A DNA stretch of 64,000 nt. Origin: Jaapia argillacea MUCL 33604 (lineage: Eukaryota; Basidiomycota; Agaricomycetes; Jaapiales; Jaapiaceae). The stretch is from NCBI GenBank assembly GCA_000697665.1, contig KL197722.1, positions 376,914 to 440,913 on the forward strand, given 5' to 3'. The translations under genes were made by a program, and so were the position numbers. Under the pieces are notes generated by a model. That model saw only the letters and a list, made by a program, of their open reading frames with translations, did not search any database and had not been told where the DNA came from. Positions within the stretch are counted from its first letter, which is position 1. Each line of letters begins with the position of its first letter. Positions 1 through 64,000 of the stretch are shown here, in pieces.

Positions 1-766
1 CGATCTTGTTTTCTTTGAATTGGAAACTTTCGGCCATGGACGCTGCGATGTGGTGGATGTCACCGTTTAGGTCCTGGACTTTTTGGGTTACGCCTTCGAC
101 GGATGCTGAATCGGTCGTGGAAAGGAACGTTTGGGCGACTTGGAGCTCGGCGCTACGGGACTCGAGGAGGGAGAGGATGTGGTCATGTTGGGCGGCTAGT
201 GTTTCGTATCCTTGCTTCTGCTCGTCGAGAGTGGAAACGAGTGTCGTAATTTCCTCTTTGGCTTTGTTGGTGATGGCATTGTCTGCGGTGACCTTCTCCT
301 GGAGGGTACGCATCTGGTCTTGCAACTCCACCGTCTTGACCCTACTCGCTTCCGCCGCCTCCTCCGCCGCCTTCCTCCCTTTCTCTTCGCCGCTGACCCG
401 CTTCTCTAGCTCCGCCTTCTCCTTCTCTACGGCATCCAGTCTCACTGCAATTTCATCCTTCTCCGCCACCACGCCTTCCAGTCTCTTCTCGAGGCTCTCC
501 TTCTCCATCACCGTGACCTCCAATCGCCCTCGGCATATCTCGAGTTCTCGCAAAGCTTCCTCAACAGCCGTCCTATCAATACTCTCCAGCTCGGTACCGG
601 GATCTACCTCGGTGGATTTGTCGACGTGATCGGTTGACCCCGTCCAAGACACGAGGGTCCTAGTGGGCGCAGGGTTTCGTACGAACTGCAGTCCCCCATA
701 GTACGCGATCCAGCCGCGTAGACTATAAGCAAAGTTTGCTAGAAAACCTCCAAGACCAGTTGGCAT
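1..766 (-). CDS. Coiled-coil protein, 3' end beyond the left edge
   Basis: An open frame on the minus strand runs from an ATG at 766 to the left edge with no stop or obvious intron, giving about 255 residues. The N-terminus (MPTGLGGFLANFAYSLRGW) is aromatic and weakly hydrophobic and could be an amphipathic or membrane-contacting segment. From about residue 60 the protein is a long highly charged coiled coil rich in E, K, A and L heptads, for example VEKEKAELEKRVSGEEK. It then moves to a less charged stretch with VQDLNGDIHHIAASMAE. Similar one-segment-plus-coiled-coil proteins are common in Agaricomycetes and have no assigned role. The long plus-strand frame over the same bases (6-629) is only its serine-rich antisense. 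The gene is certain as coding; its function is unknown. Confidence 0.75.
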   Translation of the reverse strand, partial: MPTGLGGFLANFAYSLRGWIAYYGGLQFVRNPAPTRTLVSWTGSTDHVDKSTEVDPGTELESIDRTAVEEALRELEICRGRLEVTVMEKESLEKRLEGVVAEKDEIAVRLDAVEKEKAELEKRVSGEEKGRKAAEEAAEASRVKTVELQDQMRTLQEKVTADNAITNKAKEEITTLVSTLDEQKQGYETLAAQHDHILSLLESRSAELQVAQTFLSTTDSASVEGVTQKVQDLNGDIHHIAASMAESFQFKENKI

Positions 767-1854
767 ATTTTGACGTTGACGTGAGAGCGGTTGGTGTGTT
801 CCGAGTCTGAGGTACCTCCGAGCAACCTTCTATATATGCAGCACGCTTTTGGATTGGCAAACCGATCTCTCAAGGATGCAAGACGCAACGTTCCGATTGA
901 CGTGCGTATGAGGCGTGGTATTTGGTCTGCCACGAGGCCCCTCGCCTGATTAATGGGTGGGTGTGTTTACCCGGGGTGTGTTCGAGGCGAGGTAGTGTCT
1001 TGATATAATCTACTGGTGCAGTTATCATTAACGATCGGACTTGGGTCTCTCCCCTTGAAACTTCAGATCCGCTCTCAGGCTAGACTGCCACCCGCCTCCT
1101 TCGACGCCGCCTTTCCCTTCGAATATTGATCATTTCTGAAAGTATTTGTCTGGATCGTAAGTAATGTTTTTTTCTCTCGGACCGGATGCAGCGTGAATCA
1201 CCTCCAGGCAGGGTCTTGGCTCGCACAATTCATGTGTTTCAGCGTGGATCCAAGGTTAGCGTTGTGTCCTCCACAACCGCAAGTTTGTTCTGGACCACCG
1301 AGCTTGGGGTGGAGGGCGGGGGGTCATTTCTTTTTTGTTCTAACCGCTGCAAAGTGCGTGTAGGCAGTTTCGACGGCTCTAATTCGTCGCACTCTTGGTT
1401 CCCCCGCCAGCGGGAAGCCGTTGATTGTGACGTACGTATCTTAATCTCCTTCGCGGGACGTGCGAACTTCTCATGTTCAAGGGAAAGATGACGACCTCCT
1501 CCTCCAACTTCCGTAACTGCTATCTCGGTTTGTTGGGGTGGATACTAATCTCCTGGCGGATTGTTTCTGCCTGCCCTCATCCCCATTGGCTAGAGTCACC
1601 GGATGTCACAGACTGTCACAGCTGAATTGTCACGGGTCACGGGGCTTCCCAGTCGATCTGCTTCTGGCATGGGTTCGATTGCAATTGATAATGCAGTGGT
1701 GAGCGGTATCCAAAGGTGTCCCCGCCAGCTACATCTGGCAATGACCGGATCTCTTGTGATCGCCACTCCGGCGGCCCATACATTCCTCCGAGACACTGAT
1801 GACAGGTTTCGTTTTTAATGAGCAATACCTCCATCATATTTTACGACCTCGACG
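767..1854. other. Gene-free divergent intergenic region
   Basis: This 1.1 kb lies between two divergently transcribed genes (minus gene starting at 766, plus gene starting at 1855) and probably holds both promoters. The only open frames are short, overlap each other on opposite strands (1596-1837) and lack a splice context. I see no RNA gene or repeat in it. Confidence 0.5.
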
Positions 1855-3563
1855 ATGCCAACCCCTTTGACTATCGATACGGCGACACCGACTCAGAACT
1901 TAACTGACAGGGTCTTCCATCATACCGAGGCTCACCAGGCCAGCGCCGCTGGCGGTGGGAGGCGACTGTCTGCGCGACGGTTCTCTCTATCTGGGTTCAA
2001 GTATGGTCAGCCGGGCGCTGAAAGCCCGCTGACTTTGCAAGGACTCGATGTTTGCGAGAACCAGAGTGGAATGCCACGCGAGAGCAAATCTCGATTGACT
2101 ATCATGCGGATGTCGCCCGTCCTCGAATTGCAAGGTTCCGCATGTGAGGATACCGGGGTTTCCCTGTGAGTCGTTCTTGCTGGTTGCTGCGTATTATTTC
2201 AACCAACTTTACATATCCTGATTTTAGGAATGTGAGACGATCTTCCCTTTCGAAGGGTTCAGCCACAAAAGATCGCCGGGTTTCGTTTGCACCCAGTTCT
2301 TTCACACAACTGGAGATACCTACTACTCGACATTCTCGATTTGCCTCAGATTCAGCTGTCTCTGATGCCCATGTCCAAGGAAAATCACCAGGAGGCACCC
2401 TTCCACCCCGTCGTTCTCGGACTGGTAGTGCCAGCCTGCTCCGTTCCCCCTACCCTCGCAGTCCAACGCTATCGCCCGAGATGGTCCTTGAAATGACACG
2501 CGAAATTGATGATCTCCACATTCTTCCCAGTGCGACCGATTCTAGCTCCTTTGTTGCTTCTCCCATCTCTACGCTTCGTCATCGCGCACATTACCTCCCC
2601 CCCGTGAACGAGTATGGTCAAACCCCCTCGCCTAACCCGTCCTACTCTCCATCCGTTCCTTCTCCATTTATCCCCATCCACAATAGCTCCTTCCTTCCCT
2701 TCGCCGATCGACCAGCTGAGGTTTCCGCCCTTCTTCAGATGCCAGCAAACACAGGACTGGTCTTGCTTCTTAGGCAAACCTTTCCTCCGCATCTGCGCTC
2801 GACGAAGGGTTCTCAGCTACAAGATACTTCCTCACCTATCGAATACAACATAACTTCGTCCTCTTTTATCGCACCACCTTCGCAGTGGTCCTTCACGGAT
2901 TTGATGACATGGCTCACAAGCATCCCTCGCCCGGGCCTTAGTGCTGCCTATGATGGTGCTATGGTGGCAGATGACATCAAATGGCTCATTTGTATCCGGG
3001 ACACTGTTATGCCAAGGAGCGAGGCTGTGTGGGTCCGGTTGGCATCTGTTTTAGGGGTCCCATTGGATGTTAACTTGGATGCAATGATGCGTGATACGAC
3101 CTCCGAGACGGGTTCCTTTGGTGACGAAGGAATTATTGAAAGTCCAGTGAATACTGGAGGTGAGACATGATTCTCCCTGTCTAACGTTCACCGCTGACGA
3201 ACTGTTTCAGATGCTGATATTTGCATCGAGTCGTTGCATTTGTCACCTGCTTCAAATGGAGACGAGTCAGACGTGGTGGACAGTTCGTCTTCTCTATTGA
3301 CTGACCTAGCAACTTGCGGCCTCCGAATCTCCGCCTTTACATCTGATAAAGATTCAGCTGGCGATCCTCCAGACTATCATGCATCAATCGGAAGTAGTCG
3401 ACAGGAGCAAAGATCATCGTGGTTGGAGGCGAATTCCAGCCTCTCCATAACTCATCCCGTCGACAACGTAGATTGCCCACCAGAGGTTGTTAGGCGTCGG
3501 AGGCGTAGTTCTTCTCTCTTCCCTGCTGCTTCTTTCATTCTTGAGTCGCAGCTTGGTGGATAA
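1855..3563 (+). CDS. Uncharacterised serine/proline-rich protein, 3 exons
   Basis: Exons 1855-2165, 2228-3159 and 3211-3563 join in phase into about 531 residues. The donor at 2166 is GTGAGT and the acceptors TTTTAG and TTTCAG. The N-terminal half is low-complexity and basic, with motifs such as RRFSLSGFKYGQP and KDRRVSFAPSSF that look like disordered phosphorylation targets. Around residues 330-400 there is a more ordered stretch (WSFTDLMTWLTSIPRPGLSA, then IKWLICIRDTVMPRSEAVW) that could be a small helical domain. The C-terminus ends in a run of arginines (RRRRRSSSLF). I recognise no catalytic motif, membrane span or signal peptide. It may be a conserved fungal protein of unknown function. 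The first ATG in the phase-compatible frame was taken as the start. Confidence 0.7.
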
Positions 3564-3951
3564 GGTCGGGTCGGGCCTCAGGGGGCTTCAATTTTTATGT
3601 TTGATTTATACGCTCGTGTTGGTAAACGAAAACGATATCGATGAAAGTACTTTCGCTAGTTATCGTTCCATCCATAACCCTCGTATTTCACGCGTAGTCG
3701 GTTCCAAGGGATTCTCATCTGTGCAATTTACATGTTATGGATCATCGGAAACATTGGGTTCCTCACGGAAGAGGTACATACATTTTGAGAGAGCCTTATG
3801 GGCATAAAAAAGGCCGTCCATATCCTACAACGTCATTACCAAGAAAATATCGCAATAAAAATGAACCGAGAATAACTTAAAAAGCGTATCAACATCCCAT
3901 GAATCTAGACATCTAGGTCGTGCCTACCTCCCAACTACAAGAACATCCCAC
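3564..3951. other. Convergent intergenic region
   Basis: Two genes end towards each other here (stop at 3563 on plus, stop at 3952 on minus). The stretch is AT-richer than its surroundings and probably carries both 3' untranslated regions and polyadenylation signals. I see no other feature. Confidence 0.5.
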
Positions 3952-5365
3952 TCAGCCATCACTACTCTGAGTATTCATCTGGCTCTGATACGGCGCTTGA
4001 GTCTTCAGTTGTAAGTGGATTGGCAAACTAGATTCGGGTTGAGATTCCAAATAACTGCTCTGCATCTTCTCGGGTTCTGGTGTAGAAGTACGAGATAGTT
4101 TGAATGATCCCGAGCGGATGTTGAAGGGGTGGTGTGGATGGGAGTGTGGCCATGCTCCGCGGGGATGAATGGCGCCGCCGTTATGACCATGCCGATGATC
4201 AGAGTCGGAGGGAGAGGCGGTGTAATGCGCCTCGGTGGTGGGCGATAAGGGAGGTTGGGCGGATTTGGAAGAGGGTGGGGCTTTCAGAGAAGGGGAGGGG
4301 GCGGAAGGGTGAGTTTGGTACCAGGATTGGGTGCGGATCGACGCGGATTGGGGGAAGGGGGTGGGATACGAGGGTTGATGGTGAGAGGATTGGGAGGGTT
4401 GCGAAAGAGGTGCAGACGGAGTTTGAGTTTGTGAAGGGGAGGGGGGTTTGTCGACATCCATGCTGATTTGAGGTGACTGGAGCTTTGAGCTTGAAGCAGC
4501 ACATACAGGATAGTGAGGGGATCGGCTACGTTTTGGATTTCCTTGATAGAGGGGAGATTCCGCATCATCTATGTGGCGCTTTCCGCCTCCATTGATGGAG
4601 GAGACGGCATTGGAAACTTTACTCGCAAGAGCCGGTGAAGGGGGGAGTGAGGGGACGTCAGGTGTGCTGGGTGAGGATAAACCAGCGAATGAGGTGAACG
4701 CCCCATTGGTCCCCCCTTGGCGACCCTCGGGAGTGCTTGGTGTACCAAAGGGATCTGGTGAAGATTGCGAGGCCACCTGAGGAGGTGGCGTAGATGGATT
4801 GGGGAGTTTGAATCGTACTAAAGGATGTGGTGGAAGCGACTCCATGGTGGATTGGAGCTCAGATTGAGTAGGTATACCAGCAAATAGACTGTCTGTGAAG
4901 GAACTATTTTAGCGGGGCTGGGGTGAGATAGGATGGTGAAGGTCTAGGTAGGACGATTTTTGGTGACATGTCTCTGCTATCGTCAAGGGGTATTCGTGTT
5001 GGACATTCGCTTGACAAGAACGGTGGTGGCTATTCGGGGAAGGACGAGAATTAACTTTCACCAACCCCGAACGGCAGGACACACCAAATCCAAGATGGAG
5101 TGTAACCCGTCGAACTCCAAACGCCCAATTCGCGTTGTAACGATAGATGATAGACGAACTAACCTGTGAGCCCACTCTCCCCTTCTTCTGCCCTCCTGAT
5201 AAGTGAGACATCCTTTCGCTTTACAGGCTTCGCGGTGCTGATGTGATCATCCACAACATGTTGGATGAGAGCCTTGTGAGAGGAATATGATGAGCGACAC
5301 CAATCCCATCGACAAGGATAGAGTCTGACGGGATCGCTGGGAATAGCGACCAAGGCCTGAGCCAT
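3952..5365 (-). CDS. C2H2 zinc-finger protein with long proline/serine-rich tail
   Basis: Exon 1 runs 5365-5164 and exon 2 4892-3952. The phase-1 intron (GTTAGT...CACAG) restores one 380-residue frame. Near residues 12-40 there is a single zinc finger, YPCRWDWCRSS..H....H, with spacing C-x4-C-x12-H-x4-H, followed by the basic linker AKPVKRKDVSLIRRAEEGE. The rest is low-complexity, rich in S, P, Q and H, with a nuclear-localisation-like NPKRSRSPH. This suggests a nuclear DNA- or RNA-binding protein, possibly a transcription factor, but one finger alone rarely gives sequence specificity. The start at 5365 is the first ATG upstream of the finger. Its promoter faces that of the gene at 5698. The order of finger then tail is seen directly; the role is inferred. 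Confidence 0.8.
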
Positions 5366-5697
5366 GTCGCAGGCGATGGTGGAGGGCTGAAATGAAGGTT
5401 TGAAATTGGTCCCGCCTTCAATCCTGGTCGCCACGTGGGAAACCTGAGAAGCCTGGCTTTACGTGACCGCCTCGTGGTCTTCCCACTGCAACTCTTCCCC
5501 TTCATTGTCGTGGATTTCGGCGACTTTATACCCCTTTATACCCTACCTGTTACCGCGGACGTGTACTCCATCTCCCCCCTTGCATTCGACGCGAGTGGCA
5601 CTGGATTTTACCCTCTCATCGCGCGCTCGAGACTTACTGGGACTGATCAAGTTGATTATTGAGTTCCTTCTCTATACCCCCTTCACGACTGAACGGA
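5366..5697. promoter_or_regulatory. Divergent promoter region, zinc-finger gene / psi-K-x-E gene
   Basis: The 332 bp between the two start codons (5365 on minus, 5698 on plus) must hold both promoters. It contains pyrimidine-rich patches typical of basidiomycete core promoters. No specific operator could be assigned by eye. Confidence 0.45.
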
Positions 5698-8051
5698 ATG
5701 GGCAAGAAGAAAGGCCCCCCCTATCTGGATCAACCCACATCCTGTCGTTTCGTTGTTGTCTCGAATCCTTGGTACCCCCGCCAGCAAAGCATCGAGAACA
5801 ATATGCAACAGAAGTGTGATCTCATCGCAGCCTGGCTGCGGTATGCGTTTGGCAGAGACACTAATCGCGCAATAGAACTGATATTCCACATGAAAACTGT
5901 ACGCATATCGGTTTACAGACCACCCATGTACCCACTAAACATATGTGATACCTTCACCTACCAGCGAAACGACATCATCGCACAACTGCCCGCGACCTTC
6001 GACATCACACCTCACCTCGGAGCTCACAAATGGGCAAGTTTCCTCAAGCCAGAGCGAATCCAACAGAGCGAAGTCAATCAAGTCTCATATATCTTCGAAT
6101 ATAATTGGAGACAGAAGGGCGATCCTACCACCAGTTAGTGTCCTGTACTATTTGGTGCTCCTTTCATCATCGAGAATTGAACTCAGCTCGAAGAAAACTG
6201 GGTCGACGTTCCGCCGACATCGAATCTTCCGCCCCCTCAGTACTTCCCTATCAAGTGGGAGTACCCGCGAGCTCATTGGGCACCTCGACCGTCCATTATC
6301 GCTGATATTGCCTTGTCGTTACCCCCAAGTCGACAACGAACGCCAACGCCTCCCCCAATGCCTCCTCCACCGCCTCCAAAGGTTGAAGAACAGGCTCACC
6401 ACACCCCACAAGAGCTACTTCAACATCAGGAGGAAACGGTAATTGACCTTCCCCCATATCCGAGAGCCTGGTGTCTTCTTGGCTAGGCTCGCTCAGATAT
6501 CACCTCTTCCAGAATCTATTCAGGTCGTATGAACCTCCTGCTCACCACCCCTCCCACTCCTTACTTGCCACTCAAGACGGACACGGACCTCAGTCCCGCG
6601 AGAAGGTAAGTCTGCCAATCTTTGTTCCTTGTGAAAATCATCTTATTTTTCTCTTCATCAGGACCTGCCTCCCGTGAAGAAAATGGATCCATACGAAGAA
6701 GGTTTGGCTTTATTCCAATTTCACTGGCGACCCGGACTCATATCGAAGCAGATGAAGCTGCACAAAATCTTCTTCGTCCCCACGAACCACCTGAAACAGA
6801 TTTGGCAGAGGAATCCTGGGTGCACGTGAAGCCCGAACCTGAACCAGCTGGTACGGGTCTTCTCCGGTTGCCCAGATGTTACTTGACCCAATTTTCTCGA
6901 AATCAGATTATGTCCCTTCGGATGCGCTTTTGGCTAGTATCGCCTCGTATACCGCCCGTCAAAGTGGTCAGTTGAACGTCTCAGAATGACCCTTCTAATA
7001 AAGACTAAGACTGCTTCAGGTCAACCGGACACTCAAATCAAGCCGGAACCACAAGAGCAGCCCATACCTCCTGCTGGATCATCAGGTTTGAACATATCCT
7101 TGATCCTCAGTTTCCTCCAAGCTGAAATTCATCACGCGACTAGATTATCAACCTTCGCTCGCCCTAATTAATGCCATCAAGCACCTTCCGCAACGACCTC
7201 CCATCCCTCATGATGCGTGGTCTGGACCTCCTCGCCTACTCCCAATCAAATCCGAGGAACGAGATGACCGGCCTGCAGTAACTCGAAAGGAAGTGTCGAA
7301 GCCACTTCCTCACCCTCCGGTCAATCAGACAGCCGCGGAGGCGCCTCACCGAGTTCAAGTCAAATCCGAGGAACAAGACTATCAGCCTTCGTTGGCACGA
7401 AGAGAAGGGTTCAAACGCCTTCCACAGGGTACTTCTGTCACCCAGAACACCTCCGCACCTCCTTCCCTTGTGCAAGTCAAAACCGAACCAGGAGATCATC
7501 GCATTTCGTCAACTTCACTCAATACCTCTAAACCGCTTCCTTTGCCACCTGTTGTCACAGAGGCTCGCGTCAAAGCCGAGGATCGAGATGACCACACGTC
7601 CTTCTTCTCCTCCAATCAGGCATCTTCGAGTAGACATATGCGCCAAACACCGACGCAGAATACCTCGTCAGGATCCCTACATCCCCATCCGCCTACCCGT
7701 GAGTATATTGTCTGTTCGCGCTGTCTATGTTGATATATCACGTATCTCAGACATCAAGGCCGAACCCGTGGAATCGATTCGCCTCGTCGGCAATCCCCAA
7801 CCTCAGCCTGTCACTCGTGACCCGAGATTGTTGAATAGACGTGGTAAGGCCCGCTGTTCGGATTGACTCTGCCTGTTTTCAACTGTATCGTTTCCACCTA
7901 CAGCACAACCACTACCGAAGAGGCCCAAGGAAGAAGAAGAAGAGCAACACACTGGTGAGATATGGTTTTCCTCCGACGGCCTAAACCTCGTTGAGTTTTG
8001 TACCTTGTCGCAGATTCAGCAAAGAGGATTAAGCGTGAAAGAGATTGGTAG
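5698..8051 (+). CDS. Multi-exon protein with nine psi-K-x-E (SUMO-acceptor-like) motifs
   Basis: From 6183 on the model is well supported: exons 6183-6438, 6487-6523, 6577-6605, 6662-6701, 6749-6850, 6907-6966, 7020-7085, 7144-7698, 7751-7843, 7904-7954 and 8014-8051 keep one frame. The last seven introns are all phase 1. The protein is disordered and proline-rich and holds psi-K-x-E sites: IKWE (6250), VKPE (6826), IKPE (7037), IKSE (7245), VKSE (7359), VKTE (7476), VKAE (7569), IKAE (7753) and IKRE (8028), several followed by acidic residues. A DYxPSxA phrase recurs three times. It ends in a basic/acidic tail (KRPKEEEEE, then RIKRERDW). The 5' exon from ATG 5698 has coding-like codon use to about 6131, but its junction to 6183 could not be phased cleanly, so the N-terminus is uncertain. 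The family is not recognised; a sumoylated nuclear scaffold is an inference. Confidence 0.65.
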
Positions 8052-8408
8052 CTCTTGGCAACACTTTGCATTGCCCCAGCATGCCGGCATGTATCCACTT
8101 GTATTCTTGATATCGTGATGCCTTCTCTCCATCATCTCCGGACCGTCGGCAGGGACGGCCTCGCAGGTGACAAGAGTAGCAGACTCGAATGTCTTCCACC
8201 GAGATGGGCGAAGCCACCAACGTTGAGTGATTGTAGAGGGTGAGGCCTTCTTTGTACGTCTGCTTTCATATCGAATGTCTCGTCATGCCATACCTTCTGT
8301 CATGAGACTCTGCCTGCTGGCAGGTCTTCATCCTTCGATGACCTCACCCATTCCCTCGAATATGTTTTTAAGGGCGACGATTCCTTTGATTATTTTGTCG
8401 TGCCCGGT
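8052..8408. other. Intergenic region upstream of the fucosidase gene
   Basis: This 357 bp lies between tandem plus-strand genes. It should hold the 3' end of the upstream gene and the promoter of the secreted fucosidase. I see no gene in it. Confidence 0.45.
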
Positions 8409-11400
8409 ATGAAGGCTCTTCCCAGCCTACTCGTGTCCTGCAGCGCTTATTTCCTGCTCGGGTCTGCCAGTTCGCTTGCAAGCTACCCTTCACTGACTAT
8501 TCCTATCAATGAGTTCTTTAATAATCAAGCTGCCTCTATAAATGGATCTTCCGGAGATTTCGATGGGTATAGTTCTTCGTACGATGCTGCGTATCTCCCT
8601 GTAGGAAGCTGGGATTATGATGGGATTATGGTACGTGAGCTGAACTCGGTTCGTTTCACGCTAACGTTGGGCATTCGGTAGTACCAACTTCCTGAGACCT
8701 GGGGTCATACAAATGACAATATCGTTTCCCAAAGTCAGAATGTACATCTGGTACAGCCAACCTACGTCCACGAAATGCAGGTTCTTTATGCTGTGGATGG
8801 AAGTGGAGGTAAGCCTGGGTCTGACTTTCAGTAGAGCGCCCTCGCTCACATATTGGCAGACGCGATTGACAGTCCCAAGACATTCGAGCTAGCATTTGCC
8901 GACATGTCCACGGAGCAGCTCCAATGTCAGTTCTCACTCCTTCAGCGCCTTTCTGTTACCAAATCGGTGTTGCAGTGTCTGCGAAGAGTTGGCAAAGATT
9001 TCCAATCATCAACGTTGGCGCTATCCAAACGTAGGAAACGCTGTACTTCCTTCCAAACATTCACTAAATCATATCCCATAACTCCAGCCCATATTCGTAT
9101 CTCAACCAAACGTCCACAAAGAACTTCAATACCAGCGACATCTATCAATGGTCGACTGCGGTGACCTCTCGCAGTCCATTGACGAGCATCAATCTTCCCG
9201 CTGACGCTCCTCTTGGTAACCGACTCCATATCTTCGCCATATCCATCACGCCCTCTTCCAATCCCTCCCAAACATCTGGCCCTGGCTTGTCTGTTAGACG
9301 TGCAAGGTTCAGTACGAGATGGGAGACTATCAACGGAAGTATTGCACAAGCAGTCGAAGTGACGCTGGCGAATCTACTTCCCCTAAGTGTCTTTTCTGCC
9401 CAGAACTCCATAACATCAGCCCATACGATTGAACTGTCCGGTCCTGGCATTCAAACTGTTTCGCCAGGAATTATTTATCGGCTCACACCGTCCGATCAAG
9501 TTTGGACGGATGTCATGGTCCTGAATACAGGTCAGGACGAAGGTAATGCAACTGTGACGGTCAAGGATGGTAGCGGGAATGTGGTTGGGACGTCAACCGG
9601 ATGGCCCATCAGTTCGATTCCTCAGAATTGGACAACAGACACGACGATCCTCAGCCAGCATGAAACCCCTACTTGGGTAAGTTTCACTGCCGATAGGTTG
9701 ATTGTTGCAACCCGACAATCTAACGCCTCCGCAGTTCAATCAAGCTAAATTTGGCATATTGTGAGGATCTTTTACGCTGCTTTCTTTCCGGAACACTGAC
9801 GATGAAAGTCTCTGTTAGTGTACATTGGGGAGTGTATAGTGTCCCTGCTTGGGTTAGAGCTGCTCCCAATCGCCCGTTCCCCTTGGCTCATACTTCACAC
9901 CCATAGGCTCCGAATGGCACCTACGCTGAGTGGTACAAGTAGGTGTCGTTGCTTTGGTTTCGATGATGAGCGGCTGATTTCCATCGCTCCCTTCAAAGTT
10001 GGTGGCTTCACGCTCCACCAGAGAATTCGAGCAATCTCTTTTGGGAACATCATCTGGAGACTTATGGCCCTGTACGACGTCATTTATCAACGTGTCCAGT
10101 TTGGGAGTCAACTCACTCATTGTTCGCAGAGCGTCGTGTATGATGATTTCATCTCCAACTTTACCGCGAGCAAGTTCAACGCCAGCGAGTGGCTGGATAT
10201 CTTCGACAATGCTGGTGCGAAATATTTCGTCCTCGTCACGGTAAGTCACAACTCTGCCTTTAGGGATCCACATACTGATCCAAATCGTATCTCATCCGCA
10301 GAAACACCATGACGGATTTGCCCTATTTGATTCGATGAACACAACGCATCGGAGTAGTGCCTACATGGGCCCCCAGAAGGATCTCCTAGCAGAACTTTTC
10401 AATACTGCTAAACAAGAAAAACCGAACATGCATCGTGGCACATACTATTCGATGCCAGAATGGTGGGTGAACGACCCCTCCAATAATTTCTCCTCTGACC
10501 TAAGGTCTAAATACTAGGTTCAGTCCCGACTATGCTAAGTATGGCTTCGGGCAATGGCCTGGTGGTCTTGCCCACGATGCCTTCAACTTATCCGAACTTG
10601 AGCCATATACGGGTCGCCTGAATATTAGCGATTATTTGGTGGACTTGCAACTTCCGCATATGCTAAGTTTGGCCGAGACGTATGAAACTGAGATCATGGT
10701 GAGTTCTATCTCGCCCCAGACTAGACTCGCCTCACATACTTCACCAGTGGTGCGACATCGGAGGCCCCAATATGACCCCGGAGTTCGCGGCTCGTTTCTA
10801 CAACAATGCGATGGCGAAAGGGATTCAAGTAACCATGAACAATAGTGAGTGGCATCCTCACACCACGATTTCAGGTAAAATGACAAAGGCGATGTAGGGT
10901 GTGGCGCAGTGCCAGATTACGATACACCAGAATACCAGCTGCTGGCCTCAATTCAAACTCGAAAATGGGAAACCAATGAAGGCATGGACCCATTTAGTTA
11001 TGGCCTCAACACCGCTACGAATGCTAGCGATTACAAGAACGCTACTACGATCATACAAACGCTGGTAGATGTCGTCTCCAAAAATGGGAACTAGTGAGTT
11101 GACGGTCGATGAAATACGATGGTAGGTTTGCTTACCCACCGCCTACTAGCTTGCTCGATGTGGGACCAACGGCTGAAGGGGAGATAATTGCACCCATGGT
11201 CGACAATCTACTGGCCGCGGGGCAATGGCTCAACCAATCTGGTGACTGTGTCTATGCAACGGTACGATCGCCAGCTAGACGCGGCCCGCCAATGCTGACA
11301 ATTCGGCCTGTAGGACTACTGGTTCAGAGGAGCCCAGGAGGCCTTGAATAGCTCCCTTCGATTCTTGACGACTCCGACGACATTCTGTGTCGTATCTTTC

Positions 11401-11619
11401 GGTCCTCCACAAAACAATCAGCTGGCGGTGAATGCTCAGTTGCCCATATTATCGACGGACGAGATCGTGTATCTTGGGGCCGTCGATGGTACTCAGCCGG
11501 TTGTTCCGTGGCAGGTGGGCCCAAGTGGGATTATGCTTGATACATCAGGAATCAGTCTTGACACCCTCGGAGGGGCTGAAGCATGGGCGTTTCAGGTGAG
11601 GTATTCGATGACGGCCTGA
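8409..11619 (+). CDS. Secreted alpha-L-fucosidase (GH29), 16 exons
   Basis: Sixteen exons (first 8409-8630, last 11314-11619) splice in phase into 795 residues. A signal peptide is clear (MKALPSLLVSCSAYFLLGSA). The first ~400 residues form an N-terminal beta-rich extension. The GH29 barrel then begins at FGIFVHWGVYSVPAW (around 9750-9852) and continues through LVTKHHDGFALFD (10229-10331), EWFSPDYAKYGFGQWPGG and EIMWCDIGGPN (10687-10768), where the Asp of WCD is the family's catalytic nucleophile position. YLLDVGPTAEG (near 11150) is the usual late barrel strand. The enzyme should release L-fucose from glycans outside the cell by a retaining mechanism. The acid/base residue, poorly conserved in GH29, was not assigned. 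All key motifs are intact and many N-glycosylation sequons (NxS/T) are present. The long N-terminal extension is larger than in bacterial GH29 enzymes. Confidence 0.92.
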
Positions 11620-11874
11620 CGCGGTCAAGTGTGGTGCCAGAGAGTCAAGCTGGGACCCAGGAATCAAAATATGTTAGATATGTACCTCTGTCCGGCCCAC
11701 TTTGGTTATTGGATAGCACCGTCTTTATGGTGTTCATCGGAAAGTATTCCCTATTCTCAAACACAATTTTTTCTCGCAAAGTGCGGAAACTTGAAGTCCA
11801 AAGACCACACAACGTGCCGATTTCAGCGCCCCGCCGCTTATGTAATCCACCATCTATCCTCTGCTCTGCCCATA

Positions 11875-13923
11875 ATGTCGTTAAAAGTACCCAAAGCTAA
11901 TCAGATCCAGCTTTTCAAGGAGGGCTACAAGGTTCATACACAAGCGATTTGCTCTTTGTGATGCTGATCGTGTTTTATAGCAACTATCAGGAATCGAAGA
12001 TGCTGTGCTTCGTAACATTCAAGCCGTTGGAGAGTTGTCTGATCTTGTGCGGACGAGTTTTGGGCCAAACGGTGTGTTTATCGTGTCAGATTCATTCTAA
12101 ACAATGCTGATTGCCATTGTGTTGTCAAGGCAGAAACAAGCTTCTGATCAACCACTTGGGCAAACTCTTCGTGACCTCTGATGCTGCGACAATTCTGCGC
12201 GAGATGGAAGTTGTACATCCTGCTGCTAAGCTCGTGGTGATGGCTTCACAAGCCCAGGAAGCGGAGGTGTGTATCATCCCAACCATTCGTTGGATTCGGT
12301 TAACGTGTTGACTCCATCAGATGGGCGATTCAACGAATATGGTCATCATTTTGGCGGGTGAATTACTGAAGAAGGCAGAGCACCTGTTGGTGATGGGCTT
12401 ACACCCGAGTGAGGTCATCAAGGGATATGAGTTGGCGTGCGTAAAAGCTCTTGCAGAGATCGAGAGTAAGAGTCCTCCATCACTCAAGTGCTCTCATATT
12501 AACTTCGATCTTGTAGATCTGTCGTGCAGTAAACTTCCGATCCCTTTCACTCAAACCGCACTCGCTTCTGCACTGAAGCCTGCGATTGCTTCGAAGCAAT
12601 ACGGTAATGAAGACACGTTATCGTCGCTGGTGGCAGAGGCGGCCATGTCAGTCATGCCTACAAATCCCAAGAACTTCAACGTGGACAATGTTCGGGTGGT
12701 AAAAATTATGGGGGGTAGCTTGGCCAATAGCCGTGTAGTACAAGGCATGGTGTTCGGACGTGAACCTGAAGGTGCGATCATCTGGATTACTCGGGATCTG
12801 AACTGATAGGTTGTACAGGTATCATCAAAAAAGTTAAGAAAGCAAAGGTCGCAGTATACACATGTGGAATCGATGTGTCGCAGACGGAGACGAAGGGAAC
12901 TGTCTTGATCCACAACAAGGAAGAGATGCTAAATTTCACGCGTGGAGAAGAGCAGCAACTTGAGAAAGTTCGTTCTTTCGTGCTCTTCGCTTCACAGACC
13001 TTTTCTTAATCACGTACCACGCAGATCTTCACAGAAATATCGGACTCTGGCGTCAAAGTTGTTATCGCTGGCGCCCAAGTTGGTGAACTCGCATTACACT
13101 ACTTAAATCGTTTGAACGTCGCCGTCCTCAAAATTCCTTCCAAATTCGACCTTCGACGAGTTTGTCGAGTCGTTGGCGCCACACCTCTGGCACGGATAGG
13201 TGCGCCTACACCTGAAGAAGCTGGTTATGTCGATGTCTTTGAGACAATCGAAGTTGGTGGCGATCGCGTGACTGTTCTTCGACAACTTGTCGACGGTGAC
13301 GAGGGGTTCTCCGGCCAGACTGGTAAGACCAAGACGGCGACGATCGTGCTCAGGGGCGCGACTCAGAACTCTCTCGACGATCTGGAACGAGCGGTGGACG
13401 ACGGAGTGAATGTGATCAAATCACTGATGAAAGACCAGAGGCTCGTTCCCGGTGCTGGTGCGACGGAGTTGGAGCTTGCGAGAAGGGTGGAAACCTATGG
13501 AAGTGGCCTGAAGGGTCTTGCCCAGCATGGCGTCAAGCGTTATGCCAGTGCATTGGAAGTCATTCCCAAGACGTTGGCAGAGAACGCGCTTGGAGGGTCG
13601 GAGGGTAACGAGGTGTTGAGTCGGTTATGGGCAAAGCATGAACAGAAGGGTGGCGAAGCTTGGGGTGTCGATGTTGAGGTGAGTTTCTGAGCCTGCATTC
13701 TTATGTACCACGAACTCATTTCCTGTGCTAGGCCGAATCGGATGGAACTCTGCAGGCGACGGAATACAAGATCCTGGATTCGCTGGTGGCGAAGTCTTGG
13801 GCCATCCGTCTCGCGACTGAGGCGGCTGTTTCGGTTCTCGGTGTGGACAGCATCATCATGAGTAAACCAGCTGGTGGTCCTAAGGTCCCACAACAAGCAG
13901 GAAACTGGGACGAGGATGATTAG
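11875..13923 (+). CDS. CCT8: T-complex protein 1 subunit theta (CCT8)
   Basis: Eight exons (11875-11931, 11981-12071, 12130-12266, 12321-12465, 12517-12771, 12819-12967, 13025-13678, 13732-13923) give 559 residues, the normal size for a CCT subunit. Group II chaperonin signatures are present: RTSFGPNGRNKLLIN near the N-terminus, VTSDAATILREMEVVHP, the ATP-binding GDSTNMVIILAGELL (GDGTT-like), GATELELARR and the C-terminal nucleotide motif. The opening LFKEGYK and the helix KIPSKFDLRRVCR with GATPLARIGAP (apical domain) are typical of the theta subunit. CCT is the sixteen-subunit cytosolic ring that folds actin and tubulin with ATP. In the ATP motif, S replaces T as in other theta subunits (GDSTN). 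The gene looks complete; the downstream gene is convergent. Confidence 0.94.
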
Positions 13924-14410
13924 GGCAATATAGAATCCCCGTGTATACTCCTGACATCCGCTAGTAGTCTATAGAATTTGGAGCGGGACAAGCCATGATT
14001 GATACGCTGACCGCTCTCACCACCCGTAATGATACTCACCGACAAAGGCAAGTCGAAATCTGTGCCCCAAATGACAATCTATATCCCAGCAACACTCTAT
14101 TGATATCACTAATAATCCCAACGCTATGGTACAAGTAGGGTATTGTACATTACTGGAAGGAGCATGGCCGACCGCTCCCCTTACATTTTACAACATACAT
14201 GCAGATGCGACCAATTCACGGTCTTATCGCAACGCTCTGGACGGCGATCGATGATGGTGGGAGGAGAGTCAACGCCGTGGCATCGGCTCAACCTCCAGAG
14301 TTGTCCTTCGGCAGTGGCATTTCATGCAACTGGCTATGGTGGGTGTAATCATCGTGGATCGTATCCATTTCCCGGATGGTCGTGATTGTAATCTACGAGC
14401 ACGGTTGGAA
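13924..14410. other. Convergent intergenic region
   Basis: The CCT8 stop (13923) and the stop of the minus-strand membrane protein (14411) face each other across 487 bp. The short plus-strand frame at 14143-14385 runs over this region with no splice or codon-usage support. Nothing else is seen. Confidence 0.45.
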
Positions 14411-16099
14411 TCAATGATCCTCGGAATACTGGAGAAGACGTGCCTGCAAAGTAGTTTCCTGCGCTGGGGTACTCTTTCGGAATAGGTTGGATAGTGCGCC
14501 GAATATAGACCTGTTGTTCGATGTCGCCCATGTCCGTGGCTGTTGTTGACGAGATGGTCGGCGGCCACCAGTTCTCTGCTCGTCCAAGAGGGCGTTGGTA
14601 GATGGAGAGGATCCCACAACGATCTCTCGCGGCATGAAGGCCAATCTACTGGGTTTGTCATTTTTTATCAGGGCAGCATCGATTGCCGAGATGGGTGTGG
14701 TTGGAGACATGGGGGACATCGCAGGCCGGTTATTCATTTGACTAGTGAGGGGAACGCCAGCGGTGTTTGGGGTGATTCGTTGACCCCCACTCAAGGATAC
14801 TATATCAGAGCGCGAAGAGCCACCTCCGGTAACCCAGAATAAGATGAGGGCATTGAGGATCACCTAGATGAGAGGTGAGTTCCCGCGGGAGTATTTGGTT
14901 GGTTGAGGAGGTACATACATCCGTTCCACAGCTGCCGATACAGACCCAGCCCAGTTGTTGACCATGCATCAGCGTCAGAACCAACATGTTTACCTAGCAG
15001 GGGAGATGATAAATTTGATACATGGAGAGAATCAGACATCACTTACTGACGAGGTCACGAGCGCCACCACCGCGGCACTACGAAATCCATGTGAGGAAAG
15101 TCATTAACCGAGATATCCCGATAGTTTACGGTTCGGACTCACAGCAATGTCCGAGAGGCCAGCCTTCTCACTGTCGGTTTAACGACTCTACTGTGTAAGA
15201 GCGGCCAAAGAAAGAGCGACGTCAAAAATACATTGATGAACCTGTTACAAAAACATGAGGATTGTTCTCCAGAAGAGAATGGATCCAGCATCGCTTACAA
15301 GTCGTAACTCAAGAGTGTGACGGATGCATAATGCTGAAGTCCAATTACGCATCGCCCGTCGGATCGGAAGAAAGAAATCTTGCCTGGGAAGTAAAATAAA
15401 TTTGCGTCGACGAAATACATCGGCAAGGGAATAAATGCTCACCTACGACGATGACAACCACCACTACACTGTAGAGGCACATGCTCACAAAGCACATCAG
15501 AAAAACCGGAGACTTGAAGCGGCCATGACCTCGTGATAAAGGAGCCCACACGAGGTAGACTTTTTCAGCTGACACCCACATTGTAAATATTGCAGCTATG
15601 ATTCAAGTAGCCGTGGAGATTTCTTACTCAAGAAAAAGTAAATGAAAATTTTGGACGTCGCGTAGAAAGCGATGCAAAAATCGATACCGAGGCTGCAGCT
15701 AACGCTGTTCAACTCCATACCGGCACCAAAAATCAGAATGCCGCCTGCTGGTGGTTAGCATACCATCCGTGGGCGGAATGGCGGAATGGCGCACTTGTTA
15801 CAAGGAAAAGCCACGAAGTCAAGAAAACGAGGATGATACAGAGGCGTGGCCATGAGAGCTCCCGGATGGCGGAGAATGAAGTCAAGTGCTCCATGGTCAA
15901 TCGTCGTGAAAGACAGTGCGAAAGAATGGACGCTCCTAATATTCAGGAAAGGTTGTCTCGACATTCAGATTGCGGACTTGGTGGATAATAGAAACATACC
16001 AAGAAAATGGATGAGAGAACTCAAGATCTGGAGACCTGCAGAAGGGAATATGACATTATTCCTTGCTGCAGCCACCATGGCCGGTGGAGCATCAGCCAT
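14411..16099 (-). CDS. Seven-span membrane protein, basidiomycete receptor-like family
   Basis: Nine exons (16099-16000, 15935-15795, 15744-15628, 15595-15443, 15383-15299, 15241-15143, 15077-15047, 14993-14919, 14863-14411) join without a phase error into 417 residues. About seven hydrophobic helices are visible, for example LCIILVFLTSWLFLVTS, FLMCFVSMCLYSVVVVVIVV and VILNALILFWVT. Conserved-looking loops include AEKVYLVWAP and GQQLGWVCIGSCGTDV. The C-terminal ~130 residues form a serine/proline-rich cytosolic tail ending in a basic stretch (SNLFRKSTP). This architecture is common in Agaricomycetes as an unnamed plasma-membrane family with GPCR-like topology; ligand and role are unknown. A second possible start is the Met eight codons downstream (16075). 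The plus-strand open frame 15846-16412 is the antisense of exons 1-2. Confidence 0.82.
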
Positions 16100-16144
16100 G
16101 ACAAGAAGACGAGTGAGTAGAAGGCGGTGGAGCAAGAAGAGGGG

Positions 16145-17160
16145 ATGTCGAAGGCCCAACCCCGAGTTAAAAGGATGGATAAACTTGCTGCTTGCGAAGC
16201 AAGATCATCGCTGCCTGTATATCGCCGGGTTTGTGGGAGTCGATTGCAATGTGCTTCAGAACGAATCTAACCACCGGAGGAGGTTGCAGTGGGGACAGTT
16301 ACGCAACGCAACCCTGCTGCAGGAAGTTACTCCGGGTAAAGTTATTGAGTCTCGCACGGTGATTGGATGCGCCAACTTTGACCAACCCAATCTGATGGTG
16401 GGCTGCTATTGAGTTCCTGGACGTCTCCCAAAATCGCATATCTCATGAGATCTACTCCCAAATGGCTTATTCGGCTCAGGTTGTCCTGGAGGAACGTGAC
16501 AAACATACGTGAGATTGATAAATGCGCGACCGAAAGAAACGCGGGAAGGAAGATTTGGGAAGGCTTCGGGGCGACAGCGGGAGGCCATATCGCGCAGAAC
16601 TTGCACACCACCTTTTCAATTGCCGGGGAGGTTGCGCCGAGGATGTCCAAGGCGGCACATGCCAACGGATGCAGATACGACCAATCACCTCATTAATGCG
16701 TGCCTTGCAGCCAATGAAGGACGATGACAAATCAGAGGAACCGCTTTTGATACCGTTCGCCAGCAATTGGCGAGCGATGTCAAGGAAAAGGTGTCCTCAG
16801 AGATTGAAACCCTTTACTTGGTAAGGTGAACGGAGAGGTACGCGCGAATGATATCGCAAACAGAGTGCGCAGGACCGAGAAATAAGATGGCCAATAGGAG
16901 TTGGCGGAGATGTGCCGGTTGCAATCCCACAACTGTCCTGGAGAAACGCCATGAATCCACAAGGTCAGCAAATTTTGGGGTTTCCAGATTCTAGAATGGA
17001 GTACAAGCCAAGCAACGGTTCTCTTGCAGGCATAGGCAAATTGGGAGCAGCACGAAAGGGAGTCTCGATGACTACCAAGAACAAGACGCCACAGCCGTGC
17101 CGGAGCACAACGCCGTGACCTGTGCGTGAGGGCGGTGTGACTTCGTATTCCCTCCCACCA
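16145..17160. other. Unresolved gene-like stretch, strand uncertain
   Basis: Coding-like segments occur on both strands and no complete model could be phased. On plus, a reading from ATG 16145 (MSKAQPRVKRMDKLAA) leads to helical segments with good codon bias at about 16411-16509 (FLDVSQNRISHEIYSQMAYS), 16550-16642 (KIWEGFGATAGGHIAQNL) and 16736-16820 (FDTVRQQLASDVKEKVSSEI). After the last of these the frame shifts relative to a further plausible segment. On minus, 16990-16835 reads as ADLVDSWRFSRTVVGLQ followed by a hydrophobic stretch (LLLAILFLGPAH). Either reading places a start only tens of bases from a divergent neighbour. It could be one real short-intron gene, two overlapping genes, or a decaying gene. 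I do not recognise the family. Confidence 0.3.
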
Positions 17161-17188
17161 AGCGACTTCAAACTTGCAAGCGACGGTC

Positions 17189-18611
17189 ATGGTCCTGGAG
17201 ATTGCTGCTTCAATATTCTCCACCATCCTACCGTCAAAATACTACATCCATGCTGCCTTGAGTGTTCTGGTTATCGTTGTCGTGCGCGCATTTGCACAGG
17301 GTCGCTCGACGAACCGCGAACGTGATCTGCATGCTAGAGTTATTTTAGTTACGGTACGCCGATCTTCATCCTATCCCCCAATTTCACTGATCGATTTATC
17401 TCCAGGGAGGCTTCACACCACTAGGGTTGACCCTTATTCAGGCCCTTGCCCAACGCGGCGCCCACATCATTGCGTTATCGCCTTCACCTATCGACTCTCT
17501 TGAAACGGAAGTCTTGATAGACCTGATACGCAACACCACCAGTAACGAGAACATCTTTGCAGAACAATGCGATTTAACATCCCCGACGTCTGTTAGGGCG
17601 TTCTGTACGCGGTTGTTGACCGCTGAGGAGAACAGGCTCGATGCAATCGTGTTTGCACACGAGTACAAACAGGTTGGCTCCGTCCTTTCCGGCGGCGTTG
17701 GTTTGGAAGATTTCCAGAAGATACGAGAGTCAGGGTCTATGACAACCTTCCTCATGATCACGTTGTTACTGCCGATCCTTCTGGTAGCGCCCCCGGAGCG
17801 AGATATACGGATCGTCAATGTCGTCAATCCATTCTACGCTGCGGCAGTGCCGTCCTTCTCTCCCAATGAAGCGGCACTCTTGCCCAAGGCTTCGTCGACC
17901 TTTGTCCGAGAAGGCCACCGCTCTTTACGAATGGCTGTCCTTACAAGACACCTCCAGAGGGTGTTGGACGCATTACCATCTGCACAAGTGCCAAAGACAG
18001 ATGAAACCGCAGCTCATGTCGTTAGTGACAAACTGCAGAGATCAAACATAGTTGCAATAACTGTGTCACCTGGGTTCAGCAGGTCTGACACTGTTTCGCC
18101 GCTGCTAGGAGCTGACCGCGATTCTCCGAACTATTCGTCATGGCGATTCGCCCTGTAAGCTCCATTTATTCGCCCTCGATTTCCAACTCACCCATCGTTT
18201 TTTTGCAGTTACCTCGTCCTACAACCATTCCTCAGGGTCCTCACGAAATCGACCAACTCAGCTCTCCAATCTGTTCTCCATGTTCTCTTCCTCCCAACTC
18301 CATTCAAGACTGGCTCAAGTCAAGCAGCGCGTGCAGAGGAAGTGCTGAAGCCAGGCGCTTTGTACTCTGACTGCTCGGTCGTTCGGTTAAACATACCTCC
18401 TTTACCTGCTTCTGACGCTCCGAAGGAAGAAGCGAAAACGAAAGGAGAAGGGGAGAGTACCGGGTTGCCTGATGATGGAGAACTTGGAGGGGAGATGATG
18501 GGACGCTTGGTTTGGGAAAGATTCGAGGAGCGTTTGAAGGAGTGGGAGAGGTCGGCTCCGCCTGAGGAGAAGAAGGAGAAGAGCGTTGATCCCCCTTCGA
18601 CGGATTCCTAG
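17189..18611 (+). CDS. Membrane-anchored short-chain dehydrogenase/reductase-like protein (TDA5/DUF1776 type)
   Basis: Three exons (17189-17353, 17406-18154, 18209-18611) give 438 residues. An N-terminal hydrophobic helix (YYIHAALSVLVIVVVRAFA) is followed by a Rossmann start, VILVTGGFTPLGLTLIQALA, with the TGxxxxxG cofactor fingerprint split by the first intron. Further SDR features are AHIIALSPSP (strand beta-2), a CDLTSP acidic turn and NRLDAIVFAHEY in place of the NNAG motif. A canonical YxxxK catalytic pair is not evident where expected, so oxidoreductase activity is doubtful. The C-terminal 70 residues are charged and disordered. The architecture resembles fungal TDA5-like or DUF1776 SDR proteins, which are endoplasmic-reticulum or vesicle associated. 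The start ATG at 17189 lies only ~40 bases from the unresolved stretch on its left. Confidence 0.75.
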
Positions 18612-20049
18612 GACACCGCGATGATCTCGTTGTAGTTGAGCCTTGAGTTTACTTTATTTTCGCAGTACGGCGCTGACATGAAAACGTAGTTGTATCTCCG
18701 TTATCGTTTTACATCGTTCGTACCAATGGACTTCTGTTTGGACACTTACACTGGCGTCCAACTTCGGGAGAGTGCGCAAATGTTTGGACAGAATCTGCCA
18801 CAATTTCTTGCCATGGGTTTGGAGAAACGCTTGGGAAAGTGCGAGTTGGACTCGTGTGGACCTCCTCAAACTCAAGCCCCCTTGTTTCACCAACTCCTTC
18901 CTACTCATCAGGATTCTCCTGTCAACCGCCTTGGCGCCTTTGTCAAAGTTCAACTTCCACCCCCCCCACGCTTGGATTCGACCGTCGAACAGCGTTTTAT
19001 CGTATCCATGCAACCACGAGAATTATCTCGTCATTCTCTGACAGGGTGGGAAGTAGTGAACCGGTGATCTTCAAGTTCCTGTTGACCATGGACACACGCC
19101 AGCACATCTTTCACCTTGTTGATGATACCGGTGAGTTGACGCCGTCAATTGGATTTTGTCTTACCATTCCACAGTGAGCGTGCAGGTATTTGTCAGGCCT
19201 GGTTCCACCGGGGTTGACGCGATCTTGCTGAGCGCTGATCACTACAGCGGTGTATTGTCAATGGGTTCTTACCAATGATTTATCCCGACTCAAAGGAACA
19301 AGTTCTTCCTTTCTTCCTCCCGGGAAATTTGACACCCTCCCAGTGACACGTAGGTCCATGAACTTCCACATGTTCCCTTCGCCTTGTTCGCAAAGGGGTT
19401 ACGCCCATTTCCCCGTTTTACTTGCCTTCATTCAAGGGTCAAGGCTAATTCAAGAACGGGCTGCGCGGAGTTGGACTTTGGCCGTGTGTGTGGTGCGATT
19501 GCGCACGAGACCGATCTAGTGGCGGGGAGACTGGTAACTTTGGCAACCAGGAGATAAGCTTTCTATCCCCCATCTGATTTGCACCATCGCGCCCCCGCAT
19601 ACGCAGAGTTGTAGACCAGTTATCGTGTACCACGTTCCTCGGTAGCACCACTTTTTCAGTGATTCCTGTGTGTGTGAGGGTACCTGAATTGGGAAGCTGG
19701 AGAGGGGAAAGAAGACTGTCGGAGTTTGTGAACCTTTGTCCGTTCTGCAGACCATACCAAACTGGTACGCGTACCATCGCGGCAGGAATACCCTCTTGCG
19801 TATCCTTCCTCGGAGCAGGCGCCTTTGTCGTTCATTTCACCAAAACCTTGTCTGTCTCCTTTCCTTTTGACGGTACGATTTTGTTTGAGACTCATCACCC
19901 ACTTGCGTCGGGAACGAAGCTCAATTCATCGTCAGCTACCCGCTCACATCAACACTGTATATCCTGTAAAATTCTACCACGCAAAGTGTTGAAGACACGC
20001 TCCTTAACGCCTCCCATATACTGGACACGTACGACAGAGACCAAGAACC
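18612..20049. other. Gene-free region upstream of the RhoGAP gene
   Basis: About 1.4 kb without a supportable gene. Several short frames overlap on both strands (18654-19177, 19445-19898), none with splice-consistent extension or a recognisable motif. The right part probably contains the promoter and 5' leader of the gene starting at 20050. Confidence 0.45.
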
Positions 20050-23000
20050 ATGCTCCGTCGCGGCGCTCAGCCGTCATCCAATTCTCTCAGTCCTCTCAAC
20101 CCTCCCCAAGATCCATCCTCCTCAAATCAATCTTTCCACATCTTCCCGCGTTCCACGTCTCCAGGAACCACAGGCATCACCGGATTCCTTTCAAAACCTT
20201 CCAAATGGTTCAATCGTAGCGTTTCTGCTTCGAGGCAGAATTCGATGGCGAGTGAGCCCAGGAGTAGTACGAGCTCCGCGATGGCTGGCCCTGGAGGCGG
20301 GAGAAAGGCAAAGATATCGCACCCGACCGATCCGAGACCCATCTTACCGACTCTTAAGAGTGATTCGTACGTTGGTGGGGGAAGTCGGTGAGTTTATGCC
20401 TTTCTTGAATCTTTTTATGGGCGCGTGAGTCGCCTGGTTGCATGGGTCCTTGATGGCCTTATGTGCCATTCACACCTCGGGGTTATGCCTACGATGGGAA
20501 TCTATATGTTGACCAATGCGATCTTTGGTGTATGCATGTGAACCTGCAGTCGGTGGTAATATGATGGGATCAGTCTTCACGACCACACGACCCCTCAATC
20601 TCCATCCGAACTCAATGGGGATCGCTTCCATTTACTCTCTAGTTTGCTTGTCATCAGCTCACTAATAATTATACATCTTTCCATAGATCCGTGCTCGACC
20701 TATCTCTGCAACGAACAACGACCACACAAGATGCACCTTCCTTCCCGTCTCCCTCCTCACCGTCCTCTCCTCGCCCCTCCAACGTCGGAGGTCTTGGAGA
20801 TCTACGCAACATCTCACGAAAGGGTTGGTCAAGATCTGCTGATGATTTGAGTACTTTCGCCCCTCCTTCGCCGACGTCACCCAGAGGCTCAAGAGACGGC
20901 CGAGACGGCAGTACCGCGTCGTTTACCGCAAGAGTGGAGCAATATCGGAACAGAAGTGCGAGTAACTGCAGCGGACCTCCAGCCCTTCACGTTCAGACCT
21001 CCACGTCTGGTTCATCATCCTATCACTCCATGTCTCCTTCTCCATCTAATGTTCACCCGCATTCCACTCCTAACTCCCACACCGGTCATGGGTCTGTGCG
21101 CAGTCAACATGCCTTCCCCAGCAGTTTGCCAACTACTCCAACGTCGGGGTCACCCCCTCAGCACGGCTCTGCTTTGTCAAGCTCTCCGGGCTTGTCTCCA
21201 TCGCCCGTGCATACCCGGTCACACTCATTCACTCCTCGTCAACCATCTAAACTAGCAGTGCCTCAACCCGGGGCCGCTCTGAGTCCTCCGAGTCCCAAGA
21301 GGAAGGGGTCCTTTTCTGTGGATAGAGAAGTGGATGTACCAAAGGAGAGGGAGAGAGAGGCCAAAGGGAAGGAGCGGGAAAAGGAGAAGGAACGTGAATG
21401 GGAGAGGGAGAGAAGTGATGCTATACAAGGCCGCGGTGGGTTTCCTCTACGGGGTGGCCGACCTGGTGGGATCCCTCCAAGGGAGAGTGCAGCAAATATG
21501 TTGTCTCCGCCGACCATAATCGAACCCCCAGGCCACGAGCAAATTCCAGAAGGAGAAGATATAGAAATGTCTTCCTCGATGGCGATGTCAAAAAGGTCCT
21601 CTCAAATAGTCTACCACTCTGGCTTCGTCAATCGCCTTACGGACTTTTCTGTTCCTTCCGCCCAAGGCTCTAACTTGAGTTTGAGCAAGGGATGGAAGCC
21701 GTACAAGGTTATCATGAAGGGGACCAAGTTGCACTTCTACAAGCCACCTAGTGATAGGATTGGAGCTGTGAAGGATTTGTTCCCGATTGAACTTGTGCCA
21801 GCTATCGAGCAAGAGGTTGAGGATATCCCTGTAGACGCACCTGCGTCGGGTGTGACTGGTAGAGAGAGGGGAGATTCAGCGCCAGGACGGAAGCGGAGGG
21901 CATTTTGGGGGAGACGAACTCATCCGGAGCTTGTTCTTGCTCAGGATGGCGCTGGTATCGAGAGAGGAACATTGGAGGCGCTCGTGCACGAAGCCGTATT
22001 TGGAACGACTTTCGATAACCCATCATCTCCTTCTACAGATGATAACCACGAGGAGCCCGTCGATGATTCGTCGAGATTGAACCGAAAGATAGCTTGGCAA
22101 GACTTTGCATCCTCGGTGGCTCTCTGTCTTCCTTCACTTGCTGGACGAGGCAAGTTTGAAGTTGAGTTCGTTCGGTGTTGCGACTACTTTGTCGGTGGTG
22201 CGGAGGGAAGTGTGAGGGAAGAGTGTAGAGGAAGGGTTGAATGGTTGGCGGAAGAGTACGTGAGGTTTCATGGGGCTCCTGTGGGCGATAGCGCTTGGGA
22301 GAACTTCAGGAAAGAGACGATTCCGAACTTCTCAACTGATGCAGCGCAAGATGCGATCCTTCCCGGTGTCCCCACGTCGTCTTCTGTCCAGGGACTATTC
22401 GTTCCTTCACCTCAGCCTGGTGGGGTTTCCCCCGAAATGAATGGTCGGAATGAGTTTTCTCCGAATTTGGGAACGTTCTCTCCAAGACCAGGGCAAGGTG
22501 ATAGGATGGGCAGCATCTCGGACGCCCTACATTCCAATGGCGACGACTGCAATCCTCAGGCACATGAGGACCCATTCACAACTAGGGTGTCCCCAACTCT
22601 CCCACCGAGGTTATCGGGTGATTCTGGAGCCGAACGCTCGAAAGATTCCCCTCCTGCCAAGTCGTTTGTTCCTGCAGCTGTTTGGGCTGTCTTGGATCGG
22701 GACGGACTAACAAGAGAGACGCTCCTTCACCTCGACCCTAATCTGGTGGCCAAGAGTCTCCTTTTGTTCCACCGAAATGCACTCAAGATCACCACTGACG
22801 GACTTCTGGCAGAGGTATATCCTTTCACTGAAGCCAAGTCCGAGGGCCCCACTCCCACAGTTACTCCATCGCCATTGTTCGGCAGCGATGAAGTCCCTCA
22901 TTGGCTCACAAAATTGATACTTACCCAACTCCTTGCTTCTGAGGGCGCTTCACGCCACGCAGCAAACTCCAGCTCCGCCACTGGCTCTCGTAGTTCAGAC

Positions 23001-26000
23001 GACAGGAACCTTCAAACCTCCCGTACGCATTCGAGATCTGAGGTAATATCTGCTTGGGCGAAGATTGGCGAGGCGTGTAGACTGATAGGAGATGAATGCT
23101 CATGGCGGGCAGTCATCGCTGCTCTGTGTTCACGGCCTATTGCTAGGCTTGAGAAGGCGTGGAAGAGGGTGGATCCTGTGGCATGGGCCGCTGTTGAGTC
23201 ATGGGTATATCCGGGCCAGGGTGGTGAAGCTGTAGATGCAAAGGAACCTCGAATGACACCGTGGGGCGGCGACGTGAAGGAGCGGATCAAGGCTGCGTTC
23301 GAGAAGGCCAAATGCAGCAGCGAATCGGATGAGGAATGGAATGTGCCACCTCTTATTTCGGTGAAGCATGATTATGAGCTTGTCCGGACCTCGTTCTCGT
23401 TGTGTTCTGCGAAGCCAGACATAGGTGAGAGCACTGAGGATGTTTCGCGGTTGGTAAGCTTGTGGGAGGATATTTCCGTTGGTGTTGCTGGAGGAGCAGG
23501 GAAATTGCTTCGGTCCGTCTTCTAGGTATTCATTCGACCTCCAAATCCACTGACCACTTCTGTCCAGTGTCGATCAATTTATGTCTCTCTCGCTCGCCGC
23601 CGAGCCTCGCCGTAAAGGGCTTTTTGAACCGTATTTCTGGACAAGGGCTGCTTCGGCAAACGGACAGACCTTCAATCCGCTGGCCCCTCTCTTGCTTGTT
23701 GAACCCTTACCTTCTTTCTCTCTCATCGACCGTTCACTCCTCGCTCGAAGCCGCATAGAGAGTGGCCCTTCTCCGGTTACATTGCGTGACACATACATTT
23801 TTGGATTGTTACGCTCCGATGCGCCGACTCGACGCCGAAGTCTTGACCCCTCGCGAAAACCCGATATTTCTCTCGGAAATACTGGGAAGGATTTGGGTGG
23901 TACAACAATTCCAGTTTATGAAGGCGAGCTGATACTCGTCATCCAACCTTGGAACGGAGAACCGTCCTCTCGTCCCACCTCTCGTGCCCCATCACGGCCA
24001 CCAAGCTCAATAATTGACAACCCGCTCGAGAGATCTCCTGCTCGAACTCCTTCAATCCGAGTGAAACCTGGTTCCTCCCAAGGACTCGACCGAAAGGCCA
24101 GTCTTGCAAGACGGAACTCCCTACCTACTATCTCACAACGGACGAACCCTGTCGTAGCAGAGGTTTCTTCCGACCGTCCGCTGCGAGCAGTTGTGAAGGC
24201 CGGTACATTGGATCGCCTTGTTGACGTCCTGTCGCATGGCCTTCCGGGCGTCTCCGTGTCCGTCTCCGATGATAATGGAGAAATGCCCCTTAGAGAGGGC
24301 AAGACAAGGGAACTTCGAATCGATCGAGAGGAGTTCGCGAAAGTTTGGTGGAACGTTTTTCGAACATTTGTGACGCCTTTGGTGTTTTTCGAGGTGAGAC
24401 ACTCTTCTACATGTCACTTGTATATTCTGACTTGATTATACCTTAGCTCCTCCTAAAGCGCTATTTCAGCGCTAATACCAAAGGTGACCTTGGTTCGATA
24501 CCAAATGCTCTTCGGATGATTCAGACTCGTTCGGAACTTCTGGAAACGATTAAAGACTGGTTCGAGTCTGGTGGCGGCGCACAAGACATACTCGACGACC
24601 TGCAGTTGTACACCGGTATGCGGTCGTTCCTCACCGGCAATGCTGAGCAAACACAACCGCAAACCGCTGCCTTCGAGGACCACAGCGTTCTGCAAGCCTG
24701 GCACACCTTGGATGAGCACAGAAAGTCGCTTGTATCACTATTTCTGTCACAGACTATGAGACCCCAGACTCGTCCAGTGCCAGCACCTCAGCCATCCAGC
24801 ACTGGTGTTGGCGCGCGCCACTTCACCAAGGATGCGCCCGATGTCGATAATATCGACGCACAAGATTTTGTGGACAATCTCGATTCGATGGCGGCGGCTG
24901 TCTTCAATAATGTCTCCGAAGAAGTATGCTCATTTTATAACCGTCACATCTAAATTTCATACTCACTTCGGCACGTTTAGGATCTATTTGTGACAGCAGA
25001 TTTACTTGAAGTTCAGACTGCAGATCGTCTGGGATGGTTTTTACCTCCTCAATTCACGCAACCCGCAGATGAAACGGACCTACAAACAATTCATTCGCAC
25101 ATCTTGAACTGTGAACCATCGGATATGATTTCGGAGCTCACGCACGACGCTTTTTATCGCCTCCTTCCTCCGAGCATTCGCAGCTGCGTCCGCGCTTTCA
25201 CTATCTTGCACAAGTGGCTCGTAGCCAAGTTAGTTGCTCCAAAATTGGGCCTTCGAGCCCGTCAGGCCCGTATGGAGTTATACCTCCGAGCCATTGAGAT
25301 GGCTCGTTTCCAAAGCGCCGACATGTGTGCGCCCCCTGTTCCTTTGGCTGAACGACCTTGCGTAAGGTCGTTTGTGGAGGCGGCTCTTACATCTGCTGTT
25401 CTCAGCGTTGAAAGCCGGCTGCATGTTGCCGCTTGGCAGGGAGTCGCCGTGAACCGTGGGGTCACCTGCGAATCATTGCCGTTGATGTTGAATACACCTG
25501 CATTGAAGACGCAGAACTGTAAAGACTCTCTCACCGTAGATCTCGGTTGGCTTATTGAGCGAATGGTCGAAGTCATCAGCGTCCCTGACATATTGAATGC
25601 CTCGAACGAGGGCCAAACCTTGGTGAATTTTGAGAAGCGCAGGTATGGTGACCGATTATCCTTGACTATGTCACCTCGAACTCACGACTCGACAGGTTCT
25701 TGTGCGGCATCATTACCAACACAACCTCCAAAGCCACGCCGAGACATTGTAGACGTCGCCGCGCAGTTGACCGCCGAGATTTCGAACGCTTGAATGTTGT
25801 TGAAAGAGAGGTTAACCTGGTAGAGTTCGACTACCGCGGCATCAAGGACGAGGCCTATCGTGAATCGTTACAGCTCAATCCGGCACTCCCACCTGGAAAA
25901 CGGACTCATCGCCCCTTCCACCGACATGTCCTTGCTCAGCAGGAGAAGAACAAACGTGACAGATATCTCCGTGATCGCCTTAGCAAGGAGAAGAAGCTCG

Positions 26001-27596
26001 AACAACAGCGCAACGATCGCCGAGAAGACTATCTGAATAAAGCTATGCACCCCCAGCAGCATCGTAGACCTACCGCTGTCGGACAGAAACAACACCGTAC
26101 GAAGAAGAGTGTATCAACGGCCTTCTTCCAGTTCATGCGACCTATATCCAGCGCTTTCTTATCCGAAACCCCTCATACGTCAGGTTCGAAGCGGAGCCCA
26201 GCCGAGTTGGATTTTACTCCTTCCCAGAAGCCCTCGTTTGTTCTCAGTGCCGCAGATGCTCAAGTCACACAATTCATCAACATTGAGCGGTCTTATACCT
26301 TCCAGCTTGACACCGAAGACGGAGGCCACTATTTACTTCAAGCCCACAACAAGCAAGAGATGAAGAAGTGGATCGACACCATAGGCCGTGTTTCTAAAAC
26401 GGCTGCGCAGCGTCGGCTGACTTACACCGGCAGCTCCCCTCTCACCCAGCTTTCGGATCATATTCATGGTAGTTCACCAGCCAAGTCGCGGGACCCCACA
26501 GCAGGTGAGGTATCTGAGCTTGTTTTCTTTCCGCCCACTGACCTCGTCATGCTTCTAGTTTACGGCGTCGATTTTGAGTTTCTTCTCCACCGAGATGCTT
26601 CGGAGGGACGACCTGGCCCTATCCCGTCGTATCTCGAGATGCTCTTTTCCGAAATAGAGAGGCGGGGGCTCACTGAGCCTGGAATTTGTGAGCTTCAACA
26701 ACGAGTAAAGCCTATCAGCACGGAGCTAATCAAGCTTGCAGATCGCGTCGCCGGAGCCAATACTGATGTTCAATACCTCAAGAGTGCGGCCAATCGAGGT
26801 GCGTATCCAAGTACTTCCCCTTGAGTATGGTTTCACGTTGCTACGCAGGCGAATGGCTGATTACGTCGTCGACGGATATCTACGCCGTCTGCGATCTCGT
26901 GAAACAATGGTTCCGTGATCTTCCTCGGCCAGTTCTCCCTTCCTCCTCCTATTTTGAGATCATTGCTGCTAGTAGTACGTTTCCTCCCCACTTCCTTGAT
27001 CGGGATCTCATGCTGCATAGAATTGGACGATCTTCCTTCCAAGTTGGCGCGGTTGCGAAATGTCATTCAGCACCTCCCTCAACCCAATTTCGATTTATTG
27101 CGACGTGTTGCCGAGCACCTTGACAAGTGCGCACTCCCTGCTTTGGAACCTTCTATAGTCTTATGCAACTGACTTCACCAGAGTGACCGATTACGAAGAT
27201 CAAAACCATATGACTGCAAAAAATCTTGCCATCGTCATCAGCCCCAGTTTATTACGAGCCCCAGATAATGATTTCCTGGTGTTCATGGGCAACATGGGCC
27301 ACCTCCACGAATTTGTCAAGACTCTGATTGGTCACGTAAGTCCACGTTTATCGTAGAGGATCAACCCTTGCTGACTCGGGACACTCAAGCTTCATCTCAT
27401 CTTTGATGAGGACCAAGAAGCTGAGAATGATCACGAGGACGATGACTTCGACGAACCCATTCTTGAGGAAGATGAAGAAGAAGAAGACGTGGAGACCATC
27501 TTACCATCCGCGAACATCACTAGCGAACCTGAGGACCGCATCACTTCCCTCGATTCCACGAATCCATTTGATGATACCCAGCATGGACTCTCATAG
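20050..27596 (+). CDS. Large RhoGAP protein: PH, RasGEF-like, PH and RhoGAP domains
   Basis: Twelve exons (20050-20387, 20687-23512, 23568-24393, 24447-24923, 24981-25642, 25696-26504, 26559-26687, 26742-26798, 26849-26974, 27021-27126, 27182-27335, 27390-27596) give 2,238 residues. Residues 1-410 are serine/proline-rich, with a charged KE/RE run near 21340-21410. A PH domain starts near 420 (YHSGFVNRLTDF ... GWKPYKVIMKGTKLHFYKP). A helical RasGEF-like region occupies about 1480-1710 (FYRLLPPSIRSCVRAFTILH). A second PH-like part lies near 1890-1945 (YTFQLDTEDGGHYLLQAH). The RhoGAP domain spans ~1980-2170: GVDFEFLLHRD, GIYRVAGA with the arginine finger, VCDLVKQWFRDLPRPVLP and AIVISPSLLRAPDND. 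The tail is acidic. It should switch off Rho/Cdc42-type GTPases at membranes during polar growth. The donor at 23513 (GTCCGT) is weak but is the only phase-correct choice. Confidence 0.88.
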
Positions 27597-27858
27597 CCGT
27601 TGTACTTTCAGACATGATCTCATCCTCCCTTGCACTCCGCGGTAACCTTTCCCGGTTATATGAAACATAATCACATTAGAGAGAGGACTTGTTCAATAAT
27701 TTCAGCTACACTCCCATGTGCCAGTACTAGTACCATTCGAGACGATAATCTTAGGGGTTTCTCCTGCGTGGGGGTCATTCATGGGAGACCAGAAGTTCGA
27801 TATGGAGAGGATCCATCACGGCATTGAGTTTCATTCTACACGCAACATGGATCACGAT

Positions 27859-28779
27859 TTATACAGCGCTTCTAGCGACACTTTCTATCCAGTTTCCCTC
27901 CTCCCACCGAATAGTATCCTTCCAAAAACCCATAATTGTATCATCTTCTTCGATGTACTTCAACACCTCGTTCACATGGACTCTGCTGGACCAAGCCAAA
28001 TAGCAACTTGCTATCGACATTGCTAACCCAGGAAACAGTCCAGGAGTGTGAATCAGCACATTCGGTGATCTGGGAGAAGGCGGAGGGACGGATTGGAGGA
28101 AAGTGTCATAATCATCGCTTGAGGGAGAGGGTATGTCGATGAATCCGTCGTCACTGGACGAATCCGAGGAAGGACGGTATGGAAGGGCGAGGGACAGGAA
28201 GTCTCGGGCAGCGCGAAGCTGATGGTCCGTTAACTGACCTCTCCCTGTCGTTCCCTCGCAAGGGGATTCGGTGTTGAGATGAATGGGCATAGGCACATTC
28301 AGATCCAGTCCTTGAACACCTTGATCCGTCTCCCATTGGAAGACAGTACCCGACGTGTCAGATAAGGCTGTGGGGATGATGGATATGATGTGAGTGAAAT
28401 CCCTTGGTGGGGTCGCGTTCACGTCGCGGGTGGGTGAGGAGGGTCCGTCCGAGAATGTGACAGAAAGGCCGGGAACAATTTCTTGCAGACAACTGAATTC
28501 CTCCCCATCTTCCTCTCCTTCTGCGACCTTGACTGGCTCTTCCTCCCTGACTGGTACTTCCTCCTTCACGCAAGGGTGCTTCTTGGGCGCTTTTCTCCGA
28601 GGAAGGCTGTCCCTGCGGGGTCCATGGTATGACGGGCTGGATTCAATCCAGGTGTACGACCTCTTCGGCTGTACGAAGGATATTGGCATAGGTGCGAGGG
28701 AGGTAACGTTGATAGAGAAGTTGACTGCACAGCGGTCACGAAGTGAACGGTGCGGAGTGGAGGGGATCGTTACGGGCAT
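27859..28779 (-). CDS. Uncharacterised acidic protein, single exon
   Basis: One uninterrupted minus-strand frame from ATG 28779 codes for about 306 residues; an in-frame ATG-like extension to 28872 would add a hydrophobic N-terminus (LTILLFSYLLLLFLYF) but may be leader sequence. The middle is acidic (VREEEPVKVAEGEEDGEEF) and serine-rich (SSDSSSDDGFIDIPSPSSDD). The C-terminal third is more ordered: LTDHQLRAARDFLSLALPY, LIHTPGLFPGLAMSIASCYL, VNEVLKYIEEDDTIMGFWK. The layout (an expected HIISI strand followed by AMSIASCYLA) faintly recalls atypical dual-specificity phosphatases, but no CxxxxxR signature is present, so any such fold would be catalytically dead. The assignment of function is therefore left open. 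It converges on the RhoGAP gene across 262 bp. Confidence 0.65.
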   Translation of the reverse strand: MPVTIPSTPHRSLRDRCAVNFSINVTSLAPMPISFVQPKRSYTWIESSPSYHGPRRDSLPRRKAPKKHPCVKEEVPVREEEPVKVAEGEEDGEEFSCLQEIVPGLSVTFSDGPSSPTRDVNATPPRDFTHIISIIPTALSDTSGTVFQWETDQGVQGLDLNVPMPIHLNTESPCEGTTGRGQLTDHQLRAARDFLSLALPYRPSSDSSSDDGFIDIPSPSSDDYDTFLQSVPPPSPRSPNVLIHTPGLFPGLAMSIASCYLAWSSRVHVNEVLKYIEEDDTIMGFWKDTIRWEEGNWIESVARSAV

Positions 28780-29742
28780 GAAAACGGATGGGTGAGGGAA
28801 GTAGAGAAAGAGGAGAAGTAAATAAGAGAAGAGAAGGATAGTCAGAGGAAGAGGAAAAGATGGCGTCGACAAGTACCAGACTTGAAGGCGGTTGGGGTAG
28901 GATAGCAGATATCAGCCCTTTTATCTTCGTCGGACAGACAATGAGTGGCGAGCAGAGCCGACTGACTAAGGGGAAAAGTCCACAAAGCGATGGGTTTGTC
29001 TCAGGTAGTCAGTGGCGTGCGAGGTCCACAGCAAAGGCAGGTCGATGTTGGGGAGGAGGATAACAGAACTGAAGTGTTAATCCAGACATTTATAGGGAGA
29101 CTACCGGCAGCCTCGGAGACGGGAGATAGAAGGCGACATTGCCATCTCAAATATCCGACGGCTTGCAAGGTTGTCTGGCATAGTGTGAAACAACCGGATT
29201 CAGTTTGCATGGTGGGCAGTGGAATCGCCTTGGACTCACCTGGGGCAGCCACGCAGTCACGATCTGAATTGCCAGTGAAAACCCGCCTTGCCTCTATCTT
29301 ACCTCGGGGTATCGTCACCGGACAACAAGCACAGGACATGACTTATTTGATGTCTGGCGTTCTTCAGGCAGATCGGTCCAAACTACCCACCCAAACCCCA
29401 GAGCATCAGGTAGCGGTGATGGTCACTGGTCAAGTTGGAGTGTCCGAGTAGCGACCGTCAACAAGATGGGAGACTCAGACATGCACATACATATCCCGAT
29501 GGTTCCGAATAAGGAGAGTTGTATGCGACGTGCCGCTTGTCGCGATCGGTCGTACAGTACCAGCAAGGGACGGGGAAGAATCAACAGTTTATCCTAGTAC
29601 TGGGTAACGTATGTAATGTATGGAACAATCTGAAACTTGACTATGGGACATCACAAGAGGCGTAAGCAAGGAGAATCGTGTCGTGGATGACAACAAGCAT
29701 GCAAGTGAAAGGAAAGTAGGCCAAAATCTGCGTCGAAAGAAA
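28780..29742. other. Intergenic region between two minus-strand genes
   Basis: About 960 bp containing the promoter of the gene ending at 27859 and the 3' flank of the F-BAR gene. The plus-strand frame 28990-29451 (153 codons) has no homolog I recognise, no splice extension and mixed codon use; it is not called. Confidence 0.45.
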
Positions 29743-32700
29743 TCAAAACAAGCACACGAAATTACTAGGGAAGATATGTCGTCCGGGCTGCCTCCTAGCT
29801 TCATCAAGCAGCTCTCCACTCCACCAACCATCTTCAGGGGTCGCAGTCACAGCAATAACATCACCAGCCTGGAAGTCGAACTCTTCTTCAATGGTTGCTT
29901 GATAGTCATATAACGCTTTGACTGTGGGGGGTTAGCGGGTTGAAAAAAACACCGAGATAAATCGACGAACCATAGAATAGCACAGGCTGCCCGGCCTCCG
30001 TGTATTGGAATGTAGGTGGTGGCCTCACGAGCTGCCCTTGTTGTGCTGGAGGAGGTTGTGGGGAAGGCGATCTCCCCACAGGACTGTGGGTCTGATACCT
30101 TTGATTATATCCAGCGTCGTAGCTCGGCTGCTGCAAATGTTGTTGTTGTTGTTGCTGCTGCTGCTGCTGCTGCTGTACTACCAATTGCTGTTGCTGCTGC
30201 TGCGGGTACGACACTGTTTGGTTGCGAGTCAGCCCATTAATACCATATCCTTGAGCTTGGGCTTGTGGCTGATAGATAGCTTGCGACGGAGGAGGAGGGG
30301 GAGGCTGGTAAACAGCTGCTGAGGGCGCGGCATAAGGTGGTTGTTGGGATTGTTGCTGCATACCATAGCCGGGGTAGCCTGGCTGCTGTGGAGGCGCACC
30401 ATACGGATGCTGGGTGGGTGGAGGGGGTACGCCGTAGGTAGGCGACCGTTGTGGTGGTTGTCCTGTCATACTCGAAGGTGGGCCCATTGTGCTGGACCTG
30501 CGAACTCCCTGCTGGGGTGGAGGTTGATAGTATGGAGATTGTTGAGGTGGCGGAGGAGGCTGTTGCGCTTGTTGCTGCTGCTGCTGCTGGAATTGCTGTC
30601 GCCTTTGCTGCTCAGCGTATCTATCTGCCATAGCATCCATAGCCACAGTTCCGTCTGGCGCCAAAGCAATTCCCACAGGGTTTGGACTCGTGGCTCTTTG
30701 TGGTCCATTAGCACCCGATACCGTACGCCCAGTCCCACCAGCAGAAGCAGGAGAAGCGAGACTGTTCCTACTATTGTTGCTATTCGCCCGCACAACGGCT
30801 TGTGATGCAGGAACCAACGCCATCGGGGCGGGGCTCGCACTCCTCGAAACGGGTAACCCAGGGCTTGGACTTCTTCCATTCGCCCCAATACCGGCATGTC
30901 CTTCCCTACTAACAGGTCGCCCAATGGTCTGAGCAATCTGCATGTTGTGAACAGGTGGAGCAGGACTGATGCTGGACCTTCTACTATTCTGCCGGCTAAG
31001 GGTGACGGATTTGCGCTCCCCGGGGAAGCTTTGATGATAATCCTTCAGAACATCTTCAACCGGTAGCTTTGTGCCAGTGGTGGTATCTGCTCGTTGTGGA
31101 CTCATGAACGCGGCGGTGGGAGGGTTCGGGTTCGGCGAGGTCGGGCGAGATGATGGTGCTTGACCCGGATACTGGCCAACGACGAGCTCGGCTGAGTTCC
31201 TATAATCGCGCTGAGGACTCTGCGGGCTAGTAAGATTACTTGTCGAAGCTGGTGGTGACAACTTCGCGGACGACGCAGAAGCAGATGGTCCCGCCATACT
31301 GGCAGCGGCCTCCACAGCACCCTTTCTCGACGTCGGATTCCTTCGAACAGAGCTCGATGCACCAGGGGCCTGGTTCCTGAGATCGTTCATCGCCCTCGCC
31401 AAAGGGTCGCTCTCGTCTCCAACACCCTTTGGAACTCCGTTCTGCAATGACGACGACGTAGGCTGACGTGGTTGTGACTGCTGTTGCTGAGGGCGTTGTA
31501 GCTGGGGATCCTTGGCAGGATCAACCTCATATGCGTTATCCCCAATCTTAATCATGGTCCTACTCGTAGGGTCGATAGGCTCGGCGTGCGGATCATGGGG
31601 TGGCTTGAACGAAGATACGGGCTGAGGATCGTGGGGTCGAGAGGGCTGAGCGGAAGACGCTGTGTATGAGGGAGCGGCGTTTGCTTGGGAAGAGGCCGTT
31701 GACGTATTTCCATTCAGCTGTCGAGAACGGCTTTGTGTCTGTCTCCTCTCGACGGTAGCGCCACCCTCCTCACCCTTCCTTCCGGCATTAACGCCTGGTC
31801 CACCACCTGCTCCGACTCCGGCAGTATTAACGGGAGGCTCTTCGTCTTCAACTTGATGAGGTGGAGACTGCTGTCCGCGAGGAACCCGCTTTGATGTACG
31901 GGTAAACTGAGCTTGGTGTGCTGTTGGTCGCGAGGAACCCATGACAGCGTCCGGTTGTGTGTAATTGACGAATCGAGGGGGATCTGGAATGGATGAGCCT
32001 GTACCATAGTCACGCACAAAGCCCTCCATATCCTTCTCTGGCTCGAACGTCTCGAGGGACAGTCGAACCTTCTCACACGACTGATAGAACGAAATGCTCA
32101 GCTGAAATCTTCGACGATAGATGACAAAGTAAAAGCTCACCTCATCGTCACTAACACAAACAGTCGAAACGGCATTCGCATATGCCCACATATTATCCTT
32201 GATAAAATCCATGCGATCCTCCTCCATGTCCTGACAACTATCACAGAACGTCTTCCAATCCAATTCCCACTGCCGCACGGTATCTCCCAAAGCTCTGGCA
32301 AAGTTAGCGAAATCTCTTTCATTCGCCTGGACCGTCTGCTGAACCTTCTCCAGCTTCAACGCAATCTTTTCCAAATCCTTGCCCTGTACCAAAGTAGATT
32401 GCGCGGTGTATGCATTGATCCGCAAACAATCTGCTTCGTACTTCTCCCGAGATTTGTTGACGTAGGTTTCTTGAGTTTGTTTGGCCTTGAAAGCTCGTTC
32501 GATACCAATTTGAAACGTCTTTTTGTGGTGAGCCTGACGAGCAAGGAAAGTCGCTGACGGGGTTTCAAGGTCATTGCGGACTTGTTGGGCGAGATTCATG
32601 TGATAACTCGATTGTCTGTCCGTTTCTGCTCGTAGTGTGTCCAGAGATACTCGGAGGTCACTAGTGATGTTCATGAGCACACATATTCAGAAAGTCACAG

Positions 32701-33330
32701 AGAACTTACCCGATTTCATCTCGCCCCAGCGACTGCTTCGCTAACTTGGCTAATCTCTTCGCATAGTCTTCCTCAATCGAGGCTCTGGGAGTAATGCGTC
32801 AGTTTCATCATCATCATGCAGATTGTGTAGTCGCGGAGGCACGGGACGGCGGTGAAGCATAAGTCTAAGGACCCCAAAGTCAGCCGAAGGGGCGACCTCC
32901 GGGGCACAGTCCAATAAGCAACTCCAAATAGGTGGGTTGCACCAACTCGGGCTACGGGGAAATTAGGGACAACGTCGTTCTCAGTGGCAACAAAGGATCG
33001 CCCAGGATACGCAAGAGCGACTCAAGTGCTTCAATGCTACCAAGCATTCGACTCCCCAACATTGGTTGAAGACTCGGATACCGCCCGCCTAAACCGCGCA
33101 GTCATTGAAAAACGTCTCGGAACAGATGCTCACCTCTCTTTCCAAAAGTTCTTCAATTCCTCCATAGTCCGAGCCGCACCTCTCATCCTCGCAAATAGAA
33201 CGTCAACGCCTCCATCGCCGTGTCCCCAGAAAGCGTTGCAAAAGTCGATTGAGCGGGGTGTCGGGTCAGGAGAATTGATACGAGCGAATTTCGAAAGCGA
33301 TGTCGTTGATGCCTGGCGTCGAGCAGACAT
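29743..33330 (-). CDS. F-BAR/SH3 cytokinesis-type protein (Cdc15/Imp2/Hof1 class)
   Basis: Five exons (33330-33134, 32784-32710, 32660-32141, 32080-29971, 29921-29743) splice in phase to 1,026 residues. The N-terminal F-BAR domain is clear: FCNAFWGHGDGGVDVLFARM, then RASIEEDYAKRLAKLAKQSL across the first junction, and long charged helices to about residue 300. The middle is disordered, rich in S, P and Q, with polyglutamine tracts. The last ~60 residues are an SH3 domain: VKALYDYQATIEEEFDFQAG, the WW pair in EDGWWSGELL and the closing FPSNFV. In yeasts this one-F-BAR, one-SH3 layout scaffolds the contractile ring and septum at the plasma membrane. The first intron (33133-32785, 349 bp) is several times longer than the others; the ATG upstream of exon 3 at 32680 is intronic, not the start. 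Confidence 0.93.
30139..30203 (-). repeat. CAG/CAA trinucleotide tract coding polyglutamine
   Basis: On plus it reads as runs of TTG and CTG; on the coding minus strand it encodes about twelve consecutive Gln plus a second shorter Gln run separated by a few residues. A second, smaller tract of the same kind lies near 30575-30605. Mixed CAG and CAA codons suggest selection for glutamine as well as simple repeat slippage. Confidence 0.9.
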
Positions 33331-36300
33331 TGCACCGACGCAAGAGATGAATTAGGAGCAAAAAGATGAAAGGATGAGGGTCAAAGTGTGTTCAACGCGC
33401 AATAGGGCGTGTAGGTGCAAGCCGATCGTTGCCAACAGTGGCGGCGTGTGAATGTTTGCACTGCCTGCAGGTGACGCAAGAAGCGCCCGTTGAACCTTGA
33501 CTTTTGACTAGTCGAGGCGCTGGTGATTTCGACGATAACGACGACCAAACGACGACAGCGACAGCGGAGACAGCGGAAGAACTTAATAACGGCAAGGAAC
33601 GCGCCTAGGAAGTCTGAGAGGGGCACACGGCTTCGCTGTTATTTTCATCTCCACCCACATCAACGTGGGATGCTCCTATCGATAACATCCCTCTCTGGGC
33701 AGCGCCAAGAATGACCATGAGCTTTAGGGGGGGACTGTGGTGGACAGTCCAGCGATTGGAGTTCCAACAAATCAACTCTTGCGATAGTCGCTAGCTCGCT
33801 GACCCTCCGCTACTCGCTTGCCGCTTGTCACGACGCCGATATTGTTGACTCTTGGAATCAATGGCTCTCCAAAGCACACCCCCAACTACTAGAAGCGATT
33901 TTTAAACTTCCTGATTTTATTTTGCCGGCTGCCCCACTTTGTGGAAGGTTTATCTCTGGGATTTCGGGCTGGTTTTATCATCCTGCGATTATGCTCGATT
34001 GGCCAAAGTTGCATGGTTGCCTTGCCCGCTACCCCAATGGACATCCCAGATGTAAAGTGCTTTTACCTCCAATTTATTGATTTAAATCACAATTCTTAGG
34101 GGTGGTGCGACAGTGGTGAGCTTCCTGTTTATCTAACCACGTCGAATAGGACGCTAATTAACATTCGACCCGTCCCCACAGAGTTTGGAATGACATGGGT
34201 TGCTAGGAATCAGTTACGATGATAATCGGGCACCCCGATCTTCCTCGTTTACTCTCCTTATCCATCTTGGGGACAAGTCTCTTGACCTTTCAAGAAGGCG
34301 ATACATTCGGTTTTCGGTTTTCAAAGTACCCTGAACCTCGAGGCGGATTCGTTCTACCCCCTACGTACGTTCGTACGTTCGACAAAGTGGGGGAATGAAA
34401 CCCGACCCCGCGACTTCGAACCGATGACCTGAGAGGTTAGCCACCACTTCTTCTCCTTCACCCGACTTTTGTCATCGGACCTAGTCTTTTTCAGTAGCTC
34501 CGCCCAAGCTATCTTCCTGTCACTCCTCATAGCTGGCATTCTCTAATATTATTACCTACGACATAAAGTCACGTTGGTCGGTGGTCATTCAAAAATTGCA
34601 GTGTCTAACCAACGTTAGCACCGCCGCCACCTTGCCGAACGCTCCAAACAAATGCACGATGCAGAAGAATGTCTGTCTGTCTTTGTGCGGCGTAATAGAA
34701 ATTGTTGATGTTCCTTCGGAGGGCGTGTGCTGGCAAAAGCGAGAGTCATTCGACTCGGATTGCCATGGTCACGATCTCCGCTTTTCTGAATAATATATGC
34801 ACAAAGAGGGTCACCTGCACGACCGTCCCCCTCCGAAGCAGGCAAGATAGCCACGCGACAACCGCTCTCGAGTTCAGCCGACCAGCTGTTCGATGACACA
34901 GTCGAGTTCCTATTCCCCCCGCCATCCTGAAATGTGTCTAAAGCGAATCATTCTACCTGGGCTGGCGTGTCCATCATTCACATCCACCACGGATTTGTCG
35001 ACATTAAGGTCATCGGCCACAATGAGATTCACTGTATCCACAAACCATGTTCACCTTCCAACCTCCTCACTCGCACTCCAGCTGGACTGATGGCATTTCC
35101 GTTACGCTCAGCATACGCCACAGCATTCAATAATTGCTAAGGACTCACTCTCGATACCGCACTCACTCAAGAACTGATCCTTTGACTCACGGCCAGTTGC
35201 CCACTGCCGCTTCCCGAGTCGGCAAACAACAGGATTGCATAGCCCCACTTACTGCAAGTGTAGTTTACGCCGTTTCACCGCTCTAACAACGTCCGAAGGG
35301 CCCCCATGCTTGTTGTACAAAACACACGCCTCTTGGTCATCCGACAACCATCTGAGAGCTCGGCCGATCTCGTTTGTTCCCCGTCTCTGGCGTGAAATGA
35401 CAAACCTGCGCACCATCCATTTACACTAAAACCAGATTGACGAACTTGATTGCCGTAGATCCCCTCTAAATCTCAATACTTATCTTTCACTTGCGATACC
35501 TCAAATCCAATCATCTATCGAGACACGCATCCTTCGTGCGGGTCCCGGTGGGCGCATGTGGACGTCATCACTCCCATCAAGGTATCTCCCGCACAGCCAA
35601 ATCTCACTCCCGCCTAGTGTTGTCGAGAGCTTCAAAGCCGCTCGCCTTGCAATATATCGTTCATGCGAAATATCCATCGGTTTTCCCTAGGCCTGCGATG
35701 TGCCCATTCCCGGGAAGGTTAGCCCACTCTGAACCTTCAGCCTACTGCCTCCGATCTGGTCCAAAAGTCTTCTTCAAAACTGCCACCATCGCGATCCACC
35801 TGCCGTACGTCTCCTCCACGTACAAATGGACTGTCCTCTCCAGCCTCATGTTTGCGGTTCATTCGATTAGCGCCGTTTTGATAGCCTACGGCGAACCACA
35901 CAGCTAGATTGTGATAATATTTCTTACAAATATTTGATATCTAGCTTGAACATGATGGTTGACGGACTCTTCGAGTGGCTAGGTTCGTTACGTTTCGTAG
36001 TCCACCCTCCAACCTTGCAAACGACTCCATGTCATCTTCGCGCTATTATGTACGCTGTCCGATGATGAGCATGAGATATGATAAGCACACCGCGTAGCCG
36101 AGGAATGAGCGAATGACGGTGAACGAAAGTTAATCTCCCAAGACAATTGCGTGCATAGACAATGGCTTGGTCCCGCCCTTCTTATTGTTGAGTGAGGTCG
36201 TTATCCCAGTACAAAGATCATTGTCCTACAATCATATGCATCGCACCAACTCTAACCAACTTTCACAATTGTCGATCACAGATATTTCTGAAACAGAGTT

Positions 36301-36629
36301 CTAGATCGGAAGCTATCTTTTGTCTCAACGCCTTGGACGGCGTCTTGTGTCCTAACCACGTGTCAGCAAGAGCAAAAGCGACTCCGCAAACCTTAAGGCA
36401 AATGAGTGAGAAGGGCCCCAGATCCGAGACCCACAAAAGTACATGTGGTTCCGTGAGGTGGGTATAAATGCTGCGAGGTTCGGCCTTTTAGCCCTCCATC
36501 TCTCTTCGGAACCGAGCTGTATAAAGCGCGCTGCTATCAAGGAAGACGTCCTCGAACATCCCTTCACCGAGACTCTCACGAACGAGCTCCCCTCGACCAT
36601 CACATTTGACCCCCATCCTCCACCCTCAA
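33331..36629. other. 3.3 kb gene-poor region
   Basis: The longest gap in the window. It holds only short scattered frames on both strands without consistent codon use, splice extension or motif. Base composition and stop density look non-coding. There is a short tandem palindrome at 34361-34383. I see no open frame for a transposase, integrase or reverse transcriptase, and no clear terminal repeats by eye. A decayed repeat or a long non-coding transcript cannot be excluded. Confidence 0.5.
34361..34383. repeat. Short tandem palindromic repeat (ACGT/TACG units)
   Basis: The sequence has two overlapping TACGTACG/TTCGTACG-type units in 23 bases, each nearly self-complementary. It lies in gene-free DNA; no function is claimed. 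Confidence 0.6.
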
Positions 36630-36817
36630 TGCGCCCATACCGAGTATACGAACACCCTGACTTCTCAAACTCGCCCGAGCCAGGTCGAGCAGCAGTGGCT
36701 TTCGTGCTGGGAGGCGTAACAGTTGTAATGGCGTCGACAGTAGCTGTATACCAGCTAATAACGTCCTCGTTCGTCACACAGAAGAAACCGCAGAGGTATG
36801 TGAACCTTGACTCTTGA
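36630..36817 (+). CDS. Possible 62-residue single-span membrane protein
   Basis: The frame from ATG 36630 starts MRPYRVYEHPDFSNSPEPG, followed by one hydrophobic helix (AAVAFVLGGVTVVMASTVAV) and a short polar tail (KKPQRYVNLDS). The frame stays open upstream to 36443 with similar codon use, and a TATAAAT-like element occurs near 36470, so a longer protein or a different start is possible. Small one-helix proteins of this kind occur among mitochondrial complex subunits, but no family was recognised. Codon bias is modest and no intron supports the model. Confidence 0.3.
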
Positions 36818-37258
36818 GCGCTCCTTGGTGGCAGAGACTGACGAGCGGACGGGACACAGTGCGACAGTAACTGCATAGTGGGCACTCCATTCTTCCCGAG
36901 TTCGCTTCGACGATGAAGATACCGGCATATCCGACGTACTCGACATTCCGAGTAACGACAATGGCAATTCCGGCAGTAGTACGACGGGAGGACGAAGGGG
37001 TATAAGGCGGGAGACACTTTCGATATTCTACTGGGGCGAGGTCGACATGAAGTCGAGTTTTACTGTCATCATCATTTGCATCATGTAACACGATTGTTTG
37101 TATTTTAGTACGCACCACACTCCACCTCACTTTTTTCGCATTGTTGTTGTTACCACCAGTTGTACTTGTATGGCTTCGATTTTGACAACACTGATGCGTT
37201 GCGCTTGGTATTGCAGGAGAGTGAGCAATTAGAGAGTGGTCAGGGCAACAAGCGCACC
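36818..37258. other. Intergenic region, convergent
   Basis: 441 bp between the possible small gene and the stop of the methyltransferase gene. A minus-strand frame crosses it (36774-37304) but runs into the 3' end of the real gene and lacks support. Nothing else is visible. Confidence 0.4.
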
Positions 37259-38449
37259 TTATGTCAGTTTCGTCGCAACCCAAAACTCCGCCCGATAAAT
37301 CCACTTCATCATAGCCTGCCTATCAGCAGTATACTCACAGTCTACTGTCATGGTCTTCTTCTTTGAGGCATCGATAGGCCCGAGTACAAAGCCTACGCCT
37401 TCAGCGACGGCAATAACTTCCTCGAGGTTAAGCTCTAAGGATGCCTGCGCGCCAGGACTCCATAAGAGCGGTCCCAAATTGACCCAAGTGCCTCCAGGGC
37501 GGAGGAGCGTATAGATTTGCTCAATGGTGGCGATGGCGTTGAGTGAGGTGTCGATAAAAAACATGGTCACGATATAATCATATCCAACCTCCCCTTCACT
37601 CCGCAATGGGGGCAACAGGGTTATAAAGTCGCGTTCAAGGAGGTTAAACGTCGGGGTGAGGCGAGGAATAACGTCCGGAAACGAAACAGGTCGAAACAGC
37701 GCGTCATTGGACCGAGAATGGGAGAACCAGTGGGCATAAGGATAGATGAGGTGTTGGTCGAGTGTAGTAGTCGTGGTGGGAGAAAGAAGGAAGCGTAAAG
37801 CTAAGTTCATGTACGATGATATCTCGTTCGCCGTGGTGTCAAAGCCCAACCGCGATATCTCCCAAGCTAGCCTGCCCAAGCCCGAACCAGGGACGAGAAC
37901 CTTCATAGCTGCCGGGGAAGAGGCGTGTTTCAGAACCTCCAAGATGGGCGCGAATATTTCTTCTCGCTCAGGTCGTCCCTCGTCGCTCCAGTCGCGAACG
38001 AAGTGTCGGAGAGTTTCCCGCACCTTCCCTAAATCACCTCTCGGCGACTGCCCCTCACCTATCCAACCTTCTCCATCGACCTCCAGACCTAACTCTGTTT
38101 TCGCGAGGCCAACGATAGCCCTTGTTACCTCCGCGTTCGACGCTGTAACCTCTTCCAGTCTATTCAGCTTTTTGGTATATCCCAGGTCGTACCCAGTTCG
38201 CTTGTGAGCTCGGCCGAGCTTGGAGTACGATGCGCGCATTCTCTTCAACTCTCGTTGAGAAAGCTGCTCGTACTGAGAGTACGAAAGTATGGCTTGGGTT
38301 ACAGAGAATGGTCCATTCAACTCTGATTTTTGACGTTGAAAGCCCGATAGATGTACAAGGTCCCGGAGAGGCAAGTATCTGACACCGAAGAGGGAGAGTA
38401 CGAAGAGGAAAAATAGGACAGGACCATCAGAATTGAAGGTGGTTGCCAT
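37259..38449 (-). CDS. N2227-like (carnosine N-methyltransferase family) protein
   Basis: A single exon from ATG 38449 codes for 396 residues. An N-terminal hydrophobic helix (VLFFLFVLSLFGVRYLPL) suggests membrane anchoring. The N2227 family start is visible as YSQYEQLSQRELKRMRASYS. The methyltransferase core has the S-adenosylmethionine loop MKVLVPGSGLGRLAWEISRL, the acidic partner strand FDTTANEISSYMNLALRF and later YDYIVTMFFIDTSLNAIATI with LLRPGGTWVNLGPLLW. Known members (human CARNMT1, yeast YNL092W) methylate carnosine or related histidine imidazoles; the substrate here is not determined. The C-terminus closes with YRAEFWVATKL. The ATG at 38449 was chosen rather than the upstream non-ATG extension. 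Length and motif order match the family. Confidence 0.9.
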   Translation of the reverse strand: MATTFNSDGPVLFFLFVLSLFGVRYLPLRDLVHLSGFQRQKSELNGPFSVTQAILSYSQYEQLSQRELKRMRASYSKLGRAHKRTGYDLGYTKKLNRLEEVTASNAEVTRAIVGLAKTELGLEVDGEGWIGEGQSPRGDLGKVRETLRHFVRDWSDEGRPEREEIFAPILEVLKHASSPAAMKVLVPGSGLGRLAWEISRLGFDTTANEISSYMNLALRFLLSPTTTTTLDQHLIYPYAHWFSHSRSNDALFRPVSFPDVIPRLTPTFNLLERDFITLLPPLRSEGEVGYDYIVTMFFIDTSLNAIATIEQIYTLLRPGGTWVNLGPLLWSPGAQASLELNLEEVIAVAEGVGFVLGPIDASKKKTMTVDCEYTADRQAMMKWIYRAEFWVATKLT

Positions 38450-39723
38450 GGTTGAAAATGCCGTAGATTGGCGGGCCTCACCCACGCAAGTGATTTAGTT
38501 TGAGGGAGTGGTAAAGAGGAAGGGTATTACGTCGTATGCAACGTCGAGGAAAATCGCCTTGTCGCTGTCCGCCACGACGAGGAAGGACATTTCCTGTTTA
38601 GGATAAACCTATAATGTGTTGATGCTCATGCAGTCACGGTCCCAGAGGTCCCTTACGGTTTTCAGCGATACCATAGCTCAATGATTCGAAGGTTCACCAC
38701 GATCTCTGGCCTTTTTAATGCTCTAACAGCAGAGCGAAGGGACCAAGCAGATGGGCTGAATTAAAGGCCGAGGGAGTACTGGTGAGCACAATTTTGGATG
38801 GCAGTACAACGAAATTACGATAGTGGGGCCTATGATACTACAGCGTCTTTGCCCTGACAATTGCAAGCAAGGTTCATGGCCAACGTATCCCGTCGGCGAC
38901 CATCAGTATGAATCTCATTTTCCTGCACGCACTTCACGGCACCGATGGTTGAAACGTTGACTGCTTTGCGCGAAACGTATAGTACATGTTTTTGGGTTTC
39001 AGGCCATGCCATCCATGGCCAGGTTATTTCAGCGCCAACACGGTAACTTACCTTCAGCGAAGCAACATTCATGGGCGGTGAATTTCTGTAATAACGTGTT
39101 TCATTGGTAATGCGTTGACCAGTGTGGATAGTAGCAGCAGATACAATATTAATGCCAGTGGTGAATACAGATCATCGGTTGATGGAAATATCGATCGAAA
39201 GTCTGAAATCTAAACTGGGTGACAGTTGGGTGACAGCTAGCGTTGACACGATCGAGCAAACAAAGTTGCGATTATTATTAGCTTTTGACGTGAAGCCACC
39301 CCACGCGTCTCGCTGATTCTGCCCCTGCATATGACGGACTTCAGAGGACGAAACGTGCTCATTTTGTCCGATAGTGCCCATCAAACATGCAGTCTATGTG
39401 ACCTCAGACTCTCCGGGTGTAACCTTTGTTCTCCACTGAGCTTGGTGCCGCTGACTTTGGAAAGATCTTAGAAAAGGTACACACTGTACAGTAATCTCCA
39501 TCACTTCTTCGATTCTCTAGAGCTGATGAGCGTAAACAGGAGGTCTCCAATCGCCGAGCAACTGCGGTGCCTGCGTTCCACGACCATCGCGTACTATATA
39601 AGTCAAACCCAGAGTATCGCTAGTCTCTAAGTCGCGTTTTCCCCTCGCACCATTGAACAATTTCTACGCGTCTCTCTCTCTTATATTCCCCTCACTCCTT
39701 TACCCCACACTCATTTTAACAAA
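38450..39723. other. Divergent intergenic region
   Basis: 1.27 kb between the methyltransferase start on minus and the secreted-protein start on plus. The short minus frame 38830-39072 is not supported. The right end holds the core promoter described at 39595. Confidence 0.45.
39595..39602 (+). promoter_or_regulatory. TATA box of the secreted-protein gene
   Basis: TATATAAG lies about 120 bp before the ATG at 39724, followed by a strongly pyrimidine-rich leader (39630-39715). This is the classic core-promoter layout of highly expressed basidiomycete genes. Position and context are seen; activity is inferred. Confidence 0.6.
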
Positions 39724-40939
39724 ATGCCCTCTGCGTCATCGTTGTTCAAGATCTTCGTCACTGCAAGCATCGGTTTGTCAGCCCTTGTCAATGCGGTTCC
39801 CACATCCACTTTCGAAGGAAGAGCCTTGTCGTTCAATCCCCTGAACGTCAACTTGCAACCCATCGAAAAGCGTGATGGATTCTCTGCCATCAACCCGAGG
39901 ACCAACGCCCAGAGGATGGCTCAAGGCTTACCTCTCCTCAAGCCCAAGCGGTTCTCGCCATTCGGTACCCCATTTTCCCACCTGCTAATGCACATTGACC
40001 AACATCTACCATTAGACAGGCGAACCCAACCTTCTTCCTGTATTCCGTCCACGTGAGTGGTTCCCTTTACTTTTCCTTAGACCTCCTTACGCTTACGCCT
40101 ATGCTTACCCTACAGCGTAACTGGCACGATCGCTGTCCAGGATACCAGCGGTGGTTCTCAAGGATACGTCTCGGCCACTACTAACGGGTTCGGCGAGTAC
40201 GTGCTGACTACGGACAGCACAGCTGCTCTCACCGTCACTTTCACCATTCTATGCGATACGACAACCCCGGTTGCCATTTCGGCTGATGTGTGTCTCTACC
40301 ACGGGCCTATTATTATTCCGCAACTCACCTTCTCCTTTCATTAGAACACTAACATTCCCTCCTACCCGTTCTTCGGTGGTGTTGTCGGATTTTCCAGCAC
40401 TGATAATGATCTCGAGCCGGGAAGCCCCAACTATGTTTACATCGCAGGTTCTGCATCCCAGAGTACGTACCGCTCACTATTTTTCTCTACTTTGCCCATG
40501 TATTTTGACTAACAATATACCTACAGGTGCAGCGCTAGCTCCTCCCCAGTCCAGTTCCAACGCGTTCACTGCCGCGACCGGAATCCCCGAGGACTATGAA
40601 AACACAATTTGGTACTACACCCCTGGAACTGGACAGCTCACGCCCGTATGGATCAACAGCGACGGCAGTACGTTTATTTCCTTTGTCCTCATCAACACCC
40701 GATGCAACGCTCATACTCCCATCACCCTGTGATTCATTAGCTCCTGCCACTACTATTCTGGCTGAAACTCAAAACATCCTCCTCCTCACTGGCGACTATA
40801 ACAGTTTCCAGAATAGCTTTGGCCCAACCACCGAACTCGTGAGTTCATTCATCTTCGACTTTATCCACGACCAATTTACCGACGCTTTCCTGCCAGAACT
40901 TTTTCTTCACAGCCTAAACGCTTGTGTTATAGGTATTAG
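39724..40939 (+). CDS. Secreted protein of unknown function, 7 exons
   Basis: Exons 39724-39964, 40016-40052, 40116-40287, 40345-40462, 40527-40667, 40741-40838 and 40913-40939 give 277 residues. A signal peptide is present (FKIFVTASIGLSALVNAVP), and a likely Kex2 site follows at IEKRDGF, implying a propeptide. The mature part starts with a basic LKPKRFSPF and then a beta-rich, small-residue domain: VTGTIAVQDTSGGSQGYVS, TTNGFGEYVLTTDST, YPFFGGVVGFSSTD. A WYYTPGTGQLTPVWINSDG stretch follows. Similar signal-propeptide-beta domain proteins are widespread in mushroom genomes with no known activity. The strong TATA box and pyrimidine leader suggest high expression. All six introns are 50-75 bp and phase-consistent. 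Confidence 0.8.
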
Positions 40940-41425
40940 ATGGACACTCGGACTTTTTTCTAAATGCTTTGACGATCACGCTTTCGAGATATATCTACTG
41001 TCGTTTTTCTACGAATAATGTCATCTGTGGCATATTCGAATCCTCATCGCATCTTGTGTTTGTACTTGATTACTAACAATGCAAAGAGTCTCTGATTTAT
41101 CGTACCCTTCATTCGGGAGTGTCGGCTCAGCGACAGTCTCCACAGACAACGTTGAACGGCTCTCGACATACCTTCAGGCGTATATGAATTACCCGGCAAG
41201 TCCATGGGTCACTTCGAGGTCTGATTGGGAGGCGCGTTGGTGTGTTCGACACGCAGTGAGGGGCAATTGGGGTAAATATATGCCGAAGCTTTATCGTGTC
41301 CTCCATAGGGAGGAAGGTGGCAATGTTACCAAAACCTAAATCATGCAAGTCCAAAACACAAAGTCCCATGGTAATACAGTGCTAGTCGCCCCAAATCTCG
41401 GCTGATTTTCGACATTGAAGAACCC
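40940..41425. other. Convergent intergenic region
   Basis: 486 bp between the stop of the secreted-protein gene and the stop of the minus gene at 41426. The frame 41079-41339 has no support. Probably 3' untranslated sequence for both. Confidence 0.4.
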
Positions 41426-42116
41426 TCAACACTTCACAGTCATCGAAAAGGTAAATTCACAAGCCAATGTCGGCTACAAACCACGGAAACAAAGATGAAT
41501 TAGTTCATAATGTTCCCAGCCCAAAAGACAGGCCAAGGACTCACCTCCAACGACATGAGTACGTCGGGTCCACCACCAACTACTTTAGGTCGCTCATCCG
41601 TGCCACCAGTTTCGTAGGCAGACTTGAATGGAATGTAAGCTGGTGGGATGGCATTCCTAGGATGTTGGGGATCGACGGGGAGAGGATGACGTCCCGTCGC
41701 GATAGTTGTTTGAAAGTAACATTCAACTCTGAGTTCCTTCAATAAAAAAAATCACGTGGTCAGGAAGAATGGAAGCGGGAAGGCGGGTGGTAAGGACTGA
41801 CTTCGAAACTCTTCTCCCTTAGGCCGGGGGTGCAAGTGATACTCTGAAACACTTCGCTTGCTTTGATACTCGCCTCTTCATCCTCACTTTCACCTTCCTG
41901 GCATTCGAAAACCTTCGGCCGTCCATCATGCGGCGCTTCTACCTCCATCCGCGCGGCTGCGCGAGCAGGCAAAGGTGCCACTGCCCTTCTCCCTTCCAAC
42001 CTCGCGCTAAGATTACGCTTCCGGGAGGTAGGTAGAACCTCGTCGACATCCTCAGATATCACGAGAGGATTCGATGTATAATCGACAGAAAACCATGCTT
42101 CAGAGAATGGAGACAT
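41426..42116 (-). CDS. Uncharacterised 184-residue protein, 3 exons
   Basis: Exons 42116-41802, 41736-41545 and 41473-41426 are all zero-phase and give 184 residues. The start MSPFSEAWFSVDYTSNPLVI is followed by a basic patch (TSRKRNLSARLEGRR), an acidic patch (CQEGESEDEEAS) and a mixed segment (HPLPVDPQHPRNAIPPAYIP). Two 65-70 bp introns have good GT and AG sites (GTCAGT, GTGAGT). The last exon is only fifteen codons plus stop, so the C-terminus is less certain than the rest. No family was recognised; a small nuclear complex subunit would fit the charge pattern but this is a guess. Confidence 0.6.
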
Positions 42117-42776
42117 GATTCACTCTTCGGATAATGACTGGTTGGGGAAAGGATGATTAACAGTAGGGTCAAAGGACGTAGTTGTGTTGTTGCCACCTAA
42201 AAGGCGGATAAGAAGATAAAGATAGAGCTGGCAGGATAAACAGCGGGGTTGGACGAAATCGGTTACTTGACTTTATATCATGTGGGGGATGCGGCTTTGA
42301 AGTGGGCGCTTGTGACAGGGATGGTCAAAGCCAAGGCCACCTCATGCCACCCATTGTTGATCGGGTGAGTGGCTACCTTTTTGCTGCCGAATGGGTGAAG
42401 CAGTGCGGGTATAGTTGAGATACGCCATATCGGCGTGATATTGCACAATCGGGGATGATGGTCGCACCTGACTGGACAGGGCGCCTAGCAGAGGAGGGCT
42501 CTGCATATGCTATATGCGTCCAAAGTAGGAAGGTGGAAGGAAAGCCGGCAGGGGTACTGATACGAGAAGTCAACGTATGTCTTGATATGAATCTGTTGTG
42601 GTTGGAATGTATGTTGATGAGCCACGATATCACAAGATCAAACGATGAGATGTGGGTGCGTGGGCTTAGCATCCAGGGTATCGAAGTCCAATCGAAGCAA
42701 AGGCTCCGAGTGTTTCTGATCCCGCTGTTCTCAGGATGACGCCCAACATAAAAGTTTCAATCCCCAGTTATTTTCA
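42117..42776. other. Intergenic region between two minus-strand genes
   Basis: 660 bp; holds the promoter of the gene ending at 41426 and the 3' flank of the NIF3-like gene. The plus frame 42455-42739 (94 codons) shows no motif or splice extension and is not called. Confidence 0.4.
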
Positions 42777-43320
42777 TTAGAAATTCTCCAGACGATAAAT
42801 ATCGTACGCGACTTCTTCGTAAGGATGGACCTTCAAAGTTGAGAACCGACAGTCTTGTCAGAAACGTTAACAACCGGACAACAGAACTTGTTCACCTTCT
42901 TCAGTTCCTGAATCGCATCCAGCAATTCCTTATTTTCCCCCTTATCATTAACGACAATCTCAACCTTATGTTCTTCCACGAACTCCAGCTTCCCAGCCTC
43001 ACCGATAGCGGGGTTAGCCTCCGCGGTGGGTTTGAATTGACCTGTGCATTCAGGGGGTATACACGCCAAGGAATCAAGAGTGGGAAGAAAACCGAGCGAG
43101 TACCGTATTGAATGCATAATCGGGTGAAGGCAACGTTGAGAATAATCCAGGGATAGGGTATACACCAAGGCTAACCAGTCCCCTTTGTGATGAATGCACA
43201 ATGTTCGTAATTCCCGATTTTCCCGAGGGATTGGGGGAAGGTGGTGAAGAGGTGGTTGAGGATTGTAGAAGTGGATGTCGTTGGGGTGAAAAAGACGAGT
43301 TTGAATCGTGTAAGAGACAT
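42777..43320 (-). CDS. NIF3-like (YqfO-domain) protein
   Basis: Three exons (43320-43176, 43041-42896, 42830-42777) splice into 114 residues. The fold signature is clear: RFKLVFFTPTTSTSTILNHL, IGNYEHCAFITKGTGQFKP, then VHPYEEVAYDIYRLENF at the C-terminus, where HPYEE is the hallmark of the NIF3/YqfO insert domain (a CutA-like ferredoxin fold). The protein corresponds to the stand-alone version of that domain found in many fungi and bacteria. A metal or small-molecule binding role has been proposed for the family, but the biochemical function is unknown. The exon junctions fall inside the GTGQF and KKVHPYEE phrases, which confirms the splicing. It shares a 202 bp divergent promoter with the coatomer gene. 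Confidence 0.88.
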
Positions 43321-43522
43321 ATTAGAACCAGATTATAAAGAAATTAGATCTTGGAGGAGATGTATCCAGGCGGTTGCGGAAGATCGGAAGTGAAGTCGAT
43401 ATTGGACTTGGTGGTGAACGCGAAAGAACAACGTCGACGTGTCCCTCCCTCCGACCTCCTCAAATCTCGCTTCCCAATCCCCTCCTCAACCCCCAACTCC
43501 ATAACACCACCGTCATATCAGA
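43321..43522. promoter_or_regulatory. Bidirectional promoter, NIF3-like gene / coatomer zeta gene
   Basis: Only 202 bp separate the two divergent start codons, so the two genes must share or interleave promoter elements. An AT-rich patch near 43321-43345 and pyrimidine runs at 43440-43510 are visible. No specific factor site was assigned. Confidence 0.55.
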
Positions 43523-44224
43523 ATGAATCTTACGCTCTACACGATAACAGGATTCCTCATCCTGGACACAGATGGCCATCGAGTCCTCGCAAAATACTAC
43601 CGTCCAAAATCACATCCAAACGCTGATTCCAACAAGTCTCTTCTCGCTCTCAAAGACCAAAGAGCCTTTGAGAAGGGTCTGTTTGCAAAGACTAAGAAAC
43701 CAGGAGGTGTGTCACCCTTGTCATACACCTCTCGTTCTTCCCAACATGCAACACTTTGCTGATGGTACCACGTCATTGCGCCAGGCGATATCATCCTCTA
43801 CGACTCGCACCTAGCGCTGTACAAACATTCCCTAGACCTCATATTCTACTTCATCTCATCACCAGAAGAGAATGAACTGGTCGTCCAATCCGCTCTCAAC
43901 GCTTTCATGGACGCTCTCCAACTATTACTACGAAACCAAGTGGAGAAACGTGGTGTGTTGGAGAATTTAGATTTGGTGCTTTTGTGTTTGGACGAGACCG
44001 TTGACGATGGGTGTGTGCCATGGTTCTTTTCCTCAACCGTTTGCGAATTGGGTTGCTGATGTGGATTTGGTAGGATTATCGTTGAGACGGACTCTACGAC
44101 TATCGCTTCACGCGTGTCGAGACCGAAAGCAGACACTACGGAGATTGTCATTAATGAACAGACGATCATGAATGCCTACCAGACCGTCAAGGAGCAGATG
44201 AAGCAGAGGATTAGTCAGTTCTAG
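43523..44224 (+). CDS. RET3: Coatomer subunit zeta (COPI)
   Basis: Exons 43523-43706, 43785-44010 and 44074-44224 give 186 residues, the normal size of zeta-COP. The longin/sigma-adaptin fold is visible: MNLTLYTITGFLILDTDGHR, VLAKYYRPK, then DIILYDSHLALYKHSLDLIF, SPEENELVVQSALNAFMDAL and VLENLDLVLLCLDETVDDGI, closing with NEQTIMNAYQTVKEQMKQR. The subunit pairs with gamma-COP in the F-subcomplex of the COPI coat, which drives retrograde Golgi-to-ER transport. The start at 43523 fits the family N-terminus; the internal segment between strand 3 and helix 1 (residues ~45-62) is slightly longer than in yeast Ret3. Confidence 0.93.
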
Positions 44225-45581
44225 ACGGGATGAGATTTCGTGGGGTTGAAGGGCGCGTGTATCCCTTTGCGTTGTTCTTGATAGGAGGGCGAGCACTTGG
44301 ACTGCTACTGTCACAGATTGGACGTGCAGCTATGTTGTCCATATTTATTCAGTTCATCGTTCTGATCTTTCACTTCAGTATCTGGTGAGCGTCGAGACCT
44401 TTGGGTGGGATGTGTCTCTACTGTCTTGTTGTCCCTTTGATCTTTGGAAGGGCTGCCAGCTATATGGGGAATCCAGCTCTCGGTCGTCTTCTGCTAACCC
44501 GTTTGCAGCAGCTGACCGACTGCTTCTAACAGGCTCTCAGGCTGTGCCCAGTCCCAGCCCGAATTCCCTCTCGAATTGAGCCATTCTGGATAGCTTCTTT
44601 CTATCGGCGGGAGATCCATGGTTGTCCTTGAAACGTTTGAATGCGTTCCATGCGTCGATGTGGGCCTTGTCCTGTTTTCTCGTTCCTGTGTTCACACTGT
44701 CTGGCTAAATTCGGGAGTCTTTGGATTTGCCAAGAATTGAGCATCCCCCCTCACGGACCTTCGGGTCTCGAGAGCATGACCCTCTACCTGGCTGCCGTTG
44801 GGCATCGGGAGCGTGGTCTTGAATGTCTCTCCACCGTTGACTTCATAGGCTGCGTCGAGTTCAGCCTGTTCAGGCCCTCTACACAGGCACCGATGTTCAA
44901 GTCTGCTGCCTTCTCACAATCGACTACTCCATATATCGACCTCGGAGAACCTGGAGCTCGAAACCATCCACAGGCTGTCAGTTCCGATTCCCTTTGGCCA
45001 TGTTCACTTTCTCATGCCTTCGGTGCCGGCACTGTTCCTACTGCACGGTTGGTGCCCCTGAGCACTATTCTCTGAGTGTTGGTGTACTTGGTGAGATAAG
45101 ATATCATTCTGGAGCTTGCCATGGCAGTCCAATTGTAAGAAGCATATTAGAAGCACAAAATCCATGCGATTTTGTGGTGTGTATTTTGGGCCTGTTTCCT
45201 CCCATCACGAACGTTGCTTGGCCCGCAAGGCTTCAGCTTTACCCCACCTCTCTGCCAAAACCATCGACTCTGTATACCAGCTTCATCTTTGCTGCCACTC
45301 GTGTCCAAGCGATGCGCCCACGCTGGCCAAAGTTATGCAGAAGATTGAAAGGACTTGTTTGGTAGCGATCGATTGTCGGGCGGATGGATGACGTGAAACG
45401 TGTGCATCCTTCGAAGCTCCACTCCCAGCAACTCTTCCTCCGTCTGGCGCATGCGGTTCACTGGGCTAAATTTCCACCCCCTTCAATCCGTGTCCCCATT
45501 TATAACCAGTTCTCCATGGCCTGCTTCACCTGCACCAAATTCACCGCCCATCTTCACTCCGATTTTCGCTTGGTTTGAGCC
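44225..45581. other. Gene-free region upstream of the metallophosphatase
   Basis: 1.36 kb between tandem plus-strand genes. Several overlapping frames (44641-45075, 44994-45365) show no motif, no splice continuity and poor codon bias. The right end is the promoter of the next gene. Confidence 0.45.
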
Positions 45582-47722
45582 ATGAAGCTCGCCTTTGCTT
45601 CGCTCCTTTCGTCGGTGATGGTCGCTGTGTATGCTTGTGCGGATGCTGAGCACGGTCATGACCATGCTCACACTTTCCACAAGCGGGAGTACCCACCTGT
45701 TCCGTTGGCTCCTCCTACCAGACCGTTGGAGTGGGGGGATATCAACATCATCCATACCACGGATAGTCATGGTTGGCTTTTGGGTCACCAGAAACTCTCG
45801 TTCCCCGAGCCCAACTACTCTGGTGCGTTCCCGAGTCTATCTTTGTCGGCTTGAAGAACTAGTGCTCATATATGCTATGTTGTAGGTGACCTGGGTGACT
45901 TCTCATCCTTCGTCTCACACATGAAACTCCTCGCCCTCGAAAAAGGTGTCGACCTCCTCCTCGTCGACTCTGGGGATCTCCACGACGGCACAGGCCTATC
46001 AGATGGTGGTCCCCCGGGCAGCGTCGACGCACATGACTCCAACAAATTCATGCTCGAGTTACCTTACGACGTCATGGCCATTGGCAACCACGAACTCTAC
46101 ATCTACAACAACACCCTCGACATGTACCAGAATTTCGTTCCTTATCGAGGTGGTCGATACCTCTCATCCAACGTTAACATCACCATACCAAATTCCGCTG
46201 GCCAGAATGTCAGCGTACCAGTTGGGAATCAGTATACCAAGTTTACGACGTTGTTTGGCAAGAAGGTCACCGCACTTGGTGTGTTGTATGACTTTACCGG
46301 TAACGATGTTGGAACGACAGTGCAGCCGGTTGCGGATATGGTGAAAGAGGCTTGGTTCGCGGAGGCTATTGCCCAAGAACCCGATTTCTTCTTACTGGCC
46401 GGACACATGCCCGTTTCAAAGGATAACTGGCCGACTGTCTTCAATGCTGTTCGGGCTGTACACCCGTACACACCCATCTTGATTCTTGGAGGCCACACAC
46501 ATATCCGTGATTGCAACCAACTCGATGGAAGGTCAATGTCGTTGGAGAGCGGAAGGTATATGGAGACCGTTGGGTGGATGAGTGTCAAGTTGGACCAGGC
46601 TAATAGCACGGGCAACCTTACTTTCTCGAGAAGGTATCTTGATCCCAACCGTGTCACATATGAGGTGAGGAGAAACATCAATTGGGAGGTTTGTGGTATC
46701 TGACTTTTGTGTTTAGTACCATGCGCAAACCAGCAACTACACCTTTGATACATTCGTGGGCGAGCAAATCACACAGGGTCTGAACAACTTGGCCACGACG
46801 TTCGACCTGAGTTACCTGTACGGTACCGCTCCCCATGATTATACCATCAGCCGGTACGTTCCGCCTGACCTCCACCGCCGACTACCTCTGACCGCAGCGG
46901 CGCATATAGCTCTCCCTATCCTTCGGAAAACTCCTCCCTATCACTTTTCATCCAGCAGGTCTGTTTCCACCTCCTCTCACCCCATTTCGTTACTCACGCG
47001 TTCCCATCTTTCAGGCTGCTCCTGTCGCGTTAGCCATCAACAACACCCGCGCTAATATCCCCAACATCATGATCACCAACTCCGGTTCTCAACGATTCGA
47101 CATCTACGCTGGCACCTTCACCAAAAATGATCAAATCACAGCCTCTCCCTTCACTGATGCCTTCCTCTACATTCCCAACGTTACATACTCTGTCGCCAGT
47201 CAAGTCCTGCCAGCTTTGAACGGTGCTGGCGCAGCTGAGAAGAGGGCGTTGCAGGAGAGGGACAGGGAGTTGTATGCCAAGGGTGAAGTTGATATGATTT
47301 ATAAGAAGTGGTTGGAAGAGATGGATAGCAGGGCGAGGATTGAGAAGAGGTCGACGAACTCGACTTTGACTCTGGGATATGTTACTACGGATGTGAGTAT
47401 CCATTTTCGAGCAGTTCGCTAAACGACCCATCGTGCTCACGTATTATCCCTCTAGTCCTGCCCAGGCGTCGGAGATGACATCCCACACACCCCTCTCCCT
47501 TACTACTACTACCCCGACTTCATCGGCTCCAACCCTCCAGCCAACGTCACCGCATCTGACCCCGTCGATCTGGTTTTCGTCGACTTTATCGAAAGTCAGT
47601 TGTTGGGCATCTTGAACTCCGTCCAGACCGTCAAGAACTATACTTCAGCGGATGTCAGTTCGTATACGGACATTTTGGCTGATCAGGTTTTGGGTTTGTA
47701 TGCGCAGATGGCTTGGAATTAG
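45582..47722 (+). CDS. Secreted calcineurin-like metallophosphatase / 5'-nucleotidase-like protein
   Basis: Six exons (45582-45822, 45886-46664, 46717-46853, 46910-46958, 47015-47392, 47456-47722) give 616 residues. A signal peptide ([20 protein letters not shown]) is followed by a histidine-rich stretch ([14 protein letters not shown]). All metal-binding motifs of the calcineurin-like superfamily are present: [36 protein letters not shown] and [11 protein letters not shown]. The C-terminal half matches the 5'-nucleotidase-like C-domain of fungal YHR202W-type proteins ([20 protein letters not shown]). It is probably a secreted or vacuolar phosphoesterase with two divalent metals; the substrate is unknown. 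Many NxS/T sequons are seen. A decayed second copy lies at 59428-60044. Confidence 0.9.
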
Positions 47723-48144
47723 GTGGATTCATACTCGAATATCGGTTGCGGGTGTTGGCGAGAGATTTTTGTGCTTATTTCTCCTCGTCAAATCTATTGA
47801 TTTGGTCTCTTCCTCGCTTGTTCAAGGATTGAATGAAGCAACAAGTACCCTGTAAGTAGATTTGATGGCGCGACATGGCCCACGCCAGACCCTCGCCACT
47901 TCAAGCTTCTAGCCTTCTCGAAGGACAGAGTTAACATTAGACGGAACATAGCACTCTTGCGTACATCCAAACGCTATACGTACAACAAAAATAACTTGGC
48001 CCCAATCATTGTCCACCAATAATCTATACCACCCTATCCTCGCCCACTTTCCCTATCATACAAAAAATGTCGTCGTCACTAATGGTCGCAACAATTAACA
48101 TCGTTCTTGAGCTCATCCAATAGAGCAAGGTGATACTCACATCA
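47723..48144. other. Convergent intergenic region
   Basis: The metallophosphatase stop (47722) and the stop of the giant gene (48145) converge across about 420 bp. Nothing else is seen. Confidence 0.4.
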
Positions 48145-51100
48145 TTAGAAATCGTCGGGCGAAAGGAATCGAGAATGCAAGATCTTCCCCAAATGTGTCG
48201 GCGTATATGTCATCCCTTTACGACGCAATCCAATGAGCTCCTTCAAGTATGGCAGAGGACTATGGGTGAAGGGCGAGTTAGTCCTGTTCGTGAGCCTTCG
48301 GCGATGTTCTGGGTTGATGAATCCGTCGCCCTGCCACTGGATGCCATCAACCGACTGGAGGTCTGGAGTATAAATGCCCAAGAATTCGCAAAGCAGCAGA
48401 TAGGCTTGATAGTCTGCCACGTACAATTGACCAGCACAGAGATTGAGCTGAGCCACCAGGATCGGTTCCGGGGCAACCCAAGATGGGGGTGTCGGCGGAA
48501 TGCAATGAAGTTTCAGATCATCGACTGGCTCCATCGCTTGCGTTACCCTTGGCGTGTACTGGTGAAGGTGAACCTTTCTGTACTGTCGGATCTTGGGAAG
48601 CAAATCGTTCGCCTCATAAGGACTGACAATTACCAGGACCAATGAGCCCCCATGAGAGCTAGAAATTATCCACTGAACAGGTCGGAGATAGTCGTTGAGG
48701 TATATGGATGAAGTTTTGACGGAGGTTAGGAAGTCGTCCGTTGCGAGCAGTCTCGGTGACCATGGGTCTTCATGAGCTCGTCGGGCACCGCTCAATGGGA
48801 GGAAGGGACTCCGGAACGCGGGAGAGCCGCGCGGAAGCACACCCGAAACGACAAACTTGTCAACGTCTCGGTGAATCTTGTGAGGGGCGGCCGTCGCTTT
48901 GGGGGGCCTCTGAACTTGTTGTTCTCGTTCCATTTCATGAGCAACTTCTCTCTCCTGCTCCTCATCCGTTCGTTGATGCGACAACGATGACGTCCCAAGC
49001 AGCATACAGCGGTCGTGGATTTCAGGAATATCTAAACTGAAGTTATGAAGCGCAGTTTCTGACGAGCCTTGAATGCGGATGTTTGGAATCCCATACATGG
49101 ACTCCAGCTCTCTAGCCTCTGGCAGTACCCATGCACGTCCCAAAGCCGTGAGGGAGGCATCGTTGGATGTTGAGAGCTCTTTCCAGGCGCTGTTTCGCCT
49201 GAAAAAGTCAACGCCTTGCTGGGCCCAGTGTGGGGCCTGGCGTTGGATATCGGTGCAAGTTTCAAGCATTGTCCACCTTAACACATCTCGACTGCTGACT
49301 TGTTCAGAGGGCTTGCGGGCGGCTTCCCGAATCTTTCGATCAACCTCCAAGGGTGCAAAAAACATCACGGTTTGGCCAAAACCCAGTTTTCGCAGTCGCA
49401 TACAACCTGGAATCACAGGTCAGTGAAATCAAAGCATCATTAATTCAGGAACTCACCCTGGATCAGTCGATCCTTTGTCACTTTTGGACCCAAGGTGACT
49501 GCAGCTCGAGAATCCCTGGGAAGCTTGAGATCTGTGCCTCTTGTGTGTGCATCATCCAGATACACTACACATTTATCCAGCTGCTGATTATAGGATGACG
49601 AAACGAACGACTCGATCGTACCATCTCGAGTGATCACCACAAGATCATCGTCATCGTCAAAGAATACTGCAGCCTGGACTTCAAGCAACATCGACAGCCA
49701 GTGTTTGGCCACCTGGCAGTTCGTCATCTCCAAAATCTGCGCTCCAACATCCAACAGGACCCTGATTTCGGGGGTTTGCCGAACAACAAGCTCGAGGAGA
49801 GCTTTCCCTGAGATGCAACCACCTGCACCAACGCTCGGACAAATGTAGGAATTGTTCTCTGGTCGCAGGAGGTAAGTCATGACCTTCGCATTCGTACTCA
49901 ACTGATCCAGCGGATCACACTGGGCAATTGAAGTTGGTAAGAGGTACTGGTTCTCATTGGTGCCACTGAAACCAGTGGTGAAGTGACTCTTGGAGCATGC
50001 CATATCCCAGCTCGAAGTCGTCAATTTCTCAGGAAATTCTTTGGCTTCCTTCGGAAAAACGACCTGTGATAGGTAGAAGTCGATGATAGCATGGTTTCTT
50101 TGGAAGTGGGGAACTAGGATCTCTTTTCGCAGCTCAATATCCTTGAGGTTCACTCCGCTCAGTTGGTGTAACCCCTCCGGCATAGAGCTGTCCGCTCGAA
50201 CCCAGCGATCATATTCGAGCTTTGGGTTGTCGAGCTTGAAAAGACGATCAAAGCAGACGTCGAGATCATCTTCAGATAGGCCTCCATAATAGTAACTCAT
50301 GCAGGTAAGCAATATTGCCACGTCAGGATGGCCGAATTCAGCCCGGGGCGATGGAACGTCTTTGGCCCTGTATGGAACGGCCAATAACGAGCGAGCCAGA
50401 TGCAGGCCATAGTCGACACGCCACCTTCGTTCTCTCAGAACGTACAGAAGAATGCCGTGGCCAAACAATCCTCGGAGTAGTAGGAGACTCTTCCACAGCC
50501 CAGTGTCACCGCAGAATTCCTCCATTGTACCAGCTTCGTCATCGGCAATATTTTCGCATTGGATGAAGCGTGCGACAACCTGACGGGCGTCGTTGGGAAA
50601 CGCCTCAAAACAGCAGTTCATGAGGCCTCCGGCCATAACATCTTCTACGACGGCTGCGATCAGTGCCTCCCCAGCATCTACCTCAAGAATGCGAATGGAC
50701 GGATGGCTACCACACTGAGTTGTGGTAACGTCTGCTCCAGATGGATATTTTTGTTGAATGCGGGGGGCATGCTTTCTAACCAGAGCGAAGACTTGCTGAA
50801 TGGTTGTCCAACGGTCAGGATGGTGCTCTAGAGGCCGTGGTTCACCTCGAGTGTAAATCAACTGGAAATTTGATCGTAATATCTCGTCACTTTCATCGAG
50901 GACGTCTCGTGAGTGCGACTCGAGCCACAGTTGGGAGTCCAGCAAATGTTTGGCAATGTTGCGTTCTTCGCTGGATTTGGCCGACAAGAGCCGATCTATG
51001 CCCATCAACTTGAAAGATAGGATGTGCTCCGGCTGTACTACCAGAACGCCGCGAACTTGCATGCATGTCTCGTAAAGGCCACGGACGTGTAGGGATGCCT

Positions 51101-54100
51101 GCTTCGATGCCACCGCTACGGAACGCGAGAAAGGTAGATAGAAAATCTGCCGGTTTGTGAGACCGCTCAGACGTTGGACCAGTAATTGGAACATTTGATT
51201 CGCGAGGGGTTTGAGAACCACTACCCTGGCCAGGCACAACCCATCGGCTAGTGTCGAGGCCACCAAGGGTACGATGACAGATGTCTTTCCTTCGCCCATG
51301 TTGAGTTGCAAGACCATATTCTGCCTCAATGAAGGAGAGATCATCTCCTCGGCCACACGAAGCTGAAGAGGTCGAGCTAAGAAGTCCCCGTCGATCTGTA
51401 CACAATGAAATTAGTCGCGAAAATTGTTAGGATACGACAGTCTTACCTGAATCAACAACCAGTCGGGGGGTACGACAGAATATTCATCTAGGCTACCCAT
51501 ATTCTCCAATTCTTTCATTAATTCCTCTCTGTTCCCCAGCAGGTAGCACGAAATCAAACGCTGAGATCGCTGATTCAATATCGTGGCCGCAGCGAAGGCC
51601 GATAATGTTCGTCTCCATTGACTGGTCAAACGCAGACACGACGTCAGTGCTAACTGCCGTAGGAGACTGAGGGTGGTGATGCGTGGCCAAACACCGGCTG
51701 TGAGCGCCGCATCGTGCAAGCTGTTGGAAGGCGATAGCGACCGGCGTATCAAGGAGAATAGGTGTTCGAAATGGTCAACGCATACTTTTCTGTGAAAAAG
51801 CAAATCCTCCAACGAATACGGCATAGGTAGGATCTCTAGGGCTTGAAGGCTCCGCTCAAGCTTCTCTCCATAAAGTCGGTGAAGGGAGGACGTCGAGTTC
51901 GACTGAAAATCGTCGATTAAAGAACGTAGGTCGCTGGTGGGAACGGCGGTGTGGTACCCTCGTTGTGCGGGGGGTACTCCAAGAGTTTCGGGAAGTGGAG
52001 GGGGGTCAGGAGCGTCACACTCGAAAAGCCATTGAATGGTCACAGTGCCCGATTTTGGGCTGCAAGTCGAGGGCGGGGCTGAAGGAAGTCGACGATGGAA
52101 GATGTAGGCACGAGCGGAGTATGCGGTGGAGTCCCGTGCGTCATCGAGTACTTTCTCGACTTTTTGAAGATATCTGTGAAGGTCGGCGTTGCGGTACCAG
52201 GCCAAAAACAATGGGCGGATAATTCCGAGTAATCGATGGATGTCCAGGAATTTGAATCGGGTGGATGGGCAAGAGGGTTCCTCGCAGGGCCATTGCGCCA
52301 TCAACAAGTCCGTTGCCTTCTCAGCCTCTGATTTGCAGGATGATTCGTAATGAGAGTAGCGTCGACGATTGTATTCTGCTTTCGTTTCATGGTCGAGCTT
52401 TTTGATCTCACAGACTAGGTTCTCTTTGAAAGTGACGGCACACGACCCAGCAATGTCCAGCAATTCTCGTTTACGTGGACTAGTGCCTCTGGCAAAATCA
52501 TATGATGGCCACGGAGGGGGGTGGATTGCACGAAACTGAGGAACGGTCGCGAAAGACAACAACGTGGGTACGAAGGTTCGCACTTGCGCTCGATTTGGGC
52601 CATATGCCATTGCGCACAATGTGAATGCGAGTTGGAATTCGCTTTGTGCTGTCCTACAAAGACAATAAAGCGTGAGCCATGTTTGGCTGAGATCTTGTTC
52701 CATCCAGTCACGGCAATAGGATAGGGTCACTTGGGAGTCGTTCCGAGGGCCAGAAATGTCACCCCATGTCTTGAATGTATCCAGTATATGGAAGGATGTT
52801 GCCAAGTATAACGGCTGACGGAGTATCATGCTGGAAAAGTTCGCCGCAAGGGATTCCTCCTCAGTAGTACTAGTGTTGAGAAAATCTCTGGAAATATATT
52901 CGACATCTCCCGCGCCCAATTCCAGGTTGTCAGTGGGACCCCGTGGGTAGTAATTTGCGTTACGGAGGCTTGCGCGCCGTAACAGCACAGTCGAGGCCGA
53001 AGTGGTGCTTCGGTTCGAAGGGGAATCTGCTGCATCGGACTTGTTTACTTGTAATATCCGCAGGCTTTCAGCATGATGTCTTGCAGAGTCCGATAAGGCG
53101 TGGAACCCATGATGCTGAGCCAGGGGGGAGAGTTCATCCCACCAGTTGGTCTTCTGCATGGCTTTGAGATGAGATGGATAATATTCTCGGATAGGTGTCA
53201 GCGAACCGATCCGACGAAGGAGCTCGGAAGCACTTTCATCGAGTTTCTGAAAGGATCGACAGCTGGCAGAACTCATCTCACGAAGAGCCTCCTCCGTTCC
53301 CGTGTATCCCGTTAAAGGATCAGGGAGACAATGACTGCTGACAGCGTGCAGGAGGACCTTATAGAGCTTGCCACCCAGGCTAACATTGCCCACGAGTCGA
53401 CCAAGATGAGGGTCAACTGCGTATTGATGAAAACGAACATGATTTTGCGACCCAGTGTCTACCGTGACGTGGACGTGGTGAGAGTGCCTCTTAACCCGAA
53501 CCTCGCCAATGGGAATGATTAAACATCGGGAGGGTAAGGTCTTGGTGCCGACGGGCAGATTGTCTCGCAAGACTAGCCGACTCCGCAGCCCAACAAAGGA
53601 CCCAATTGATTGATCCTTGTCAATTACCCTTCCAGATAAATTGGTACACTCCAACTCTTGTCTGTCGTTCAAAAAGAACGATAGGCGGTAACGATGAAGA
53701 TCAATCGAAAAGGACGACTGGGTGCCGCAGCAGGTGGCAATGAGGTATTCTGGAGATTCTATTGGGCGAAATATGGATGAGACCATCTTGAAGGTGGGAC
53801 TGCGGACATCAATAAGTTGAAGTGTTTCATGAGGTGCCTTTCTGTGCATGACTGAGGCGCCATAGGTCGAGAAATTTGTCCACCAGTTATCAGGTGAGGA
53901 GGACCAAAGACTATCCAGTGGTCGAAACTCCATTTCCCCGGATAGCAAGTCCAACCAATGCGCGCGGTGCTCGACCAGCAGGTGCGGGAAATCACCTCTC
54001 ATGACAGCGTGAGGGATAAGTTGCAGTTGTTGGGCGCCTCTCCTTGTCCGTATCAGAAGATCTTCTCCATCTTCGAGCCTGAAGTACACCTGTAATGGTC

Positions 54101-57100
54101 GTCAGGGAACGACTAGCTGACCGAGATTCGAACACAAGCATACCGTGTAGCCGTAGACCAGCGAACGAGTTGCAAAATCAAATCCCGCGAGATCTGAAGG
54201 AATAATATCAAATATTTTCTTGAAAAGAAAGGTCAGGGATGCGAAACTCAGAGTCGACGAGATCGCCAACTCACTCCACCGAATATCCGAGCATACGTTG
54301 GGTGATTTACAATAGTTTCCGGTAGGCGACCCAAAGGCTTTCCATCGACGAGCAACTGACCATTGAGAAGATTAAGATGGACATGTTGAGATTCACCATC
54401 CACACTCGCCGTGGACGAGGAAATCCATTGACTATTGGGAGATGGGAGATGAAGCCAAGTAGATCCGGGTCGGTATGCAGGCCACACAGCATTGACGGCC
54501 TTGTCAAGTGTGGTGCGGTCTGCATGAATGCGTTCGCGGAGCAAAGGCTCTAGTGAATGGGACAGACGACGGTCACGAGCCAACAGTTTCTCCATGTGGA
54601 TAGGCACCGATTTCCCTCCAGAGGGTGTATTCTCAAATACGACAATGCCACACTCGATTGCAATTGCCACGTCGTGGATGGACTCCATGACAATAGGCAT
54701 ATGAACGGGGCCGATATCGTAGGTGCTCCGGCAAGCGGCCGCAACTTCACAGACGCGTAACTGAAATTCTTTGATCACATCGTCTGCCTCGCAACCCTGT
54801 AACTTCGTAACCAGCTGACGCATCCACCTCAGTGAGGTCTCCCGAGCCAACTGAAGAATAGGATAAGATGCTGCGATAACATCAGGATCTGAAGTGGCGA
54901 CCAAAATCCGCGAAATAAGGATAATGATGATCCTCATCGTCACCGTCTCCAACCAGTTCGCCTGAATGCTGGATAGTAGGCCTCGCAGTTGTCTAAGCAA
55001 GGCGAGACCGAACTGTGAGCTAGTCAGATCTACATGCCAATCCCAGGCGTCATCCGGCGATAGAGGTCCAATTTGCCATATAGCCATTGCAGTGAGAGTA
55101 AGCACTTCTTCTCGGTGAAAGCTCAACGACCTGGCTGTGATCTCTCTGAGTATGTTCATCCATTGTAGCCGATGACCGCTGCGCAAGCCCGCGAAGGCGA
55201 TGTACTCGTGCAAACTGAGGTCGCGATGACAATCGGTCTGATTCGCCAGGATATGATTGGAAGTGTGGTCTGTCCCATCGAGAGCGTATTGAAGGTTAAG
55301 GTATGGGCTCGCTTGTGGAAGGTGAAGTTTGCAGGATTCTCCGGTGTCACAGTTGGAAAATGGATGTTCCAGGAAAGCCTGCAATGAGATATCGAACGGC
55401 GCGAGCTGGAGTGCGTTGTTTACGCAGACCTCCGTCTCCCGAGCAGGGATCGCGGGCTTCTTGTAATGGGAATTGAGAAAGGACTTCGTCAACGACCCAA
55501 GTGTAATTCGCCTTATTCTGTCACCAGAGGCAAATTTTCTCAAACCCTCGTAATGTCGCAATTCAACCTTGGCAGAACAATGTATCATCCAAAGTCTGCG
55601 AGGTGTACAAACATCGTGCAGGATCTTGTACGTCATCTCTCTCCAGACGGCGAACGGGACCGGGCATGCAAGCTCGAACACAGCGGTTTTTGCATGCAGT
55701 TCATTCTTCGGCAACGGCCATTCGTGGGGTGTGATGCTTTGTCGCGCAAGCCGCTCGTAATTGCACTTAGAGCACTGCTTCTTCGCATGACGAGTGTCTC
55801 CACGCTCAGTGATGGAATATTGGTGCGATAATTCATCCGCCTTCGCCATATTACTGTGGTATCGAGCGTTCTTCTCTTGTAACTCCTCCAGCTTCCTCTT
55901 CTTGTCCTCCTTAGCTGAGGTTTCGATGCGTGATTTGAGATGCTTGAGCTCGAGGGAAGCTTCGAAAAAGCGAACGGGAAAAGAATCCGGGGCAGTGGAG
56001 CCCGAGAAGACGGATCCGAGGCGGCCAAACCTGTGACGCCAGCGTAGGTAGCCGATGATTGCTGATGCCCGAGTGATGGATTCGGCCGTGCGCAGTAGAA
56101 GGGCCTCCAGGAGTCGAATTGGAACGTCTGGCGAATAATCTCTCAGCAAGGGACACTGAGCAACCGCCAACTTGTCGAGGGCCATCCACAAGTCGAAAAG
56201 CGTGAGCAGCATGATTGACCAATCCTCCGAATTCGGCGTGTACAGCTCTTGAGCTGCCTTGTAATACTCTGTGATCCAGGCAGCCACAGTGGGGCAAGCG
56301 GACTCATCAACGAGGTGATTTTCAACCCATTCATCGATTCCACCCTGAATTCCCTCCTCGAAGTCGGCTAGCGGAACAAATGAATTGCCAGAGAAGGCAG
56401 CAGAGAGAGTGGATGGCGTCAGACTCTCAATACCACGAATTCGAGGGATAACTTGCGGGGGCGTGAATTTGAACAACTTTGGTTTGATGGGGCCGGGCCT
56501 CATCACCTTGGTGAGATACGCTCTGCTGTTAGATAGGGAGAGCTGAGTGTCGGCGATAATATCGAGTTGATGGGGACGCCAATCCGCCGACGCCATTTGC
56601 TCCCGCTGGACAGCACTCCACCTTTGCTGCAATAGCGCCCCTACCGCTTCCCCGATGGTTTTTGCTTCGGAAAGCACAAACCCGGGTGTTGAGGAACCCA
56701 GCTTGAGGAGGCGCCGAGCGACCTTCGCTCTCATGCAGAAGAGAACGTCGCTCGCGTAACCCTGATCCAACGCAGCCCGTAAGATGCGAGCCATCATGAA
56801 GATCATGAATGCCTTGTATTCGGTGTGATCGTTGCCATTCTCGCAAAGCGAGGTCTGCAACGCCACACGGATGACAAGCCAAAGAGGCGATCTTCGCCAT
56901 GGCAGCTTTACATCATTCCACAACACCTCGTCGGCAATCCTCTTCCGAATGCGATTGACGTCCTCCGGCGCTCCCATCCCTCGAAGGATTCCGGTGAGTA
57001 ATTGGGTGATGTAACGAGGATGAGGGGTATCTCTCGTCTCGACAACAGCCGACCGCGCTTTTATGGTTGTTGGAGTAGAGTCGAGGACATCGACGTCCAT

Positions 57101-57663
57101 GTGGCTTAGGAACGAGGACAATTCTTCCTGAAATGCACGGTCCTCCACGATGTCGTTGGGAACGGCGATGGCGGGCCCCGGATAGGAGCACAGCAATTTT
57201 CCCTCGGTCTCCATAACGCTCGCGTTAGGCGGAGACACTTCGAAGGACTCAAACACAGTCTTATTCACGAATTTACGAATGATGAGCCCAGCGTTCTGAG
57301 CGCGAATCAAAAGTACAACGATATCTGCGATCGGGACAATGTCTCAGAACCGCAGTAAAAAGGAGTGGATGTGAGACAATGAGACACACCTCCTGGCCCC
57401 ATCCTCTGAACCGATGCCAAAATATCCTGAGTGGCGAGGGCACTAAATCTCTGCGACGTCTTTAAATTCTCCAACATCCTTACGATTGGCGCCCATCGGA
57501 GCTGAGCTTCGGGAGAGAGCGACTTTGAGTACGCCTTGGCACACTCCATGGTCCGCTCGCAGAGAGCGAGGTCATTCGCCTGATGTTGATCGTCCCCTTG
57601 GGGCAGCTTGGGCGGTAGAAAAACGTGGTGGACAATGTAGTCCAAAGAGTTTGGGCGGTCCAT
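48145..57663 (-). CDS. Giant DUF6606/DUF3638/DUF3645 protein with SF2/SecA-like motor motifs (copy 1)
   Basis: Six exons (57663-57390, 57324-54275, 54218-54144, 54089-51447, 51395-49457, 49406-48145) join with no phase error into 3,080 residues. The DUF6606 start is SLDYIVHHVFLPPKLPQ. A CxxC pair (KKQCSKCNYERL) lies in the middle. DUF3638 opens at DFLARPLQLRVAEEM and continues with LNMGEGKTSVIVPLVAS at ~2048, VVVLKPLANQMFQLLVQRLS and DVLDESDEIL at ~2181. DUF3645 follows (LLAVPYRAKDVPSPRAEFGH). Then come TTGFSGTNENQY (~2488), YLDDAHTRGTDLKLPRD (~2632) and IQGCMRLRKLGFGQTVMFF. Database entries often call such proteins ubiquitinyl hydrolase, yet I cannot see a clear catalytic Cys/His set. The motif series instead points to a DExD-type ATPase. 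It is complete and intact. Confidence 0.92.
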
Positions 57664-59427
57664 GGTCACACAGACTTTGAATCGATATACTAGCAATATT
57701 TGGAGATCAGATGTGTCTGGGTGAGGGCGTTCAAGAACAAGAAGGGATGGGGACCCACATTATCGTATTTCCATTATATACCCACAATCCTGTGACCACA
57801 TGTTTGGTAATCGATCGCAATAGGCAGCTTGGCCCATTGTACAGGCACAAATCGAGAAGCCTCTGCTTTGAAGCAACGGCAAGAGTTGAGCATGAGATCT
57901 CTTACCCAACCCCCAACTAACCATGCCTTGGAGTCCCAGAGTCCACGTCAGATCCAGCACTCAACGGTAGAGGGGCTGATCGATAGATAAGGATCGATAT
58001 GAGAAGTTGGTGAATGGTGGGGAGACGGCGATGTGTGGGAGATGGTGACGAGCACGAACAACTGGGAGAACAAGATCATTGAGGATGTGGACCAGCTATT
58101 CGAAGTTTGATGTCGAAACGGAGGGCCGTGTGGACGAAGAGAGCGGTATCACGTGACTTGTCACCGACAAACAACGGCCCCCGTGCATACTAGCGAGGGC
58201 CCGTATGGGGACGCATCCTGCCATCAATGACAAGATACGACTGAATGTCCTCTTGATCCACTCTGACAGCACCGACCGAACTCGACTGCACTGAAACCAT
58301 AAACATAAGACCCATCTTGCCTTGCATCCCTACAGCAACAAATAACAAGAAGCTCTATCAATGAACGATATAATATTAATCACAGCGTTACAATACCGGA
58401 GACAAACTCACCAGTCGCGCGCCCATTACTCGTCCATTGCCACAACGGGCATAATAATGTCATGGCGCCCTTAGTTGCGACGATTTCGCTCCTCAACGCC
58501 ACGTCCATACCTGTCCCACCCCTTGTGAAACCAAACAGAACCCTCGTATCGCAATTCCAAACCACTCCGGCTCGCAGAGGAGTCCAAGACTTGTATGAAC
58601 GCGAAGATTCAACATGAAAACCCGCTCGAAGAGGCCTGAAGGTCTGCGCTATGTGGGCGGCCGATAAATCCATCCAGGTATCGCAACAAAGAACGGCCTA
58701 AGCGCCTCCACCGATCCCATTCGACAATGTCACTTCCCCACAATCCCTACACAAGCGTCTACATCAGATTTGGATGGAGATATGAAGAGTTCGGCTTACC
58801 CAGATGACACCAAACTTCATGTAAAGCCACGCTCCTCAACTAGGAATGTGTATGACGGGACAGAATTGACAGAGGTGAAGTGCTGGTTGCGATAGTTGTG
58901 ATATCTAGGTAAAGTTTTCAACTTTCGATGCTCGGGTGTAACGGGGATGCGAAGGAGAGGATGTTGTTGTTAGGAACACAGAGGACCCGATTGTCACTTT
59001 AGGAATTCATTCCAGCGGTAACCAGTTTGCTTGGGACCCTATGTGTTGATGAGCGACTACTTATGAGGGAATCGAATACGTCAACCAGCGACGAGCAGAT
59101 GGTCGGACTCGAAGGTTGAACATTGAGTGAATTTGTGACAGCTGTGATAGTGTCGTCATACAAGTGAATACACCAATGGAACACAGAGCACCTTCGGACC
59201 CCGACGGAAAATTCGTTCCCATCGCGTGCCTGGATTGTCCTTTTGGGTGGATGACTTTTATCAAGTCAGTGGATCAGGATAGTACAGGACTCCCTAGGAA
59301 TCCTCACTTTCTCGAGGAGATATATTGGTCTCCCGGAACCCTTTCAACATTGTTCGCTTTCGGTTTCATCAACCAGATCTGTTCTTCTCTCCTCTTACTC
59401 CAGTTTGTCGTTTATTCGGTCTCATCG
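57664..59427. other. Gene-free region between the two duplication units
   Basis: About 1.76 kb. The left part must hold the promoter of the giant gene starting at 57663. Short frames at 58380-58673 and 59164-59400 have no motif or splice support. The breakpoint of the duplication described below probably lies in the right part, before 59428. Confidence 0.45.
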
Positions 59428-60044
59428 TTCAGGCGGCTCACGTTGCGTCAACCACCAGGCACATTTCCACCGCATACCGAACGTCATGATCACCAACTCA
59501 AGTTACTGAAGTTTGAAATTTACGCCATCACCTCCAGCAACAATGACCAAGTCACCGCACCGCCAACGCCATTCTCTGTCTCTCGTCGAATCCTGCCCTC
59601 TCCTAACAATGCTGGCACCCATCGCTGAGAACAGAACCTGTCAGGAGAGGGATAGGGCGTTGCATGGCAATGGTGCCCTTGACATGATTTGAAAGGGGTT
59701 ATCGAAGGGCGAAGACGAACACGAGGTTGACTCTGGGTTACATTAAAACAACTGTGAGTCGCCATTTTTGAGTTTCTCATATACCTCTCTTGCTAACCTA
59801 TCAACTATATAGTCCTGCCCTAGCATCGGTGATGAGTCAATGATATTCCCATATCTATCTGCCCCAACTTTATCAACTCTCAACTGTGTTCGACCCCCTC
59901 AATCTTCGCATCGAGAATCAACCCTTCGGCGTCTGGAACGCTGTCTAAAACACGAAGAAAAGCACGGCCGCAGATGTGAGTTCGTATTCACACATTTTTG
60001 GCGCTCATGTTCCGAGTTTGTATGTATAGATGGCTTGGAAGTAG
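59428..60044 (+). pseudogene. Decayed copy of the metallophosphatase 3' half
   Basis: This segment aligns by eye with 47012-47720 of the intact gene at 45582-47722. Shared stretches include the bases around CATGATCACCAACTC (59482; 47087 in the intact gene), GGAGAGGGA (59644), GACTCTGGGTTACAT (59730) and CAGATGTGAGTTCGTAT (59971), and the end AGATGGCTTGGAA (60029). Several deletions and frame changes break it: the region coding [10 protein letters not shown] in the intact gene reads to a TGA, and about 80 bp after it are missing. An intron-like TATATAG|TCCTGCCC junction is retained (59808-59820), matching the last intron of the intact gene. No signal peptide or metal-binding exons are left. 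It sits in the same position relative to the giant gene as the intact copy does. Confidence 0.85.
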
Positions 60045-60481
60045 GAGATGTCTACGGTCAGACCGATCATGTCTAATGACGGCCGACCAATTTGAATGCA
60101 GTCATTTTCGTCTGCCAAATGTACTCATTCCATTTCTTCGGCGATTCTTCCATGGATTTGCATGCAATTCCTACTACGTACTGTCGATCTTTCACCCTGG
60201 ATTTCGCGCGGAGAATGTCCCACATCAACCCCTCATAACCTATTGCGCCTCTGGAAAGATGAAGAGTCGAAATTAGACAGAACGTAGATTTTTACATATC
60301 TCAGCTATAGTCGTACACAATATACAATCCCTCATTTATCCTCTCCAACAGTCCCACTCGAAATTGTCCTTGCACTACTCTCTTATGGCGATCAACATCT
60401 ACAATCTTCGCTATGAGGTGGTCATAACAATCAGCATCTTCTCGTGCCTTGTCTGATCGCACCGAGGGGTGACTCACTTTA
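60045..60481. other. Intergenic region downstream of the second giant gene
   Basis: 437 bp between the end of the phosphatase relic and the stop codon at 60482 on the opposite strand; it corresponds to the 47723-48144 spacer of copy 1. No gene is seen. Confidence 0.4.
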
Positions 60482-63400
60482 TCAAAAGTCCTCCTCTGAA
60501 AGGAACCGAGCGTGCAAAACTTTACCCAGATGGGTCGGCGCATAGGTCATCCCTTTGCGACGCAGCCCGATCAACTCCTTCAAGTACGGCAAAGGACTAT
60601 GGGTGAATGGCGAGTCAGCTCGATCGGTGAGCGCTCGGCGATCTTCTGGTTTGATGAATCCATCACTTTGGACCTTGATCTCACCGGCTACTTGAATCTC
60701 CTGTGTATAGATGCCCAAGAACGCGCATAGTTGGAGGTATTCTCCTTGATTCGCGAGGTACAGTTGACCGGCACATAAATTGACTTGGGCCCGTAGAATG
60801 GGGTCAAGAGCACCCCATGATATAGGGACAGCCGGAGAACAATATAGCTGTAGGTCGTCAACTGGTTTCGTCGCCTGCATGACTCTTGGAGTGTATAGGT
60901 GGAGGTGCACCTCCTTGCTTTGCCGGATCTCTGGGAGCAGCTCGTTTACCTCGTAAGGGCTGACGAGAACCAGAACTTTTGAGGCTCCCTGGGTGGTGGA
61001 TATTATCCATTGAACGTGTCGCAAGTAATCTCCGAGGTAGTGGGATGAGGACTGTATTGTCTGCATAAAGTCCCGCGTCGCCAGTAGGTCCTGCGACCAA
61101 CCGTCATTGCTACGCTCCGCGTGAGATCCGGCTGCTTCACGTAGAAGCGGAAATGCACCACAAAATGCAGGTGAGTTTCGGCGAATGACACCATCGCGTA
61201 CGAGGCAGCGAACATCGGCGTGGGTAGAGTGATTCGCAGCTGCAGCTTTGGGGGGTCTCTGAACTTGCTGCTCGCGTTCAATCTCATGGGCAACTTCTCG
61301 CTCCTGCTCCTCCTCGGTGCGTGCATGGGAGAAGGATGTCACTCCGAGAAGTTCACACCGTTCCCGTATTTTGGGAATTTGAAGCGCCATCTCGCTCAAC
61401 GGAGAACCTCCGGAGGGTGCGTAAGCGGAGTCGGCGATCCCGTACATGGCATCCAGCGTACTTGCTTCCGGTTGAAGCCACGCAGCTTCAAGATTCAAAA
61501 TGGAGGAATCTGACGAAGAGAACTTGAAGTTGCTCCAGGCTTTGTATCGCCGGTCGTAGTCAACCCCTTGTTGAGCCCAATGGGGGATGTGATGCTTGAT
61601 ATCGGCGCAAGTTTCGAGCATAACCCATCGGAGCACGTCGATACTCCCAATTGATCCACGGGTGCTCTTCAACGCGGCCTCTGCAGCCTCCCGAATCTTT
61701 CCATCGACTTCCGGGGGTGCGATGAACATCACAGACTGGCCAAATCCGAGTTTTCGCAGACGCATACACCCTTGAGAGAAACTAAGTCCTGATTAATTTT
61801 GACTAGTAGACAAGAAACTCACCTTGAGTTAAACGATCTTTCGTCACCTTTGGACCCAGTGTGACGGCAGCCCGATAATCGCGAGGGAGTTTTAGGTCAG
61901 TCCCTCTAGTGTGCGCATCGTCCAGATAGACGAGACACTTGTCCAGCTGCGAATTGAATGATGACGTGATGAACGATTCGGTTCTACCGTCCTGAGTCAC
62001 CACTGCCAGGTTGTCGTTTTCATCGAAAAAGATCGCTGCAGGAACATCCGACCTGAGACGAAGCCAACACGTGACGAATTCGACGTTCCTCATATCTAAA
62101 ATCTGCGCTCCGACGTCCAAAAGTACTCGGATTTCGGGGGTCTGAGCAATTATCACTTCCAGCAGTTGTTCCGCAGACATCCTTTCACCAGGTCGACTTG
62201 GGGGACAAAGATAATGATCGTTCTCGGGTTGAAGGAGATACGAGAGCACCTTAGCATTGGTGCTCAATTGGTCGAGAGGATCACATTGAGAGATCGAGGT
62301 CGGCAAGAGATATTGGTTGTCGTTGGTGCCGCTGAAACCGGTAGTGAGATGACCGTGACGCTTCTCTTCGGCAATATCCCAACTCGAAGTGGTCAGCTTT
62401 TCGGGGAATTCTTTCGCCTCCTTTGGAAATACCACCTGTGATAGGTAGAAATCGACGACTGCGTGATTGTGGCAAAAGTGCGGGATCAGCTTTTCTCTTC
62501 GCTGCTCGACATCCTTGAGGTTCACTCCGCTGAGCTGGTGAAGACATGCCGGTATAGAACCGTTCGCTCTCGTCCAGGCGGCATATTCGAGTGCGGGGTT
62601 ATCCAGTTTGAAGAGTAGCTGGAAGCATACATCTAGCTCATTTTCTGTCAAGCCTTGATAGAAATAGCTCAAGCAGGTAAGGAGGATGGCCACGTCTGGA
62701 TGTCCGAACTCAGCCCTTGGCGCAGGGACATCTTTCGCGCGGTAGGGAACAGCTAACAAGGAGCGAGAGTGGTCGAGGCCGTAATCCACTCTCCATCGTC
62801 TGTCTTTCAGGGCGTATACGAGTATTCCATGGGCCAACAAGCCGCGCAGTAGTAGGAGGCTTTTCCAGAGTTCGCCGTCTTCGCAATACTGCTTCAAAAG
62901 GTGCGACTCTTCAGAGGGCACGTTCAGGTTGCTGATGAACGTTCGAGCCATGCGACGCAGTTGACCGGACAAAGGAGCGAAACAGCAGTTTGATAGGTCG
63001 CCGCTGACCACAGCATCCGTGATTCTTGAAACGAGAGCATCGCCGGCGTCGGATTTGAGGATGCGGACAGAAGGAAACCTGCCCCGATCAACGTCTCCTA
63101 TTTCTATCCCGGACAGAAATTGGGGCTGCAGTTGAATCTGAGGCGCATGTGTGCGGACGAGTGAAAGGACCTGCTGGATCGTTGTCCAACGATCTGGGTG
63201 ATGCTCCAGCGGCATTTGCGGTCCTCTAGTGTAGATGAGCTGATATTTGACTGCAAGTATTTCGTCACTTTCATCCAGGATGTCTCGTGAGTGGCGCTCA
63301 AGCCAGTGTTGGGATTCGACAAGCTGCTTGGCGATTCCCTGGTCGTCCGATCGCCTCGACAAAACGGTGTCAATTCCCATCAACTTGAAAGAGAGAATGT

Positions 63401-64000
63401 GTTCCGGTTGTACCACTAATACGCCCTTGGCCTGGAGGCACTGCTCGTATAGCCCGTGGATGTGCCGCGCTTGGTGATAACCTACTCGAAGAGATCGAGA
63501 GAAGGGCATATAGAAGATCTGCCGGTTGGTGAGACCGCTCAAACGTTCAACAAGGAGCTGAAACATTTGATTGGCTAAGGGTTTCAGCACAATGATTCTC
63601 GTCAATTTCGTGCCATCAGCCAGCGATGCGGCGACCATGGGTACGATGACGGACGATTTTCCTTCCCCCATATTGAGCTGGAGAGCCGTGTTTTCAGATG
63701 ATGATGGGATAAGCATCTCCTTTGCAACCTGGACTTGAAGAGGGCGAGCGAGGAAATCTCCGTCAATCTAACACGGGACGTCAGCCTCATCTCTACCAAG
63801 ATCGGAGATGTGCGTACCTGAATCAGTAGCCAATCCACATTCAATACGGAATCACCAACGAAGTAACCAACATTCTCCAATTCTTTCCAAACCTCGTCCT
63901 GCTTCCCAACAAGAGCGCATCCAACCATTCGATGTGACCGCTGGTATAGAAGGAGAGCCATCGCAAATAGTGACAGAATATCTTTCCAAGGAGTTGTGAG
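60482..64000 (-). CDS. Giant DUF3638/DUF3645 protein (copy 2), 5' end beyond the right edge
   Basis: Three exons are visible (64000-63818 incomplete, 63767-61823, 61770-60482), giving the last 1,138 residues. They match exons 4 (end), 5 and 6 of copy 1, with introns at identical positions and phases. All motor motifs are kept: LNMGEGKSSVIVPMVAA (63677-63627, with S for T in the Walker A loop), DILDESDEIL (63284-63255), TGFSGTNDNQY (near 62340), AHTRGTDLKLPRD (61916-61878) and QGCMRLRKLGFGQSVMF across the last junction. The C-terminus (SPFTHSPLPYLKELIGLRRK) is nearly identical to copy 1, while loops such as the segment after FSPL differ in length. It looks intact. The 5' part, with DUF6606, lies outside the window. 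Both copies lie on the minus strand. Confidence 0.9.

Follow-up and report, generated by a model that had tools for sequence, protein, structure and literature searches.

The motif order found in the protein described here is common among SF2 enzymes, and the closest described systems are the ResIII-type motors (HsdR, RadD-like, XPB-like and PriA) and the DEAD-box RNA helicases of the DeaD/RhlE kind. The ResIII-type motors possess a Q-motif, GxGK[ST], DE.[DH], G[FLM][ST]GT, motif V and Q...R, and the same elements in the same order make up the core of a giant protein encoded in the window, the whole stretch of 64,000 nucleotides of Jaapia argillacea DNA that was analysed. The core differs from these motors in the distance between motifs II and III (282-353 residues, compared to 25-35 in four non-SecA SF2 clusters measured), in the irregular motif VI of the DUF3638 proteins, and in its setting within proteins of mostly 3,000-4,200 residues. 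Compared to the DEAD-box helicases, DUF3638 lacks the DEAD tetrapeptide, which is replaced by DESD, DEVH, DEVD and others, and the core carries a large insert. The features of the locus are as follows:

48148..57663, minus strand: predicted gene of the DUF6606-DUF3638-DUF3645 giant protein, six exons, 3,086 aa
57663-57390, 57342-54275, 54218-54144, 54089-51447, 51395-49457 and 49406-48148, minus strand: exons of the predicted giant gene
50757..51401, minus strand: DUF3638 (PF12340), predicted lobe 1 from the Q-motif to slightly past motif II (Pfam E = 2.1e-78 on the ORF)
51363..51374, minus strand: Q-motif-like RPLQ, start of predicted lobe 1, aa 2028-2031, aligned to the Q-motif of HsdR and DEAD-box
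51282..51296, minus strand: motif I (Walker A) GEGKT, aa 2054-2058, from translation of the coordinates
50883..50897, minus strand: motif II DESDE, aa 2187-2191, from translation of the coordinates
49977..50882, minus strand: II-III insert of ~300 residues, containing DUF3645
49959..49976, minus strand: motif III TGFSGT, aa 2494-2499, from translation of the coordinates
49518..49544, minus strand: motif V TRGTDLKLP of predicted lobe 2, from aa 2638, from translation of the coordinates
49372..49460, minus strand: motif VI QGCMRLRKLGFGQ, from aa 2666, straddling the 50-nt intron 49456-49407
60482..63767, minus strand: second tandem copy, C-terminal part with the core (PF12340, 8.5e-89)

The gene model was assembled manually on the basis of open frames and GT-AG splice sites, without transcripts. 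It contains five introns of 47-56 nt each, and its ORF ends at the stop codon 48147-48145. DUF3638 was also recovered in the genome profile search (E = 1.4e-83), and DUF3645 (PF12359) was found on the window ORF at about 50402-50304 (E = 4.6e-19). The second tandem copy, the N-terminal part of which falls past the right end of the window, shares 67-68% identity with the first over the core and also has the motif VI exon. In total, the Jaapia genome has three tandem copies, all of which retain motifs I, II, III and V as well as MRLRKLGFGQ; motif I reads GEGKT in the giant gene of the window and GEGKS in the other two.

Translation of the window yields GEGKT, PLANQM (from 51209), DESDE, TGFSGT and TRGTDLKLP at the places where an earlier note, made from the letters alone, had reported an ordered motif series. 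The last element, read by that note as Q..MRLRKLGFGQ at 49460-49373, is present; however, it is interrupted by the 50-nt GT-AG intron, with one exon ending in ...KDRLIQ/G and the next reading GCMRLRKLGFGQ, and it extends one base further than stated, its last codon finishing at 49372. Because the intron divides motif VI, the spliced protein reads QGCMRLRKLGFGQ.

Conservation was analysed in 22 sequences, of which one is fungal and the others are bacterial; in bacteria, the core was found in 22 giant ORFs, all uninterrupted. GxGK[ST] of motif I is kept in 22/22 sequences, as are DE of motif II, T of motif III, G of motif V and Q...R.R of motif VI. The fourth position of motif II is D or H in 21 sequences (one has DESQ), the full [ST][AG]T of motif III is present in 21 (one has DGT), D of motif V in 21, and Q in the fourth column of the Q-motif in 19. 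Motif VI is irregular, with the second R at +6, not +7, and the usual G ahead of the first R in only one of the 22. In alignment A4 (23 rows, with 20 bacterial rows 17-22% identical to the window row, which stops at Q646), the invariant columns are G34, G36 and K37 (motif I), D167 and E168 (II), T479 (III), D549, G620 (V) and Q646 (VI), whereas in A3 (18 bacterial rows) they are G30, G32, K33, L51, D164, E165, T480, D551, G635, Q661, R665 and R667; motif residues account for 8/9 and 10/12 of them, respectively. When the whole fungal protein was compared by pairwise blastp with each of 20 bacterial ORFs, the strongest matches likewise fell in the core, the best covering aa 2015-2682 (E = 1e-23). 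An ordered I-II-III-V-VI regular expression was found in the protein and in 0/2000 shuffles of it, which is a mere formality, as the expression was written after the motifs were known.

The complete two-lobed DExD/H-type SF2 motif set that had been proposed is borne out by the key residues conserved in the 22 sequences and by the lobe-1 profiles, which match HsdR and DEAD-box. Very probably, residues ~2028-2700 of the 3,086 make up one SF2 (DExD/H) ATPase, with DUF3638 as one RecA-like lobe and the region that follows DUF3645 as the other; its fold, ATPase activity and residue roles are predicted from family knowledge. The earlier assignment of DUF3638 to lobe 1 and of the region after DUF3645 to lobe 2 is supported, DUF3638 covering the stretch of lobe 1 between the Q-motif and motif II, and is refined at the boundary: since DUF3645 lies within the 282-353-residue II-III insert, the end of lobe 1 (motif III) is reached only after DUF3645.

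Profile comparison of lobe 1 used a null of 100 column shuffles per target, with the Walker A kept and gap-rich columns removed. It gave the best score for HsdR (56.8, shuffle maximum 30.3), followed by DEAD-box (51.6, maximum 35.6), over ~131 columns with the Q-motif and motifs I, Ib and II in register. UvrB reached 0.6%, and all single-sequence comparators stayed below 4%. Comparator cluster c10, which resembled a spurious frame, was not used, and an earlier test of 60 shuffles was set aside, as its maxima of 138-146 for each of four targets were put down to gap-rich columns. Comparison of the whole core at default settings gave 76.8% over 46 columns for HsdR, 7.7% for DEAD-box (52.4% over 122 columns without realignment) and 0.4% for SecA; as this was weak and the long insert was thought to break the local alignment, the lobes were compared separately.

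A generic P-loop NTPase, such as AAA+, ABC or STAND, with later motifs that are chance look-alikes is an alternative, and AAA+ profiles do score moderately against SF2 profiles, mostly through the Walker A (up to 52.5% over 12 columns, once 49.5% over 109 columns), so that probability by itself does not decide the matter. The bacterial member L064 favors the SF2 reading in passing the Pfam cut-offs of both DUF3638 (51.5 bits, cut-off 31) and ResIII (28.4, cut-off 22.5), but it also passes that of ABC_tran (28.6 bits, cut-off 25), another P-loop family, and the similarity of lobe 2 is weak. However, this reading is very improbable given that the key residues of motifs III, V and VI recur in 21-22/22 sequences and that the DUF3638 profile scores up to 93% against SF2 clusters, compared to 0.1-2.1% against AAA+ clusters.

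A window ORF matched PF00270 below the cut-off (E = 0.016), with ResIII not listed, and PADLOC returned only weak Cas3-like matches, from L064. In favor of SF2, the four sub-threshold DUF3638 matches that were examined, out of five with L213, comprise PriA twice, an HsdR-like protein and Mfd, all of them SF2 helicases. Pfam DUF3638 passed its cut-off in 0/240 genomes of the phylum of a verrucomicrobial record and in 0/296 of that of a Flagellimonas record; these phyla gave three weaker matches, and the two examined are both SF2 helicases. A sequence profile search of the PDB gave no significant match, the only helicase among its 4 matches being RadD (E = 1.4). AlphaFold2 models of the core, with the two window copies as the only rows, had pLDDT values of 36.5 and 56.7 and were unusable; a PDB fold search with the better, still low-pLDDT, model gave 0/650 matches at E <= 0.001 and no helicase among the best 50 of 650.

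For lobe 2, the motif V-VI block scored 27.1 against the RadD-like cluster, above 100/100 shuffles and with both motifs in register. It also aligned in register with DEAD-box; however, neither DEAD-box nor HsdR rose above the null, as 24/100 and 12/100 shuffles, respectively, were equally good. Motif V itself is in register with that of the RadD-like and DEAD-box profiles. The V-VI spacing is 27 in 20/22 sequences (26 and 34 in the others), which is close to the 22-24 of DEAD-box, HsdR (22) and Lhr-like proteins and unlike the 61-68 of the three SecA proteins measured. Among RadD-like proteins, the same expressions gave 24 in L126 and 87 in its cluster mate L130.

The earlier note had described the motif series as SecA-like. 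As a true member of the SecA branch, the protein would share its nearest common ancestor with SecA and thread polypeptides, and the insert would be the counterpart of the preprotein cross-linking domain. The fungal copies indeed spell their motifs much like SecA; four of five local profile matches fall collinearly on motifs I, II, III and V; and the V-VI block scores 23.9 against SecA, above 100/100 shuffles, through RGTD. In addition, motifs II and III are 170-177 residues apart in SecA and 25-35 in the four other SF2 clusters measured, and all 22 sequences carry their 282-353-residue insert where SecA has its cross-linking domain. Yet the insert itself has no detectable profile match to SecA (0.2%), and the lobe-1 score for SecA, 25.8, falls within the null (median 20.8, 95th percentile 26.9), even though this SecA profile does recognise DEAD-box (96%). 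The profile comparison therefore upheld the SF2 part of the proposal, HsdR and DEAD-box lying above all shuffles, and not the SecA part; for lobe 1, SecA is rejected as nearest relative. The SecA-like spelling does not extend to the bacterial sequences, where none of 21 has GEGK (17 have GGGK) and a single one of 21 has the R of RGTD, and the V-VI spacing of SecA is far from 27. No SecA-specific Pfam domain was listed in the four window ORFs (E up to 10), in 18 bacterial cores (E up to 1, best 25 of 26 families) or in two whole bacterial proteins (E up to 0.1), with HMMER filters discarding most matches above about 0.1. Judged by sequence, the giant protein core appears not to be closely related to SecA, the protein pump; because of its motif V and the position of its insert, membership in the SecA branch is retained as an improbable alternative. 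XPD and DinG resemble the core in insert position too, their Arch domain being inserted after motif II.

In the favored two-lobed SF2 ATPase, ATP would be bound between the lobes, with K2057 of GEGKT and D2187/E2188 of DESD forming the lobe 1 side of the site and R2670/R2672 of QGCMRLR in lobe 2 acting as putative arginine fingers. ATP-driven opening and closing of the lobes would drive a bound polymer along the cleft. The ~300-residue insert may project from lobe 1 and link this motion either to a substrate or to the long scaffold on the N-terminal side, which starts with DUF6606. By its nearest profiles, the engine appears to be of the ResIII/DEAD helicase kind, which makes RNA or DNA the likeliest substrate for translocation or remodelling; we lean towards this substrate, with less assurance than towards the two-lobed ATPase itself. 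An SF2-like ATPase could instead remodel proteins or complexes, as a switch or chaperone, and not translocate on nucleic acid. The very long scaffold, with no nucleic-acid domain above cut-off in the Pfam scans (EST1_DNA_bind was sub-threshold in one bacterial protein, 20.6 bits, cut-off 22), would suit such a role, as would the placement of the insert as in the protein-handling SecA and the variable motif Ib column (QPEH, TRES, SGTS and others). However, the top-scoring profiles and the examined off-target matches are nucleic-acid helicases or translocases, and we regard this alternative as rather unlikely.

The only argument for a deubiquitinase is the label ubiquitinyl hydrolase quoted in the earlier note, a label that none of the searches returned. 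That note held that the label does not capture the motor, and the label found no support here: no peptidase family was found (E up to 10) in the four gene ORFs scanned, which cover the gene apart from its first exon and its third, of 75 nt, and a PDB sequence search with two of the gene's ORFs gave no relative of this kind. A deubiquitinase is hardly credible. The SF2 ATPase reading weakens the support for an enzyme label for which no matching domain was found, and provides biochemists with a concrete, testable activity of a two-part helicase-type motor, indicating which residues to mutate, which cofactor to add and which substrates to test. The insert, present in 22/22 sequences, is an unusual site for a large domain and offers a handle on what the motor holds.

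We found no paper that calls the DUF3638/DUF3645 family an ATPase. Hypomyces perniciosus has nine expanded genes of the family (PMC6627653), microsporidia carry it as a large gene family (PMC5423893), and work on Tetrahymena describes its mechanism as undefined (PMC12615304); the passages found assign it no activity. Possibly, and we offer this tentatively, DUF3638/DUF3645 represents a separate SF2 family of giant soluble motors, mostly of 3,000-4,200 residues and reaching 6,200, which fungi and other eukaryotes share with a few gammaproteobacteria (perhaps through gene transfer between host and intracellular bacterium), with the ~300-residue insert serving as a clamp that handles cargo like the SecA insert, in a fast-duplicating conflict or quality control system. 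The role in fast-evolving conflict or quality control is a guess, and the eukaryotic side of the comparison is one genome. No relative was seen in viral contigs, and searches of plasmids, genome contigs and NCBIfam gave nothing informative; 18 matches from one genome contigs search resembled chance matches once translated. The seven ORFs scanned beside bacterial copies have no partner in common: one is without a match, and the others are YdbH-like, BipA, glutamate dehydrogenase, a cation ATPase, an autotransporter and CcmF.

The giant DUF6606-DUF3638-DUF3645 gene encodes a predicted product of 3,086 aa with zero internal stops. A Pfam search of its four large ORFs identified DUF6606 near the N-terminus (2.1e-76), DUF3638 (2.1e-78) and DUF3645 (4.6e-19), in addition to a sub-threshold DEAD match (E = 0.016). 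No peptidase family was found among these matches to back the label "ubiquitinyl hydrolase", which according to the earlier note does not cover the motor motifs. That note had also assigned to window 49373-51395 an SF2 motor motif series resembling that of SecA; its motif coordinates are correct, except that the end of motif VI falls one base short.

Giant gene and its motifs (starts in the fungal protein)
57663-48148, minus strand: giant gene, predicted by a hand-made model to have six exons separated by five introns (47-56 nt)
aa 2054: GEGKT
aa 2187: DESDE
aa 2494: TGFSGT
aa 2638: TRGTDLK
aa 2666: QGCMRLR (motif VI), with an intron within the motif

Bacterial relatives were searched with Pfam. 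DUF3638 scored above cut-off in 5 of the 369 genomes in the class of a Microbulbifer record (seven at E <= 0.001, the extra two being PriA and Mfd), in 8/14 genomes from the order of one hit of this search, and in none of the 240 and 296 genomes of two other phyla. The above-cut-off matches represent 22 distinct ORFs of 2,013-6,232 aa, some ended by contig ends. In 20 of them the core begins between aa 1,816 and 2,337; the remaining two have it from aa 1,107 and aa 1,127. In a blastp comparison with the 20 bacterial ORFs longer than 2,900 aa, the whole fungal protein was matched within the core by all 20 (best E = 1e-23, 23% identity, aa 2015-2682). The large architecture seems to be common to the fungal and bacterial proteins, because weaker profile similarity extends beyond the core to fungal aa 1079-1367 (83%) and the C-terminal part (86%, partly from low-complexity sequence), both values comparing the bacterial alignment with a single fungal sequence. 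By a simple hydropathy measure, counting peaks where the mean over 19 residues exceeds 1.8, the fungal protein has one weak peak; of 20 bacterial ORFs, 15 have none and five a single one. So few peaks give no indication of a membrane domain in these giants.

Several of these proteins have individual features. The stretch VHLNLLNGQLLVDGKPLGRLPETIVNHPTYARIFGG, which runs from fungal aa 1079 (near 54382-54275 in the window), resembles the bacterial copies and has no Pfam match. The bacterial ORF L089, of 6,232 aa, is about twice the usual length; its core lies around aa 2113-2812, and the ORF has roughly 3,400 additional residues. One genome of about 1.8 Mb (G230) carries four DUF3638 giants of 3,510-3,798 aa (L057, L058, L059 and L060), an unusually high proportion of its coding capacity to be given to a single family. 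The N-terminal scaffold of L058 (2791-13320, aa 452-592) has a sub-threshold EST1_DNA_bind match (E = 0.00037, 20.6 bits, cut-off 22).

The motifs are strongly conserved. In the script alignment (one fungal and 21 bacterial rows, L085 omitted), motif I GxGK[ST], the DE of motif II, the T of motif III and motif VI Q...R.R are kept in 22/22, as is the G of motif V, the D of which is kept in 21. Alignment A3, which contains 18 of the 22 bacterial cores (L059, L060, L089 and the partial L085 omitted), has 12 invariant columns: L51, D551 and ten that fall within motifs I, II, III, V or VI. The Asp at fungal aa 2569 (LDVGA, at the start of lobe 2) is invariant in A3 and in A4 (three fungal and 20 bacterial rows, L060 and L085 omitted); it lies outside the standard SF2 motifs and is possibly peculiar to the DUF3638 family.

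Comparator families were fetched by Pfam models, clustered and named with NCBIfam from one member each: HsdR, UvrB, PriA and Mfd above the curated cut-off, and DEAD-box, Lhr-like, RadD-like and XPB-like by the best match under it. Lobe 1 alone, from the Q-motif to just past motif II, matched HsdR (93.2%), DEAD-box (88.4%) and XPB-like (77.6%) profiles, followed by RadD-like and Lhr-like (57% each), PriA (37.5%), Mfd/RecG (28.3%), SecA (2.2%), AAA+ (0.2-2.1%) and UvrB (0.6%). In a control, the highest value for AAA+ against SF2 profiles was 52.5%, on 12 columns, and one comparison gave 49.5% across 109 columns, so a moderate probability is obtainable from the P-loop by itself; what discriminates is therefore the comparison with shuffles and an alignment that stays in register between the Q-motif and motif II. 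Compared with 100 column shuffles, with Walker A fixed and gap-rich columns removed, the lobe-1 scores were 56.8 for HsdR (shuffle maximum 30.3) and 51.6 for DEAD-box (35.6). Both matches exceed all shuffles and are in register from the Q-motif to motif II. The proposed SF2-type motor is well supported at the level of sequence and merits biochemical test.

The whole lobe 2 block, the region after DUF3645, gave 7.5% for RadD-like, 1.8% for SecA and at most 1.0% for the remaining clusters. Its motif V-VI block scored 27.1 against the RadD-like cluster and 23.9 against SecA (its motif V), neither equalled by any of 100 shuffles; against DEAD-box and HsdR it was not above the null (24/100 and 12/100 shuffles as good). 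The bacterial locus L064 (9657-11606) scores above Pfam's thresholds for DUF3638, with 51.5 bits, and at the same time for ResIII, with 28.4 bits, but likewise for ABC_tran (28.6 bits vs 25); by these matches it is a bridging sequence from DUF3638 to known P-loop families. Among the 18 A3 members, ResIII matched three and DEAD two at E <= 1. Structure models, built from the two window copies only, gave pLDDT 36.5 and pTM 0.27 for the core (646 aa), and 56.7 and 0.50 for the lobe-1 part (189 aa). These models, and a PDB fold search with the better one (0 of 650 matches at E <= 0.001), speak neither for nor against the motor.

The likeness to SecA holds for motif order and, in the fungal copies, for spelling, but kinship is not supported. 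Four of the five best local profile matches to SecA are motifs II, V, I and III at collinear positions, and both proteins have an insert between motifs II and III. However, lobe 1 is not above chance against SecA (25.8, shuffle maximum 28.8), the DUF3638 insert has no detectable relation to that of SecA, and the V-VI distances differ. Moreover, the SecA-style GEGK occurs in 0/21 bacterial sequences (GGGK in 17) and the RG of motif V in one. On these points the protein is classed under SF2 rather than SecA. The DUF3638 protein may nevertheless work on cargo via an insert placed as in SecA.

Motif spacings, I-II/II-III/III-V/V-VI (comparators taken with regular expressions)
DUF3638 (script alignment, 22 sequences): 127-144 (L060: 230)/282-353/133-175/27 (in 20 of 22)
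DEAD-box (three): 103/31/120/24
HsdR (two of three, the third without a motif V match): 98/25/232-234/22
Lhr-like (two): 122/35/129-130/24
RadD-like (two of three): 87/26/147/24 and 110/29/105/87
SecA (three): 104/170-177/118/61-68

Excerpts of the literature present DUF3638/DUF3645 as the Pfam domain of a large microsporidian gene family (figure legend, PMC5423893), as a domain with undefined mechanism in Tetrahymena (PMC12615304), as one of the top five expanded families by abundance in Hypomyces perniciosus (PMC6627653) and as a lineage-specific gene in Aspergillus oryzae. On a tie of DUF3638 to a helicase or SecA, none of the five matches listed, of 483, mentions DUF3638; subscription papers fall mostly outside this scope, and the idea may be published. 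Nothing apparently related was found under PTHR13367/DUF6606, judged by listing, and none under the Pfam and InterPro accessions of the family.

The source genome (43.7 Mb, 95 contigs) has three DUF3638 matches, all in tandem on one contig (C14) and spaced 12.4 and 13.7 kb. The two other copies share 65-68% core identity with this gene. As a guess, the tandem copies here and the expansions elsewhere would fit a fast-evolving, possibly conflict-related role.

Other tandem copies and window genes
60482-63767 (core 61821-63767): tandem copy, start beyond the window's right end
G000:C14:453720-454382: tandem copy outside the window
37259-38485, minus strand: carnosine N-methyltransferase-like gene (CARME 1.1e-63)
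20691-23525, plus strand: RasGEF fragment
25700-26824, plus strand: PH-domain fragment

In the window copy at 60482-63767, the frame is also broken before MRLRKLGFGQ, as if by an intron.
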